Assembly (NCBI RefSeq): GCF_007558815.1
Contig: NZ_VLTJ01000046.1
Coordinates: forward strand, 1-64,000
DNA length: 64,000 nt
DNA from: Verticiella sediminum
GTDB taxonomy: Bacteria; Pseudomonadota; Gammaproteobacteria; Burkholderiales; Burkholderiaceae_B
Direction of reading: 5' to 3'
Shown here: piece after piece, positions 1 through 64,000 of the stretch
Layout: each line of letters starts with the position of its first letter
Numbering within the stretch: position 1 is the first letter of the stretch
Notes under the pieces: generated by a model
Database searches by the model: none
What the model was told of the DNA's origin: nothing
The model's input: the letters and a program-made list of their open reading frames with translations, nothing else
Made by a program: the position numbers and the translations under genes

Positions 1-485
1 ATGCCGGCGCTGCCGGCCACCGCCTGCAGCGGCGCGTCGCGAAACGCCAGTGTGGGCGCATGCGCGGCCGAGCGGGTGAGCACGGCGACGTGGATCACCT
101 GGCGATCGTGCCGGCCATAGCGGTCCCACAGCCGGCAGTGATAGGTGTACATGCGCTTGAGAAAGGCCGCATCCGGGCGGGCCTGGACTTCGACGTGGAT
201 CAGCAGGTGCGCGCTGGCGCCCTCGCGCAGGCGCACCTGGACCAGCGTGTCCACGTGGCGCCGGCCCCGGCGCAGCGCGCCGGCCAGGCGCTGCAGCTCC
301 TTGTCGAGGAACACCACCGGCACCGACCAGTCGATAAGGGCATGCACCGCCGGCCAGAACAGGGCCAGGCAGGGCTGGAGATACGCTTCGAGTGCATCCT
401 TCCAGCGCCCGTCGTGGTCGGCCTCGGGGGCCGCGTGCGGGTAGGGTCCGGGCAGCGGATCGCCTGGCGGCAAGGCAGCGGGCAT
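1..485 (-). CDS. Rpn/transposase_31-like PD-(D/E)XK nuclease (partial, C-terminus outside window)
   Basis: Reading the minus strand from an ATG at 485 gives 161 codons open to the window edge. The start follows a GGAGACGAT ribosome site. The product contains DKELQRLAGALRRGRRHVDT, VQVRLREG, then IHVEVQARPD and FLKRMYTYHCRLWDRYG. This arrangement is typical of the PD-(D/E)XK family of Rpn recombination-promoting nucleases, often annotated as putative transposase or cytosolic protein. The E-V-Q triad around residue 100 is the likely metal-site E-x-Q of that fold. Family members are thought to cut DNA and promote RecA-independent recombination. The C-terminal part cannot be judged. The family is clear; the role here is inferred. 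Confidence 0.7.
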   Translation of the reverse strand, partial: MPAALPPGDPLPGPYPHAAPEADHDGRWKDALEAYLQPCLALFWPAVHALIDWSVPVVFLDKELQRLAGALRRGRRHVDTLVQVRLREGASAHLLIHVEVQARPDAAFLKRMYTYHCRLWDRYGRHDRQVIHVAVLTRSAAHAPTLAFRDAPLQAVAGSAG

Positions 486-598
486 ATCGTCTCCTGGGAA
501 GACGACAGCCTACGGCCGGAAACACTCCCGTGCCGCACAAGTGCGGCGGATGGCACGCAGTGGTTTTTTTTGCCGCCGCCGCCGGGCCGCCCCAAGGC

Positions 599-621
599 AA
601 AAAGCGCCCCCCTTGGGGGGC
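599..621 (-). terminator. Rho-independent terminator, monooxygenase operon
   Basis: On the minus strand a 7-bp GC stem with a two-base loop is followed by GC and then TTTTT. It lies about 147 bases after the stop of the LLM monooxygenase gene, the last gene of the leftward operon. Confidence 0.55.
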
Positions 622-737
622 AGCGAGCCGAAGGCGCAGCGTGGGGGCCTTTTTCGCGGGCTTGACGGCCGGCCTGTTCGGCTCACCCCGAGAGAACCGC
701 ACGCTTGCCGCTGTGCGGGCGGCGCTGCCACCCGGGG

Positions 738-759
738 GCGTCAGCGCCTAGGGGGGAGC
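738..759. repeat. Dispersed 22-bp repeat, copy 1
   Basis: The segment GCGTCAGCGCCTAGGGGGG plus AGC matches 62622-62643 in 21 of 22 positions, in the same orientation. Both copies lie directly after the stop codon of a minus-strand gene. Confidence 0.6.
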
Positions 760-767
760 TTCCCCTC

Positions 768-2123
768 TCAGGCGGCCGCGACCAGGCGCCGCCTGCCTGT
801 TGCGGCCGGATGGACGGGGATCTTCAACCCCAGGTTCTCGCGCAGCGTGCGACCTTCGTACTCGGTGCGGAACAGCCCGCGCCGGCGCAGCTCCGGCACC
901 ACGCCGGCGATGAACTCGTCCAGCCCGCCGGGCAGCCAGGGCGACATGATGTTGAAACCGTCCGCGCTGCCGTTCTCGAACCATTCGTGCAACTGGTCCG
1001 CGATGGATTTGGGCGTGCCGACGACCTGCTGGTGGCCGCGCGCGCCGCAGATGCGCAGATAGAGTTCGCGGATGCTGAGCTCGCCCCGGCCCGCGAGGCC
1101 GACGAGCAGTTCGCGCCGGCTCCTGCCGCCGTTCGTCTCGCCCAGCTCCGGCAACGGGCCGTCGACCGGATAGCCGCGCAGATCGTGCCCGATCATGTTG
1201 GAGAGCAGGGCCACGCCGACCTGCGGCTGCACGAGTTCCTGCAGCCGGCCGAACTTCTCGTCGGCCTCGTCCTGGCTCGCGCCCACCACCGGAAAGATGC
1301 CCGGCATGATCTTGACGTCCTCCGGATGACGGCCGTGCCGGATCGCGCGTTCCTTGATGTCGGTGTAGAAAGCCTGCGCTTCGGCCACGGTCTGGTGCGC
1401 GACGAAGATGACTTCGGCCGTGCGACCGGCCAGTTCGCGGCCGGCCTCCGAGGCGCCGGCCTGGACGACCACCGGGCGGCCCTGCGGCGAGCGTCCGACA
1501 TTGAGCGGGCCTTGTACCGAGAAATGCTTGCCGTGGTGGTACAGCACGTGCAGCTTGTCGATGTCGTAGTACAGGCCGGCCTGCTTATCGCGCAGGTAGG
1601 CATCGTCTTCCCAGGAATCCCAGAGGCCGAGCACGACGTCGTGGAACTCGCCCGCCCGCTCGTAGCGCTCGGCGTGCGCCAGGTGCCGCTCCTGGTTGAA
1701 GTTGCGCGCCTCGGCGTCGGTGCTGGACGTGACCAGGTTCCAGCCGGCGCGCCCGCCGCTGATCAGGTCGAGCGAGGCGAATTTGCGCGCGAGGTTGTAG
1801 GGCTCGTTGAACGAGGTCGAGGCGGTCGCGATGAGGCCGATGCGCTCGGTCAGCGCGGCCAGCCCGGCGAGCGTGGTGATCGGTTCGAGGTGGTCGGCGC
1901 GCGCCGTGCGGGCGAGAAAGGTGCGATCGTCGCTGCGCACGCCGGCACTGTCGGCGAAGAACACGGCGTCGAACTTCGCCGCCTCGGCCTTGCGCGCCAG
2001 CTCGGCGTAGTGCCGGAAGTTGGTGCCGGCGTCGGCCTGTGCGTCGGGGTGGCGCCACGCGGCAATGTGGTGGCCGGTCTGCATCAGGAAGGCACCGAGC
2101 TTGATCTGTCGGCGTTGGCTCAT
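768..2123 (-). CDS. LLM-class flavin-dependent monooxygenase (NtaA/SnaA/DszA clade)
   Basis: A 451-residue TIM-barrel enzyme that uses FMNH2 and oxygen to oxidise a small organic substrate. The start MSQRRQIKLGAFL was chosen because GGAGACCTT lies just upstream; the longer open frame adds 22 residues of poor quality. Family signatures include FDAVFFADS near residue 55, LDLISGGRAGWNLVTSS near 130-145 and FIVGASQDEAD-like text near 270. Length and motifs fit the NtaA/SnaA/DszA clade rather than SsuD itself (about 380 residues). It is the last gene after a sulfonate-type ABC transporter, and a flavin reductase is encoded divergently, so a sulfonate or other organosulfur substrate is inferred. 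The exact substrate is unknown. Confidence 0.85.
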   Translation of the reverse strand: MSQRRQIKLGAFLMQTGHHIAAWRHPDAQADAGTNFRHYAELARKAEAAKFDAVFFADSAGVRSDDRTFLARTARADHLEPITTLAGLAALTERIGLIATASTSFNEPYNLARKFASLDLISGGRAGWNLVTSSTDAEARNFNQERHLAHAERYERAGEFHDVVLGLWDSWEDDAYLRDKQAGLYYDIDKLHVLYHHGKHFSVQGPLNVGRSPQGRPVVVQAGASEAGRELAGRTAEVIFVAHQTVAEAQAFYTDIKERAIRHGRHPEDVKIMPGIFPVVGASQDEADEKFGRLQELVQPQVGVALLSNMIGHDLRGYPVDGPLPELGETNGGRSRRELLVGLAGRGELSIRELYLRICGARGHQQVVGTPKSIADQLHEWFENGSADGFNIMSPWLPGGLDEFIAGVVPELRRRGLFRTEYEGRTLRENLGLKIPVHPAATGRRRLVAAA

Positions 2124-2142
2124 CGAAGGTCTCCAAGGGGTG

Positions 2143-3105
2143 TCACCAGGCCATGCGCACGTCGGCAAGGCCCAGGGGGATGCGGGCATGTACCGGCGCG
2201 CGTGCGGTGTCGGACCCGGCCACGGCCGGGTCCAGGAAGTCGCTCATCACGTCATCGCGCAGGGCGATGAAGCGTGGATCGCTGCGGTTGCGCGGATGAG
2301 GCAGGTCGACGTCGACGATGCGCCGGATGCGGCCCGGATGGGGCTGCATGACCACGACCTCGTCGCCCAGGAACACGGCTTCCTCCACATCGTGGGTGAC
2401 CAGGAGCATGGTGATGCCCTCGCGCTCCCAGATGCGCTGCAGTTCGATCTGCAGGCGCGAGCGGGTGAGCGCGTCCAGTGCGCCGAAGGGCTCATCGAGC
2501 AGGAGCACGCGCGGGCGGTTGACCAGGCCGCGCGCAATCGCCACGCGCTGCGCCATGCCGCCGGAGATCTGGTGCGGGTACGAGGCCTCGAAGCCCTGCA
2601 GCCCGACCAGCGCGATGTGCTCGGCGACCAGTTCGCGCTTCTCGGCCTTGGTGAGCGGTGCGTTACGCAGGCCGACTTCGACGTTCTGCGCGACCGTGAG
2701 CCAGGGAAACAGCCGATGGTCCTGGAACACGATGCCCCGTTCAGGGCCGGTGCCGTGCAGGCGGCGGCCATCGAGCCGGATCTCGCCTTCGTAGGCGTCG
2801 TCCAATCCGAGGACCAGACGCAGCAGCGTGGATTTGCCGCAGCCGCTCGCGCCCACGATGCTGACGAAGCGGCCGGCCGGGATGTCGAGGTCGATGCCGG
2901 CCAGCACCTGGAGGACCCCGCCTTCGGCCTGTTCGCTGGCGAAGTGCTTGGAGACGTCCGAGATGCGCAGGGCGTTGGATGGCGTGTCTGTCACAGTGAC
3001 TTCCTTGTCGATGAAAAGCTGGCGGGCGGATGCAGCGCCGGCATCCGCGAGAGCCGGGTCTGCAGGGCCTGCGTGGGCGCGCCAGCGTTGCGCGTTCGCG
3101 TTCAT
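2143..3105 (-). CDS. Sulfonate/nitrate/taurine-type ABC transporter ATPase
   Basis: A 320-residue ATPase of the SsuB/TauB/NrtD family, energising uptake together with the two permeases upstream. It shows Walker A GASGCGKSTLLRLVLGL, signature ISGGMAQRVAIARGL, and Walker B LLLDEPFGALDALTR followed by the H-loop TMLLVTHDVEEA. The ATG at 3105 overlaps the permease stop as ATGA. That start implies an unusually long N-terminal tail of about 45 residues before the first beta strand. A GTG nearer to TPSNALRISDVSKHF is an alternative start. The next gene, the monooxygenase, begins 19 bases after the stop. Confidence 0.9.
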   Translation of the reverse strand: MNANAQRWRAHAGPADPALADAGAASARQLFIDKEVTVTDTPSNALRISDVSKHFASEQAEGGVLQVLAGIDLDIPAGRFVSIVGASGCGKSTLLRLVLGLDDAYEGEIRLDGRRLHGTGPERGIVFQDHRLFPWLTVAQNVEVGLRNAPLTKAEKRELVAEHIALVGLQGFEASYPHQISGGMAQRVAIARGLVNRPRVLLLDEPFGALDALTRSRLQIELQRIWEREGITMLLVTHDVEEAVFLGDEVVVMQPHPGRIRRIVDVDLPHPRNRSDPRFIALRDDVMSDFLDPAVAGSDTARAPVHARIPLGLADVRMAW

Positions 3106-3905
3106 AGCCGCCCGCTCCAGCGTGCGATGCGGCGTTCGAAGACGCGGGCGCTGGCGTTCATCAGCCAGCCGACCAGGCCGATCACGAACATGCCGACGAT
3201 GACCAGGTCCATGCGGAAGTGCTCGCTGCCCTCGATCAGCAGGTTGCCCACGCCCTGGCCCGCGACGAGCAGGTACTCCGCGCCGATCGTGGCCAGCCAG
3301 GAATAGATCAGGGCGAGATAGATGCCGGTGAAGATCGACGGCACGGCCGCCGGCAGGACCACGTGCACGATGGTCTGCCACCGCGTGTAGCCGAAGGCCC
3401 GCGCCACTTCCAGGAAGGCGGCCGGCACGCGGCGGATGCCGTCGCAGGTATTGACCACCACCGGCACGAGCGCCGCGAGCGACAGGAACACCACCTTTGC
3501 CGTGTCGCCCAGCCCGAACCACACCGAGATGAGCGGAATCCAGGCGAACAGCGAGATCTGCTTGAAGGTGTTGAAGCTCGGCCCGACCAGGCGGTTGAAG
3601 ACGGGCAGAAAGCCGAGCAGGCCGCCCAGCACCAGGCCGGACACCGTGCCGATCGCAAAGCCCGTGAGTTCGCGCGCGAGGCTGGCGCCGAGCGCGCTCC
3701 ACAGGTGGCCGCTGGCGATCTCGTGCCAGGCGGTCTGCAGCACCTGCCCCGGCGAGACGAGCAGGGCCGAGTCGAGCAGCTTGAAGTGGGCAGCCCAGGC
3801 CCATAGGGCGATCGCGACCGCGGGCAGGACCAGGCCGCGCCAGCGGCGCGACCGGGCCGGGCGCGGCACCACCGAGGGCACCGCGGGAGAAGCCAAGGCA
3901 TTCAT
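3102..3905 (-). CDS. ABC transporter permease, SsuC/TauC type (second of two)
   Basis: A 267-residue inner-membrane permease with about six hydrophobic segments. The binding-protein-dependent transport signature lies in EVARAFGYTRWQTIVHVVLP, which contacts the ATPase. Two ATGs are close together. The one at 3905 has a GAAGGA ribosome site at good distance, whereas the one six bases earlier is too close, so 3905 is used. It overlaps the ATPase gene by four bases. The other permease gene is 44 bases upstream, so the transporter probably has a heterodimeric membrane part. Confidence 0.88.
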   Translation of the reverse strand: MNALASPAVPSVVPRPARSRRWRGLVLPAVAIALWAWAAHFKLLDSALLVSPGQVLQTAWHEIASGHLWSALGASLARELTGFAIGTVSGLVLGGLLGFLPVFNRLVGPSFNTFKQISLFAWIPLISVWFGLGDTAKVVFLSLAALVPVVVNTCDGIRRVPAAFLEVARAFGYTRWQTIVHVVLPAAVPSIFTGIYLALIYSWLATIGAEYLLVAGQGVGNLLIEGSEHFRMDLVIVGMFVIGLVGWLMNASARVFERRIARWSGRL

Positions 3906-3949
3906 GAACATTCCTTCGGGTGGGGCGCCGCGCTGCGGCGCGTGCGCGC

Positions 3950-4792
3950 TCAGACGGCGCCGACGGCGGCCGCGCGGCCACGGCCGATCAGGCGTGATTC
4001 GGCAAGGTCGAGCAGCTTGTCGATGGCGTAGCCGATCGCACCGACCACCACCACCGCCGCCATGACGAGATCGAGCTGGAATAGCTGGCGGCCGTAGACG
4101 ATCAGATAGCCCAGGCCTTCGCTGGAGGCGACCAGTTCGACGACGACCAGCGAGAGCCACGCCTTGGTGAAACCCAGGCGCAGCCCGGTGAAGATCGTGG
4201 GCGCCGCGAGCGGCAGGCGCACCTCGAAGAGTTCCTGGCGCGGGGTGTAGCCGAACGCGCGCGCCGCCTCGCGATAGCTCACGGGCACGTCGCGCAGGCC
4301 CTGCAGCGTGTTGAGCGTGACCGGGACCAGCGCCGCCTTGGCGATCAGGATGTACTTGAGCGGCTCGCCGATACCGAAGACGAGCAGCACGAAGGGCATC
4401 CAGCCCAGCACCGGGATCTGCACCAGCGCGTTGAAGGTCGGCAGAACGTAGGTCTCCACGGTGCGCGAGCAGGCCATCGCCCAGCCCAGCAGCAGGCCGA
4501 GTGCGCTGCCCACGGCGAAGCCGAGCACGACGCGGCGCAGGCTCGCCTCGACGTTGAGCCAGAGTTCGCCGCTGGTGGCGAGCTCGGCCAGCGTCTCGTA
4601 CACGAACTGCGGGCTGGGCAGCACCTGCGGCGAGATCCAGCCCTGGCTCGCGCCGGTCTGCCAGAGCCAGAGCAGGCCCACGGGCAGCAGCCAGGGCGCG
4701 AGCCCATAGGCCAGTCGGCCGAGCGCGGCCCTGGGGAGGACCGCGTCCCGGCGGACGGCCGGCAACGCGGGGGAGGCGGGCGATGAGGACAT
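3950..4792 (-). CDS. ABC transporter permease, SsuC/TauC type (first of two)
   Basis: A 280-residue inner-membrane permease. The ATPase-contact loop is EAARAFGYTPRQELFEVRLP, very similar in layout to that of the neighbouring permease, so the pair look like products of an old duplication. Hydrophobic helices start at about residue 32. It begins 14 bases after the binding-protein gene, consistent with one transcript. Family members import sulfonates, taurine, nitrate or similar anions; the genes around it favour an organosulfur compound. Confidence 0.88.
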   Translation of the reverse strand: MSSSPASPALPAVRRDAVLPRAALGRLAYGLAPWLLPVGLLWLWQTGASQGWISPQVLPSPQFVYETLAELATSGELWLNVEASLRRVVLGFAVGSALGLLLGWAMACSRTVETYVLPTFNALVQIPVLGWMPFVLLVFGIGEPLKYILIAKAALVPVTLNTLQGLRDVPVSYREAARAFGYTPRQELFEVRLPLAAPTIFTGLRLGFTKAWLSLVVVELVASSEGLGYLIVYGRQLFQLDLVMAAVVVVGAIGYAIDKLLDLAESRLIGRGRAAAVGAV

Positions 4793-4806
4793 CCGGGCCT
4801 CCGGGC

Positions 4807-5910
4807 TCAGGAACGGGCCACGCTGGCCGCGCTGGCGCTGCCATCGGCGGCGTAGGCGGACCAGCGCTGCGCCAGGCCGTTCGCCGCCAGGCTCTGCTGC
4901 AGAAACCGCGGTTCGAACCAGTCGTCGACCGACACTTCGCGCCGGATCAGCTTGAGCGCCAGCGCATCCTGCACCACACCGTGATAGCGGGCCCGCACGA
5001 ACTCGTCGATCAGCGGCGAATTGCGCACGTCGAGCTGCTGGTTCTCGAACTCCGCGACGTAGGAGGCATGCGGCACGCCGCTGCGCGCCCAGAGTTCGAA
5101 CAGGGCCTCGCGGTTGGCCTCGTCCGAGGCCCAGTCGGCGGCGCGCACGAAGACGTCCACCGCCCGCTGCACGGTGTCGGGGTGCTCGTCGATGAAGTCC
5201 TGGCGGGCGAGCACGTGGGCCTGGCGCGTGAACCGCGGGTCCTGGCCCTGCGTGGAATAGACGATCTTGGCCAGGCCCTGGTCGCGCAGTTTGAACCACT
5301 CCTGGCCGCCGAATGCGGCCTCCACCCCCTTGGACGCGATGGCGGCCTGCGCGCTGCCGGTGTCCAGATTGACGCCCTTGATGTCGCGCTCGGTCAGGCC
5401 GTGAGCGGCGAGCACGTTGATTGCCACCAGATGGCCGTTGGTGCCGCGGAATATCGATACCGTGCGGCCCTTCAGGTCCGCCACCGAGCGGATGTCCGAG
5501 TCGGGCGGCGTGACCAGGTACAGGTTGTTGCGCGTGCCGCTGGCGAGCAGGATACGGGTCTTCAGGCCGTTGGCGCGGCCCACCACGGCCGGCAGGTCGC
5601 CCTGGTAGGCGAGGTCGATCTGCCGGTTGGACAGCGCTTCGTTGACGGCCGGGCCGGCGCCCTTGAAGAACAGCCATTGCACCTTGGTGCCGGTGGGTTC
5701 CAGGGCTTCTTCGAGCCAGCGGTTCAGGCGCGCCACGGAACCCGGCGAGCCGCCCCAGGTGATCGGGTTGCCGCCGCCGGCGGTGGCTACGCCAATGCGC
5801 ACCGCAGGCGGTGTGTCCGCCGTCGCACGGCGGGAGAAGGCGGCCACGGCGATGCCCGCGGCCAGGGAGCCGAGCACGCGGCGGCGAACGGGATTGTGCG
5901 GATTGGACAT
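4807..5910 (-). CDS. ABC transporter substrate-binding protein, SsuA/TauA-like
   Basis: A 367-residue periplasmic binding protein of the SsuA/NMT1 type. The N-terminus has RRRVLG followed by a hydrophobic run and ends near RRATA-DTPP, a probable twin-arginine (Tat) signal. Later motifs such as DLKGRTVSIFRGTNGH and ADWASDEANREALF are typical of aliphatic-sulfonate binding proteins. It starts the transport part of the operon, 13 bases after the amidohydrolase gene. The ligand cannot be read from sequence. Confidence 0.85.
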   Translation of the reverse strand: MSNPHNPVRRRVLGSLAAGIAVAAFSRRATADTPPAVRIGVATAGGGNPITWGGSPGSVARLNRWLEEALEPTGTKVQWLFFKGAGPAVNEALSNRQIDLAYQGDLPAVVGRANGLKTRILLASGTRNNLYLVTPPDSDIRSVADLKGRTVSIFRGTNGHLVAINVLAAHGLTERDIKGVNLDTGSAQAAIASKGVEAAFGGQEWFKLRDQGLAKIVYSTQGQDPRFTRQAHVLARQDFIDEHPDTVQRAVDVFVRAADWASDEANREALFELWARSGVPHASYVAEFENQQLDVRNSPLIDEFVRARYHGVVQDALALKLIRREVSVDDWFEPRFLQQSLAANGLAQRWSAYAADGSASAASVARS

Positions 5911-5923
5911 CGTGTTCTCCGGT

Positions 5924-7435
5924 TCAGCCGCGTTGCGCGGCGATGCGCTCGACGGCGGTGCCCTTGAAGAAGTCGGCGTTGGCTTGTGTATAGAAGCGGT
6001 AGGGGTTGTCGAACACCAGGGCCTTGAAGTCCGCCGCGCCGATCACCCCTTGCTCGACCAGATCCCAGCTTTCGGCAAGAGGTTCGGTGAGGTCGGGCAC
6101 GTCCCAATGGCCGACGTCGGACGACCAGATCGCGTTGATCTTCGTGCCGAGTGGGTTGACCTTGTCGTTGAAGGCCGCCGCCACGGTGCGGTCGTCGGCT
6201 TCCGAGCCGAAATAGAAGCTGTCCACCCAGCGCGCCTTGATGTCCTCGACGCGCTCGATGCCGGCAAGGGCGAAGTCGTCGATTTCATCCTCGTTCGGTT
6301 CGCGGCTGTGCGGCAGCGCCGAGATTCCCAAGCTGTCCACGAGCAGCGTGTCGCGGTTGACCGGCCGGCCGTCGGTGAGCTCACCGCCGTAGCGGCGGAA
6401 CAGGTCCTCGAGCAGGTCCAGGTCGGCGTTGGCCGGGTTGTATTGCTGGACGGCCACGCGATTGCGTTTCTCCCAGCGATCGACCAGGTGGGCGTAGACA
6501 TGCACGCCCCAATCCGCACCGCCTTCGAGCAGCGCCACGCGAAGCTGCGGAAAGCGCCGCGTCACCCCGCCGAAGAAGAGGGCCTTGGCGAAGGCCTGCG
6601 AACCGTCGGCGAAGTGGCCGATGTGGTTGTACATGTAGTTGCTGATCGACTGCCGGCCGGTCCAGCCCTGGCTGCCGTAGTGCGTGGTCACCGGCACGCC
6701 CAGTTCGACGACCTTCTGCCAAAACGGGTCGTAGTCGTACTCGCTGTCGATGCCGTAGAAGTCGGTGTAGTGCGCATAGCGGGCAACCAGCGGGTGCTCG
6801 GCGGGCGGATACTTTTCCGCCACGGCGGGAATCGGTCGCTTGACGCCGCCGGCGATGTTGATGACCTTCAGGCCGAGCGTCTTGACCGCGAACTCGAGTT
6901 CCTCGATGCCTTCCTGGGGCGTGTTCAGGGGAATGCCCGCGACCGGCGTCAGACGGTCGGCATACTTGCGGTAGACGTCGGCGTGGTAGTGGTTGATGGC
7001 GCGGTGCAGGGGCTGGCGATACTCGTTGCCCGCGCCCAGGGGCGCGAGCACATCGTTGGGAAACAGGACCGAGTAGTCGGCGCCTTGTTCCTCCAGTCGC
7101 TCGGCGAGCAGTTCGGGCAGCGTGTAGGTGGCCAGGTCCAGCGTATTGCGTGTCACCCGAGCCCACCAGGGCGAGCGCATGGTGCGATGGTGCCGGCGTT
7201 CCGCCGGGGTCTGGGCGTACCAGTCGCGACCCTCGCCGTTGCGCGTCGCGAAGCGCGAGCCCAGCGCCTTGCGCAGCGCATCCACCAGGCGGCTGCCGCC
7301 GTAGTGCTGGATGTAGTCTTCCAGCGCCGGCGCGTAGTCGTTGACGTGCACGTCGGTGTCGATCACGGGATGGTTCAGGCCGGCCTTGACGGCGGCGGAA
7401 CGCGAGGCATGCAGGCGGGAAAGGCGGTCGTTCAT
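5924..7435 (-). CDS. Amidohydrolase family (PF04909-type) metal-dependent hydrolase
   Basis: A 503-residue TIM-barrel hydrolase of the amidohydrolase_2 group. The first metal motif is VIDTDVHV near residue 25. Further likely metal or catalytic positions are in VPVTTHYGS and WSSDVGHWDVPD. The start has a good AGGAG site eight bases away. It is the first gene of the leftward operon with the transporter and monooxygenase, so it may open or decarboxylate the product of monooxygenation. No signal peptide is seen, so it is cytoplasmic. The reaction is unknown. Confidence 0.8.
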   Translation of the reverse strand: MNDRLSRLHASRSAAVKAGLNHPVIDTDVHVNDYAPALEDYIQHYGGSRLVDALRKALGSRFATRNGEGRDWYAQTPAERRHHRTMRSPWWARVTRNTLDLATYTLPELLAERLEEQGADYSVLFPNDVLAPLGAGNEYRQPLHRAINHYHADVYRKYADRLTPVAGIPLNTPQEGIEELEFAVKTLGLKVINIAGGVKRPIPAVAEKYPPAEHPLVARYAHYTDFYGIDSEYDYDPFWQKVVELGVPVTTHYGSQGWTGRQSISNYMYNHIGHFADGSQAFAKALFFGGVTRRFPQLRVALLEGGADWGVHVYAHLVDRWEKRNRVAVQQYNPANADLDLLEDLFRRYGGELTDGRPVNRDTLLVDSLGISALPHSREPNEDEIDDFALAGIERVEDIKARWVDSFYFGSEADDRTVAAAFNDKVNPLGTKINAIWSSDVGHWDVPDLTEPLAESWDLVEQGVIGAADFKALVFDNPYRFYTQANADFFKGTAVERIAAQRG

Positions 7436-7683
7436 GGTGGCTCCTGGTTGCGGAAAGGCCGCGGACAGGCGGCCTGTCGACGCACTCTAAGGAGGCCGAT
7501 ACCTGCCGTGAACGATATCTTGGCTATTTCCAAATCCGTGATATGGATATGTAGGTACAAGTTTTCACGAGACCGGGCGTGCGGCCGGTGCCGACATTGC
7601 CGGCGGTGATAAGAACAGCACCAGCCTGTCGTTGGTGGCGGATGGCCGCGGGCATAGGATGAGCGGCATCGAACATCCATGTC
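7436..7683. promoter_or_regulatory. Divergent promoter region, amidohydrolase/ssuE
   Basis: These 248 bases separate two divergent transcription units and hold no gene. The central part (about 7500-7560) is clearly richer in A+T than its surroundings. It contains an imperfect inverted repeat, CCAAATC-cgt-GATATGG, with one mismatch, a possible regulator site. The regulator is not encoded next to it. Confidence 0.4.
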
Positions 7684-8319
7684 ATGCGATCCATGCGCTC
7701 AGCCCAGCCGTCCCCGCCTCCCCGCCCGTTCGTCCTCGCTCTGGCCGGCAGCGCATCCTCACGCAGCCGATCCACCGTCATGCTGCGATGTGCCGCCAAC
7801 TTGCTGCGCGAGCGCGGTGTGGCCGTCCAGGAAGTCGGTTTGCACGACTTTCCGCCGAGCGACCTGATCGAGGCGGTCCATGATGAGGGCAGCGCAGCGC
7901 GCTGGCTGCGCGATCTGGTCGCGCGGGCCGGTGGGCTGGTCGTCGCCTCGCCGGTCTACCAGGCTTCGTTCTCGGCCGCGCTCAAGGCCATGCTGGACCT
8001 GCTGCCGGAGCGCGCGCTGCAGGGCAAGGCCGTTCTGCCGCTGGGGTCGGCCGGCAGCACCGCACATCTGCTCGCGCTCGAATACAGCCTGAACCCCGTG
8101 CTGTCCGCGCTCGGCGCGCGTCACATCCTGGCGGGCGTCTACGCCGCCGGCGAGGACGTGACCTGGAACGCCGAGGGCGACGCGGTGCTGGGCGATCGCC
8201 TGGGCACCAGGCTGAACGCCTGCGTCGAGCGACTGCTCGAATTCGTCGTCCCGGTGCGCGCGCCGCTGCGCGCGGCCGACATCGGCCATCTGCTCGTGTC
8301 CGCCCGCTTCGGCGTGTGA
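7684..8319 (+). CDS. ssuE: NADPH-dependent FMN reductase, SsuE type
   Basis: A 211-residue flavodoxin-fold reductase that supplies FMNH2 to two-component monooxygenases. It shows the flavin-binding pattern LALAGSASSRSRST near residue 18, ASPVYQASFSAALKAMLDLL near 88-107 and PLGSAGSTAHLLALEYSL. All are typical of SsuE. An ATG three codons later is an equally possible start. It is divergent from the LLM monooxygenase operon and is followed by a molbindin, as in the Pseudomonas putida ssu cluster. Confidence 0.88.
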   Translation: MRSMRSAQPSPPPRPFVLALAGSASSRSRSTVMLRCAANLLRERGVAVQEVGLHDFPPSDLIEAVHDEGSAARWLRDLVARAGGLVVASPVYQASFSAALKAMLDLLPERALQGKAVLPLGSAGSTAHLLALEYSLNPVLSALGARHILAGVYAAGEDVTWNAEGDAVLGDRLGTRLNACVERLLEFVVPVRAPLRAADIGHLLVSARFGV

Positions 8320-8406
8320 CTACCGATCAAAAGCAAAGCGCAAACCTCGTCCACCTCGGCGGCGCAACCCCTGCCCGATCAATCCCCACCTCTGCCTGGA
8401 GTCCGC

Positions 8407-8622
8407 ATGTCCATTTCTTCCATCAACGCACGCAACCAGTTCCGCGGGCGCATCAAGGAGATCATCGAAGGCCCGGTCGTCTCGGAGGTCGATATCGAGA
8501 CCCCCGCCGGCCTGGTGACGTCGGTGATCACTACCCGCTCGGTGCACGACCTGGAACTGCGCGTGGGCTCCGAGGTGATCGCTTTCGTAAAGGCGACCGA
8601 GGTGTCGGTCGCCAAGCTCTGA
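8407..8622 (+). CDS. ssuF: Molbindin (TOBE/Mop domain protein), SsuF-like
   Basis: A 71-residue protein consisting of a single Mop/TOBE domain: NQFRGRIKEIIEGPVVSEVD, then GLVTSVITTRSV, then GSEVIAFVKATEVSVAKL at the end. Molbindins bind molybdate or related oxyanions as oligomers. A small protein of this kind, SsuF, belongs to the sulfonate cluster of P. putida and is needed there for growth on sulfonates. The position 87 bases after ssuE supports the same assignment. The domain is certain; the SsuF role is inferred from context. Confidence 0.8.
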   Translation: MSISSINARNQFRGRIKEIIEGPVVSEVDIETPAGLVTSVITTRSVHDLELRVGSEVIAFVKATEVSVAKL

Positions 8623-8635
8623 ACCGGGGGGGCGT

Positions 8636-8663
8636 CTGCGGCGCAGGCGAGACTGCGCCGCAG
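8636..8663 (+). terminator. Strong hairpin after the molbindin gene
   Basis: A perfect 11-bp stem CTGCGGCGCAG/CTGCGCCGCAG with a six-base loop lies 13 bases after the stop. No T-run follows, so termination is likely but not classical. Confidence 0.45.
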
Positions 8664-8723
8664 TGTGGCGCGCGTGAGCGGGGTTTACACTGCCAGTACC
8701 TCGTTCCTCGCCCGCGATCCGCC

Positions 8724-9674
8724 ATGTCCACGACTTTCGAACCCTTGCGCTGCGCGCCTTTCATCAAGGAGATCGGCCGTGGCGTGAAGGGCGCGCGCAG
8801 CCTGTCCATCGACCAGACGCATGCGCTCTACGCGGCCGTGCTCGATGGGCGCGTGTCCGATCTGGAGCTGGGCGCGATCCTGCTCGCCTACCGCATCAAG
8901 GGCGAGAGCGCCGACGAGCTCGATGGCATGCTGCGCGCGCTGCACGAACGCCTGCAGCCGGTCGCCATGCCGGCCGGCCGCGCCGGCGTGTGCATCCCGA
9001 CCTATAACGGCGCGCGCAAGCTGCCCAACTTGGTGCCGTTGCTGGCCTTTCTGCTCGCTGCCGAGGGCGTGTCCGTCCTGCTGCATGGAGTGCGGCAGGA
9101 CCCGGGCCGAGTCGCGACCGCCGAGGTGCTGGGCGCGATGGGGGTGGCGCCGGCGGAATCGTCCGCTCAGGCCGAAGGCGAGCTGGCCGGGCGCGGCGTG
9201 GCCTTTCTTCCCATCGATGTGCTCGCGCCCGTGATGGCGCGCCAGTTGGCGCTGCGCGCGACGCTGGGCGTGCGCAACTCGGCGCACACGCTGGTCAAGC
9301 TGATGCAGGCGGCCGACCCGGGCACGCTACGGCTGGTGAACTACACGCACCCACCGTACCGCGATACGCTGACCGACTACTTCGGGCGGGCGCACGCCGC
9401 GCCCGGCGCCGGCGTACTGCTTGCGCGCGGCACGGAAGGCGAAGCGGTGGCCGACGCCAACCTGGTGCGCGAGACGGGGTGGCTACGCGACGGCGTGGCC
9501 ACCCCGCTGATCGTGCCGGACCCGGCCGCACCGCGCGTGCCGGCCGAGCTGCCCGCCTCGCGCGAGGCCGAGCCCACCGCCGCCTGGATCCGGCGCGCGC
9601 TGGCGGGCGAAGTCCCCGTTCCGGCGCCCATTCTGCGTCAGCGCGACGCCATTCTGTCTGTGCTGGGCGGGTAG
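8724..9674 (+). CDS. ybiB: YbiB/TrpD2-like phosphoribosyltransferase-fold DNA-binding protein
   Basis: A 316-residue protein related in fold to anthranilate phosphoribosyltransferase. It keeps the N-terminal helical domain (KEIGRGVKGARSLSIDQTHA, then LGAILLAYRIKGES) and the core text IPTYNGARKLPNLVPLLAFL. In E. coli, YbiB (TrpD2) binds nucleic acids rather than catalysing tryptophan synthesis. The start at 8724 matches the beginning of the conserved domain; the open frame further upstream is not conserved-looking. Confidence 0.8.
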   Translation: MSTTFEPLRCAPFIKEIGRGVKGARSLSIDQTHALYAAVLDGRVSDLELGAILLAYRIKGESADELDGMLRALHERLQPVAMPAGRAGVCIPTYNGARKLPNLVPLLAFLLAAEGVSVLLHGVRQDPGRVATAEVLGAMGVAPAESSAQAEGELAGRGVAFLPIDVLAPVMARQLALRATLGVRNSAHTLVKLMQAADPGTLRLVNYTHPPYRDTLTDYFGRAHAAPGAGVLLARGTEGEAVADANLVRETGWLRDGVATPLIVPDPAAPRVPAELPASREAEPTAAWIRRALAGEVPVPAPILRQRDAILSVLGG

Positions 9675-9829
9675 GAAGCGCGGTGCCGTCCCGGTCTTCA
9701 CTGCACCGGGCAAAGCTCGCAGCCCAAGCGCAAGCCGTTCCATCCTGGCGCGATCGGCAAGCGTGCGCCCGTATACTGCCCGCAGGCCCGGAGATCCGGG
9801 ATGCCGATAGAACCGAGGAGACCTCCATC

Positions 9830-10975
9830 ATGCCCGCTGCACTGCCCGATACCCAATTGCAACTGCGCTCGCTCGTCACCCCCGAAGGCGAGCTGCAGAT
9901 TTCGCTCGTCCGCGTACCGGTACCCGCGCCAGCCAGCAACGAAGTGCTGGTGCGCATGCAGGCGACGCCGATCAATCCGTCGGACATGGGGCTGCTGCTC
10001 GCCGGCGTAGACCCGGCCACGCTGGTGGCGGCCGGCAGCGACAAGGAGCCGATGGTGAAAGGGCAGGTGCCGGCCGCCGCGATGCCTGGTTTCAAGGCGC
10101 GGCTGGGCGCATCCCTGGCCGTCGGCAACGAGGGCGCCGGCGTGGTGGTGGCTGCGGGCGAATCGCCCGAGGCCCAGGCGCTGCTCGGCAAGACGGTTGC
10201 GATCCTGGGCGGTGCCATGTACCAGCAATATCGCAGCATGCGGGCGCAGGCCTGCCTGGTGCTCGAGGACGGCACCCGGCCGTCCGAGGCCGCGTCGTGC
10301 TTCGTCAATCCGCTCACCGCCTTGTCCATGGTCGAGACCATGCGCCTGGAAGGGCATACGGCGCTGGTGCACACGGCGGCGGCGTCCAACCTCGGCCAGA
10401 TGCTCAACCGGATCTGCCTGGCCGATGGCATCGGCCTGGTGTGCATCGTGCGCAAGCCGGAGCAGGCGGCGCTGCTGCGCGAGCAGGGTGCGAAGTGGGT
10501 GGTCGATTCGAGCGCGCCGGACTTCGCCGAGAAGCTGGTCGACGCCATCGCCGGGACCGGCGCAACGCTGGCCTTCGATGCGATCGGCGGCGGACGCCTG
10601 CCGGGCCAGATCCTCGCGGCGATGGAGACGGTGCTGAATCGCAGCGCCACGGAATACAGCCGCTACGGTTCGCCGGTGCACAAGCAGGTGTACCTGTACG
10701 GCAACCTGGACCGCGGCCCCACCGTGATCGAGCGCGGCTTCGGCATGGCCTGGGGCGTGGGCGGCTGGCTGCTCACGCCGTTCCTGCAGCGTATCGGCCT
10801 GGAGGCCACGCAGCGCCTGCGCGCGCGGGTGGCGGCCGAACTGCGCACGACCTTCGCCAGCCGCTACACCGATGAGATTTCGCTGGCCGACGCCCTGAAG
10901 CCCGAGGTCATCGCGCGCTACGGCAAGGCCGCGACCGGCAGCAAGTTCCTCATCAATCCCACCTTGGACGCCTGA
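9830..10975 (+). CDS. Zinc-binding dehydrogenase-like (MDR superfamily) oxidoreductase
   Basis: A 381-residue medium-chain dehydrogenase/quinone oxidoreductase homologue. It has the GroES-like start (VRVPVPAPASNEVLVRMQAT, INPSD), the GNEGAGVVVAAG segment and a Rossmann part beginning HTAAASNLGQMLNRI. The usual zinc-ligand cysteine cluster is not obvious, so it is probably a zinc-free quinone oxidoreductase-type member. GAGGAG lies upstream of the chosen ATG. It stands alone between ybiB and the DUF3597 gene. The substrate is unknown. Confidence 0.8.
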   Translation: MPAALPDTQLQLRSLVTPEGELQISLVRVPVPAPASNEVLVRMQATPINPSDMGLLLAGVDPATLVAAGSDKEPMVKGQVPAAAMPGFKARLGASLAVGNEGAGVVVAAGESPEAQALLGKTVAILGGAMYQQYRSMRAQACLVLEDGTRPSEAASCFVNPLTALSMVETMRLEGHTALVHTAAASNLGQMLNRICLADGIGLVCIVRKPEQAALLREQGAKWVVDSSAPDFAEKLVDAIAGTGATLAFDAIGGGRLPGQILAAMETVLNRSATEYSRYGSPVHKQVYLYGNLDRGPTVIERGFGMAWGVGGWLLTPFLQRIGLEATQRLRARVAAELRTTFASRYTDEISLADALKPEVIARYGKAATGSKFLINPTLDA

Positions 10976-11100
10976 GCACCGGCCCGCCTGGACAGGCGGC
11001 CGGCGGTTCGAGCGCAGGGGCCCATCCTGCCCATGGAGCGACATTTGCTAGTGGACTCGTTCACGGGGTGTCCGACCCCGATAAACAGGAAGGAGCCCAT

Positions 11101-11565
11101 ATGAGTCTGTTCTCCAACATCGTCAACAAGATCTTCGGCCGTGCCAAGGCGTCGCCCGCCCCCGATGCGCAGGCCGGCGGCGCACCGGCGAGCGGCGGCG
11201 CGCCCGGCGCCGCACCTGCCAGCCCGGCGCCGGGTGCCGGGCCGGCAGCGCCGCAGGCCGGGACGGCGCCGGCTGCCGCACCCGCGGCTGCGCCTGCGCC
11301 TGCGCAGCCGGTGGATGTCGAGGCCGTGCTCAATGAAGCGGCTGCCCAGAACCCGCAGAAGCTGAACTGGCGCACATCCATCGTGGACCTGCTCAAGCTG
11401 CTCGATCTGGACAGCAGCCTGACGGCACGCAAGGACCTTGCCAAGGAGCTGAACTACACCGGAGACCCCAACGATTCGGCGGCCATGAACATCTGGCTGC
11501 ACAAGCAGGTGATGCGCAAGCTCGCCGAGAACGGCGGCAAGGTGCCCGCCGATCTGAAGGACTAG
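11101..11565 (+). CDS. DUF3597 domain protein
   Basis: A 154-residue protein. Residues 1-12 (MSLFSNIVNKIF) are conserved in the family. Residues 18-75 are an Ala/Pro/Gly-rich, probably disordered linker. The rest is the DUF3597 domain, with DLLKLLDLDSSLTARKDLAKEL, MNIWLHKQVMRKLAENGGKVP. The function of the family is unknown. No signal peptide is present. AAGGAG lies just before the ATG. Confidence 0.85.
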   Translation: MSLFSNIVNKIFGRAKASPAPDAQAGGAPASGGAPGAAPASPAPGAGPAAPQAGTAPAAAPAAAPAPAQPVDVEAVLNEAAAQNPQKLNWRTSIVDLLKLLDLDSSLTARKDLAKELNYTGDPNDSAAMNIWLHKQVMRKLAENGGKVPADLKD

Positions 11566-11597
11566 AGGAACCGGGCCAGTCGACACGTGCTGGCCCG

Positions 11598-11625
11598 CAC
11601 GGCCCCGCCAGCCGGCGGGGCCGTG
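11598..11625. terminator. Bidirectional hairpin between convergent genes
   Basis: A perfect 12-bp stem CACGGCCCCGCC/GGCGGGGCCGTG with an AGCC loop. It lies between the convergent stops of the DUF3597 gene and the beta-propeller gene. Confidence 0.65.
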
Positions 11626-11629
11626 TGCA

Positions 11630-13030
11630 TCACTTGGCGGTGATGCGGCTGATGCGGTCGCCCTTCGGGTCGTCCGAGCCGCGGCTCTTGTTGAGCAGGT
11701 AGGCATTGCCCTTGCCGTCCACGCTGACGTGGTTGGGGAAGGTGCCGCCGTCCAGATTGGCCACGATCTTGCCGTCGGTGTCGAGCACTGTCACCGTGCC
11801 CGCGCCGCGGTTGGCCGCGTAGACCAGGTTCTTGACGGGGTCGAACGTCACGTTGAGCGCACCGGCGCCCACCGGCGTGTCGGCCAGCACCCGGCCGTCG
11901 GACAGATCCACGACCACGACGTTGTCGGTGCCCTGCGCGGCGACGAAGGCGCGCTGGCTCTTGGGGTCGACGGCGATGCCGGCGCCGGAAACCGCGCCCG
12001 GCACGGGGATGACCTTTTCGAGCGTGTCGGTCTTCACGTCGATGACCGCGATCTCGGCGGTGTTCATGGCCACCGTGTAGAGCTTGCCGTTCTGCGCATC
12101 CAGCGCCAGGCTCATCGGGCCGAACTTCTCGCCGCGCTTGCCGGACTTGACCTCGATGCCGGGCAGGGCGGCGAGCTTGGCGGTGTCGAACACGCTGATC
12201 TCGTCCTGCATGGGCGAGGACACATAAGCCTTGTGCACGCCCGGCACGACGACCACGTCGCGCGAATGCGGCACTGCGTCCGCATCGAACTGCTTGACCA
12301 GCGAGAGATCGGCCTGGCTGTACACCGCCACCGTGCTGTCGCGGGTGTTGGTGACCCACACGTTGCCGTTCTCGTCGTCCACGCCGACGCCATAGACGGC
12401 GTACACCCGGTTGTCGTCGCGGCCGGGCACCTGGGCGGGCGTGATGGCCGCCTCGACCTTCAGAGTCTGCGGATCGATCTTGACGAGCTGGGACTGGGTC
12501 ACCGGCGGGCGGCCGACAGCCGAGGTCGCAAACAGCTTGCCCGTCTTGGCGCTGTAGTCGCTCTGGTAGACGCCCGGCACCAGCTTCTCGCTCTGCACGG
12601 TGTAGCGGTCCGCGCCGCTGAGCGGTACGACCGGCGAGACCTTCAGATCGAAGGTGGTGGCCGCGGGCGGGTTGGCGACCTCGACGGCGATGCCGTAGCG
12701 TGCCGCCGCCGCGCTCTTGGGCACGGCGACCTTAGCTTCGAAGCCGCCCTTGTCGTCGACCACGTACGGGCTGTCGTTCAGCTTTTCACCACCGTAGCTG
12801 AGCGTGACGCGCTGGCCGGGCTGGAAGCCGCGGCCGGTGATCGTGGCTTCCTCGCCGGGCACGACCAGGCCGCTGGCCATGACGCGACCGCCGAAGTCCT
12901 TGGCCGGCGCCTGGTCGAACGCGGCGGCGTACGCCGAGCCGACGGAGAGCGTCAGGGCCGCCAGAGCGAACGCTGCCCGGCGGCAAGCGCCGAAGCGGAC
13001 AGTAGGGCGTGACGACTGGATGGGGTTCAT
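11630..13030 (-). CDS. Secreted YVTN/YncE-type beta-propeller protein
   Basis: A 466-residue exported protein. Residues 1-36 form a signal peptide (ACRRAAFALAALTLSVGSAYA). A beta-sandwich-like segment (residues 50-130, VPGEEATITGRGFQPGQRVT) precedes a propeller with repeats of the type VYAVYGVGVDDENGNVWVTN and NLVYAANRGAGTVTVLDTDG. YncE-family proteins in E. coli have been linked to iron limitation. Here the gene follows the NRPS gene on the same strand after a 118-base gap, so a link to the siderophore island is suggested by position only. Its biochemical role is unknown. Confidence 0.8.
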   Translation of the reverse strand: MNPIQSSRPTVRFGACRRAAFALAALTLSVGSAYAAAFDQAPAKDFGGRVMASGLVVPGEEATITGRGFQPGQRVTLSYGGEKLNDSPYVVDDKGGFEAKVAVPKSAAAARYGIAVEVANPPAATTFDLKVSPVVPLSGADRYTVQSEKLVPGVYQSDYSAKTGKLFATSAVGRPPVTQSQLVKIDPQTLKVEAAITPAQVPGRDDNRVYAVYGVGVDDENGNVWVTNTRDSTVAVYSQADLSLVKQFDADAVPHSRDVVVVPGVHKAYVSSPMQDEISVFDTAKLAALPGIEVKSGKRGEKFGPMSLALDAQNGKLYTVAMNTAEIAVIDVKTDTLEKVIPVPGAVSGAGIAVDPKSQRAFVAAQGTDNVVVVDLSDGRVLADTPVGAGALNVTFDPVKNLVYAANRGAGTVTVLDTDGKIVANLDGGTFPNHVSVDGKGNAYLLNKSRGSDDPKGDRISRITAK

Positions 13031-13106
13031 GTTCGATTCCTGTCGAGAAAGTGTGATGGGTGTGGCCGCGCAGCCGGATGGTTGCACGGCGTCGGACAGC
13101 AGAACG

Positions 13107-13129
13107 GCCGGGGCCATGTCGGCCCCGGC
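13107..13129 (-). terminator. Hairpin after the NRPS gene
   Basis: A perfect 9-bp stem GCCGGGGCC/GGCCCCGGC with a five-base loop, 20 bases beyond the NRPS stop. No T-run follows on the minus strand. It may attenuate rather than end transcription into the beta-propeller gene. Confidence 0.4.
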
Positions 13130-13148
13130 TCGTGCAGAAAAACCGGTC

Positions 13149-16100
13149 TCATCGTCCGCCCTCGGCATCCGCTGCGAGCAGCGCGGCATTGAGGATCGGG
13201 GAGATGGCTGCGGTGGCCTGCGCGCCCGTGAGCTGGGCGTGCAGCGCCTGTACGTCGTGTGCGTCGAGCATGCCCACGTAGGGACTCCATTGCGCCGGCG
13301 TCAGGTTCTCGCCCACGTGATCGAGCGCGGCGCGAAAGTACAGCACGCGCCCGTCGTAGCGCTGGTGGCTGTGCGTGCGCACCAGCCGGTTGGTGCCGGC
13401 CACCGTGCGGATCACCCCGTCCAGGCGCTCGGGCGGCAGTTCGCCCAGCGGATGGCCACTGCGCCGCAGAAAGCCGATCACGCCGTCATGGTTCAGCGCG
13501 ACGTCGGGCAGCAGGGCCGGATCGTGGCCGGCGATGTGCAGCAGCGCCTTGTAGAAGGCCTCGGGCGGCGGCTCGGGCTGGCCGCGCCAGACGTCGGCCG
13601 GATAGGCGTCGAGCAGGGCCAGCACGCCGACACGGGCGCCGCGACGGCGCAGTTCCACCGCCATGGCCTGGGCGATGATGCCGCCGACCGACCAGCCGAG
13701 CAGATGATAGGGCCCTTGCGGCTGGGTCTGCAGGAGCAGGTCGACGTATTCGGCGGCCATGCTGGCCAGGCTGGCGGGCAGGGCCGCCTGGCGCGCCGGT
13801 TCCAGCGCGGGCGCCTGCAGGCCGTATACGTTGCGCGCCGGCGCCACGGCCCGCGCGAGGTTGCCGTAGCACCAGGACAGGCCGCCGGCCGGGTGCACGC
13901 AGAACAGCGCCGGCAGTGCGTTGTCGGTCCGGCGCAGCGCAATCCGGGGGCCGAAGCCCGCGTTGTCCTGCGCCGCCGGGCCGTCGTCCCGTTCGCCTGG
14001 CTGGGCGTCCAGGTAGGCCGCCAGGGCGGCCACGGTGGCGTGTTCGAAGACGGCGCCCAGCGTGCACTGGCGGCCGAGTTCCTGGCGGATCGCGAGGGCG
14101 AGCTGGGCGGCGAGCAGCGAATGGCCGCCCAGGGCGAAGAAGTCGTCGTCGGCGCCGACCGGGGCCGGCGTTTGCAGGATGCGCGCGAACAGGGCGGCGA
14201 CTTCCATCTCGCGGTCGGTCTCGGGGACGCGTCCCGCGGCGTGCAGATGGGCGGGCGTGGGCAGCGCCTTGCGGTCGAGCTTGCCGTTGGCGGTTACCGG
14301 CAGCGCCGCGAGCCACACGTAGGCGCCCGGCTGCATGACGGCGGGCAGGTGGGCGGCGGCATGCGCGCGGACCGCGGTTTCGTCAGCCGGCGCGTCCGGG
14401 CGCGCCACCAGATACGCCACCAGGCGCGCCTGCGTCGCCTCGCCGTGGACCAGCACCGCTGCCGAATCGACGCCGGGCGCGTGCGCGAGCACGCTCTCGA
14501 TCTCGCCCAGTTCGATCCGCTGGCCGCGAATCTTCACTTGATGATCGGAGCGGCCGAGAAAGACCAGCGCGCCGTCCTCGCGGCGGCGCGCGAGGTCGCC
14601 GGTGGCGTACATGCGCGCGCCGGGCGCGCCGAAGGGGTCGGTGATGAAGCGCTGCGCGGTCAGTTCCGGCTGGCCCAGGTAGCCGATGGCAAGCTGGCGG
14701 CCCGCAATGTAGAGGTGGCCCGCCACGCCCGGCGGCACCGGCCGCAGGCGTTCGTCGAGCACGTACATGGCGGTGTTCCAGACCGGCATGCCGATCGGCA
14801 CGGGGTCCGAGGCGTCGTCGCGGCCGGCCGGCCACCAGGTCACGTCCACCGCGGCCTCGGTCGGGCCGTAAAGATTGTGCAGCTCGGCCGACAGCGTCGT
14901 ATGGAAGCGCTCGCGCAGGGCCGCGGGCAGGGCTTCGCCGCTGCAGAACACGCGGCGCAGGGCCAGGCCGCGCGCCGCCGGCTCGGCCAGGAAGGCGGCC
15001 AGCATCGACGGCACGAAGTGCAGGGTGCTGACGCGCTCCTCGACCAGGAGGCGCGCCAGCCACGCCGGATCGCGGTGCGCTTCGGGCGGCGCGACCACCA
15101 GGGTGGCGCCGCACAGCAGCGGCAGGAAGAACTCCCAGACCGAGACATCGAAGGTGCTCGGCGTCTTCTGCAGGATGCGTTCGCTGGCGTCGATGCCGTA
15201 GTGCTCGCGCATCCAGAGCAGCCGGTTGACGATGGCGTCGTGGGCGATGACGACGCCCTTGGGCGTGCCGGTCGATCCCGAGGTGAACAGGACGTAGGCC
15301 GGGTCGTCCGGCGTGGGCGCCTGGCCCAGGTCCCAGGCCGGCGCGGGGCCGTCGGTGGCGAGCGTCGCGACGTCCTGGGGCAGGGCGGCGCGCCCCGCGG
15401 CGTCGGCGATCACGGCGCGCGGCGTGGCCTGGCCGACCAGGCTGCCCAGGCGCGCCGGCGGATGCTGGATGTCCAGCGGCAGGTAGGCCGCACCCGCGCG
15501 CAGCACGGCGACGAGGGCGATCACCATCTCGGGCGAACGCTGCATGGCGATGGCCACGCGCTCGCCCCGGCGCACGCTGGCTGCCTGCAGCCGCGCGGCG
15601 AGTTCGCGGCTGCAGCGTTCCAGCTCGGCGTAGGTGATGTCGCGCCCGCCCTGCGTCAGCGCCACCGCCTCGGGGCAGCGGTGCATGGTCTCTTCGATCA
15701 GGGCCGCCAGGGTGGTGCGCGGTACGGCATGGGCCGTGTCGTTGACATCGACGAGCCAGCGCTGCCGCTCGCTGGGCGTGAGTGTGGGCACGCCAGCCAG
15801 GTCGTCCGCGTGCAGGGCGCCGGCGAGAAAGTGCGCCAGGCGCGACAGATGGGCGCCGACCACGCCCTCGGGATAGAGCGCTGGGTTGGCCTCGACCGAG
15901 AGCAGGATGCCGCTGGCCGGCGTGCCGCGGAAGGTGAGCGTGAGGTCCTCGACCGGGCCCGCGCACAGCACGTGCAGCTCGGTGCGCAGGCCGGGCAGCG
16001 TCGCCACGGCCTCGAAGGGCAGCACGTTGACCAGCGGCCCGTACAGGCGCCGGGTGCCGCCGAGCAGGCCGAGATCGCGGCGCAGTTGCTCGCTGCGGTA

Positions 16101-17084
16101 TCGCCCATGGCGCCGCGCCTGGCGCAGGGTGCGCGCGGCTTCGCCGAGCAGCGCATCGGCCGGCGTGTCCTCGTCGATGCGCAGGCGCAGCGGCACGACG
16201 TTCATCACCATGGCCGGCACGCGCGCCGTGCGATTGCCGAGGCGGCCCATGTAGGGCACGCCGAGCACGGCTTCGGGCTGGCCCGTGTGCCGGCACAGGT
16301 AGGCGCCGCACAGCGTGGTGAGAATGTCGGGCCAGGCGACATCGGTACGGGCCTGGACCGCGTCCAGCGCCTGCCCGATCTCGGCCGGCAGGCGCACGCT
16401 GGCGTACAGCGCGCGGTGCTCGCTCAGCGGCACGCCCTCGGCCAGGCTGGTCACGGTCGGCAGGTCGGCGAAGGCCTTCTGCCAGTACGCCTGGTCGCGC
16501 ACGCGCTGCTCGCTCTGCCGGTACGCCGCGTCCTCGCCGAGCGCGTCGGCATACGGCGCGAGCGCGTCGCCCGCGTCCACCGCCTCGCCGGTGGCATAGG
16601 CATAGAGACGTGCCGCGCGTGCGTCGACCAGGGCGATGCCGTAGCCGTCGATGAAGACGTGATGGACGCGCTGATACCAGAAGTAGCGCTGTTCGCCCAC
16701 GCGGTACAGCACGTGCCGGGCGCAGGCGTCCAGCACCGGGTCGCGAGCTATGCCCAGATCCTGCCGCATGTCGGCGAGCGCCGCGCTCTCGGGCTGCGCC
16801 AGATGGCGCAGATCGACCAGGGCGAGCCGTGGCCGCAGGCCCTCGTCGAGCACCTGGCGCGGCCCGTCCGCCGTCTCCACCACCCGGCAGGCCAGCGCGT
16901 CGGCCTCGGCAAGGGCGGCGTCGACCGCGTCGCGGAACAAGTCCGCGCGCAGCGGCCCGTCGATCACGGTGTAGTGGCCGATGTTGAAGATCGGGTTGGC
17001 GGGGTCCAGCCGCTGGGCATACCAGAGGCCGAGCTGGGCCTCGGTGAGCGGCGCGCCGATGGGCGTAGAGAGCGGGTGCTGCAT
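13149..17084 (-). CDS. entF: Nonribosomal peptide synthetase, EntF-like (C-A-T-TE), predicted serine module
   Basis: 1311 residues with condensation (1-435, HHVFIDG at 141-147), adenylation (455-945, FTSGSTGTPKG near 600-610, NGKLDRKA near 933), carrier (LGGHSL, Ser989) and thioesterase (GWSVGG, Ser1132) domains. The ten specificity residues aligned by eye to EntF are D646 V647 W650 H689 F713 S715 L738 V746 D747 K935. These are identical to the EntF serine code DVWHFSLVDK. It should join dihydroxybenzoyl groups to serine and release a (probably cyclic, trimeric) ester in the cytoplasm. It starts nine bases after the aryl carrier protein gene. EntF is about the same length (1293 residues). Confidence 0.93.
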   Translation of the reverse strand: MQHPLSTPIGAPLTEAQLGLWYAQRLDPANPIFNIGHYTVIDGPLRADLFRDAVDAALAEADALACRVVETADGPRQVLDEGLRPRLALVDLRHLAQPESAALADMRQDLGIARDPVLDACARHVLYRVGEQRYFWYQRVHHVFIDGYGIALVDARAARLYAYATGEAVDAGDALAPYADALGEDAAYRQSEQRVRDQAYWQKAFADLPTVTSLAEGVPLSEHRALYASVRLPAEIGQALDAVQARTDVAWPDILTTLCGAYLCRHTGQPEAVLGVPYMGRLGNRTARVPAMVMNVVPLRLRIDEDTPADALLGEAARTLRQARRHGRYRSEQLRRDLGLLGGTRRLYGPLVNVLPFEAVATLPGLRTELHVLCAGPVEDLTLTFRGTPASGILLSVEANPALYPEGVVGAHLSRLAHFLAGALHADDLAGVPTLTPSERQRWLVDVNDTAHAVPRTTLAALIEETMHRCPEAVALTQGGRDITYAELERCSRELAARLQAASVRRGERVAIAMQRSPEMVIALVAVLRAGAAYLPLDIQHPPARLGSLVGQATPRAVIADAAGRAALPQDVATLATDGPAPAWDLGQAPTPDDPAYVLFTSGSTGTPKGVVIAHDAIVNRLLWMREHYGIDASERILQKTPSTFDVSVWEFFLPLLCGATLVVAPPEAHRDPAWLARLLVEERVSTLHFVPSMLAAFLAEPAARGLALRRVFCSGEALPAALRERFHTTLSAELHNLYGPTEAAVDVTWWPAGRDDASDPVPIGMPVWNTAMYVLDERLRPVPPGVAGHLYIAGRQLAIGYLGQPELTAQRFITDPFGAPGARMYATGDLARRREDGALVFLGRSDHQVKIRGQRIELGEIESVLAHAPGVDSAAVLVHGEATQARLVAYLVARPDAPADETAVRAHAAAHLPAVMQPGAYVWLAALPVTANGKLDRKALPTPAHLHAAGRVPETDREMEVAALFARILQTPAPVGADDDFFALGGHSLLAAQLALAIRQELGRQCTLGAVFEHATVAALAAYLDAQPGERDDGPAAQDNAGFGPRIALRRTDNALPALFCVHPAGGLSWCYGNLARAVAPARNVYGLQAPALEPARQAALPASLASMAAEYVDLLLQTQPQGPYHLLGWSVGGIIAQAMAVELRRRGARVGVLALLDAYPADVWRGQPEPPPEAFYKALLHIAGHDPALLPDVALNHDGVIGFLRRSGHPLGELPPERLDGVIRTVAGTNRLVRTHSHQRYDGRVLYFRAALDHVGENLTPAQWSPYVGMLDAHDVQALHAQLTGAQATAAISPILNAALLAADAEGGR

Positions 17085-17093
17085 GGCGTGCGA

Positions 17094-17359
17094 TCAGTCC
17101 TGGGCGTTGCCTGCCTGGCCGACGCTGCGGGCGATCACCTGCCACCAGTGGGCCAGGGTGGGCTCGCTCGCCAGCTCGGAGAATTCGATGCTGGCGCCGG
17201 CCTCGCGCCAGCGCGTGACCAGCGCCATGGCGCGGATGGAATCCAGCCCCAGGTCGATGAGATTGTCGGTATCGCCGATCTCGGCGGGGTCTTCGTGCAG
17301 CAGGCGGGCGACGTCCGCGCGCAGGCGGGCGAGGCTCCAGGTGTTCTCGATGGGGCCGT

Positions 17360-17363
<4 letters not shown>
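17094..17363 (-). CDS. Freestanding aryl carrier protein
   Basis: An 89-residue carrier domain. The phosphopantetheine serine is in NLIDLGLDSIRAMAL (around residue 42). The following MALVTRWREAGASIEFSELA and PTLAHWW resemble the C-terminal aryl carrier part of EntB. In enterobactin synthesis this domain is fused to isochorismatase; here it stands alone. It would hold the dihydroxybenzoyl group made by the ligase encoded upstream. The ATG overlaps the ligase stop as ATGA. Confidence 0.9.
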
Positions 17364-19014
<1,651 letters not shown>

Positions 19015-19018
<4 letters not shown>

Positions 19019-19722
19019 CCAATACAGGAATCTGAAGAGAGGCCGGCGGCCGCGATACTGCGCACGTCCAGCCGGCGGGGTTCGAGCATCTCGGCCTGGC
19101 CGCGCACGGCGGCGGCGATCCAGCAGTCGTCGTCCAGCGCCTGGCTGGCCACGCGATAGCTCGCATGATCGGTGTTCGCGTCGAGGGCCTCGACGGGCTG
19201 CAAGCGCGGGCTGGCGCATGGCACGGCGAACGCCTGCCAGTCGCCGCCCAGGCCTTCGCCGCTGGCCTTGAGCACGGCTTCCTTGGCGGTCCAGACCGAC
19301 AGGAAGCCAGCGGGCGTGCCGGCGCGATGCGCTTCCTCGGGGCGGAACCAGCGCGCGGCGATGTCGCGGTGGTCCGGCGGGCAGCCGCACTCCACGTCCA
19401 CCCCGACCGCGTGGCCGGCCACGGCGACGGCCACCCAGGCGCCGCTGTGCGAGACGTTGAAGTGCACGCCGGCGTCATGCCAGGCGCCCGCCAGGTGGGG
19501 CTTGCCCAGGCGGGTGCGCTCGAACCGCGGTTCGAGCGGGGCGCAGCCCAGCCGGGCGGCCAGCAGGTGGCGCAAGGCCGCATAGGCCACGATGCCGTGG
19601 CGCTGGTCGTCGGGCCGGCGCCGACGCAACACCCGTGCGCGCTCGTGCGGCAGCAGAGCGGCCGTCAGACCCTGCAGGACGTCGGCGTCCAGATCCGTGC
19701 GCAGGAGATGGACAATAAGCAT
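19015..19722 (-). CDS. 4'-phosphopantetheinyl transferase (Sfp/EntD superfamily)
   Basis: A 235-residue enzyme that primes the carrier domains of the ligase/NRPS system with phosphopantetheine. It has the family motifs GKPHL (73-77), FNVSHSG (88-94), VGVDVE (106-111, metal ligands D109 and E111) and WTAKEAVLKASGEGL (144-158). Its ATG directly follows the LivF stop (TAGATG), and its stop overlaps the ligase start, so it is translationally coupled on both sides. Confidence 0.93.
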
Positions 19723-20475
19723 CTAGATTCCCAGCAGCCGGTGCACGGCGTCGTGGTCACGCCGCAGGCGCTCGGGCGCGCCGGCGTAGGCCACGCGGCC
19801 CTGGGCGAGCACCACCGTGTGTGTAGCCACGTCGAGCGCCAGGCCGAGATTCTGCTCGACCAGCAGCAGCGTGGTGCCGCGTTCGGCCAGGGTGCGCAGC
19901 GCCGGCGCCAGCACGGATTGCACCAGCATGGGCGCGAGCCCTTCGCTGGGCTCGTCCAGTGCGATCACCTCGGCCTGGGTGAGCAGCGCGCGCCCGACGG
20001 CGAGCATCTGGCGCTCGCCGCCGCTCAGCATGCCGCTCGCGGCGTTGCGTCGTTCGTGCAGGCGCGGAAAGAGCGCATACACATCGTCGAGCGACCACAG
20101 GCGGCGGCTGCGCGGTGTGAGCGTGGCCAGCCGCAGGTTCTCCTGCACGGCGAGCGAGGCGAACACGCCGCGCCCCTGCGGCACCAGGGCCAGCCCGGCG
20201 CGCGCGATGCGATGCGTCGGCCAGCCGTTGACGCGCCGGCCGTGCACCAGGATGTCGCCGTGCACGTCGGGGCCGAGATTGAAGAGGGCGTTGAGCAGGG
20301 TCGTCTTGCCGGCGCCGTTGCGGCCCAGCACGGCGAGCACATCGCCCGCCTTCAGTTCGAGGTCGACGCCGCGCAGCACGGCGCCGCCGCCGTAGCCCGC
20401 ATGGACATTGCGCAGGCTGACGACAGCGTTCGCGGTGCCGGGCTGGGCGGCGAGGGCGGCAGCGTTCGGCATCAT
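19723..20475 (-). CDS. livF: HAAT-family ABC transporter ATPase, LivF type
   Basis: A 250-residue ATPase of the branched-chain-amino-acid-type transporter family. Walker A is GRNGAGKTTLLNALF, the signature LSGGERQMLAVGRAL, and Walker B IALDEPSEGLAP. The TAPMLV-like text and the absence of the long LivG insert identify it as the LivF subunit. The start at 20475 overlaps livG by four bases. The stop TAG touches the ATG of the phosphopantetheinyl transferase gene, which places this transporter in one coupled chain with siderophore synthesis. Confidence 0.9.
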   Translation of the reverse strand: MMPNAAALAAQPGTANAVVSLRNVHAGYGGGAVLRGVDLELKAGDVLAVLGRNGAGKTTLLNALFNLGPDVHGDILVHGRRVNGWPTHRIARAGLALVPQGRGVFASLAVQENLRLATLTPRSRRLWSLDDVYALFPRLHERRNAASGMLSGGERQMLAVGRALLTQAEVIALDEPSEGLAPMLVQSVLAPALRTLAERGTTLLLVEQNLGLALDVATHTVVLAQGRVAYAGAPERLRRDHDAVHRLLGI

Positions 20476-21278
20476 GCGGCCTGCGCCTGCAGTAGGTCCA
20501 GATCCCCGGCTTGCGCGCCGAGATAGGCCGCGCGCACGGCGTCGTGCCGGCGCACCCGCGCCGGCGTATCGAGGGCGATGAGCTGTCCGAGGTCGAGCAC
20601 GGCGATACGCTCGCACAGGCGGAACACGATGTCCACATCGTGCGAGATCAGCACCATGGCGAAACGTCCGCGCTGCTCGGCAAGCAGCGCTGCGAGCTGT
20701 TCCGATTCACCGGCCGACAGGCCCGCGGTGGGCTCGTCGAGCAGCAGCACGCGGGGCTCCTGGGCCAGACCCACGAGCACGTCGACCAGGCGCTGCTGGC
20801 CGTAGGACAACGCCGCCAGCGGTTGCTCGCCCAGGCCGGCCAGCGGCGAGCGCGCGAGCCAGTCGTCCGCGCGGGCCTCGGCCTCGTGCAGGGCGGCGCG
20901 GCCGCGCCACCAGCGGTAGCCGGTGCCCGCTCGAGCCAGCACGGCCAGGGCGAGATTGCGCCGCACGTTCATGCTGCCGAAGAGCAGGCTCTTCTGGAAG
21001 GTGCGTACCAGGCCGAGGCGGGCACGCTGGGCGACGTCCAGCCCGCTGGCGTCGCGGCCCAGATAGCGCACCGCGCCGCCGCTGGGCGCGAGAAAGCCGG
21101 AGATGAGATTGAAGAGCGTGGTCTTGCCCGCGCCGTTCGGCCCGATCAGGCCCAGGCATTCACCCGCGCGCACGTCGAGCGACACACCGCGGATCACGTC
21201 CACTTCGCCGAAGCGCTTGTCGACTGCGTCGAGCTGCAGCACGGGCTGCGCCTCGGCGCCTGGCAGAGGCCGGTTCAT
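20472..21278 (-). CDS. livG: HAAT-family ABC transporter ATPase, LivG type
   Basis: A 268-residue ATPase. Walker A is GPNGAGKTTLFNLISGFL, then LVRTFQKSLLFGSMNVRRNL, typical of LivG, signature LSYGQQRLVDVLVGLA and Walker B LLLDEPTAGLS with the H-loop LISHDVD. It pairs with LivF to drive the LivHM permeases. The start overlaps livM as ATGA and the end overlaps livF as ATGA. Confidence 0.9.
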   Translation of the reverse strand: MNRPLPGAEAQPVLQLDAVDKRFGEVDVIRGVSLDVRAGECLGLIGPNGAGKTTLFNLISGFLAPSGGAVRYLGRDASGLDVAQRARLGLVRTFQKSLLFGSMNVRRNLALAVLARAGTGYRWWRGRAALHEAEARADDWLARSPLAGLGEQPLAALSYGQQRLVDVLVGLAQEPRVLLLDEPTAGLSAGESEQLAALLAEQRGRFAMVLISHDVDIVFRLCERIAVLDLGQLIALDTPARVRRHDAVRAAYLGAQAGDLDLLQAQAA

Positions 21279-22264
21279 TGCGGTGCCCTCCCGTTCTCGG
21301 CAGGGTGTGCGTCGCCGTTGGACCGCCGGCGCTCGCGCCAGAGATGGGCGATGCCGTGCGGCATGAACACCACGGTGGCCACGAAGATGACGCCGATCAC
21401 CAGTTGCCAGCGGTCGGTGTGCGAGCTGACGTAGGTCTGCACGAAGAGGTAGACGGCAGCCCCGACGAAACCGCCCGTCCGGGAGCCGATGCCGCCGATC
21501 ACCGCCATGATGATGAATGCCGCCGACATGCTCCAGTGCACGGTGTTGGGGCCGACATATTGATTCAGGAAGGGGTAGACCGCGCCTGCCAGCCCGGCCA
21601 CGCCGCCGGCCAGGATGAAGGCCGAGACGCGCAGGCGGCCGGCGCTCCAGCCCAGGGCGTCCACGCGCAGCGGCTGGTCGCGCCAGGCCGCGAGCGCGAG
21701 GCCGATCGGCGCGCGCGCATACGAGCGCAGCAGCCACCAGCCCACCATTGCCGTGCCCGCGGCCACCAGGTACAGCGCGGTCGCGCTGGCCAGCGGCTGG
21801 CCGGCAACGCTCAGGCGGGGAAAGCCGCGCAGGCCGTCCGCGCCGCCGGTCACGTCGTGCCAGCGGAACGCGACCTCCCAGACCATCTGGCCCAGCACCA
21901 GGGTGAGCACGAGGAAGAACAGGCCGCTGGTGCGCAGCGTGGCCGCGCCCATGAGCGCGCCGAGCAGCATGCCGCTGGCGGCGCCCAGCGGCAGCACCCA
22001 GACCAGTTCCGCATGGCCGAGCCGGCCGGCGACCACCGCCACGACGTATGCCGCCGCGCCGAAGATCGCGCCATGGCCGAGCGAGGCCATGCCCCCCGTG
22101 CCCATCAGCAGGTTCAGGCTGCACACGGCGGTGCCGATCAAGAGGATCTCGGCGGCGAAGCGGACCAGGAAGGCGCCGCCCAGCCACGGCAGCGCCACGG
22201 CCAGCGCGAGCAGGGCGGCCAGTGCCAGACGGTGGGCGGGCGAGGGCGCGCGAAGAACCGTCAT
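21275..22264 (-). CDS. livM: HAAT-family permease, LivM type
   Basis: A 329-residue inner-membrane permease with many hydrophobic helices and family motifs NLLMGTGGMASLGHGAIFGA and FFLVLTLVLGQMVWE. Later AWRDQPLRVDALGWSAGRLR is the ATPase contact region. The C-terminal tail after about residue 300 is hydrophilic. It is four-base coupled to livH before it and livG after it. Confidence 0.88.
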   Translation of the reverse strand: MTVLRAPSPAHRLALAALLALAVALPWLGGAFLVRFAAEILLIGTAVCSLNLLMGTGGMASLGHGAIFGAAAYVVAVVAGRLGHAELVWVLPLGAASGMLLGALMGAATLRTSGLFFLVLTLVLGQMVWEVAFRWHDVTGGADGLRGFPRLSVAGQPLASATALYLVAAGTAMVGWWLLRSYARAPIGLALAAWRDQPLRVDALGWSAGRLRVSAFILAGGVAGLAGAVYPFLNQYVGPNTVHWSMSAAFIIMAVIGGIGSRTGGFVGAAVYLFVQTYVSSHTDRWQLVIGVIFVATVVFMPHGIAHLWRERRRSNGDAHPAENGRAPQ

Positions 22265-23136
22265 ACGGTTCTCTCCCGGGAGGCCAGCAGGCCGGTCGGG
22301 CGGGCGATGAGCAGGCCCGCCATGACGGCCAGGGTGAGCAGATTGGAAAGCTCGGGCAGCCAGACCCGCGCGAAGGTGCTCACGAAGCCCAGCAGCAGGG
22401 CGCCGGCCACGACGCCGCGGAAGTTGCCCAGGCCGCCGATCACCACGACCAGCAGGGCGAGCAGCAGCACTTCTTCGTCGAGCCCGGGATAGGCCGACAG
22501 CATGCCGGCCCCGAGCGCGCCGCCCAGGCCGCCGAGCGCGGCAGCCAGCGCCATGCCCACCGTCAGCATCCTGCGGGTGTCGATGCCCAGCGTCTCGACG
22601 ATGCCGCGGTCGGCGACGCAGGCGCGCAGGGCCGCGCCCCAGAGCGTGCGGTCCAGGGACCACCAGAGCACGGCGGCGAGCGCCAGGCCGCAGGCGATGA
22701 TGACCAGCCGGTAGAGCGGAAAGGGCAGGCCGGCGACGAAGACCACGCCGCGCAGGAATTCCGGCAGCGCCGGCGACAGGGTTTCGGCGCCGAAGCCCCA
22801 GCGCATCAGGTCGGCGAACACCACCGAGATGCCGTAGGTGAGGAGCACCTGCATCAGGTGCGCCCGCGCATAGAAGCGCGCGAACACCAGCCGGTCCAGG
22901 ATCAGCCCGACCGCGCCCGTGAGCACGAAGGCCGCCGGCAGGGCGAGCCACCACGGCGCGCCGCCAGCCAGCCAGGTGATGGCGATGTAGCCGCCCAGCA
23001 GGAAGAACGAGCCGTGGGCCAGGTTGACGAAGCTCATCAGGCTCAGCACCAGCGAGAGCCCGAGCCCGGTGAGCAGCAGCAGGACGGAGAACGACAGCGC
23101 GTTGAGGGTTTGGATCAGGTAGTAGGACACAATCAA
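22261..23136 (-). CDS. livH: HAAT-family permease, LivH type
   Basis: A 291-residue inner-membrane permease with LSLMSFVNLAHGSFFLLGGY near residue 35 and VIGGLGNFRGVVAGALLLG near residue 240, the hallmarks of LivH. The first possible start is TTG at 23136, with a GTG two codons later. Neither has a strong ribosome site, so the start is uncertain. It lies 46 bases after the binding-protein gene. Confidence 0.85.
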   Translation of the reverse strand: MIVSYYLIQTLNALSFSVLLLLTGLGLSLVLSLMSFVNLAHGSFFLLGGYIAITWLAGGAPWWLALPAAFVLTGAVGLILDRLVFARFYARAHLMQVLLTYGISVVFADLMRWGFGAETLSPALPEFLRGVVFVAGLPFPLYRLVIIACGLALAAVLWWSLDRTLWGAALRACVADRGIVETLGIDTRRMLTVGMALAAALGGLGGALGAGMLSAYPGLDEEVLLLALLVVVIGGLGNFRGVVAGALLLGFVSTFARVWLPELSNLLTLAVMAGLLIARPTGLLASRERTV

Positions 23137-23182
23137 TGCAAGGACCGCGGGGCGAGGGCGGGGACGCCGGCTGGCATGCCCG

Positions 23183-24400
23183 TCATTTCCCCGGGCCCGG
23201 GTCCTGGATCGCAGGGTAGGTGTGGATCACGGTGTTCAGCGGGTTGCCCTGGGCATCGGCGCGCACCTCGTTGACGTAGATGTCGAGGATCGCCTGATTG
23301 TTGCGCGGATCGAAGCGCATCGGCCCGAACGCCGTCGCCACGGGCGCGTCCAGCAGCCGCTTGCGCATGTCTTCCTTGCGGGCCACGTCGCCGTCCACGG
23401 CCTCCAGTGCGGCGCGGATCACCTGCCCGGTGGCGTAGCCCGAGGTGCTGGCCTCGCCCGGCAGGCGGTTGCGCGCCTGGCGATAGGCCGCGACGAAGTC
23501 GGCCGAGGCCGGCGCCAGCGGCGACTGGTGGAAGGTGTTGATCCCGCCGATGCCGGCCGCGCCGACGGCGGGCAGCACGTCCTCCTGGTCGAACAGCGCG
23601 CCCGGGCCGATCAGCCGGATCTTGTCCTGCAGGCGGAACTCGCGCATCTGCTGCAGAAAGCGCACGGCGTCGGCCCCGGGCAGGAAGGAATAGATGAAGG
23701 CCGGGCTTTCGGCGGCGATGTTCATGAGCAGCGGCGCGAAGTCGGCCGTGCCCAGCGGCGTCCAGAGCTGGCGGCCGAGCTTGCCGCCCTGCGCCCGGTA
23801 GGCGTCGGCGAAGTCGGCGACGTACTCGCGGCCGGCCGCGTAGTCCGAAGCCAGGGTGATGCCGCCCTGCTTGTCGATGTGTTCGCAGGCCCAGAGGCCG
23901 GCCGGATGGCCCAGCATCCAGCTCGTCTTGGTCGGCCGGAAGATGACCGGGCTGGCTGCCTCGCGGGCGAGCGCGTTGGCTGCCGCATTGGACACGAAAG
24001 TGGGCGTGCCCGCATCGGTCACGATGTCGCGGATCGCCAGGGCGACCGCGGCGCTGATGATGCCGCAAATGATGTCCACGCGGTCCTGGCCGATCAGCTT
24101 GCGCACCTTGCGCACGGCCTCGTCCGGCTTGCCCTGGTCGTCCTCGACCAGGAGTTCGACCGGCCGACCGCCCATCTGCCCGCCCGCCTCGGCGACCAGC
24201 ATCTGCAGCCCGGCGCGCATGCTCTCGCCGAGCGAGGCGAAGGGGCCGGTCAGCGAGGTGACGAGGGCGATGCGCACGGGCGCCGCGGCACGGGCGCGCC
24301 AGGGCAGGAGCGCACCCGCGGCGCTGGCGGCGCCGGCCAGCAGCAGGCTGCGGCGTGCGGACGAGGGAGAAGCGATCTCGGACTGTGTGAGGAGGGTCAT
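23183..24400 (-). CDS. HAAT-family periplasmic substrate-binding protein, LivK type
   Basis: A 405-residue type-1 periplasmic binding protein. The N-terminus has ARRSLLLAGAASAAGALLPW ending near ARAAA, probably a Tat signal. The mature start VRIALVTSLTGPFASLGE and VELLVEDDQGKPDEAVRKVR are typical of ligand-binding proteins of amino-acid or aromatic-acid HAAT systems. The longer frame from 24448 is rejected because GAGGAGG lies before the ATG at 24400. The ligand is unknown; members bind branched-chain amino acids, amides or aromatic carboxylates. Its place between siderophore genes makes an aryl or seryl precursor an attractive guess. Confidence 0.87.
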   Translation of the reverse strand: MTLLTQSEIASPSSARRSLLLAGAASAAGALLPWRARAAAPVRIALVTSLTGPFASLGESMRAGLQMLVAEAGGQMGGRPVELLVEDDQGKPDEAVRKVRKLIGQDRVDIICGIISAAVALAIRDIVTDAGTPTFVSNAAANALAREAASPVIFRPTKTSWMLGHPAGLWACEHIDKQGGITLASDYAAGREYVADFADAYRAQGGKLGRQLWTPLGTADFAPLLMNIAAESPAFIYSFLPGADAVRFLQQMREFRLQDKIRLIGPGALFDQEDVLPAVGAAGIGGINTFHQSPLAPASADFVAAYRQARNRLPGEASTSGYATGQVIRAALEAVDGDVARKEDMRKRLLDAPVATAFGPMRFDPRNNQAILDIYVNEVRADAQGNPLNTVIHTYPAIQDPGPGK

Positions 24401-24470
24401 GGCGGCAGGCGACTCAGCAGTGCGCCCAGGGTGTTGTCGGGCGGGCATCGGTATGGCCGCCGGTAAAAAG

Positions 24471-24489
24471 CTAAATGATACACATGCGC
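24471..24489 (-). promoter_or_regulatory. Possible Fur-like box before livK
   Basis: Aligned by eye, CTAAATGATACACATGCGC matches the 19-bp Fur consensus at about 11 positions, mainly in the core AATGATA..CAT. It lies in the 111-base A+T-richer gap upstream of livK. The match is weak. Confidence 0.3.
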
Positions 24490-24505
24490 ATTTGCGTACC
24501 GGGTT

Positions 24506-24530
24506 ATACCACTAATGACGACAGTGGTAT
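24506..24530. other. Inverted repeat at the end of the esterase gene
   Basis: ATACCACT and AGTGGTAT form a perfect 8-bp inverted repeat with a nine-base loop, spanning the esterase stop codon. No T-run follows on the minus strand. It could be a weak terminator, an mRNA end structure or a protein site. Confidence 0.4.
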
Positions 24531-25333
24531 CGGCCCTCGGCGGCGAAGGCGAGCGCGCGGCGCGCACAGGCGTCGAGCAGGCTCGCATGCGTGCCCCCCG
24601 GCACCGCCTCGAAGCTGGCGCAGAGCCCGGGGATAGTCTGCAGCCGCGCCGCCAGAGCCTGGGCCTGTCCGAGCGTGGGTACGCCGCCGGTGCGGCTGTG
24701 GGGTGTGCCGTCCGCGCCCACCGCGCGCGCATGGCGGGCTTCGTGCTCGCCGGCCATCACCAGCACGCGGGCCGGCCGGGCAGGGGCGGCGCGGGTGCCG
24801 GCCGCGCGGGCGAGCTGCGTCACCTCGTCCAGGATCGCACCGTCGTACCACCACACCGAAGGGCTCGCCGCGAGGTAGCCGGCATAGGCCTGCGGCGCCC
24901 GGCACAGCGCATGGAGCACGCACAGCCCGCCGTACGAATGGCCCGCCAGCGTTTCGCGGGTGCGATCGACGCCGGCGGCCGCGTGCACGGCCGGCCGCAC
25001 GACGGCGTCGATCCAGTCCAGCAGGGCGTCGGCGCCGCCCGCGCGCCATGCCGGGACGCGGGGGTCGCGCAGCGCCGGGCGCCCCGGGATGGCGGGCGTG
25101 TAGTCGTAGGCTCGCGCCGCCTTCAGGGATTCGGGGTCCAGGTCGTAGCCGATCGCCGCCACCACCACGTCTGCCGCGGTGCCGGCCAGCGCGTCGCGCG
25201 CCGCATCGCCATCGAGGATGTAGAGCACGGGATGGCCCGCCGCAGGCGGCGCGCCGGACGGCACCCGCAAATGGACGCGTCGCGCGCCCTGCGGGCCGCG
25301 GTCGGCCAGGGCGAGTTCGCTAAAGCCGGTCAT
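24512..25333 (-). CDS. Alpha/beta hydrolase, siderophore esterase (IroE/BesA/Fes-like)
   Basis: A 273-residue esterase-D-type hydrolase. The nucleophile elbow is GHSYGG (about residue 149), followed by AASPSVWWYDG, the motif typical of trilactone siderophore esterases. The catalytic histidine is likely in VPGGTHASLLDA. No signal peptide is seen, so it would act on ferric siderophore in the cytoplasm and release iron by cutting ester bonds. It follows the binding-protein gene after 16 bases. Substrate assignment rests on the NRPS, which should form serine esters. Confidence 0.82.
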   Translation of the reverse strand: MTGFSELALADRGPQGARRVHLRVPSGAPPAAGHPVLYILDGDAARDALAGTAADVVVAAIGYDLDPESLKAARAYDYTPAIPGRPALRDPRVPAWRAGGADALLDWIDAVVRPAVHAAAGVDRTRETLAGHSYGGLCVLHALCRAPQAYAGYLAASPSVWWYDGAILDEVTQLARAAGTRAAPARPARVLVMAGEHEARHARAVGADGTPHSRTGGVPTLGQAQALAARLQTIPGLCASFEAVPGGTHASLLDACARRALAFAAEGRYHCRH

Positions 25334-25349
25334 GGCGCGGGCCGCGGGC

Positions 25350-26519
25350 TCAGCCTGGCGCGCTGCCTGCGCGCTGGCCGGGCTCGTCCAGGTCGATCAT
25401 GAACGTGCCGCGCATGGGCACGGCGAGAAAGCGCTGGTTGATTTCGTCCAGCGTGCGCGCGGGGTCGATGTCGGCGTTGCCGGCGGGGTCGATCCAGCGC
25501 GCGAGCGCCTCGATGAAGACGACGTGCAGCGGCGAATCGTTGAACGCGTGCCAGATCGCGTGGGCGTTGCCCTCGCGCACCGCGGGCAGGGCGCCGAGCC
25601 CCTGGGTGGCGATGACCCGGCGCAGGCTGGCACGCGCCTCGTCCGGCGCGACGCCGGTGCCGATCGCCAGGCCCGAGCCGGTACGCCGCTGCGCGCCGGT
25701 GCCGGTGGCCACGTAGACCACCGGGTTGCGGCTGTTGATGTATTCCAGGCTCAACTGGCCGGTCGAGGCCCGGATCGTGTCCGCGCCGATGTTGTGCCCG
25801 CCGGCGAAGGTGATCATGTCGTTGAAGGTGCCCGAGCCCGGCGAGTTGCAGCAGTCGGTGCTGCCCGCGTGCGCGTGCACGAGCACGGGCGGGCGTTCCT
25901 TGCGCTGGCCCGCCGCTCGCGCCACGCGCGCCATGTGTTCCTCGTAGAAGGCGATGAACTGCTCGGCCTGCTCTTCGCGTCCCAGCGCGCGGCCGAGCAG
26001 GCGCATGCTCGGCACCGTGTTCTTCAGCGGATCGACGAAGAAGTCGATGATGACCACCGGCACGCCCGCCGCGGCGAAGCGCTGCAGCATGGCCGACTCC
26101 TGCGGTGCGGCGCCGGGCCGCAGGCCGGCGAAGGCGGCGGTCAGCACCACCAGGTCGGGGCGCTGTGCGAGCGTGTTCTCGACCGAGAACGTGTCCGGCG
26201 TGTGACGCCCGACCACCGGCACCCGGGCGAGAGCGGGAAATGCCTCGAGATATTCCGCGTATTCGCTGGAGAAGGACGACTTCAGCTCGTCGGACCAGCC
26301 GGCCAGCACGCTGACCGGGTCCGGATGGATCAGGGCGAGCACGGGCAGGTGCCGCGCCTGCGCCAGCACGACCCGCTGGGCCGGTGCGGCAAGCGTGACC
26401 TCGCGGCCGAGCACGTCCTTCAGAACGATGGGAGACTGGGCGGCCAGGGTGGCCGCCGGCGCCACGAACCCTGCGATGAGCAGGCAGGTCGCGGCGAACA
26501 GAGCGCGTAGGCGGGACAT
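25350..26519 (-). CDS. Iron-siderophore-type ABC transporter substrate-binding protein (FecB/BtuF-like)
   Basis: A 389-residue periplasmic protein with a clear signal peptide (RALFAATCLLIAGFVAPAATLAA). The mature part begins IVLKDVLGREVTLAAPAQRV, the usual start of the TroA/FecB fold. The motif STDCCNSPGSGTFNDMI in the second lobe is shared by a subgroup of these proteins. It would bind the ferric siderophore in the periplasm for the FecCD/FecE importer encoded upstream. No Shine-Dalgarno sequence precedes the ATG, which is unusual here. A possible Fur site lies just upstream. Confidence 0.85.
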   Translation of the reverse strand: MSRLRALFAATCLLIAGFVAPAATLAAQSPIVLKDVLGREVTLAAPAQRVVLAQARHLPVLALIHPDPVSVLAGWSDELKSSFSSEYAEYLEAFPALARVPVVGRHTPDTFSVENTLAQRPDLVVLTAAFAGLRPGAAPQESAMLQRFAAAGVPVVIIDFFVDPLKNTVPSMRLLGRALGREEQAEQFIAFYEEHMARVARAAGQRKERPPVLVHAHAGSTDCCNSPGSGTFNDMITFAGGHNIGADTIRASTGQLSLEYINSRNPVVYVATGTGAQRRTGSGLAIGTGVAPDEARASLRRVIATQGLGALPAVREGNAHAIWHAFNDSPLHVVFIEALARWIDPAGNADIDPARTLDEINQRFLAVPMRGTFMIDLDEPGQRAGSAPG

Positions 26520-26527
26520 GGGAGGCT

Positions 26528-26546
26528 ATGACTGATAATCGTTTTT
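26528..26546 (-). promoter_or_regulatory. Candidate Fur box before the siderophore-binding-protein gene
   Basis: The segment ATGACTGATAATCGTTTTT contains an intact GATAATC core and matches about 12 of 19 Fur consensus positions by eye. It sits in an A+T-rich stretch 9 bases upstream of the start codon, where bound Fur would block transcription when iron is ample. Confidence 0.5.
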
Positions 26547-26595
26547 ATTCTAGACGCGCATTCTGTCCCGGGCAAACCGCGCGCCGCCGCGCCGT

Positions 26596-27381
26596 TCAGG
26601 CGACATCGCGGTGCAGGCCGTCGATCACCACCTGCAGATAGCCCCGCGAGCACGCTTCGACGCGGCCGTCCACGCCGTACACGGCGGCCAGGGTCTGCGA
26701 GGTGACCACCTGCGCCGGGCTGCCTTCGGCCAGCAGTGCGCCGCTGCGGATCATCAGCGCGTGGTCGGTATGGCGCAGCGCGATGTTCAGATCGTGCAGC
26801 ACGATCACCGTGATGAGATCGTTCTCGCGGGTTTCCTGCGCAAGCAGATCCATGACGTGGAACTGGTAGTTCAGGTCCAGCGCCGAGAGCGGCTCGTCGA
26901 GCAGGAGCAGCCGGGGCCGGCGGATCAGCGCCTGGGCCAGGCCGACGAGCTGCTTCTGCCCGCCCGACAGCTCGTCGATGAAACGCATGGCGAGATGGCC
27001 CACGCCCAGCCGATCGAGCAGCGCCTGCACCTCGGCGATGCCGACTTCGCCGCGGCCGGCGCCGGCCACGGAGGCGTTGGCGGCCACCAGCACGGATTCG
27101 AACACGCGCAGGTGCACCGCGGCAGGCAGCGATTGCGGCAGGTAGACGACCTTGCGCGCGCGCAGCTCGAAGCTCGCCCGCGTGAGGTCTTCACCGTCCA
27201 GCACCACGCGGCCCTCGGCGATCCGGGTCAGCCCGGCCAGCGCCTTGAGCAGGGTGGACTTGCCGCTGCCGTTGGGACCGAGCAGGCTCGTCACCGTACC
27301 TTCGCGCAGCCCGGCCACGGACAGATCGGGAATGACACGCCGGCTGCCATAGGCCACGGCCAGGTGCTGGATCTCAAGCAT
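26596..27381 (-). CDS. Ferric-siderophore ABC transporter ATPase (FecE type)
   Basis: A 261-residue ATPase of the iron-chelate/B12 importer group. Walker A is GPNGSGKSTLLKALAGL, followed by VVYLPQSLP, signature LSGGQKQLVGLAQAL, Walker B LLLDEPLSALDL and H-loop VIVLHDLN. It starts 21 bases after the permease gene. It should pair with the FecCD-type permease and the binding protein encoded next to it. Confidence 0.9.
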   Translation of the reverse strand: MLEIQHLAVAYGSRRVIPDLSVAGLREGTVTSLLGPNGSGKSTLLKALAGLTRIAEGRVVLDGEDLTRASFELRARKVVYLPQSLPAAVHLRVFESVLVAANASVAGAGRGEVGIAEVQALLDRLGVGHLAMRFIDELSGGQKQLVGLAQALIRRPRLLLLDEPLSALDLNYQFHVMDLLAQETRENDLITVIVLHDLNIALRHTDHALMIRSGALLAEGSPAQVVTSQTLAAVYGVDGRVEACSRGYLQVVIDGLHRDVA

Positions 27382-27402
27382 GCTCAGCTCCGTGGGGGCG
27401 CC

Positions 27403-28608
27403 TCAAGGCATTCTGCGGCGCAGCACCACCGCGAGAAAGAACGGGATACCGACCAGCGACGTCACGATGCCCACCGGCACGATGATGCCCGGCACGATGT
27501 TCTTCGAGGCGATCGAGGCGAGCGACAGAATCACCCCGCCGACCAGGGCGCTGCCCGGCAGGTAGAAGCGGTGGTCTTCGCCGAACAGGCGGCGCGCGAT
27601 GTGCGGCGCGACCAGCCCGATGAAGCCGATGGTGCCCACGAAGGAAACGGCCAGCGCCGAGAGCAGGCTGATGCGCAGCAGGGAGGTCAGGCGCACGCGG
27701 CGCACGTCGATGCCGAAGCTGGCGGCGCGGTCCTCGCCCAGGCGCATCGCCGTGAGGCGCCAGGCGTCGCGCATCGCCAGCGGCAGGATCACCGCGAAGA
27801 GCAGCAGCAGCATGCCGACCTTGGGCCAGGTCGCGCGCGACAGGCTGCCCATGGTCCAGAACACCAGGCCCTGCAGCGCGTCGGCGGTGGCGACGAACTG
27901 CACCAGCGAGACCAGCGCATTGAAGGAGAACACCAGGGCGATGCCGAAGAGCACCACGCCCGAGGTATTCATGCCGCCCCAGCGCGCCACTACGTCCAGC
28001 AGCAGCGCGGCCATGACCGACCAGACGAAGGCGCTGGCGGCGATGGTCCAGGCGGCCGGCACGCCCGGGATCGTGAAATCGAGCACGATCACCAGCGAAG
28101 CGCCGAACGCGGCGGCCGACGACAAGCCCAGCGTGAACGGGCTGGCGAGCGGATTGTTCAGAATCGTTTGCATCTCGGCGCCGGCCAGCCCCAGGGCCAG
28201 GCCGACCGCCATCGCCATCAGCGCGTAGGGCAGGCGAATGTCCCAGACGATGACCTTGGTGGTCGGGTCGGCATCGGCCGGCGCCACCAGGGTCTGCCAG
28301 AGTTCGCCCAGCGTCAGCCCCGCCGGCCCCAGCGTGAAATCCACCAGCATGGCGCCCACGATGACTGCGGCGAGCGCGGCGACCAGCGCCCAGCGGCGGC
28401 GCAGGATGGCTGCGTAGGCCTGCGCGGTGTCGGCCGGCCCGGCAGGCCCCGGCGCAGCGCCCGCCGGCCCAGTGCTTTGCGTGCGCTCGCCGGCTTGAGC
28501 GTGCGGCGCCGGTCGGCCTGGCTGTGCGTCTGCGCCGAGCCGGTCAGGCTTGGCATCTGCGCCGTGCCGGCCAGGCTTGGCATCTGAATAGGACGTATTA
28601 CTATCCAC
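27403..28608 (-). CDS. FecCD-type iron-siderophore permease with repeat-containing N-terminus
   Basis: A 401-residue permease. Residues from about 70 on form the usual ~330-residue FecCD core: GLALGLAGAEMQTILNNPLA, SLSRATWPKVG and VGTIGFIGLVAPHIARRLFG. The first ~68 residues are a hydrophilic, low-complexity tail containing three copies of a nine-residue repeat (DAKPGRHGA, DAKPDRLGA, DAQPGRPAP). The only possible start is GTG at 28608, because a TGA lies four codons upstream in frame; no ribosome site is visible. A single permease gene suggests a homodimer. Confidence 0.85.
   Translation of the reverse strand: MDSNTSYSDAKPGRHGADAKPDRLGADAQPGRPAPHAQAGERTQSTGPAGAAPGPAGPADTAQAYAAILRRRWALVAALAAVIVGAMLVDFTLGPAGLTLGELWQTLVAPADADPTTKVIVWDIRLPYALMAMAVGLALGLAGAEMQTILNNPLASPFTLGLSSAAAFGASLVIVLDFTIPGVPAAWTIAASAFVWSVMAALLLDVVARWGGMNTSGVVLFGIALVFSFNALVSLVQFVATADALQGLVFWTMGSLSRATWPKVGMLLLLFAVILPLAMRDAWRLTAMRLGEDRAASFGIDVRRVRLTSLLRISLLSALAVSFVGTIGFIGLVAPHIARRLFGEDHRFYLPGSALVGGVILSLASIASKNIVPGIIVPVGIVTSLVGIPFFLAVVLRRRMP
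28530..28583 (-). repeat. 27-bp tandem repeat inside the FecCD-type permease gene
   Basis: Two adjacent 27-base copies (28530-28556 and 28557-28583) differ at two positions, and a more diverged third copy lies before them on the plus strand. In the gene they encode a nine-residue repeat in the N-terminal tail. Twenty-seven bases keep the frame, so copy number can change without breaking the gene. Confidence 0.75.
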
Positions 28609-28725
28609 GGAGAAACTTCAGGGCGAGAAGGGCGGCTGGGCCTGCCACGGCAGGCGGGGCGCCGAATCGGGAAGTATCGCATGCTTTGCCGGCTCGTCCG
28701 TATTCCCCGCGTGCAGGAATCCACC

Positions 28726-29556
28726 ATGTCCACATTCCCGACAGCCGCGCCGCACACCGGCCCGTCCTGGCAGGCCCAGCCGGGCCTAGCGGTGCAGACC
28801 GTGCTCACCGACGACGCCGGCGGCGCGTATCGCATCAGCGTGTACGCCCCGCCCGGCCCGGCGCCGGCCCGGGGTTGGCCGGTCCTGCTGTGGCTGGACG
28901 ACGAGTTCGCCGATCTCGCCTGGGCGCTCTGGCGCCATCATGCGCAGGGGCGCAAAGGGCCGGTGATCGCGCCGGGCGTGCTGGTGAGCGTCGGCTACCC
29001 CGGGGCCAGCCGGCGCGAGCAGGACTACGTCCCGGCCCTGGCCGGGGCGGGCGGCGGACGGGCGGACGCGTTTCGCCGCTTCCTGTTCGACGATGTCCTG
29101 CCGCAGGTCGCGGCGGGCTGGCCGCTCGATCCGGATACGCTGGCGCTGGGCGGGCATTCCCTGGGCGGGCTGTTCGTGCTCGACACCCTGCTGCGGGCGC
29201 CCGAGCGCGCGCATGCGTGGCTCGCGATCAGCCCGTCCGTCTGGTGGGGCGACGGCCATCTGGCCCGCCTGGCCGACAGCGTACCGGCCCAGGCGCACGG
29301 CCCGGTCCTGGTCTACGTCGGCGAGCACGAACAGGGGCTGAGCCCCGCCGAGGCCACGCTCGCCGCCGACGCGCGCGAACGCCTGGCCGCACACCGCGGC
29401 GCGCGCCGGATGGTCGACGGCGCGCGCGAGTTCGTGCAGGCCCTGGCGCGTGGCGAGGCCCTGCAGCCGAGGTTCACCTGCATTGCCGGCGAGGGGCATC
29501 GCTCCCTCGTGCCGCGCGCGCTCGACCTTGCCTTGCGCGGCCTGTACGGTCGCTGA
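28726..29556 (+). CDS. Alpha/beta hydrolase, second siderophore-esterase-like protein
   Basis: A 276-residue hydrolase of the esterase-D/IroE type. The nucleophile elbow GHSLGG is followed by AWLAISPSVWWGDGHL, the same SPSVWW hallmark as the esterase encoded at 24.5 kb. The likely histidine is in CIAGEGHRSLV. The ATG at 28726 is used because AGGA lies at proper distance; the frame from 28681 adds an unlikely 15 residues. It is divergent from the permease gene. It may attack a different ester intermediate, or free rather than ferric siderophore. Confidence 0.8.
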   Translation: MSTFPTAAPHTGPSWQAQPGLAVQTVLTDDAGGAYRISVYAPPGPAPARGWPVLLWLDDEFADLAWALWRHHAQGRKGPVIAPGVLVSVGYPGASRREQDYVPALAGAGGGRADAFRRFLFDDVLPQVAAGWPLDPDTLALGGHSLGGLFVLDTLLRAPERAHAWLAISPSVWWGDGHLARLADSVPAQAHGPVLVYVGEHEQGLSPAEATLAADARERLAAHRGARRMVDGAREFVQALARGEALQPRFTCIAGEGHRSLVPRALDLALRGLYGR

Positions 29557-29620
29557 GGACGAGTCAGACGGGGCTGGGAGCCCTCTTCCTGCGCGTACGA
29601 GGCGCGTCCAGGCGCCGCCC

Positions 29621-30235
29621 TCAGCCGCCGCCGAGTTCTCCCGGCGCGAGCGGGCGCGCGTCCTGGGCATCGCCGATGATCAGGAAATGGCCACCCGCCA
29701 CATGGTGCAGCGTGCGCAGCTCGTCGTGTCCGTCGAAGTGCCAGCGGCCTTCGCTGAAGACGCGCGGATCGGCGTGCGCGGCCAGCACTTCGCCGAGAAA
29801 GAGGTCGTAGCGTTGCTCGTTGGCGGGTTCGCGCAGCAGCCGGCATTCGAGCCAGGCCACGCAGCCGTCCACCAGCGGCCCGGCGTTGGCGCGTCCTTCG
29901 AGCGCTTCGATGCCGAAGGCGGTGAACTTGTCGCGTCCTTCCTGCTCCTGGAAGGTCTTGCCGGAAGTCGTACCCAGGGCCTGGACGAGGTCGATCTGCG
30001 CTCGCGTCGGCACGCTCAGCACGAAGTGGCCGGATGCTTCGACCAGTTCGCGCGTCCAGGTCGCCTTGTCGAGCACCACGGCCACCTTGGGCGGCTCGAA
30101 GTCGAGCGGCATGGCCCAGGCGGCCGCCATGACGTTGCGCATGCCGCCATGGGCCGCGCTCACCAGCACGGTGGGGCCAGGGTTGAGCAGGCGGTAGGCA
30201 CGCTCCAGGGGCACGCTGTGCAAGGGTTCGTTCAT
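29621..30235 (-). CDS. Flavin reductase-like, FMN-binding split-barrel protein
   Basis: A 204-residue flavin reductase-domain protein. Typical stretches are RLLNPGPTVLVSAAHGG, MAAAWAMPLDFEPPKVAVVLD and ELVEASGHFVLSVPT. Family members reduce flavin for monooxygenases or ferric chelates, or have unknown partners. The frame continues upstream, but MNEPLHSVPLERAYR starts the conserved part and has GGAGAACC before it. It is convergent with the second esterase gene and borders the iron island; a ferric-reductase role is possible but not shown. Confidence 0.8.
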   Translation of the reverse strand: MNEPLHSVPLERAYRLLNPGPTVLVSAAHGGMRNVMAAAWAMPLDFEPPKVAVVLDKATWTRELVEASGHFVLSVPTRAQIDLVQALGTTSGKTFQEQEGRDKFTAFGIEALEGRANAGPLVDGCVAWLECRLLREPANEQRYDLFLGEVLAAHADPRVFSEGRWHFDGHDELRTLHHVAGGHFLIIGDAQDARPLAPGELGGG

Positions 30236-30332
30236 GCGGTTCTCCGGCTGAAACGGCTGAGCCGTGGGCATGCCGGCATTGTAGAGGGCGGGCGCAACCG
30301 CGGTGGCCTTGGCCGTGCCGCGCGAGACAATG

Positions 30333-30350
30333 GGCGGCTTGCCTGCCGCC
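30333..30350 (-). terminator. Short hairpin after the PHB-depolymerase-like gene
   Basis: GGCGGC/GCCGCC with a six-base loop directly follows the stop codon of the leftward esterase gene. The stem is short and no T-run is seen. Confidence 0.3.
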
Positions 30351-30351
30351 A

Positions 30352-31497
30352 TCAGCCCGGAAGCTCGCGCCGTTGTTGCCGAAAGAAGCGCCAGATCAGG
30401 GCGGACGCCTGCGGCCCGTGGCCGCCGTGATAGGGCACCGCTGCGTCGCCTCCGCTCCACGCGTGCTCCAGGCCGGGCATCTCGATCACCGTCACGATCG
30501 GCCGGCCCCCTCTGCGCAGCTCGGCAATGCGGTGCTCGCGCCGCGTACCGGCTGCGACAGTGCGCTGGGCCAGTGCGCTCTCGTCGACCTCGTTCAGATG
30601 GCAGAACTGCGCGGTGAGCTGGCGCAGGTTGCGCGCGCCGACCGCGGTGTCGCGTTCGCCGTGCAGCAGCAACGCGGGCAGGCCGAGCTCCCGGAGTGCA
30701 GGCGCGGACACGGCGTCGATCAGCCCGATGGGCTCGCGCAGGGCGCCGCGCCGCATCGTGTGCAGCCCGCCCATCGCACCCTGTGCGGCGCCGACCACGG
30801 GGCTCGAGTGCAGCGCCACCGCAGCGACCAGGTCCGGATGGCGCAGGCCGACCAATGCGCTCATGCCCGCGCCGGCGGACAGGCCGGCGACATAAACGCG
30901 CGACGGATCGTAGCTGCCGCTCGCCAGCAGTAGGCGGATCAGGTTCGCGATGGCGTCGGCTTCCCGCAAGCCCGCAGCCTCGGTGGGCTGGAACCAGCGC
31001 CAGCAGCGCGTGGCGTTGCGGGTGGTGGATTGCTGCGGGTAGAGCACGGCAAAGCCTTGCTTGTCGGCCAACTGGTTCATCCGCGTGCCTTGCGCGAAAT
31101 CCTCCGCCGTCTGCTTGCAGCCATGCAGCATGACCAGCAGGGGCATCCCGTCAGGAGCCCCCTGCTCGGGTTTGTATAGACAATAAGACAGGATGAACCC
31201 CGGGCCCGCCAGGTGGCGTCGCTGCGCCTGCCAGGCGGGCACGAGACGGGGCAGTGCGGCCTGGGCGCCGGCTCGGGGATTCGCCGGCTTGCGCTGGCTC
31301 TTCTTCGGGGTCGCGCCTGTGGTCGACCATGCATCCTTGGCCCGGCGCAGTGCGCTCTTCCAGACCTTTTTCTGCAGGCGGGTAAGTCGTCGGGTGGATT
31401 GCATCCACAGCTTGTCGAGGCGCTTCGGCATGAAGGTGGCAGCTTGCGTAGGCAGGGAAAGAGGCAGCCCGATGCGCAGGCTTCGTGCCATCGCCAT
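30352..31497 (-). CDS. PHB depolymerase family esterase
   Basis: A 381-residue alpha/beta hydrolase of the Esterase_PHB group. It has LLVMLHGCKQTAEDFAQGTR near residue 121, the nucleophile elbow GLSAGAGMSALVG and a late catalytic histidine in EMPGLEHAWSGGD. The first ~100 residues are basic and lack a clear signal peptide (RLQKKVWKSALRRAKDAW), so it is probably intracellular. Relatives cut polyhydroxybutyrate or feruloyl esters; which applies here is unknown. It is a single gene. Confidence 0.8.
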   Translation of the reverse strand: MAMARSLRIGLPLSLPTQAATFMPKRLDKLWMQSTRRLTRLQKKVWKSALRRAKDAWSTTGATPKKSQRKPANPRAGAQAALPRLVPAWQAQRRHLAGPGFILSYCLYKPEQGAPDGMPLLVMLHGCKQTAEDFAQGTRMNQLADKQGFAVLYPQQSTTRNATRCWRWFQPTEAAGLREADAIANLIRLLLASGSYDPSRVYVAGLSAGAGMSALVGLRHPDLVAAVALHSSPVVGAAQGAMGGLHTMRRGALREPIGLIDAVSAPALRELGLPALLLHGERDTAVGARNLRQLTAQFCHLNEVDESALAQRTVAAGTRREHRIAELRRGGRPIVTVIEMPGLEHAWSGGDAAVPYHGGHGPQASALIWRFFRQQRRELPG

Positions 31498-31677
31498 GCG
31501 CTGGGCTTTGCATCCTCGGAACGAGATTTTCGCGTGCTGATCGGCGCGCCCTTTGCTAAGACCGTGCGCGTGGGGCGGCCCGGCGCCCGGATGCCAGACG
31601 GCGAGAAGTGCTTAGCCTGTCAAGTTACCACGGCAAGGGCCTGTCAACGCGCAGGGAATCCATCGCGTTGGCCGACC

Positions 31678-32145
31678 CTAGAAACCCTCGCTGGCCGCCG
31701 ACGTGACGGCCGACAGCGCCTCGCGCGCGGCGTCGGCGCCCATGGGCAGGGCAGCTTCCAGCGCACCGTGGTGACGCCGCCAGAGCGGCAGGGCGCGGGC
31801 CAGCGTGGCCACGCCCTCGGCCGTGAGCTTGAGCCTGCGGGCCCGGCGGTCCTCCTCGGGCACCACGATCTCGATGAGGCCCCGGCGCTGCAGCGGCTTG
31901 AGCAGCGCGGTGAGGCTGGTGCGGTCCATGGCGAGCAGCGCGGCCACGGGGCCCGGCGGCGGCGGCTCGGGTCGGTTCAGGGCCATCAGCAGGGAGAACT
32001 GCCCGTTGGTCAGCCCGACCGGGCGCAAGACCTCGTCGAAGCGGCGCGCAAGCGCGCGCGCCGCGCGTTGCACGTGCAGGCACAGGCATGCATCCCGGAC
32101 TTCTGTCGTGGTTGCATACGAAATTTCGTTTGACATGTCGCTCAT
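31678..32145 (-). CDS. MarR-family transcriptional regulator
   Basis: A 155-residue winged-helix regulator. The DNA-binding part is LTNGQFSLLMALNRPE, LLAMDRTSLTALLKPLQRRG, EDRRARRLKLTAEG (wing). It is divergent from the DUF1428/VOC operon, with a perfect palindrome between them, so it probably represses that operon and itself until a ligand binds. Two cysteines near the N-terminus (ACLCLHV) could sense oxidants, though this is only a possibility. Confidence 0.87.
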   Translation of the reverse strand: MSDMSNEISYATTTEVRDACLCLHVQRAARALARRFDEVLRPVGLTNGQFSLLMALNRPEPPPPGPVAALLAMDRTSLTALLKPLQRRGLIEIVVPEEDRRARRLKLTAEGVATLARALPLWRRHHGALEAALPMGADAAREALSAVTSAASEGF

Positions 32146-32156
32146 GAGGCCATTAT

Positions 32157-32168
32157 GTTGATATCAAC
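32157..32168. promoter_or_regulatory. Palindromic operator GTTGATATCAAC
   Basis: A perfect 12-bp palindrome in the 78-base gap between marR and the DUF1428 gene. The position and size fit a MarR-family operator controlling both genes. Confidence 0.6.
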
Positions 32169-32223
32169 GTTTTTGTCAAACGCCCGCGGCGGTTGCTGCC
32201 GGGCATTACCCAAGGAGGTGCGT

Positions 32224-32577
32224 ATGAAGTACGTCGAAGGCTTCGTTCTCGCAGTCCCGGAGGCCAGCAAGGAAGAGTACGTCAAGCACGCGCGCATGGC
32301 GCTGCCCCTGTTCAAGGAGTTCGGCGCCACGCGCATGGTGGAGTGCTGGGGCGACGACGTCCCCGAAGGCAAGCTCACCGACTTTCGCACGGCAGTCAAA
32401 GCCGAGCCGGGCGAGGCGGTGGTGTTCAGTTGGATCGAATATCCGTCCAAGGAAGTCCGCGACCAGGCCAACGAGAAGATCATGAACGATCCGCGCATGA
32501 AGAGCATGGGCGATGCCATGCCGTTCGACGGCAAGCGCATGATCTTCGGCGGCTTCGTGCCGGTGCTGGACGAGTAA
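32224..32577 (+). CDS. DUF1428 (YbaA-like) protein
   Basis: A 117-residue cytoplasmic protein. MKYVEGFVLAVPEASKEEYV, FKEFGATRMVECWGDDVPEG and MPFDGKRMIFGGFVPVLD are hallmarks of DUF1428, a dimeric alpha/beta-barrel family with no known reaction. A strong AAGGAGGTG ribosome site precedes the ATG. It is the first gene of the operon opposite marR. Confidence 0.9.
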   Translation: MKYVEGFVLAVPEASKEEYVKHARMALPLFKEFGATRMVECWGDDVPEGKLTDFRTAVKAEPGEAVVFSWIEYPSKEVRDQANEKIMNDPRMKSMGDAMPFDGKRMIFGGFVPVLDE

Positions 32578-32612
32578 GGCGCCGCGCGCGGGGCGCGTCT
32601 GGAGGATATCCC

Positions 32613-33089
32613 ATGGCACAAGTCATCCAACATCTCTGGTTCGCCCGGGACATGCGCGCCGCGCTGGATTTCTACACGCGCGTCGTCCCCCGATCACGCA
32701 TCGATTGGACGTCCACGCTGCCGATCGAGACCCCGAGCGGGCCGCCCGGCAGCGTGCATCTGGCCGGTTTCCGGCTGGGCGACCAGCGCTACCAGGCCAT
32801 CGAGGCGGGGCCGCTCGATCCCTTCAACCACAGCTTTTCGGTGATGCTCGAGTGCGACGACCAGGCCGAGCTGGATCGCATCTGGGCGGCCTTCATGGCC
32901 GAAGGCGCCCAGCCCGAGCAGTGCGGCTGGCTGCGCGACCGCTGGGGTCTGGCCTGGCAGATCGCGCCCAGGCGGCTGGGCGAGCTGATGTCCGACCCCG
33001 ACGTCGAGGTGCAAAAGCGCGTCGGGCTCGCCTTCATGGGCATGGTGAAGTTCGACATCGCAGCGCTGGAGGCGGCGGCGCGGGGCTGA
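32613..33089 (+). CDS. VOC-family (PhnB-like) protein
   Basis: A 158-residue glyoxalase/3-demethylubiquinone-methyltransferase-like (VOC) protein. It contains QHLWFARDMRAALDFYTRVV, a central FNHSFSVMLECDDQAELDRI and CGWLRDRWGLAWQIAPRRL. GGAGGAT lies before the ATG, 35 bases after the DUF1428 gene, so the two are co-transcribed. The reaction is unknown. Confidence 0.87.
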   Translation: MAQVIQHLWFARDMRAALDFYTRVVPRSRIDWTSTLPIETPSGPPGSVHLAGFRLGDQRYQAIEAGPLDPFNHSFSVMLECDDQAELDRIWAAFMAEGAQPEQCGWLRDRWGLAWQIAPRRLGELMSDPDVEVQKRVGLAFMGMVKFDIAALEAAARG

Positions 33090-33259
33090 GCACGGAGCCG
33101 CTTGCGTACGCCGCTCCCTCGGCCGCGGTGCGCATGCGTCCCTGATGGCCCAAGCCGGGCCTCAGGCGCTGCCTTAGGGCTGCTGTGGAACTTCCCGCTT
33201 TTCCCAGGGCCGGCAAGGTCCGAACATCGTGCGCATCGTTCACCGACACGGAGACTGCG

Positions 33260-33691
33260 ATGCGCAAGACACCTGGACCGGCCCTTTTCCCCCGCCTGCG
33301 TCGCGCTCGTGCGCTGCACAGGGCCGCCGCTGGCGCGGCACTGCTGGGCGCCATGACGGCCGGCCTGGGCCAGGCCGCCGCGCTGGCGTGCGCACCGGGC
33401 TCGCCCGCCCAGCAATATCAGCTCGGCGTCGAGGCGCAAAGCGCCGCCGATCACGCCGCCGTGCTCGCACATTGGCGTGCGGCGGCGCAGGGCGGCGACG
33501 TGCGTGCCCAGGAAAGCCTGGGCCTCGTGCTGATGGCCGGCCCGGCCTTGCCGGGCCTGTCGCCGGACGATCGCTGCGAAGCCTGGCGCTGGAGCCGCGC
33601 TGCGGCCGATCAGGGCAGCGCCGTCGGACGGCATCAATGGGAGCTCCTGGGGCGGCTGCAACGTTCCGCGGGGCTGCCGCCTTGTCCGTAG
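33260..33691 (+). CDS. Exported Sel1-like repeat protein
   Basis: A 143-residue protein with a signal peptide (RAAAGAALLGAMTAGLGQAAALA). It is followed by two Sel1-like helical repeats: QYQLGVEAQSAADHAAVLAHW/RAAAQGGDVRAQESLG and CEAWRWSRAAADQGSAVGRH. GGAGACTGCG precedes the chosen ATG; the frame open from 33185 is not used because its first 25 residues do not look like a leader. Function unknown; such repeats mediate protein contacts in the periplasm. Confidence 0.7.
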   Translation: MRKTPGPALFPRLRRARALHRAAAGAALLGAMTAGLGQAAALACAPGSPAQQYQLGVEAQSAADHAAVLAHWRAAAQGGDVRAQESLGLVLMAGPALPGLSPDDRCEAWRWSRAAADQGSAVGRHQWELLGRLQRSAGLPPCP

Positions 33692-33721
33692 GGCGGCCAT
33701 GATGCCCGGGCATTGCGAGCC

Positions 33722-34618
33722 TCAGCGAGCGTGCGCGTCCCCGCGCAGATGAGCGATGAGCTGCCGCGCATGCGCCGGCAAAGCATCCGGGTCGCGCATT
33801 GCCAGCACCAGCCGCCGGGTGGCCCAGTCCTCGTCCAGTCTCACGCGGCGTATGCCCGCCACGCGTGCCTGGCGGATCGCCACGGCCTTGGGTACGATGC
33901 CCACGCCGATGCCGGTACCCACCACCCGGCACACCGACTCCAGGCTATGGACGCGGATGCGGTAGGCGAGGGGCCGGCCCAGCAGGCGCACGTGATGCGC
34001 CACGTGCGTCTGCAGGGCGCTGTTCTCGCCGAGCCCGACGAAGGGAAGGTCCACCAGTTCGGCCAGCCGCACCGCCGTGCGGGCCGCGAACCCATGCGCC
34101 CTGGGCACGATCAGCACCAGCGGATCGTCGCGAAAGAACAGCGTGTGCAGGCCGGCGAGCGGCACCGAGTCCGACACGATGCCCAGTTCGCAGGTACCGT
34201 GGCGCAGCGCGTCCACGATGTCGAAGCTCGTGCGTTCTTCCAGGTCCACCGAGATGCCCGGATGCGCGGCAAGAAAGGCGCTGATCGCTTCGGGCAAGTG
34301 CTCGCTCAGCGCCGAGGTATTGCACAGTAGCCGCACGTGGCCCTTCAACCCGGAGCCGTATTCACCCAGCTCGCCGTAGAGCTGGTCCATCTGGCGCAGC
34401 ACCATCCGCGCGTGGTGCACCAGCGTGCTGCCCGCGGGCGTCACGCGCACCCCGCGCGAATCGCGTGTGAGCAGCGGCACACCCAGAGCATCCTCCATGC
34501 CGCGGATGCGCTCGCTGGCCGAGGCCAGCGTCATGTGCGTGGCCTGCGCTCCGCCGGTGATCGTGCCGGCTTCGTGCACATTCAGGAAAAGGCGCAGGTC
34601 GGTGAGGTCAAAGCGCAT
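33722..34618 (-). CDS. LysR-family transcriptional regulator
   Basis: A 298-residue regulator with helix-turn-helix LRLFLNVHEAGTITGGAQATHMT, followed by MEDALGVPLLTRDSRGVRVTPAG. The effector domain is of CysB/LysR type, with PLVLIVPRAHGFAARTAVRL. The start is fixed by the conserved first residues MRFDLTDLRLF; the longer frame is rejected. It is divergent from the mtlD-type gene with 172 bases between, which makes control of that gene possible. Confidence 0.88.
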   Translation of the reverse strand: MRFDLTDLRLFLNVHEAGTITGGAQATHMTLASASERIRGMEDALGVPLLTRDSRGVRVTPAGSTLVHHARMVLRQMDQLYGELGEYGSGLKGHVRLLCNTSALSEHLPEAISAFLAAHPGISVDLEERTSFDIVDALRHGTCELGIVSDSVPLAGLHTLFFRDDPLVLIVPRAHGFAARTAVRLAELVDLPFVGLGENSALQTHVAHHVRLLGRPLAYRIRVHSLESVCRVVGTGIGVGIVPKAVAIRQARVAGIRRVRLDEDWATRRLVLAMRDPDALPAHARQLIAHLRGDAHAR

Positions 34619-34790
34619 GGTGCCGGCAAGATAGCACGTGGCGACGGCTTTTCCCCCTTGCGAATCGCCGCGGCAGCAGCCGGGCGGTGACTCACGGCCG
34701 GGCATGTGTGCTAAGGTAAAAAGGATACAAATAATAACCACGGAGGAGGCCATCACCATTCGAACTGCATGAGAAGGGGGATAGCTTCCA

Positions 34791-36995
34791 ATGATCGAAT
34801 TCCAGGGCAAGCAGATCCAGGCCGCCATCTTCGACATGGACGGCACAATGTTCGACACCGAACGGCTGCGCTTCAAGACCTTGAACCAGGCCTCGCGCGA
34901 ACTGACCGGCAAGCCCATCACCGAGACTGTGCTGATGGGCTCGCTGGGTCTCAGCGCCAAGCGGGCCGAGGCGCTCGCCAAGTCCTATCATAGCGAGGAC
35001 TACCCATACGCCGAGATCCGCAAGCGCGGTGACGAGCTCGAACTGAGCTATGTGCGTACCTATGGCGTGCCGGTCAAGACCGGCTTGATCGAGGTGCTCG
35101 AGCGGCTGCGCAAGAGCGGTCTGGTGATGGCCGTGGCCACCTCCAGCCGCCGCGCGATCGCAGAGGAATACCTGATCAACGCCAACGTCCTCAAGTATTT
35201 CGACATCACCGTCTGCGGCGACGAGGTCAAGCAGGGCAAACCCCATCCCGAGATCTTCCTGCGTGCGGCGGCGGCCCTCAATACGCCGCCCGATCAATGC
35301 CTGATGTTCGAAGACTCGGAAAACGGCCTGCGCTCGGCGGCAGGCGCCGGTGGGCAGGCGATTCTCATCGAGGACATCAAGGTGCCCACGGCCGAGATGC
35401 ATGCGCAGGCGCTGCGCAGCTATGGCCACATGCTGGATTTTCTCGACGAACTGGTGGCCTGCACACCCGCCATGGGCGTCCCGGCGCTCACCGAACCCTT
35501 TCCCCAGGCCATGAACCAGATGCGCGCGGGCATCCATGGCTTCGGCGCGATGGGCGGCGGCTATCTCGCGCAGATCTTTTCCCATTGGGACGGCTATACC
35601 CGGCCTTGCGAGATCGTGGCCACCACCGGCGACGCCACGCTGCGCGAGCTCGTCAACGCCTTCGGCAAGTACAGTGTGCGCTATGGTGCCTATGCGTTCG
35701 ATCAGACGATCGACAACGTGCGCCTGGTCGACATGGCCGACGAAGCCGCGGTCATCGACATGTACCGTGCCTGCGAAGTGGTCGGTCTGAGCCTGCCCGA
35801 AGTGGCGATCCGCGGGCAGGCCGAGCTGATCGCCCGCGGTCTGGTGCACCGTTTCGAGCAGAACGGCCGGGATCTCACCATCCTGGTCGTGCTCAACAAG
35901 GTGTCGGGCGCGAGCTTCGTGCGCAAGCAGGTGCAGGCTGCGCTCGCACGCGTGGCGCACGAGTCCATCGCGGCGCAGATCATGGCGAAAACCCACTTTG
36001 CCGAGACGGTCGTCAACCGCATCGCGTCCAAGCTGACGCGCGACGCCCTGCTGCGCCAGGCGCGCATCAAGTTCGAGCTGTTCGAGAAGAACCTGCTCGA
36101 GAGCACCAGCGACGACGCCCGCAAGCCTGCGCCCGCCGCCCGCAGGGGATCGGACATTTCGCGGATCGCGCACAAGTTGCGGCATGCGTCGCGCTATTCG
36201 CAGGCGTTGGGTGACCTGCACCTGATCCTCTTCAACAGCGAACCGGACATGGCGTTGTATGCGCAACACGGCAGCCCCATGCTTGCCCGCCTGCGCCAGG
36301 TGCGCAAGGTGGACGACATCGGACAGATCCAGCTCATCAAGAATCGCCTCTGGAACGGTACGCACGCCATCGTCGCCTGGTATGCGAGCCTGCTGGGCTA
36401 CGAGACCATCGGCCAGGGAATGGGCGACGACCGTATCGCCGCGCTGGCGATCGGCTTGATCAAGCGCGAGATCGAGCCGGCCATGCTGCGCGAGCAACCC
36501 GCCATGCAACCCATCCTGGCCTCGCTCACCAAGACCTTCATCGCGCGCTGCCGGGCATCGTTCAAGGACCCGTGCGCCCGCGTCGGCCGCGACCCGCTGC
36601 GCAAGCTCCAGCGCAGCGAGCGCGTTCTCGGCAGCATTGCGCTGGCCGCGCGCCACGGCATCGAGACGCCGGCGCTGGAGTACGGTGTCGCGCTGGGCAT
36701 CCTGCGCGCACTGCGTACCGGGGCACCCCTGGCGGAGTGCCGTCGGGTGCGCGAACTGTACGGGCAGGGCCATTCATTGGCGGACGTGCTGGCCTACGAC
36801 GGCCCATACAACGGCAAGCCCTATCCCGGCCTGGATCGACAGCGCGACGCAGCCCTGATCGCACGGATCTCCCGGCATTTCGCTCTGTTGCAGGACCCGG
36901 ACAGCGATCACTGGAACTGGCCGCTGGCCTGGCTGGAGTCGGGTGGGCTGGGCGAGCTCGCGCCCGCTACGAATCTCGCGGACATTGCTGCATGA
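34791..36995 (+). CDS. mtlD: Two-domain mannitol-1-phosphate dehydrogenase/phosphatase
   Basis: A 734-residue fusion. Residues 8-222 are a HAD phosphatase: FDMDGTMFDTE (D15, D17), AVATSSRR, KQGKPHPEIF and MFEDSENG. Residues 245-734 are a long-chain polyol dehydrogenase: the nucleotide loop HGFGAMGGGYLA (249-260) and catalytic KNRLWNGTH, with K517, N522 and H525 in the KxxxxNxxH pattern. The same order and length occur in the Acinetobacter mannitol-synthesis enzyme, which reduces fructose-6-phosphate and then removes the phosphate. Mannitol as an osmoprotectant is the likely product. The gene is monocistronic. Confidence 0.87.
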   Translation: MIEFQGKQIQAAIFDMDGTMFDTERLRFKTLNQASRELTGKPITETVLMGSLGLSAKRAEALAKSYHSEDYPYAEIRKRGDELELSYVRTYGVPVKTGLIEVLERLRKSGLVMAVATSSRRAIAEEYLINANVLKYFDITVCGDEVKQGKPHPEIFLRAAAALNTPPDQCLMFEDSENGLRSAAGAGGQAILIEDIKVPTAEMHAQALRSYGHMLDFLDELVACTPAMGVPALTEPFPQAMNQMRAGIHGFGAMGGGYLAQIFSHWDGYTRPCEIVATTGDATLRELVNAFGKYSVRYGAYAFDQTIDNVRLVDMADEAAVIDMYRACEVVGLSLPEVAIRGQAELIARGLVHRFEQNGRDLTILVVLNKVSGASFVRKQVQAALARVAHESIAAQIMAKTHFAETVVNRIASKLTRDALLRQARIKFELFEKNLLESTSDDARKPAPAARRGSDISRIAHKLRHASRYSQALGDLHLILFNSEPDMALYAQHGSPMLARLRQVRKVDDIGQIQLIKNRLWNGTHAIVAWYASLLGYETIGQGMGDDRIAALAIGLIKREIEPAMLREQPAMQPILASLTKTFIARCRASFKDPCARVGRDPLRKLQRSERVLGSIALAARHGIETPALEYGVALGILRALRTGAPLAECRRVRELYGQGHSLADVLAYDGPYNGKPYPGLDRQRDAALIARISRHFALLQDPDSDHWNWPLAWLESGGLGELAPATNLADIAA

Positions 36996-37008
36996 CGAGT
37001 GCGGCCGC

Positions 37009-37034
37009 GACTGGCGCGGTGTGCCGCGCCAGTC
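37009..37034. terminator. Bidirectional hairpin between mtlD and gyrB
   Basis: A perfect 11-bp stem GACTGGCGCGG/CCGCGCCAGTC with a TGTG loop, midway between the convergent stops. Confidence 0.7.
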
Positions 37035-37049
37035 GGCAGCGACGTCACA

Positions 37050-39500
<2,451 letters not shown>

Positions 39501-39613
39501 CTACCTTGTGTCTGATTCGGCGCCAGCGCGGGAAAGCGTGCGCGCAAAGGCGCACGGCGCTGGCGCATGCACCGGCACCGCGCAGGATGCGCGGGCGCCG
39601 GCGACGATGCGCG

Positions 39614-40723
39614 TCAGATGCGCATCGGCATCACCACGTACTTGAAGTTCTGGTCCTCGGGCACGGTGATGAGAGCCGAGGAATTGGCGTCGCCCATTGC
39701 CCAGGTCACGCGGTCGGTCTTGAGGTTGCCGAGCACGTCGAGCAGGTAGCTGACGTTGAAGCCCACGTCGAGCGCATCGAAGTTGTAGAGGATCTCGAGC
39801 TCTTCCTGGGCTTCTTCCTGCTCGGCGTTGTTCGCCGAGATGCGCAGCACATTGTCGGCAAGCTGCAGGCGCACGCCCTTGAACTTGTCGGTGGTCATGA
39901 TCGCGATGCGCTGCAGGGTGCGCAGCAGGTGCTCGCGCTCGACGTCGAACTCCTTGGCGTAGCCGCTGGGGATGACGCGCTTGTAGTCAGGGAACTTGCC
40001 CTCGACCAGCTTGGAGATGAATTCGATGTCGCCGAAGCGAAAGCGGATCTGGTTGCCCGCCACGTCGACGTGCACCGGTTCGTCGGTGTCTTCGAGTAGG
40101 CGCAGCAGTTCGAGCACGGTCTTGCGCGGGATGATGACTTCCTGGCGCTCGGCAAGCACGGTGCCGGTGCTGACGGCGTGAAAGGCGAGCCGGTGGCCGT
40201 CGGTCGCGACGGCGCTCGCCATGTTGCTCTCGAACACCAGCAGCATGCCGTTCAGGTAGTAGCGGATGTCCTGCACGGCCATGGCGAAGTGCACCATGTT
40301 GAGTAGCTGGCGCAGCGCCTTTTGCGGCAGCGACAGGCTGGCGCTCCAAGTCTCGGGCTGGGCCACGGTCGGGAATTCGGCCGCCGACAGCGTCTGCAGC
40401 GCGAAGCGGCTGCGCCCGGCCGTCACGGTGAGCTTGTTGCTCGCGTGCGAGAGCGAGACGTCGTCCGTGTCCGGCAGGGCACGCAGGATGTCGAGCAGCT
40501 TGCGGGCGGCCACCGTGGTGGACTCGTTGCCCGGGTCCGCGCCGAAATCGGCGTGGGTCGTGATCTGGACTTCGATATCGGTCGCGATGAACGAAACCCG
40601 ATCGCCTTCTTTCTTGAGCAGCACGTTGGCCAGGATCGGCAGCGTGTGCCGCCGTTCCACGATGCCCGCCACGGTGGTGAGCGGCTTCAACAGCGCATCG
40701 CGCGAGGCTTTGACCAGTTGCAT
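39614..40723 (-). CDS. dnaN: DNA polymerase III beta subunit (sliding clamp)
   Basis: A 369-residue ring-forming clamp that holds the replicative polymerase on DNA. It begins MQLVKASRDALLKPLTTVAG and ends YVVMPMRI, both characteristic. AAAGGA lies five bases before the ATG at 40723. An ATG two codons earlier (40729) overlaps the dnaA stop and is the alternative. The gene is coupled to dnaA. Confidence 0.97.
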   Translation of the reverse strand: MQLVKASRDALLKPLTTVAGIVERRHTLPILANVLLKKEGDRVSFIATDIEVQITTHADFGADPGNESTTVAARKLLDILRALPDTDDVSLSHASNKLTVTAGRSRFALQTLSAAEFPTVAQPETWSASLSLPQKALRQLLNMVHFAMAVQDIRYYLNGMLLVFESNMASAVATDGHRLAFHAVSTGTVLAERQEVIIPRKTVLELLRLLEDTDEPVHVDVAGNQIRFRFGDIEFISKLVEGKFPDYKRVIPSGYAKEFDVEREHLLRTLQRIAIMTTDKFKGVRLQLADNVLRISANNAEQEEAQEELEILYNFDALDVGFNVSYLLDVLGNLKTDRVTWAMGDANSSALITVPEDQNFKYVVMPMRI

Positions 40724-40725
40724 GT

Positions 40726-42147
40726 TCATCCTTTCAGGGTTTGTTCCAGCACGTGCAGGTTGTGATTGAGTTCCGCCTGCTTCAGTCGCGCTTCTGAAAT
40801 TTTGCGCACCGCGTGCAGCACGGTGGTGTGATCACGGCCGCCGAAGAGATCGCCGATCTCGGGCAGGCTTTTCTGCGTCAGCTCCTTGGCGAGATACATG
40901 GCGATCTGGCGCGGCAGGGCGATGTTCGCCGGCCGGCGTTTCGAGTACATGTCGGCCACCTTCATCTTGTAGAAGTCGGCCACGGTTTTCTGGATGTTCT
41001 CCACGGTGAGTTGACCGTTGGACACCGACAGCAGGTCCTTCAGGGCTTCCTTGCAGACGTCCACGGTGATGGAGCGGCCGTGAAAGCGCGCATAGGCCAG
41101 AACCTTGCGCAGGGCGCCTTCGAGTTCGCGCACGTTGCTGCGCAGGTGCTTGGCGATGAAGAACGCGACTTCCTCGGGCAGCGGCACGCCTTCGGTCTCG
41201 GCCTTGCGGATCAGGATCGCCACGCGCATCTCGAGCTCCGGCGGCTCGATCGCCAGCGTCAGGCCCGAGTCGAAGCGCGAGATCAGGCGCTCGTCGATGC
41301 CGGTGAGCTCCTTGGGATAGGTGTCGCTCGTGATGATGATCTGCCGGCGCTGCTGGACGATGGCCTCGAAGGCGTAGAAGAACAGCTCCTGGGTGCCGTC
41401 CTTGCCCGAGAAGAACTGGATGTCGTCGATGAGCAGCAGGTCGAGCGAGTGGTAGTAGCGCTTGAATTCGTCGAAGGACTTGCGGTGGTAGGTCTTGACC
41501 ACGTCCGAGACGAACTGCTCGGCGTGGATGTAGCGCACGCGCGAGTTGATGTTCTCGGCCACCAGCGAGTTGCCGATGGCATGGATGAGGTGGGTCTTGC
41601 CCAGGCCCACGCCGCCATACAGAAAGAGCGGGTTGTACGAGGTGCCGGGGTTTTCCGCGACCTGCAGCGCGGCGGCGCGCGCGAGCTGGTTGGCCTTGCC
41701 GGTGACGAAGTTGTCGAAGGTGAGGTCGGCGTTCAGGCGCGAGCGCTCGTAGACGATGTTCGCGTCGGTGTGCGTGGTGTTCGGCGGCGCAGGCGGGGCG
41801 GGCATGGCCGGCGGTTCGGCCGGCGCCATGGCGGTGGACGCCTGCACCGGCTCGCTGCGGCGCACCGGGGGCGGGGCCACGCTGGGCGCGGGGCGGGCGA
41901 CGCTGCCGTCCAGCTCGAAGCGCACGCTCACGGGCCGCTGGTACCACTCGGCCGCAATGCTCTCGATGCGATTGGAGAAGTTGCTGCGGGCCCAGTCGAG
42001 CTTGAAACGATTCGGCGCACCGATCCGCAGCATCCCCTCGTCCTCGTTGAAGCCGAGCGGAGTCAGCGGCCGGATCCAGGCGCTGATCTGTTGCGGGGGA
42101 ATTTCCTGCTCCAGACGCTGAACGCAGGCTTGCCAGAATTGTTCCAT
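40726..42147 (-). CDS. dnaA: Chromosomal replication initiator DnaA
   Basis: A 473-residue AAA+ initiator. Domain I is residues 1-90. Domain II is a Pro/Ala-rich linker around 105-150. Domain III has Walker [19 protein letters not shown] and Walker [13 protein letters not shown]. Domain IV has the box-binding signature [16 protein letters not shown]. It binds 9-bp boxes at oriC and melts DNA. One perfect box lies 46 bases upstream of the gene, which also fits autoregulation. The usual divergent neighbour rpmH is not there; a Bug-protein gene is. Confidence 0.98.
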
Positions 42148-42193
42148 CGAATGCTAGGCCCTTAAACCTCGATTTTACCTCGTCCGGGGGCAG

Positions 42194-42202
42194 TTATCCA
42201 CA
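42194..42202 (+). promoter_or_regulatory. DnaA box (perfect consensus)
   Basis: TTATCCACA matches the DnaA consensus at all nine positions, 46 bases upstream of the dnaA start codon. Confidence 0.85.
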
Positions 42203-42248
42203 GGGCGCGCGTGACGCCACCCCAGCAGAACCGATTTATAGACCGGGT

Positions 42249-42276
42249 AAAAAAAGACCCCGCCGAACGCCGGCGG
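42249..42276 (-). terminator. Rho-independent terminator upstream of dnaA
   Basis: On the minus strand CCGCCG-gcgtt-CGGCGG is followed by GGTC and seven T. It would stop transcripts entering dnaA from the right, yet no minus-strand gene is visible there. Confidence 0.65.
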
Positions 42277-42525
42277 CTGAGGGTGCCGAAAGTGGTGAAT
42301 CAGGAGATACGTGCGACGAACGGAGCACACGCCGCGGCGCCCGGATGCGGTGCCGGCAGGGCGAGATGATAGCGCGTTCTGAGGCCGACGTGCGCCCGGG
42401 CCCAGGCTGGCCAGCCTCCGCTTGACGCCGCGTGAAGGGGGAGGCAAGCGCTGGGCTCGGGGGCCGGGGCGGCCTGGGCAAGTCCTGCCGGCAACGTTGG
42501 CGCTGCGCCGGTGTTTTCGGTATTA

Positions 42526-42535
42526 TGGTATACCA
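42526..42535. promoter_or_regulatory. Palindrome TGGTATACCA, probable GntR operator
   Basis: A perfect 10-bp palindrome, 22 bases before the start codon of the Bug-protein gene. It fits the T-G-G-T-n-n-A-C-C-A form bound by FCD-type GntR regulators, one of which is encoded at the end of this gene group. Confidence 0.6.
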
Positions 42536-42557
42536 ACATACAATCTTGGAGACAGTG

Positions 42558-43568
42558 ATGTCCTTGCCAACCCGGTGGGTCCGTCGCACCGTGGCCTTCG
42601 CCATGTTCGCCGTGGCGGGCGCTGCCGCATCGACCGGCGCCGCCCATGCTGCCTATCCCGAAAAACCCATCACCCTGCTCATCCCTTTCGCACCGGGCGG
42701 CAGTTCCGACATCATCGGCCGGCTGGTGGCTCCGGCGCTGGCGGACAAACTCGGCCAGTCCGTCGTGATCGAGAACATCTCGGGTGCGGGCGGCGTGGTC
42801 GGCACGCAGCGCGCGGTGCGCGCGCCGGCCGACGGCTACACCGTCCTCGTGGGTTCGGGTTCCGAAATCCTCATCAATGGCCTGATCAATCCCAGCATCA
42901 GCTACGACGGCCAGAAGGACCTGGCGCCCGTGGCCTTCATCGGCGTCGGCCCGATGGTCCTGGTGGGCAAGCCGGAATTGGCCGCCGGCGACTTCTCGGA
43001 ACTGCGCGCGTTGGCCGCCCGCGAACCTGGTGCGCTGAGCTACGCCTCGGCCGGCAACGGTACGCCCATGCACGTGGCCGGCGAACTGCTCAACATGCAC
43101 GCCGGGCTGGACCTCACGCACGTGCCGTATCGCGGTGCGGCGCCCGCGCTGGTGGATGTCATGGGCGGCCAGATCGACCTCGCCGTCTCGACCCTGAGCG
43201 CCGCTCAGCCGCACATCCGCGCCGGCCGCGTCAAGGCCCTGGGCACCACCGGCGCCGAGACATCCGCGCTCGCCCCCGATCTGCCCGCGCTCGGCAAGCA
43301 GCCCGGGCTCGAAGGCTTCGACCTGGGCGTGTGGTTCGGACTGTTCGTGCCGACCGGCACGCCGCCCGACGTCGTCAAGGCACTGGAGGACGCCGCCCGC
43401 AGCGTCCTGGCCGCCCCGGAACTGCGCGCCAAACTGGCCGAGCAGGGCATCGAAGCGTCCGGCGAGTCAGGCGAAGCGCTGCGCGCCTTCATGCAGGGCG
43501 AAGTCGAGAAGTACCAGGACGTCGTCAAGGCCGCCAACCTCACGCTAGACCCCGCCGCCGCGAAATAA
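42558..43568 (+). CDS. Bug-family (TctC) tripartite tricarboxylate transporter binding protein
   Basis: A 336-residue periplasmic binding protein. The signal peptide covers about residues 1-32 (FAMFAVAGAAASTGAAHA). The mature start YPEKPITLLIPFAPGGSSDI and LSYASAGNGTPMHVAGELL, HVPYRGAAPALVD are Bug hallmarks. Bug proteins bind carboxylates or amides and are greatly expanded in Bordetella relatives. The membrane partners TctA/TctB are absent here, as is usual for orphan Bug genes. TTGGAGA precedes the ATG. It begins a four-gene group with a hydrolase and a GntR regulator. Confidence 0.9.
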   Translation: MSLPTRWVRRTVAFAMFAVAGAAASTGAAHAAYPEKPITLLIPFAPGGSSDIIGRLVAPALADKLGQSVVIENISGAGGVVGTQRAVRAPADGYTVLVGSGSEILINGLINPSISYDGQKDLAPVAFIGVGPMVLVGKPELAAGDFSELRALAAREPGALSYASAGNGTPMHVAGELLNMHAGLDLTHVPYRGAAPALVDVMGGQIDLAVSTLSAAQPHIRAGRVKALGTTGAETSALAPDLPALGKQPGLEGFDLGVWFGLFVPTGTPPDVVKALEDAARSVLAAPELRAKLAEQGIEASGESGEALRAFMQGEVEKYQDVVKAANLTLDPAAAK

Positions 43569-43594
43569 GCCCCACTACCCGGAGATCCGCACAC

Positions 43595-44188
43595 ATGACC
43601 ACCGCCGCCATCCGCAAGATCGTTACCTACACTGAAACCACGCTGATCGAGGGCGGCAAGTCCGCGCCGCGTCCGCTCGTGCTGCATGCTGTTGCCGCCG
43701 TCCTGGCCAACCCGTGGGCCGGCCGGGGCTTCGTCGAGGATCTGCAGCCGCAGATCCAGTCCGTTGCGCCCGTGCTGGGCGAATTGCTCACCGAGCGCAT
43801 CCTCGCGCTGACGGGCTCTGGCGAAGCAGTCGAAGGCTACGGCAAGGCCGCCGTGGTCGGCACCAGCGGCGAGATCGAGCATGCGTCGGCGCTCATCCAC
43901 ACGCTGCGCTTCGGCAACTTCTACCGCAAGGCGGTGGGCGCCCGGAGCTATCTCAGCTTCACCAATGTGCGCGGTGGCCCGAACTGCGCGATCTCCATCC
44001 CGCTGATGCACAAGAACGACGAGGGCATGCGCTCGCACTACCTGACGGTGCAGTTCGCCATCAACGACGCTCCTGCGCCCGACGAGATCGTGGTCGCCCT
44101 CGGCGCCTCCGTGGGCGGGCGGCCGCATCACCGCATCGGCGACCGCTACCAGGATCTCGAGGCGCTGGGAAGCAATGACGTCGCCTGA
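43595..44188 (+). CDS. DUF1185 'amino acid synthesis' family protein
   Basis: A 197-residue protein of the PF06684 family. Typical segments are YTETTLIEGGKSAPRPLV, VGTSGEIEHASALIHTLRFG and TNVRGGPNCAISIPLMHKND. Its reaction has not been established; homologues are common in catabolic clusters with Bug proteins. It is 26 bases after the Bug gene and overlaps the next gene by 14 bases. Confidence 0.85.
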   Translation: MTTAAIRKIVTYTETTLIEGGKSAPRPLVLHAVAAVLANPWAGRGFVEDLQPQIQSVAPVLGELLTERILALTGSGEAVEGYGKAAVVGTSGEIEHASALIHTLRFGNFYRKAVGARSYLSFTNVRGGPNCAISIPLMHKNDEGMRSHYLTVQFAINDAPAPDEIVVALGASVGGRPHHRIGDRYQDLEALGSNDVA

Positions 44189-45089
44189 GCCGATGAAGAC
44201 AGGGGTCGATCCGCGCGGCCCGGCCGGCGGGGAGGACGACGGGCCGTGCCGTCGGGAGGTGCACACCGTCGTGCCGGCGGCGGCCAGGCCGGCCGCCATC
44301 GAGGGCATCACGCCGGCCGGAACGGGCTATACCGTCGTCGGCGAGGGCGAGCCGCTGGTGCTGATACACGGCGTGGGCATGCAGCGCGGCATATGGGCGC
44401 CGCAGATCGACGATCTCGCCCGCACGCATCGGGTCATCGCCTACGACATGTTGGGTCACGGCGATAGCCGTCTGCCGCCCGCCGAGCCGACGCTGACCGA
44501 CTATGCCGGACAGCTCGTCGAGCTGCTCGAGCATCTGGGCATACGCCGCGCCAACGTGTCGGGCCACTCGATGGGGGCGTTGGTGGCGCTGGCCTTTGCC
44601 CTGGAGCATCCCGAGCGCACCCTGCGCATGGCCACGGTGAACGCGGTCCACCAGCGCACGCCGGCGCAGCGCGCGGCGGTTCGGGCGCGTGCCCTTGCCC
44701 TGCAGCAAGCCGGCGCGCCGGCCGGTATCCCGGCGACCCTGGCGCGCTGGTTCGGCGATCCCGTTCCCGAGGCGCTGGCGCCGCTGGCGCGGCAGGCCGG
44801 CGAATACCTGGCCTCGGTCGATCTGCAGGGCTACGCGCGTACCTATCGGCTCTTTGCCAACGCAGACGGCGAGCACGGCCACCGCCTGCAGGAGCTGGCC
44901 ATGCCCGCGCTCTTCCTGACCGGCTCCGACGATACGAACTCGCTGCCGTCGATGTCCGCCGCCATGGCGGAGCAGGCGCCGCAGGGCGTGCTCGTGGTCG
45001 TTCCCGAGGCTCGCCACATGATGACGATGACCCATGCGCAGGCCGTGAACCGGGCGCTGCGGGAATGGCTCGCCCGGCCAGCCGCCTGA
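44175..45089 (+). CDS. Alpha/beta-fold hydrolase
   Basis: A 304-residue hydrolase. The oxyanion segment is LVLIHGVGMQRGIW, the nucleophile elbow GHSMGALVAL (Ser about 134), then the acid in LFLTGSDDTNSLP and the histidine in PEARHMMTM. The first ~40 residues are poorly ordered-looking. The start overlaps the DUF1185 gene by 14 bases, suggesting coupled translation. Substrate unknown; it resembles C-C-bond or ester hydrolases such as 3-oxoadipate enol-lactonase. Confidence 0.82.
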   Translation: MTSPEPMKTGVDPRGPAGGEDDGPCRREVHTVVPAAARPAAIEGITPAGTGYTVVGEGEPLVLIHGVGMQRGIWAPQIDDLARTHRVIAYDMLGHGDSRLPPAEPTLTDYAGQLVELLEHLGIRRANVSGHSMGALVALAFALEHPERTLRMATVNAVHQRTPAQRAAVRARALALQQAGAPAGIPATLARWFGDPVPEALAPLARQAGEYLASVDLQGYARTYRLFANADGEHGHRLQELAMPALFLTGSDDTNSLPSMSAAMAEQAPQGVLVVVPEARHMMTMTHAQAVNRALREWLARPAA

Positions 45090-45237
45090 GCCATCGTCCG
45101 CGGCCCGCGGCATGGGCGGGCGGCCGCCTCGGCCGCCCGCGCGCTTCGTCCCCGCCATCCGCCCGGACGGCGGGCGCCCCGGCACGGGCCGCGGTACGCA
45201 TGGAATACTAGCGGCCGTGATTCCAGCGAGGCCAGGC

Positions 45238-45921
45238 ATGGCAGAGATTCCCCGGACTACCCTGAAAGTCGATCGCAGCGGCAAGACGCTGCGCGAGCTC
45301 ACTCTGGACAAGATGCGCGAGGCCATCTGGGCCGGCCATTTCCGGCCCGGTGACCGGCTCGTCGAGCGCAGCCTGTGCGAACAACTGGGTGTCAGCCGAT
45401 CGATCGTGCGGGAAGTCCTGCGCCACCTGGAGGCCGAAGGGCTGGTCGAGTCCGTTGCGCACCATGGGCCCGCCGTGGCCCGGCTGAGCGCCGAGCAGGC
45501 CGCGCAGATTTACGAGATACGCGCCCTGCTGGAAGGCCAGGCGGCCAGGCGGTGCGCCGAGACGGCCGACAATGCGGCCATCGACGCCCTGGCCGGGCTC
45601 AATGCCCGGATCCAGGAAGCCTTCGCCGCGGGCGATCACCTGGCCGTGATGAATCGCACGGCCGCCTTCTATGAGCGGCTTTTCCTCGAAGCCGGCATGA
45701 CCGTAGCCTGGGATGTCGTCCAGTCGCTCAATGCCCGCATCACGCACCTGCGAGCGCTGACCATCGGCTCGAGCGGCCGCCGCGGCGATGCGGCCGCCGA
45801 AATGGGCCGTTTGATCGATGCGCTGCGCCAGCACGATGCCCAGGCCGCGCAGCAGGCTTCGCAAGAGCATGTGCAGCGGGTCGCGCAGATCGCGGCAAGG
45901 CAGTTGGCGGCGCTGGCCTGA
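45238..45921 (+). CDS. GntR-family regulator, FCD subfamily
   Basis: A 227-residue regulator. The winged helix is LTLDKMREAIWAGHFRPGDR/LVERSLCEQLGVSRSIVREV. The all-helical FCD ligand domain includes YEIRALLEGQAARRCAE and NRTAAFYERLFLEAGM. The ATG at 45238 lies where the conserved domain begins; an earlier ATG in frame is not used. It probably controls the Bug-DUF1185-hydrolase genes through the TGGTATACCA palindrome. Confidence 0.87.
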   Translation: MAEIPRTTLKVDRSGKTLRELTLDKMREAIWAGHFRPGDRLVERSLCEQLGVSRSIVREVLRHLEAEGLVESVAHHGPAVARLSAEQAAQIYEIRALLEGQAARRCAETADNAAIDALAGLNARIQEAFAAGDHLAVMNRTAAFYERLFLEAGMTVAWDVVQSLNARITHLRALTIGSSGRRGDAAAEMGRLIDALRQHDAQAAQQASQEHVQRVAQIAARQLAALA

Positions 45922-45935
45922 ATCCACCAGGTAAA

Positions 45936-45967
45936 GAAACACCCCCCAAGCGAAACACCCCCCAAGC
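45936..45967. repeat. Two tandem 16-bp repeats
   Basis: GAAACACCCCCCAAGC occurs twice in direct succession just after the GntR gene. It lies in a 127-base gap between convergent genes. A role in termination or recombination is possible. Confidence 0.6.
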
Positions 45968-46048
45968 GGCGGGGCGCTGCATCGCAAGCCGCAAGCATTC
46001 GGCGCTGGCGGCGGCCACGCCGCCTGTGAGCGTCGCCGCCGTGCGGTG

Positions 46049-46921
46049 TCAACCCCGGTGCGCGCCCCGGGCCTGCCGGTGCCATGCATCGACGGTATTA
46101 CGCAGCAGCATTGCAATCGTCATCGGCCCGACGCCGCCCGGCACAGGGGTCAGGCGGGCGGCCACGCGGCGGACGCTTTCGAAATCCACGTCCCCGCACA
46201 GGCTTCCCGCCAGCGCGCCTTGCTGCACCCTGTTGATGCCCACGTCGATGACGGTGGCGCCGGGTTTGACCATGTCTGCGGTGATCATCCTTGCGCGTCC
46301 CACCGCGACCACCAGGATGTCGGCCAAGCGTGTCAACGCCCCGATATCGGCGCTGCGGCTATGGCAGACCGTCACGCTGGCGTCGGCGGCGAGAAGCAGT
46401 GTCGCCAGAGGCTTGCCCACGATGAGGGATCGCCCGAGCACCACGGCATGGGCGCCGGCGAGCGGAACGTTCCCGGCTTGCAGCATGTGCATCACGCCCG
46501 CGGGCGTGCAGGGACGAAAGCCGGGCAACCCGCTCACCAGCCTGCCCTGGTTCAGCGCGCCAAAACCGTCGACGTCTTTGACCGGGTCGATCTCGGCTAG
46601 GGCTGCGAGCGTGTCCATGCCGCTCGGCAACGGCAGTTGCACGAGGATGCCATGGACGTCGCGCGCCGCGTTCAGGCGCCGGATCTCGGCGGCGATCTGC
46701 TCCTGGGTTGCGGTTGCAGGCAGGCTGACGTGGATGGACCGTATGCCGACCTCCTCGCAGGCCCGGATCTTGTGCTTCACGTAAACGGCGGAGGCCGGAT
46801 CCGCACCGACGAGCACGACGGCCAATCCGGGCGGCGACGCCTGGAACGGTGCCAGCTCGGTTCGAAGGTCCTCGCGCAGCTTTGCCGCGAGCCCGGACCC
46901 ATTCATGATCTCGGCAGTCAT
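46049..46921 (-). CDS. folD: Methylenetetrahydrofolate dehydrogenase/cyclohydrolase
   Basis: A 290-residue bifunctional enzyme converting methylene-THF to 10-formyl-THF. It shows LVGADPASAVYVKHKIRACE (catalytic lysine in YVKHK), ILVQLPLP, DPVKDVDGF and VLGRSLIVGKPLATLLL (NADP site), with the end TPVPGGVGPMTIAMLLRNT. It begins four bases after purU in the sox operon. It is therefore probably a catabolic copy, working on methylene-THF from sarcosine oxidase, rather than the housekeeping gene. Confidence 0.95.
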   Translation of the reverse strand: MTAEIMNGSGLAAKLREDLRTELAPFQASPPGLAVVLVGADPASAVYVKHKIRACEEVGIRSIHVSLPATATQEQIAAEIRRLNAARDVHGILVQLPLPSGMDTLAALAEIDPVKDVDGFGALNQGRLVSGLPGFRPCTPAGVMHMLQAGNVPLAGAHAVVLGRSLIVGKPLATLLLAADASVTVCHSRSADIGALTRLADILVVAVGRARMITADMVKPGATVIDVGINRVQQGALAGSLCGDVDFESVRRVAARLTPVPGGVGPMTIAMLLRNTVDAWHRQARGAHRG

Positions 46922-46925
46922 CGGC

Positions 46926-47786
46926 TCATGCGCTCTGTTGGAATACGACGGTTCGGTCGCCATTGAGCAGGACTCGGTGCTCCGCGTGCCACTGCACTGC
47001 ACGGGCGAGCACGACGTTCTCGACGTCTTTGCCGATTTTCACGAACGCTTCCGGTGACAGCCCGTGGCCCACACGCACCACGTCCTGCTCGATGATCGGC
47101 CCTTCGTCGAGGTCCGGTGTGACGTAGTGCGCCGTCGCACCGACCACCTTGACGCCGCGGGCATGCGCCTGGTGATACGGGCGCGCTCCCTTGAAACTGG
47201 GCAGAAACGAGTGATGAATGTTGATGCACCTGCCTTCCAGACGCTGGCACATGCGGTCGGAGAGCACTTGCATATAGCGCGCGAGCACGGTGAGCTCGGC
47301 TCCCGTCGTGCGTACCACGTCGAGAAAGCGGTCTTCCTGATCGTGTTTGTCCGCGGTCATCGGCAAATGGTGGAAGGGGATGCCGAACCAGTCGACCATG
47401 CGGCGCATGTCTTCGTGGTTGGAAACCACGCCCACGATGTCCACGTCGAGTTCATTGGCATGCCACTTGTGCAACAGATGGTTCAGGCAATGGCCCAGCC
47501 GCGACACCGCGATCACTACCTTCATCCGGTGGTCGGATTCGTACAACTGGATGTCCATGCCGAACTGCTGCACGACCGGCGCCAGCGCCTGCAGGAAATC
47601 GGCTCTCGATGTCGCATGAACGTCGGAGGGCCGGAACACCGTTCGCATGAAGAACATCTCGCTCGCGGTGTCGCCATGATGGGATGATTCGACGATGAAT
47701 GCGTCCGCAGCCGCCAGAGCCGAAGCGACGGCCGCAACGATCCCGACCGAGTCACGGCAGCGGATTGTCAGAATGAAGGACCTCAT
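46926..47786 (-). CDS. purU: Formyltetrahydrofolate deformylase
   Basis: A 286-residue enzyme releasing formate and THF from 10-formyl-THF. The N-terminal ACT domain is FILTIRCRDSVGIVAAVASA. The catalytic core has NIHHSFLPSFKGARPYHQA and GATAHYVTPDLDEGPII, with the family N, H and D residues. The start overlaps soxG as ATGA. Together with FolD it would complete oxidation of the one-carbon unit from sarcosine. Confidence 0.95.
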   Translation of the reverse strand: MRSFILTIRCRDSVGIVAAVASALAAADAFIVESSHHGDTASEMFFMRTVFRPSDVHATSRADFLQALAPVVQQFGMDIQLYESDHRMKVVIAVSRLGHCLNHLLHKWHANELDVDIVGVVSNHEDMRRMVDWFGIPFHHLPMTADKHDQEDRFLDVVRTTGAELTVLARYMQVLSDRMCQRLEGRCINIHHSFLPSFKGARPYHQAHARGVKVVGATAHYVTPDLDEGPIIEQDVVRVGHGLSPEAFVKIGKDVENVVLARAVQWHAEHRVLLNGDRTVVFQQSA

Positions 47787-48322
47787 TGCACGGCCTCCTG
47801 TCCGTGGGCAGTGTTGCGAGCGTGAACGAGCCACGACTCGAGATAGGCAAGCAGCGTTCTGTCGACGAGAATCCAGACTCGATCACACGCCGCGTTGAAA
47901 ATGAGTACTCCGATATCGGCCAGGCGAGCGCCGGCGATGCGCCCAGGCCGTGGCAAGGAGTGGGTATCGACGAGCTGCGCCAGCCAGTGCGTCAATCGGT
48001 GCCCTTCGATTTCGAGCACGGCCGTCTGCTCGGACACTTCCAGCGCGACACTGCTCGGGCTCTTTCCGGCCTGGAGTCGCTCCAGCAGGCTCGCAGCGAC
48101 CGCGGCTTGAGTGGAGACGACCAGCGCTTCCGATGGCGATCGCCACAACACTGCGGGGTCGCCTGCCTGTACCTCTCCCGCGTCTTGCGGCCAACGCAGG
48201 CCAAGTCGTTCGAAGACGGCTGGTACGTCGCGATCGCCAGCCATGCGGCGCACCGAAACGACCGAGATATCCGCCAGCGTGCGCCACTCGACCCGAGGGA
48301 CGGCAATACAGTCATTGACCAT
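47783..48322 (-). CDS. soxG: Sarcosine oxidase gamma subunit
   Basis: A 179-residue small subunit. Its match is in PAVLWRSPSEALVVST, AVLEIEGHRLTHWLAQLVDT and the GCV-T-like fold. The chosen ATG overlaps the soxA stop by 11 bases. The family is poorly conserved, so identification leans on gene order soxB-D-A-G. The subunit supports folate-dependent transfer of the methyl group. Confidence 0.85.
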   Translation of the reverse strand: MVNDCIAVPRVEWRTLADISVVSVRRMAGDRDVPAVFERLGLRWPQDAGEVQAGDPAVLWRSPSEALVVSTQAAVAASLLERLQAGKSPSSVALEVSEQTAVLEIEGHRLTHWLAQLVDTHSLPRPGRIAGARLADIGVLIFNAACDRVWILVDRTLLAYLESWLVHARNTAHGQEAVQ

Positions 48323-51248
48323 GGATACGCTCGTTGTTGGCATCGAAAAACGGTGTTTGAACCACTTCCACGTCCACGCACTTGCCGAAAGACCACGCGC
48401 GCAGCCGTTCGCCCATCCGGCTGGCGCCGCCCGCCAGTTGCGCAAGGGCAATCGGCTCGCCCAGGGTCGGGCTGAAATAGCTGCTGGTCACATGGCCTTG
48501 GGGCGCGTCGCCGCGTCCGCTGGCCCCCAGATGGGCTCCCACCGGGATCGGCGTTGCGCGGTCGACGGGCTTTATCCCCACCAACCCGGGTCTGAACGAG
48601 TCCAATGCCGCCGGCCGGAGCAAAGAGCGTCGGCCAACGAAGTTCGCCGGCTTCTTGCCGGGGCTGCGCCAAAGCCCGACATCCTGTGGCAGCGAAGTGC
48701 CGTCGGTGTCGGCGCCCACATGGATGAAGCCTTTCTCGGTGCGCAGGATCATGAGCGCTTCGATGCCGTACATGCCTACGTTCAGCGCCCGTCCTGCATG
48801 CCATAACCGGTTCAGCAGATGTTCGGTGCGGGAAGCCTGCAGATTGATCTCGTAGCCCAGCTCGCCGCTGAAGCTTGCGCGCAGCACGCGCAGTTGCTGC
48901 CCGTCCAGAGCGCCCTGTGCCATGGTCATGTGCGCCATGCGCTCCGGCGCGAAGGCGTCGTCCAGTCCGATGCTGTGCAACAGCCTCCACGCCAACGGTC
49001 CGGAGACCGTCACGTTGCCCCACTGGGCTGTGACCGGGCAGATGAGTACCTTCAAATGGGGATACTCGCATTGCAACCATTCTTCGAAGGCGAGCGCGGC
49101 CTGCTCCGCGCCGCCCGACGTGGTATTCACCCAGAAGTGATCGGGCCCCAGTCTGGACACGATGCCATCGTCAACGATCACGCCGTGCTCGCTCAATCGC
49201 ACCCCGTACCGGGCACCGCCGATCCTGAGCGTCGAGATCTGGCCCACGAACATCAGGTCCAGGAACTCCGCGGCGTCAGGGCCGTACACTGCGATCTTTC
49301 CCAGGGGGGTGCCGTCGAACAGGGCGACACTGTTGCGCACGTGGGCCGCCTCCCGTTGTGCCGCCGCATGCAGATCCTCTGCGGGCCGCGGATACGCCGC
49401 AGGCCGTTCCCATGAGCCGAATTCCTCGAACAATGCACCGCGTTCCGCATGGAAGCGGCGCGCCTGGAGGTGTCTGACCGGGTGCAGGCGCGCGCCTGTG
49501 CGACCCGCCGCAATGGCATTCAGCGTGACCGGCCGGTAGGGCGAGCGGAACTTCGTGGTGCCCACTTGTTGAGGCGCGCGATCCGTGGCCCGGCCCATCA
49601 GGACGATCGCGTTGACGTTGCTCGTCTTGCCCTGATCCGTGGCCATTCCTGTTGTCGTGTACCGCTTGAAATGCTCGATGGACCGGTAGTTCTCCGAAGC
49701 GGCGATCCGGATGTCGCGCACCGTGACGTCGTTCTGAAGGTCGACGAACTGCTTTGCCGGGTGTCGTTTGTACAGCGCGAGCGCGGCTGGCGGCGGCTGA
49801 TTGTCCGCCGGGACAGCGCCAAAGCCGACGCCTGGCGTCGGCGTCTTGGGCGCATGGCTCGTTCCTAGCCGGCCCACCGCGTCGGCGTGTTCCAGCGTTT
49901 GCTCGACGTCGAAAATGCCCGCGCAAGCCCCGACACTCGCCACACCGGCGAGTGGCTTGTCGGGCACGAACATCGAGCTTTCCTCGACCCACTTCAACGA
50001 GCCGCCCGATTGCGCATACAAGCTTACGTTCGGGGTGGCGCCTCCAGCGCTTGCGATGTTGTCGCAAGCCAGCCGCCGCAGCCGGCCGCCCGCCAGGTCG
50101 GCTATCGTGACTCCGCTCATCCCGGCGGCGCTGCCATGCACGGCGGTGATCGTGCTATCCGGATACCAGGCGATGTGAGCGGGGACGTCGACCACGCCGA
50201 TGTCGATTGCCTGCCGGCAGTCCACGATCGCGGCCACTTCGATGCCGGCAAGGGACAGGGTCGCCGCGATGGCGTAGGCGGCATCGCAGGCCGTTGCGAT
50301 CACGACGCGCTTGCCGCATGCCACGCCGTAAAGCGCTGCATAGCGTTCGAGCGCGCCGGCGAGCATCACGCCCGGGCGGTCGTTGTCCGGGAACAGCATT
50401 GGCCGGTCGAACGCACCGGTTGCAAGGACCACGTCGTGGGCTCGGATTCTTACCAGCCGCTCGCGCACCGGCGCTCCGGGCGCGCCGGTCTGCACTGCCG
50501 TGATCAGGCCATGGTCGTACGAGCCCAAGGCCGTTGTGCGCGTCAACAGGCGGCCGCCGGCGCGCTGAAAGTCCGCGAGCAGGGACTCGACGAGTGCCAT
50601 GCCGTTCGGGGCGCGCGCTACCTGCGCTGCCAGACGCCCGCCCGGCTCGAGGTCCGACTCGATCAGAACGACGCTTCGTCCCGCCTGCACCGCCGAGAGT
50701 GCGGTGCGTGCGCCGGCAAGGCCGGCGCCGATGACGAGAAGATCGGCGGCGAGCGAGATCTCGCCGTAGCGCTCGGGGTCTGCGTGTTCGCTCGGACGGC
50801 CGCTGGCGGCCAGTCGTCGGATGGCGGGCTCGAACCACTTCCAGTCGGGGCGGATGAAGGTCTTGTAGTAAAAGCCCGCCGGCAGGTAGGGCGAGACGAT
50901 GCCCAGGCCTGCGAGCAGGTCGTGCTTGAGGCTGGGCCAGCAGTTGCCGCTGCGCACGACGAGGCCGTCGGCGGCCGGTACTTCGGTCAGGCGGCTGTTG
51001 GGCGTGCGTGTGGATCCCGTGCCGATATCGGCTATGCCGGTCGGCTCTTCGGGCCCGCACGAGTAGATGCCGCGCGGGCGGTGCAGTTTATAGCTGCGGC
51101 CAACGAGCCGTATACCGTTGGCCAGCAGCGCGGACGCGACGGTGTCGCCCGCGAACGCATGGACGGACTGACCGTTGAACGAGAAGCGAAGGGCGGTTTC
51201 GCGGTCGATCCTCCCGCCCCAGGGGGGCGGCAAGCGCATGCTACTCAT
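48312..51248 (-). CDS. soxA: Sarcosine oxidase alpha subunit
   Basis: A 978-residue large subunit of heterotetrameric sarcosine oxidase. The first ~100 residues are a ferredoxin-like domain (FNGQSVHAFAGDTVASALLA). Next comes a dinucleotide-binding domain with VIGAGLAGARTALSAVQAG. The last ~370 residues are an aminomethyltransferase-like (GCV-T) domain (GVIVDDGIVSRLGPDHFWVN, FSGELGYEINLQA) that forms methylene-THF. The length is close to the usual 965-1000. It overlaps soxD by eight bases. Confidence 0.95.
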   Translation of the reverse strand: MSSMRLPPPWGGRIDRETALRFSFNGQSVHAFAGDTVASALLANGIRLVGRSYKLHRPRGIYSCGPEEPTGIADIGTGSTRTPNSRLTEVPAADGLVVRSGNCWPSLKHDLLAGLGIVSPYLPAGFYYKTFIRPDWKWFEPAIRRLAASGRPSEHADPERYGEISLAADLLVIGAGLAGARTALSAVQAGRSVVLIESDLEPGGRLAAQVARAPNGMALVESLLADFQRAGGRLLTRTTALGSYDHGLITAVQTGAPGAPVRERLVRIRAHDVVLATGAFDRPMLFPDNDRPGVMLAGALERYAALYGVACGKRVVIATACDAAYAIAATLSLAGIEVAAIVDCRQAIDIGVVDVPAHIAWYPDSTITAVHGSAAGMSGVTIADLAGGRLRRLACDNIASAGGATPNVSLYAQSGGSLKWVEESSMFVPDKPLAGVASVGACAGIFDVEQTLEHADAVGRLGTSHAPKTPTPGVGFGAVPADNQPPPAALALYKRHPAKQFVDLQNDVTVRDIRIAASENYRSIEHFKRYTTTGMATDQGKTSNVNAIVLMGRATDRAPQQVGTTKFRSPYRPVTLNAIAAGRTGARLHPVRHLQARRFHAERGALFEEFGSWERPAAYPRPAEDLHAAAQREAAHVRNSVALFDGTPLGKIAVYGPDAAEFLDLMFVGQISTLRIGGARYGVRLSEHGVIVDDGIVSRLGPDHFWVNTTSGGAEQAALAFEEWLQCEYPHLKVLICPVTAQWGNVTVSGPLAWRLLHSIGLDDAFAPERMAHMTMAQGALDGQQLRVLRASFSGELGYEINLQASRTEHLLNRLWHAGRALNVGMYGIEALMILRTEKGFIHVGADTDGTSLPQDVGLWRSPGKKPANFVGRRSLLRPAALDSFRPGLVGIKPVDRATPIPVGAHLGASGRGDAPQGHVTSSYFSPTLGEPIALAQLAGGASRMGERLRAWSFGKCVDVEVVQTPFFDANNERIHGQ

Positions 51249-51516
51249 CGACGTCTCCAGCGGCTGTGCCCATGCGATAGGTCTGCGTCACTTCGTGGGT
51301 GAGGGTGTCGCGCAGTACGTTGAACCATTGGCCGCAGCCGTAGGTGTGGCGCCAGCGTTCGCGATGCGGGCCAGCCGGGTTATCGCGCATGAGCAGATAG
51401 TCGGCCCATTCGTCGTCCGAGCAGGTCAGCGGGGGGCGCGTCAGATGTGCGGGACCCCCGCAGTGGAATTCGCTTTCCATGCGTGGTCCGCACCAGGGGC
51501 AGGTTAGAAGCATCAT
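51241..51516 (-). CDS. soxD: Sarcosine oxidase delta subunit
   Basis: A 91-residue zinc-binding subunit. It starts MMLLTCPWCGPR with a CxxC pair; RERWRHTYGCGQWFNVLRDT carries the further histidine and cysteine ligands. It is nested between soxB (6-base gap) and soxA (8-base overlap), the usual order. Confidence 0.93.
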   Translation of the reverse strand: MMLLTCPWCGPRMESEFHCGGPAHLTRPPLTCSDDEWADYLLMRDNPAGPHRERWRHTYGCGQWFNVLRDTLTHEVTQTYRMGTAAGDVDE

Positions 51517-51522
51517 TTGGCG

Positions 51523-52779
51523 TCAGTGTGCAATGCCGGCCGCAGCGGCTTCATCGATGAAGCGACCGCTGGAGAAGCGGCCTAGTTGGAACGGCTGCGC
51601 AAGCTCGTGCGTGCGGTCGGTCGCGAGTTGGTGCGCCAAGGTCCATCCGCCAACCGGTATGCCTTTGAAGCCGCCCGTGCCCCAGCCGCAGTTCAAATAG
51701 AGGCCGGTAACGGGCGTCGGCCCAATGATGGGGCTGGAGTCCTGGACCACGTCGACGATGCCCGCCCATTGCCGCATCAGGCGCAGGCGGCCAAGAGAGG
51801 GAAACATCTCGACCGTGGCCGCAACCACTTGCTGGGTAATGGCGAAGCTGCCGCGCTGGGCATAGGAGGGAAAGTGATCGAGTGCGCCGCCCATGACGAT
51901 TTCGCCCTTGTCGCTCTGGCTCCAGTACGCGCCGAGCGAGGGCGAAAGCGTCACCCGCTCCAGCACGGGTTTGACGGGTTCCGTCACCATCGCCTGCAAG
52001 GCGTAGCTCGTTACGGGCAGGCGAAGGCCTGCCCACTGCGCAATCCGGCTGCTGTGACCGGCCACGCATATCGCGACTTTGTCCGCGTGTATCGTGCCGA
52101 GCTCAGTGTGGACCGCCTTGACGACCCCATCTTGTATATCGAACCCAGTGGCCGCGCAGCCCTGGACGATGTCGACGCCCAATGCGCTTGCCCCCCGTGC
52201 GTACCCCCAGGCCACGGCATCGTGTCGGGCCGAGCCGGCGCGCTTCTGGATCAGCCCGCCGAGAATCGGAAACCTCGCGCTCGCCGAAAAATTCAGCCGG
52301 GGCTCGAGTTCCCGCACCTCTTTGGCGCTCAGCATCTCTGCATCCACCCGGTTGCTTTGCATCGCGTTTGCCCAACGCGCCTGCAGGTCCAGGTCATGGC
52401 GCGAATGCGCGAGCGTGATCATGCCGCGTTGGCTGAACATGATGTTGTAGTTCAGCTCGCGTGAAAGACCTTCATAAAGGCGCACGGAGAAGTCGTAGAG
52501 GCGCGCGCTTTCCGGGTAGAGGTAGTTCGACCGGATGATCGTGGTGTTGCGCCCGGTGTTGCCTCCCCCGATCCAGCCTTTCTCTATCACCGCCACGTTC
52601 GTGATGCCGTGGTTCTTGGCCAGGTAATAGGCGGTCGCCAAGCCTTGGCCGCCGCCGCCGATGATGATCACGTCATAGCGCTTCTTGGGCCTTGCATCTC
52701 GCCAGGCCGGGGCCCAATCGTCTTGATCGGCTCCAGCCGCGAACAGATTCCAGGCGGAGTAATGGGTTCGAGTGTGCAT
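51523..52779 (-). CDS. soxB: Sarcosine oxidase beta subunit
   Basis: A 418-residue flavoprotein subunit holding the FAD/FMN active site. The dinucleotide loop is YDVIIIGGGGQGLATAYYLA. IGGGNTGRNTTIIRSNYL carries the covalent-flavin region, and LYLNCGWGTGGFKGIPVGG ends the FAD domain. The start MHTRTHYSAWNLF matches family starts. No ribosome site is visible. A promoter with its -10 only six bases before the ATG is seen, so leaderless translation is possible. It is the first gene of soxBDAG-purU-folD. Confidence 0.95.
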   Translation of the reverse strand: MHTRTHYSAWNLFAAGADQDDWAPAWRDARPKKRYDVIIIGGGGQGLATAYYLAKNHGITNVAVIEKGWIGGGNTGRNTTIIRSNYLYPESARLYDFSVRLYEGLSRELNYNIMFSQRGMITLAHSRHDLDLQARWANAMQSNRVDAEMLSAKEVRELEPRLNFSASARFPILGGLIQKRAGSARHDAVAWGYARGASALGVDIVQGCAATGFDIQDGVVKAVHTELGTIHADKVAICVAGHSSRIAQWAGLRLPVTSYALQAMVTEPVKPVLERVTLSPSLGAYWSQSDKGEIVMGGALDHFPSYAQRGSFAITQQVVAATVEMFPSLGRLRLMRQWAGIVDVVQDSSPIIGPTPVTGLYLNCGWGTGGFKGIPVGGWTLAHQLATDRTHELAQPFQLGRFSSGRFIDEAAAAGIAH

Positions 52780-52799
52780 GGCGGAACTATATTTTAAAA

Positions 52800-52815
52800 G
52801 ATACAGTACTGTAAA
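52800..52815. promoter_or_regulatory. Regulon palindrome, site 1 (sox operon)
   Basis: GATACAGTACTGTAAA contains the perfect palindrome TACAGTACTGTA. It overlaps a likely sox promoter: -35 TTTACA (minus strand of 52811-52816) and -10 TATAGT (minus strand of 52786-52791). Confidence 0.7.
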
Positions 52816-52906
52816 CCCTATGTTGCCGGCCCGGTATGCCGAATTGGGTTGCCGCCACTCGAAATTTGCGTCGCTGAACGCCTCAATATGTTGGCTATTC
52901 TTAAAA

Positions 52907-52922
52907 GATACAGTAGTGTATC
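52907..52922. promoter_or_regulatory. Regulon palindrome, site 2 (dehydrogenase-tetR)
   Basis: GATACAGTAGTGTATC, a near-perfect palindrome with one central mismatch pair, lies 80 bases upstream of the dehydrogenase start. It shares TTAAAAGATACAGTA with site 1. Confidence 0.7.
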
Positions 52923-53002
52923 ATTTGGCCGAGGCGGTCGTCGTTCCGACGGCGCGACGTCGCGTCGGCGCGCTTTTGTCGTCCTTCCCATGAGGTCATG
53001 CA

Positions 53003-54046
53003 ATGCATCGAAGTCCCGACACTCTCTTTGCCCTGCCGGGTGAACCGCCGCACGAGCAGGTTTCCATGTTCTGCGACGCCGGCTCCGGGCTGCGCACGAT
53101 CATTGCCATTCACAGTACCGCGAGAGGGCCGGCATTCGGCGGGTGCCGGGTGTGGAGCTACGCGTCGGACGCTGATGCGCTGCGCGATGCGCTGCGGCTC
53201 TCGCATGGCATGAGCCTGAAGAATGCCCTGGCCGGCCTGCCGTTCGGCGGCGGCAAGGCCGTCATTCTCAAGCCGGTCGAGACGCCGGAGCGCGCGTCGT
53301 TGTTCCAGGCGTTCGGCAAGCGGGTCGATATGCTGGGGGGGCGCTACATCACGGCGGAGGACGTCGGCAGCACCACCGACGACATGAGGGCGGTGCAGCG
53401 CAATACGGCGTTCGTCAGCGGCATCCCGCGCGATGGCTCTTTTGGCGGAGACCCCTCGCCCAAGACCGCATGGGGGGTGTTTCTCGCCATCGACGAAGCG
53501 GTGCGGCACGTCATGAAGCGCCCGCTCGACGGTGTGACCGTGGCCGTGCAGGGACTGGGCTCCGTCGGGATGGCGCTGTGCCGGCATCTGCATGCCGCGG
53601 GTGCCCGGCTCAAGGTGTCGGATCTCGATCAGGATCGCGTGCGCTACGCGCAGTCGACCTTCGCGGCCATGCCGGTGGACTCGGATCAGATCCTGGCGAC
53701 GCCTTGCGACGTGCTGGCGCCCTGCGCGCTGGGCGGGGTGCTGAACGCTTCGAGCGTGCCGCGCGTTGCCGCGGCCATCGTCGTGGGGGCATCCAACAAT
53801 CAGTTGCTGACGCCGGCCGACGGCGACGCGCTGCACGCGCGAGGCGTGCTGTACCTGCCGGACTTTCTGGTCAATGCGGGCGGTATCATCAGCGCCGCCC
53901 GGGAGTATCTGGGTACCGGCGATGAGGCTGAGGTGATGCGCGAGATCGGGATGATTCGCCAGCGCGTGGCCGAATTGCTGGAACGCTCCGGGGGGCAGGC
54001 CCCGTTTCGTGTCGCTCAGCAATGGGCCGAGGCGTTGGTGGGCTAG
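53003..54046 (+). CDS. Leu/Phe/Val-type amino-acid dehydrogenase (ELFV family)
   Basis: A 347-residue NAD(P)-dependent amino-acid dehydrogenase. ARGPAFGGCRVWSY and MSLKNALAGLPFGGGKAVI carry the substrate-side glycine loop and catalytic lysines. VAVQGLGSVGMALCRHLHA is the dinucleotide loop. Length and motifs resemble leucine or phenylalanine dehydrogenase. It is divergent from soxB under a shared control region and is followed 17 bases later by the tetR gene. The substrate is probably an amino acid released in the same pathway, but which one is not clear. Confidence 0.88.
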   Translation: MHRSPDTLFALPGEPPHEQVSMFCDAGSGLRTIIAIHSTARGPAFGGCRVWSYASDADALRDALRLSHGMSLKNALAGLPFGGGKAVILKPVETPERASLFQAFGKRVDMLGGRYITAEDVGSTTDDMRAVQRNTAFVSGIPRDGSFGGDPSPKTAWGVFLAIDEAVRHVMKRPLDGVTVAVQGLGSVGMALCRHLHAAGARLKVSDLDQDRVRYAQSTFAAMPVDSDQILATPCDVLAPCALGGVLNASSVPRVAAAIVVGASNNQLLTPADGDALHARGVLYLPDFLVNAGGIISAAREYLGTGDEAEVMREIGMIRQRVAELLERSGGQAPFRVAQQWAEALVG

Positions 54047-54063
54047 ATGATAAGATTTCACGC

Positions 54064-54678
54064 ATGGCAAATCTCGTCCCGAAAACCTCGCCGGCCACCT
54101 GGGTGGAGACCGCCCGCAAGGCGCTGATAGAAGAGGGCGTGCACGGTGTCAAGGTCGACCGCCTGGCACAGCGTCTGGGCGTGACCCGTGGGGGCTTCTA
54201 CAAGCACTTCCAGGACCGCGGCGAGCTGCTCGAGCAGCTCTTGGCGCGATGGGAAAGCGAGAATCTTTTCTTGTTGGAAGGCCCCATCCCGAAGTCTGCC
54301 GCCGAGGCGGCGGTGATGCTCGAGCGCGTGAGCGAGAGGCTGATCACGGAGGACGGGTTCGACCCCAAGTATGACCTGGCCGTGCGGGACTGGGCGCGCA
54401 ACGACAAGCGCGCGGCCTGGGCGGTCGAACGGGTCGATGGCAAGCGGTTGGAAGGGCTCGAGCGGCTTTTCGTCGCGATGGGGTGCACCGCGGAAGAGGC
54501 CGCAGTCAGGGCCCGGGTGTACTACTACCATCAGATCGGCTACTACTCGATGGGGGTCAAGCAATCCGTATCCGAGCGAAAACGGCTCATGCCGGTGTAT
54601 ATGCAGATATTCCTCGGGCCTGAGCTCCTGCCGGCCAAAGCGAAAGCCGTCCTGTCCGGCAAGACGAAGACGACCTGA
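54064..54678 (+). CDS. TetR-family regulator
   Basis: A 204-residue regulator. The helix-turn-helix is ALIEEGVHGVKVDRLAQRLG/VTRGGFYKHFQDRGELLEQL. The rest is a helical ligand domain. The ATG at 54064 starts the conserved part; the upstream frame overlaps the dehydrogenase gene. It is the only regulator encoded within this region, so it is the best candidate to bind the three GATACAGTA palindromes and control its own operon. Confidence 0.87.
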   Translation: MANLVPKTSPATWVETARKALIEEGVHGVKVDRLAQRLGVTRGGFYKHFQDRGELLEQLLARWESENLFLLEGPIPKSAAEAAVMLERVSERLITEDGFDPKYDLAVRDWARNDKRAAWAVERVDGKRLEGLERLFVAMGCTAEEAAVRARVYYYHQIGYYSMGVKQSVSERKRLMPVYMQIFLGPELLPAKAKAVLSGKTKTT

Positions 54679-54722
54679 GCACGCCCGGGAGCGCCTGAAC
54701 GTGCTCGGATCGCTCGCGCGGA

Positions 54723-55700
54723 TCAATCCATTTTGATGTTGGCGGCGGTGACCACCTGGCCGACCTTCGCCAGGTCGGCGCGCATCATGTCTTCCATTTC
54801 CTGGGCCGAGTTGGCGAGCACTTCGGCGCTCAATGTGCGCATTTGCTCGAGCATGGCCGGCACGCGCAGTTGTTCCCGCACCGCGGACCCGATGAGTTCG
54901 ACGATATCGGCGGGTATTCCCTTGGGGCCCAGCAATCCCCACCAGGCAAGTCCCTCGATCGGCGTGCCGATCTGTTCTTCGATAGTGGGGATGTCCGGAA
55001 AGAGCCTCATGCGCTGTGTGCCGGTCACCGCTATCGCACGTAGCCGGCCGCTGCGTAGCAGTGGCTCGACCGCCGCGAGAGCGGGCACCGCCACATCCAC
55101 CTGCCCGCCCGCGAGGTCGGTGAGCGCCTGGTTCTGTCCGCGATAGGGTATGTGCACGATGGACGTGTTGCTCGCCTGTTTGATTTGCTCCATCACCAGT
55201 TGGCCAACGCTGCCGTTGCCGGCCGAGCCATAGTTCAGGCGTCCCGGGTTGCTGCGAGCAGCGGCGATCAGGCCTTTCAGGTCGACGATGTCCGATTGGG
55301 CGTTGACGACGATCGCGAGCTGCGTCTGCGCCACCATGCAGATCGGAGTGAAGTCCCGCAGCGGGTCGAAAGGCAGGTCGCGGTAGAGATGCGGATTGAT
55401 CACGTGATTGGCCGCCACCATCACCAGCGAATAGCCGTCTCCAGGCAATTTCGCGACGGTCGATGTGCCGACGATGCCGCTGGCCGCCGCAATGTTCTCG
55501 ACGGTCACCGGTACGTTCCAGGTCTTGGCGAGACCCTCCGCAAGCAAGCGCGATGTGCTGTCGGTGGCGGTCCCGACGGCGTACGGAACAATGATGCGCA
55601 CCGGGCGGGACGGATACGTTTCCGCCCCTGGCGCTGTAAAGCTGATCGGGGCCAGCGTAGCGGCGGCCAGCGATTTCAGGGCAGTTCTTCTCGAGATCAT
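54723..55700 (-). CDS. Bug-family (TctC) periplasmic binding protein
   Basis: A 325-residue protein. The N-terminus SRRTALKSLAAATLAPISF is a probable Tat signal. Mature segments VRIIVPYAVGTATDSTSRLL, LNYGSAGNGSVGQLVMEQI and HIPYRGQNQALTDLAGGQVD are Bug hallmarks. It starts 19 bases after the chorismate-mutase-like gene and ends the ggt operon. It is convergent with tetR. The ligand is unknown, presumably the substrate of the regulon. Confidence 0.9.
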   Translation of the reverse strand: MISRRTALKSLAAATLAPISFTAPGAETYPSRPVRIIVPYAVGTATDSTSRLLAEGLAKTWNVPVTVENIAAASGIVGTSTVAKLPGDGYSLVMVAANHVINPHLYRDLPFDPLRDFTPICMVAQTQLAIVVNAQSDIVDLKGLIAAARSNPGRLNYGSAGNGSVGQLVMEQIKQASNTSIVHIPYRGQNQALTDLAGGQVDVAVPALAAVEPLLRSGRLRAIAVTGTQRMRLFPDIPTIEEQIGTPIEGLAWWGLLGPKGIPADIVELIGSAVREQLRVPAMLEQMRTLSAEVLANSAQEMEDMMRADLAKVGQVVTAANIKMD

Positions 55701-55719
55701 GCAAGCTCCAGGAGGGGGG

Positions 55720-56064
55720 CTAGTCGCGCTCGGAGGTGGGCTCGACGTGGCGGTTGGCGAAGAGTTCTAACTGTCGGGGAATGCTGACGTCGAGAATGGC
55801 GTTGTAGACGGCGTGCGCGAGCGCGCGCGATACACCCGCGTCAGCGGCTTGCCGGTCGATGCGCGCCAACAGATTCGCGCGCAGCGGCAAGTCCGTGATA
55901 TCGGCGGCCGAGCGCTTGAACCGAACGGCTTCGGCCGCCAGACGTTCACGCGTTGCCAAGCCCGCGATGATCTGCCGATCGATCTCTGCGACGTCCCTGC
56001 GCACGGCGTCCAGCGTGCGTTCGACGGCGGGGCGCTCGTCGTTGTGCATGGCTGGCTTGCTCAT
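55720..56064 (-). CDS. Chorismate mutase type II (AroQ-like) domain protein
   Basis: A 114-residue all-helical protein. LDAVRRDVAEIDRQIIAGLA, then R-ERLAAEAVRFKRSAADI, follow the AroQ pattern with conserved arginines and a lysine. AroQ enzymes convert chorismate to prephenate; close relatives act as isochorismate-pyruvate lyases. It overlaps ggt by four bases, a context with no aromatic synthesis genes, so catalysis on chorismate is doubtful and another role is possible. Confidence 0.75.
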   Translation of the reverse strand: MSKPAMHNDERPAVERTLDAVRRDVAEIDRQIIAGLATRERLAAEAVRFKRSAADITDLPLRANLLARIDRQAADAGVSRALAHAVYNAILDVSIPRQLELFANRHVEPTSERD

Positions 56065-57776
56065 CGCGCGATGGCGTAGCTCGGGCGCCGGGGGTCGGCC
56101 GCGGCAAGCTGTACGGCGCGGTTCGGATCGTGCTGGATCAGGCACACGGCGCCGGCCCGCCACGTGCGCTCGGGCCAGGGCAGGGCGTCGTGCCCGAGCG
56201 ACTTGAGCGCGTCTATGGTCTCCTGCCCGATATCGGCCTCGACGGTGAGCCGCCCGGGTAGGCTCGCATGAGGTTCGAACGAATCCGGGAAGTCGTATGT
56301 GGCGAAGCGCGGCGCATCCACGGCTTGCTGTGGATCCATGCCGAAGGCCGTGATGTTCAGGAGCACCTGCGCCATCGCCTGAAGCTGCACGTCGCCGCCG
56401 GGCGTGCCCAAAGGCATGAGCGTGCCGTCGCTGAATATCGCCATCGCGGGGCTGGGCGTCAGCCGTGGTCGTTTGCCCGGCGCGACGCTGGATGCCTGCG
56501 CGGGATCGGCCCACGATTGCGAGCCGCGAGACGATGGGCAGATTCCGGTGCCGGGGATGACCGGGGTGTCCATGGATACGTCGCTGGGGGTCGCCGAGAT
56601 CGCGTTGCCGTGCCGGTCGACCACGCAGACATACGAGGTGTCGAGCGCGATGGATTCCGTGCCTGCCTCGGTCCACGGCTCGGTTGCACGCTCCGCACTG
56701 ATCGCCCGCGCGCGCCGGCTCGCGTGTTCGGCGGACAACAAGTCGTCCAGCGGCACGTGCACATGCGCGGGGTCGCCGAAGTATCGATGACGATCGACGA
56801 ACGCCGCTTTCATGGCTTCGGCGAGCAAGTGGATGTAGGCAACGCAGTTGTGGGCCTGCTCGCCGACCCGAAGTGCGTCGGCGATTCTGAGCATTTCTAC
56901 GAGGCAGGGGCCTTGGCACCAGGGCTGGGCGGTGTAGATGTCGTACCCGTCGAAAGCGGCACGGACCGGATCGCCGACCGGTGTGTGATAGCCATCCAGA
57001 TCTTCCGCCGTGAGCAGGCCGCCGTTCTCGCGGTGGTACTTGAGGATGGCTGCGGCAATGTCGCCCTTGTAGAAAGCGTCTCGTGCGGCGCGCAGGCCTT
57101 TGACCCGGCTGCCGCCGGCCGCCCGTTCGGCGTGCGCCATGTACTGAATCGTCCTGGCCAGATCGCGCTGTACGAACAACTCTCCCGGTTTTGGCGGGCG
57201 GCCATCGGGCAGATAGATCTGCGCATTCGATGGCCAGCGTGCGTACTCGGCCTCGAATGCCGAGATGATGTCCGACATCAGCGGATACATGATGAAGCCG
57301 TCACGGGCAAGGCGGATCGCTTCGTCCGCGACCTCGGAGAAGGTCATGGTGCCGAACTCGGCCAGTGCGGTGATCCACGCATCGGGCGCTGCCGGAATCA
57401 CGGTGCGCAACACGCCGTGTGGAATGGTGCCGCCGTGGTGTTTTGCGAAGTAATTGGGTGCCATCGACTTCGGCCAGTAGCCCAGCCCGGCAATTTCGCG
57501 CACGGTACGGGTCTGTGCGCTATAGACGAGCATGGGTGCCACGCCAGCGAAATTGACCACGTCGCTTTGCACCACCGACAGCACCATGCCGGCCGCCGCG
57601 CCTGCATCGACGGCGTTGCCGCCGGCCTCCAGGATGCGAAAGGCGGCTTGTGCCGCCAAGGGGTGGCCGGCGCAGACCGCGTGACGGGTGCCGGTGATCA
57701 ACGGCCGGCTTAGCGCGGCGCCGGATGCCGACACTGTGCGTTGAGTCAGGGCGTTGCCTATGCTATCGACAGACAT
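56061..57776 (-). CDS. Gamma-glutamyltransferase family protein, cytoplasmic
   Basis: A 571-residue Ntn-type enzyme. The early domain has HPLAAQAAFRILEAGGNAVDA. The predicted nucleophile is Thr380 in ALDTSYVCVVDRHGNAISAT, where precursor cleavage forms two subunits. The C-terminal part has GTPGGDVQLQAMAQVLLNI. It lacks a signal peptide, unlike classical Ggt. Family members hydrolyse or transfer gamma-glutamyl groups or related amides. AGGA precedes the ATG at 57776; the TTG at 57791 is rejected. It is first in the ggt-AroQ-Bug operon under palindrome site 3. Confidence 0.87.
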   Translation of the reverse strand: MSVDSIGNALTQRTVSASGAALSRPLITGTRHAVCAGHPLAAQAAFRILEAGGNAVDAGAAAGMVLSVVQSDVVNFAGVAPMLVYSAQTRTVREIAGLGYWPKSMAPNYFAKHHGGTIPHGVLRTVIPAAPDAWITALAEFGTMTFSEVADEAIRLARDGFIMYPLMSDIISAFEAEYARWPSNAQIYLPDGRPPKPGELFVQRDLARTIQYMAHAERAAGGSRVKGLRAARDAFYKGDIAAAILKYHRENGGLLTAEDLDGYHTPVGDPVRAAFDGYDIYTAQPWCQGPCLVEMLRIADALRVGEQAHNCVAYIHLLAEAMKAAFVDRHRYFGDPAHVHVPLDDLLSAEHASRRARAISAERATEPWTEAGTESIALDTSYVCVVDRHGNAISATPSDVSMDTPVIPGTGICPSSRGSQSWADPAQASSVAPGKRPRLTPSPAMAIFSDGTLMPLGTPGGDVQLQAMAQVLLNITAFGMDPQQAVDAPRFATYDFPDSFEPHASLPGRLTVEADIGQETIDALKSLGHDALPWPERTWRAGAVCLIQHDPNRAVQLAAADPRRPSYAIAR

Positions 57777-57793
57777 GGATGTCTTCCTCAAAA

Positions 57794-57809
57794 GATACAG
57801 TATTGTATT
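57794..57809. promoter_or_regulatory. Regulon palindrome, site 3 (gamma-glutamyltransferase operon)
   Basis: GATACAGTATTGTATT, preceded by CAAAA as in sites 1 and 2. It lies 17 bases upstream of the start codon. TACAAT on the minus strand inside the site could be the -10 element. Confidence 0.7.
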
Positions 57810-58021
57810 TTTTTGATTATTCTACTCGGCCTCAAATAGTGCAAACATCCGGCGCAGAAACCTTGCGGAAAACGGACATTCAGCCCGTTCGTTACGATCC
57901 GGGCGTTTATTCATGGGTGTATTTCTTGGGTCTGTCCCCGAGGCTATGCAAGCGGGCACGGGGCTGCCCCGCTACCCCGGGGGCTTTCGTTCCACCATCC
58001 GCGGCCAGGCAAAATACGGCG

Positions 58022-58056
58022 AAAAAAAACCCGGTGCCCTCGCGGGCAACCGGGTT
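58022..58056 (-). terminator. Rho-independent terminator of rpoBC
   Basis: On the minus strand AACCCGG-T-TGCCC-gcga-GGGCA-CCGGGTT (12 bp with one bulge) is followed by eight T. It lies 51 bases after the rpoC stop. Confidence 0.9.
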
Positions 58057-58107
58057 CATGGCCTTGCTGGGCCGGGGGAGTGTCCCCGGGGCCAGCCGTG
58101 CCTTGGC

Positions 58108-62376
<4,269 letters not shown>

Positions 62377-62578
62377 AGCTTACATACTCCGGTATGTATT
62401 TCCGGCTGCTGGGCCGGTTCGGCGCACTGCACGATGCGGGCCTGCGCGATGCGCCGTTCGATTCCGTGATCCGCTATCCCCCTCCAGGGTGCCGCGGAGC
62501 CGGCTTTGCCGGTCCGCCAGCACCGCCTGCTGGGGCGCCCCCAGGGCCGGGCTGAGCCCGGCCCGCCCCCCGAGGGGG

Positions 62579-62613
62579 TCAAGGAAACGTGGGGCGGCCC
62601 GGCGTTTCCTTGA
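62579..62613. repeat. Perfect 11-bp inverted repeat in the rpoBC spacer
   Basis: TCAAGGAAACG and CGTTTCCTTGA are separated by 13 bases. The hairpin lies about 30 bases after the rpoB stop. No T-run follows, so it may stabilise or process the rpoB-rpoC message. Confidence 0.6.
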
Positions 62614-62621
62614 GGCGGCGC

Positions 62622-62643
62622 GCGTCAGCGCGTAGGGGGGAGC
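62622..62643. repeat. Dispersed 22-bp repeat, copy 2
   Basis: Matches 738-759 at 21 of 22 positions, directly after the rpoB stop codon. Confidence 0.6.
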
Positions 62644-62645
62644 CC

Positions 62646-64000
<1,355 letters not shown>

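Follow-up and report, generated by a model that had tools for sequence, protein, structure and literature searches.

A TetR-family protein as the probable regulator of a sarcosine-oxidase-type gene cluster with three predicted operators in Verticiella sediminum

NalC of Pseudomonas aeruginosa, which we take to be a TetR-type repressor, and AcrR of Escherichia coli can both be compared with the regulator considered here. The NalC probe contains ACAGTACTGT, but the NalC repeat lies in another register, AGAACTGT...ACAGTACT, and, according to the cited part of that study, a change in the left arm alone removed most of the binding (PMC3290565). The E. coli AcrR site, TACATACATTTGTGAATGTATGTA, also has ATACA and TGTAT half-sites and AcrR, like the present protein, has a TetR_N domain; however, the half-sites are 8 bases apart in the AcrR site and 4 bases apart here, and the neighbours here are catabolic and not efflux genes (cited excerpt of PMC10597343). 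Among the enzyme systems, glyA-soxBDAG-purU glycine-betaine operons likewise have four sox subunits followed by purU, but in the cited excerpts they are associated with AraC-type GbdR, SouR or adjoining XRE-type regulators, whereas a TetR-family protein is found here, folD replaces glyA, and hydrolase, AroQ-like, dehydrogenase and Bug genes are added (PMC3691474, PMC12093977). N-methylglutamate dehydrogenase (mgdABCD or soxBDAG) belongs to the methylamine pathway, with soxBDAG-like genes in Methylocella; going by its description, it resembles the present enzyme in its four Sox-type subunits and demethylates an N-methyl amino acid that is not sarcosine, but the eleven genes here do not include the gmaS and synthase neighbours given in the cited excerpt (PMC8292978). 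AmtR, which acts on creatine and sarcosine genes in Corynebacterium, is also a TetR-family protein on a methylated-amine pathway; it is a central nitrogen regulator in the part of the study cited, whereas the homologues considered here adjoin their likely targets (PMC8864220). Searches of the open-licence literature for sarcosine or N-demethylation operons under TetR control, or for this operator, listed nothing on the present system.

On sequence comparison, we consider the TetR-family protein encoded at 54064-54675 (plus strand, stop codon 54676-54678) to be, with a probability of about 0.8, the cognate regulator of three palindromes, most likely a repressor that would convey one signal to three transcription units. 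The window, that is, the whole stretch of 64,000 nt analysed, contains three copies of GATACAGTAnTGTATC. Predicted operator 1 (52800-52815, minus strand, GATACAGTACTGTAAA) overlaps the soxB -35 hexamer, predicted operator 2 (52907-52922, no strand assigned, GATACAGTAGTGTATC) lies 107 bases from operator 1, in the region that separates soxB from the dehydrogenase-tetR pair, and predicted operator 3 (57794-57809, minus strand, GATACAGTATTGTATT) lies approximately where transcription of the GGT-family operon would begin. The original prediction had placed all three at these coordinates and had seen no other copy in the window, and a scan with up to 3 mismatches agrees, giving 6 matches that correspond to these 3 places on both strands, against a mean of 0.15 and a maximum of 2 in 100 dinucleotide shuffles of the window. 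The (T)AAAAG or CAAAAG flank it described is also real: a 27-nt family containing AAAAG heads the list of direct repeats in 52700-57900, and at 52907 the conserved CTTTT flank faces soxB and not the dehydrogenase. We regard the palindromes as operators because they are conserved in Bordetella sp. BOR01, because the same palindrome lies beside distant TetR homologues, because a sister branch pairs its own operator with its own helix, and because SoxB and TetR are linked.

The TetR-family protein has a TetR_N domain (PF00440, 43.1 bits, cut-off 24; Pfam TetR_N 3.5e-11), the recognition helix VTRGGFYKHF and, as judged by comparison only, a palindromic operator close to both tetR and the target genes, as is typical of the family; the curated models that it matches include AcrR and MtrR, far under their cut-offs, and its structure model is poor (pLDDT 63.6). 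Its plus-strand neighbour encodes a Glu/Leu/Phe/Val-type amino-acid dehydrogenase (53003-54046; E 3e-91 to 8gxd) that shares a family with leucine dehydrogenases and the ScyB-type tryptophan dehydrogenase, and to which no substrate is assigned because its score (297 bits) is under the ScyB cut-off of 600. The soxB unit, on the minus strand, comprises the soxB-type beta subunit of a heterotetrameric sarcosine oxidase (51523-52779; TIGR01373, 630 bits, cut-off 529), which has no other match in its own genome at E <= 1e-30, the soxD-type delta subunit (51241-51516; Pfam SoxD 1.5e-35; TIGR01374, 111.5 bits, just under the cut-off of 116.5), a divergent soxA-type alpha subunit (48312-51248; Pfam SO_alpha_A3 and GCV_T; TIGR01372, 1021 bits, under the cut-off of 1164), a divergent soxG-type gamma subunit (47783-48322; TIGR01375, 37 bits, under the cut-off of 144; no Pfam family at E <= 0.001), purU for a formyltetrahydrofolate deformylase (46926-47786; TIGR00655, 322 bits, cut-off 286) and the genome's second copy of folD (46049-46921, beginning at a codon selected to follow the purU stop; a longer frame starts from 46963). 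The order soxB, D, A, G and the folate-binding alpha subunit are those of TSOX, the gamma subunit being placed by a weak match and its position, and the beta subunit is the one above its curated TSOX cut-off.

The third unit, also on the minus strand, encodes a GGT-family Ntn hydrolase (56061-57776; Pfam G_glu_transpept 7e-106), a small AroQ/chorismate-mutase-type protein (55720-56064; Pfam CM_2 3.5e-10) whose nearest curated family is isochorismate lyase (PRK07075, 35.8 bits, under the cut-off of 126), and a Bug/TctC-type periplasmic binding protein (54723-55700; Pfam TctC 1.3e-69). The hydrolase scores under the gamma-glutamyltransferase equivalog cut-off (TIGR00066, 265 bits, cut-off 358). 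In a pairwise alignment to E. coli GGT it keeps the nucleophile Thr (DTSYVCVVD), at what we take to be the position of the E. coli nucleophile Thr391, together with the GTPGG turn, and the positions of Arg114, Asn411, Asp433 and Ser462, presumably the gamma-glutamyl-binding residues of the E. coli enzyme, are replaced, some of the alignment columns being uncertain. Gamma-glutamyl amides or theanine, at first named among the compounds for growth tests, are therefore not supported as the shared substrate, and a gamma-glutamyl/theanine pathway was rejected as a firm claim. The grouping of eleven genes into three units under three sites, with the tetR gene inside the regulon, is supported by comparative evidence.

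Searching 268 family genomes with TetR (E <= 1e-15) gave some homologue in 26, the organism's own included, and a single genome, that of Bordetella sp. BOR01, has a TetR that is 81% identical; this result rests on TetR, and a cluster devoid of it would escape. A scan of named genomes with two N-terminal TetR stretches only gave one locus, again in BOR01, and a TetR search of 101 relatives (E <= 1e-25) matched only the organism's own genome, BOR01 being absent from the listed rows. The BOR01 cluster contains 10 of the 11 genes (54-88% identity), and no folD homologue was found in it. Its operator 1 reads TTGACAGTACTGTATCTTTTA, and the soxB and GGT-family sites, identical to those of the window at 19 of 20 bases in aligned promoter regions that are 53% and 51% identical, are the best conserved stretches of the promoter DNA shared by the two clusters. 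The BOR01 operator 2 is degenerate (3 mismatches), at the same 107-base spacing. The extended motif has 6 matches in the BOR01 genome (4 sites within the cluster and 1 match elsewhere), and the reversed pattern has 3, which counts against our reading.

Among more distant relatives, 14 of 55 TetR-homologue loci hold the site with at most 1 mismatch, against 0-4 loci in 59 control draws (44 distinct palindromes); the remaining 41 have no such site within 1.5 kb, which also weighs against us. The exact sequence ATACAGTACTGTAT adjoins TetR homologues in Aminobacter and Pseudosulfitobacter, in locus L118 (TetR 39% identical) a divergent soxBDAG operon follows ATACAGTGCTGTAT at 37 bases, and in locus L117 (TetR 42%) sites precede purU/tetR and coincide with the start of a gene for a Rieske oxygenase. 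A looser pattern, ATACANNNNTGTAT, has lower specificity (18 of 55 loci versus up to 11 for a shuffled half-site), and an exact-palindrome scan with free outer bases was uninformative, giving the ACA core in 5 of 55 loci and other cores in up to 8. A sister TetR branch has TGGACA-N4-TGTCCA and a different recognition helix, so that there are two operator types: ATACA-N4-TGTAT with helix TRG (class A) and TGGACA-N4-TGTCCA with helix SRS or SRT (class B). Helix and operator class are concordant in all 32 labelled rows, an agreement that is not independent repetition because the A/B switch occurs once on the tree. Among the 23 class-A rows, L118 repeats the protein of L089, L012 takes its label from L040, its larger locus, and L023 has one site, a weak one; several betaproteobacterial rows depend on the looser pattern. 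No site was found in 5 further TRG-helix rows and 17 SRS/SRT rows, again to be counted against, and the Roseovarius operon L121 (helix TPG) has neither operator type. We would expect the TetR of the window to accept the L118 site as a target and TGGACATTAGTGTCCA to be a non-target.

The TetR family is also linked to one branch of SoxB. Taking the SoxB and TetR samples, of 398 Pseudomonadota genomes each, as the same sample, all 11 best SoxB matches lie about 0.6-4.3 kb, and at most 4.4 kb, from a TetR homologue and 1 of the next 20 has one within 5 kb, where the ranking covers the best 31 listed rows besides that of the window, of more than 100 listed, and presence of TetR means a match at E <= 1e-24 among up to 7 scored candidates per genome, so that weaker relatives would escape. 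An operator of class A or B lies within 1.5 kb in 6 of the 11 TetR-linked loci and in 0 of 18 lower-ranked loci; the 5 TetR-linked loci with neither type within that distance speak against our reading. On plasmids, 7 of the 11 SoxB at 59-62% identity were looked at, and all 7 have an adjacent TetR homologue. It is conceivable, if rather doubtful, that regulation is as proposed and the cluster encodes sarcosine oxidase of the ordinary kind or, from the methylamine pathway, N-methylglutamate dehydrogenase: SoxB is above its curated cut-off, eight plasmid SoxB that lack such a TetR are 54-58% identical to it, and soxBDAG-like genes for a substrate other than sarcosine are known. However, the SoxB of the ten TetR-linked operons stand apart (100/99) from seven of these eight, some of which neighbour GlxA-type regulators, or BCCT and ring-hydroxylase genes; SoxA and SoxG are well under their cut-offs and SoxD just under, and neither glyA, an AraC-type regulator as in GbdR/SouR operons, gmaS nor N-methylglutamate synthase genes occur among the eleven genes. 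For the other enzymes, a dehydrogenase search of 399 genomes in the order gave 18 loci besides that of the window (L061-L078), none of which, with 1.5 kb included on either side, contains a site at 2 mismatches or fewer, and the 4 of 62 plasmid records viewed for the GGT-family protein (43-55% identical) have neither a cluster like that of the window nor a site.

As regards promoters, a search of 52760-53020 gave a single sigma-70-like promoter, TTTACA-18-TATAGT (52815 to 52786, minus strand), and a TetR dimer on operator 1 would cover the soxB -35 box. Operator 3 follows a promoter-like TTTGCA-18-AATAAT (57845-57816) at a distance of 6 bases, and TetR bound there would occupy the transcription start of the GGT-family operon. 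Operator 2, about 80 bases before the dehydrogenase start, may control the dehydrogenase-tetR unit, which would amount to autoregulation, or may be a second soxB operator, and it may pair with operator 1, as 107 bases correspond to about ten helical turns. On the plus strand, 52760-53020 gave no promoter for the dehydrogenase, which tells against our reading and, with the CTTTT flank of operator 2 facing soxB, could suit a TetR that is an activator, or a repressor at one promoter and an activator at another. We find this improbable: repression usually acts at core promoter positions, which operators 1 and 3 overlap, and TetR proteins are mostly repressors.

The genome-wide motif scan proposed as a check covered 6,001,989 bases in 46 contigs. 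With at most 1 mismatch, ATACAGTANTGTAT occurs at 5 places, namely the three window sites, C17:24256-24269, just upstream of a TetR paralogue whose matched segment starts at 24344, and C21:169709, within a coding frame. At 2 mismatches the strict motif is not above background (9 forward and 8 reverse matches, 6 and 9 for the reversed pattern); the flanked motif ATACANNNNTGTATCTTTT, with at most 2 mismatches, has 7 matches versus 1 for the reversed pattern, 5 of them being the three window sites, 1 upstream of the paralogue and 1 elsewhere. Another regulator such as this paralogue (C17:24344, 31-32% identical) might bind the window sites, the local TetR acting elsewhere or on itself only, and cross-binding is possible, as the paralogue has close sites of its own (ATGCAATACTGTAT, ATACACATGTGTAT) and probably reads a similar sequence; those sites, however, differ in sequence from the window sites, as ATACACATGTGTATGTTTT and ATGCAATACTGTATGG show, and the window sites accompany the local TetR and its neighbours in BOR01 also, which makes this quite improbable. 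That the palindromes are due to chance, or are a remnant of a mobile or general repeat, is scarcely credible and was rejected, because matches are few genome-wide, with and without the flank, 0.15 matches are expected from shuffles against 6 observed and the sites are conserved in place in BOR01, even if the 268 family genomes have two exact 16-base matches and one of these lies elsewhere, in genome G283, before a gene not tied to this TetR, a point against our reading.

Returning to TetR as the cognate repressor, we infer that a pathway metabolite, either an N-methylated compound or a product, would release it, whereupon one signal would turn on all steps. Uptake would be via the Bug protein, amide cleavage via the GGT-family Ntn hydrolase and N-demethylation via the divergent heterotetrameric sarcosine-oxidase-type enzyme; the freed amino acid would be oxidised by the ELFV dehydrogenase, and the methyl group disposed of through C1-folate by FolD and PurU. 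We suggest, tentatively, that this whole branch of sarcosine-oxidase-type enzymes is specialised for some N-methylated amino acid, not sarcosine, that arrives bound as an amide, and that the branch was inherited with its own TetR family, in which a two-residue change in the helix re-aimed the repressor while the target pathway was kept.

The finding provides a likely regulator and operator for sarcosine-oxidase-type operons of a widespread branch, whose regulator we did not find described. TetR and its 16-base site form a ready reporter, with which screening of N-methyl compounds could reveal the natural substrate, and the two operator types with their two recognition helices offer a clean case of a TetR repressor changing its DNA target. 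With relatives of this TetR adjoining demethylating enzymes of the same kind in other bacteria, the compound used as food would become testable.

The gene layout agrees with the original prediction of a three-promoter regulon of eleven genes with its own TetR regulator: soxB, soxD, soxA, soxG, purU and folD lie tightly packed on the minus strand, an amino-acid dehydrogenase gene and tetR (54064-54675) on the plus strand, and the genes for a gamma-glutamyltransferase (GGT) family protein, an AroQ-like protein and a TctC-type periplasmic binding protein (Bug) on the minus strand. The three palindromes with their AAAAG flank, the predicted operators 1 (52800-52815, soxB), 2 (52907-52922, dehydrogenase-tetR/soxB) and 3 (57794-57809, GGT-family operon), were found where they had been placed, with no fourth copy in the 64-kb window, and their number there far exceeds chance. 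Allowing up to one mismatch, ATACAGTANTGTAT occurs in five places of the genome: the three window sites, a position close upstream of a second TetR gene (contig C17), and a position within a coding frame; at two mismatches its frequency was not above that of the reversed control. The flank-extended motif gave seven genome matches versus one for the reversed pattern, and five of the seven are accounted for by the three window sites.

One promoter-like site was found in each of the two stretches scanned, shuffles of which average 0.2. The -35 box of the soxB site (TTTACA-18-TATAGT) coincides with the outer end of operator 1. Its -10 box ends 6 bases 5' of the ATG (52786-52779); with this spacing and no clear ribosome-binding site seen, the soxB message may be leaderless. 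The site of the GGT operon (TTTGCA-18-AATAAT) ends 6 bases before operator 3, and AGAATAAT is likewise conserved in Bordetella sp. BOR01. Repression would fit the positions of operators 1 and 3. For the dehydrogenase, the stretch scanned gave no plus-strand promoter. Just past folD, on the opposite strand, lies a gene for a GntR/FCD-type regulator (45112-45918).

A TetR homologue (E <= 1e-15) is present in 26 of 268 family genomes, own genome counted, and one of the 268, Bordetella sp. BOR01, has it at about 81-82% identity. Ten of the eleven genes recur in the BOR01 cluster without change of order or orientation (GGT-family 79%, AroQ-like 60%, Bug 81%, dehydrogenase 75%, soxB 88%, soxD 78%, soxA 74%, soxG 54% and purU 81% identical); folD was not found there at E <= 1e-5. 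The promoter DNA is 53% and 51% identical when aligned, but the soxB and GGT operators, each taken together with its CTTTT tail, match at 19 of 20 bases. Operators 1 and 2 are spaced by 107 bases in both organisms, site 2 being degenerate in BOR01. Some 114 bases upstream of its GGT-family operator, BOR01 also carries an extra operator copy that is in reverse orientation and absent from the window (L040:5029-5143). The BOR01 cluster looks acquired, since GC3 is 0.61-0.69 in its listed genes and 0.84-0.90 in four larger left-hand frames; the first right-hand frame (0.68) is similar and blurs the right limit. The window cluster lies directly past the end of an rpoC-like gene (58108-62376), and this position and its lower GC3 (0.71-0.84 versus 0.91 in the rpoC-like gene) suggest insertion there.

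We considered 55 loci of other TetR homologues, 26 from the family (including the own-genome paralogue) and 29 from 398 Pseudomonadota genomes. A window-type site (class A, ATACA-N4-TGTAT) with at most one mismatch lies within 1.5 kb at 14 of them; 59 control draws (44 distinct palindromes) hit no locus in 44 draws, one in 12, two in 2 and four in a single draw, a near variant of the motif itself. Exact copies of ATACAGTACTGTAT adjoin homologues in Aminobacter and Pseudosulfitobacter plasmids and in four further genomes. At locus L118 a soxBDAG operon with a class A site before soxB runs divergently from the homologue's gene; at L117 the homologue adjoins purU and a Rieske ring-hydroxylase gene, with a site at each, part of soxA lying 7 kb and soxB 11 kb off. 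Other relatives adjoin a nucleoside hydrolase and a 2OG oxygenase or FAD oxidoreductase gene, so the TetR family is not confined to sox. In G283, another family genome, two tandem class A palindromes immediately precede an ATG (L055:1178-1216). The second TetR of the own genome (31-32% identical; L037, C17:24117-24269) has two close sites of its own, ATACACATGTGTAT and ATGCAATACTGTAT, which makes cross-talk between the two regulators possible.

The window motif is missing from six operons of Shinella, Sinorhizobium and Ensifer, whose TetR is 31-40% identical. In five of them TGGACA-N4-TGTCCA (class B) stands before soxB, once with a mismatch; the sixth, L140, has neither class. Among 32 labelled rows the recognition helix reads TRG in 23 of 23 with class A and SRS or SRT in 9 of 9 with class B; 5 further TRG and 17 further SRS/SRT rows have no site. 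As the change is a single switch on the TetR tree, the helix-operator pairing is suggestive, without independent repetition. At 11845-15026 of L118, on the same stretch as its class A sox operon, a second TetR homologue is paired with an 804-aa dimethylglycine-dehydrogenase-like gene (DAO, FAO_M and GCV_T domains); the two are divergent, and the DNA separating them carries two class-B-like sites. On a Gemmobacter fulvus plasmid (L123, 4069 and 6511-8660) a gene with the annotation trimethylamine methyltransferase family precedes a TetR homologue and has an exact class B site 2.4 kb upstream, possibly another tie to N-demethylation.

The genome's only soxB (at the search threshold) and a second folD both lie inside the cluster, which fits methyl-group disposal as methylene-THF. 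The dehydrogenase is a Leu/Phe/Trp-type enzyme, and the GGT-family protein retains its nucleophile and lacks contacts that we take to be gamma-glutamyl-binding. From these features we infer a pathway in which a compound would be taken up, cleaved at an amide and N-demethylated, and the released amino acid oxidized; an M20-family hydrolase near the L118 sox operon is possibly another amide-cleaving partner. SoxA and SoxG score well below curated cut-offs and SoxD just below. N-methylglutamate dehydrogenase is a known sox-type enzyme with a substrate other than sarcosine (PMC8292978). That the window enzyme is an ordinary sarcosine oxidase or N-methylglutamate dehydrogenase, regulated as proposed, seems rather unlikely to us, at odds raised by including the latter enzyme.

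The regulator accompanies one branch of SoxB. Excluding the window, the 11 best SoxB matches from the 398 Pseudomonadota genomes (57-64%) all have a TetR homologue (E <= 1e-24) at 0.6-4.3 kb; of the next 20, a single one does so within 5 kb, and in two more the homologue is 8 and 11 kb away. A class A or B operator lies within 1.5 kb at 6 of the 11 best loci, the other five having neither, versus 0 of 18 lower-ranked loci examined. In a tree of 18 SoxB, ten TetR-linked sequences split from seven of the eight others with support 100/99; the eighth, from Paracoccus, falls on the TetR side and has no such TetR within 3.5 kb.

The proposed regulon stands in the comparative tests run, with gaps such as loci without sites and the missing dehydrogenase promoter, and judged from sequence it adds a new example to a familiar class of switch. 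No description of the link between this TetR and a sarcosine-oxidase branch was found in the open-licence papers searched, and the general tie of the TetR family to one sarcosine-oxidase branch is a more interesting result than the regulon itself.
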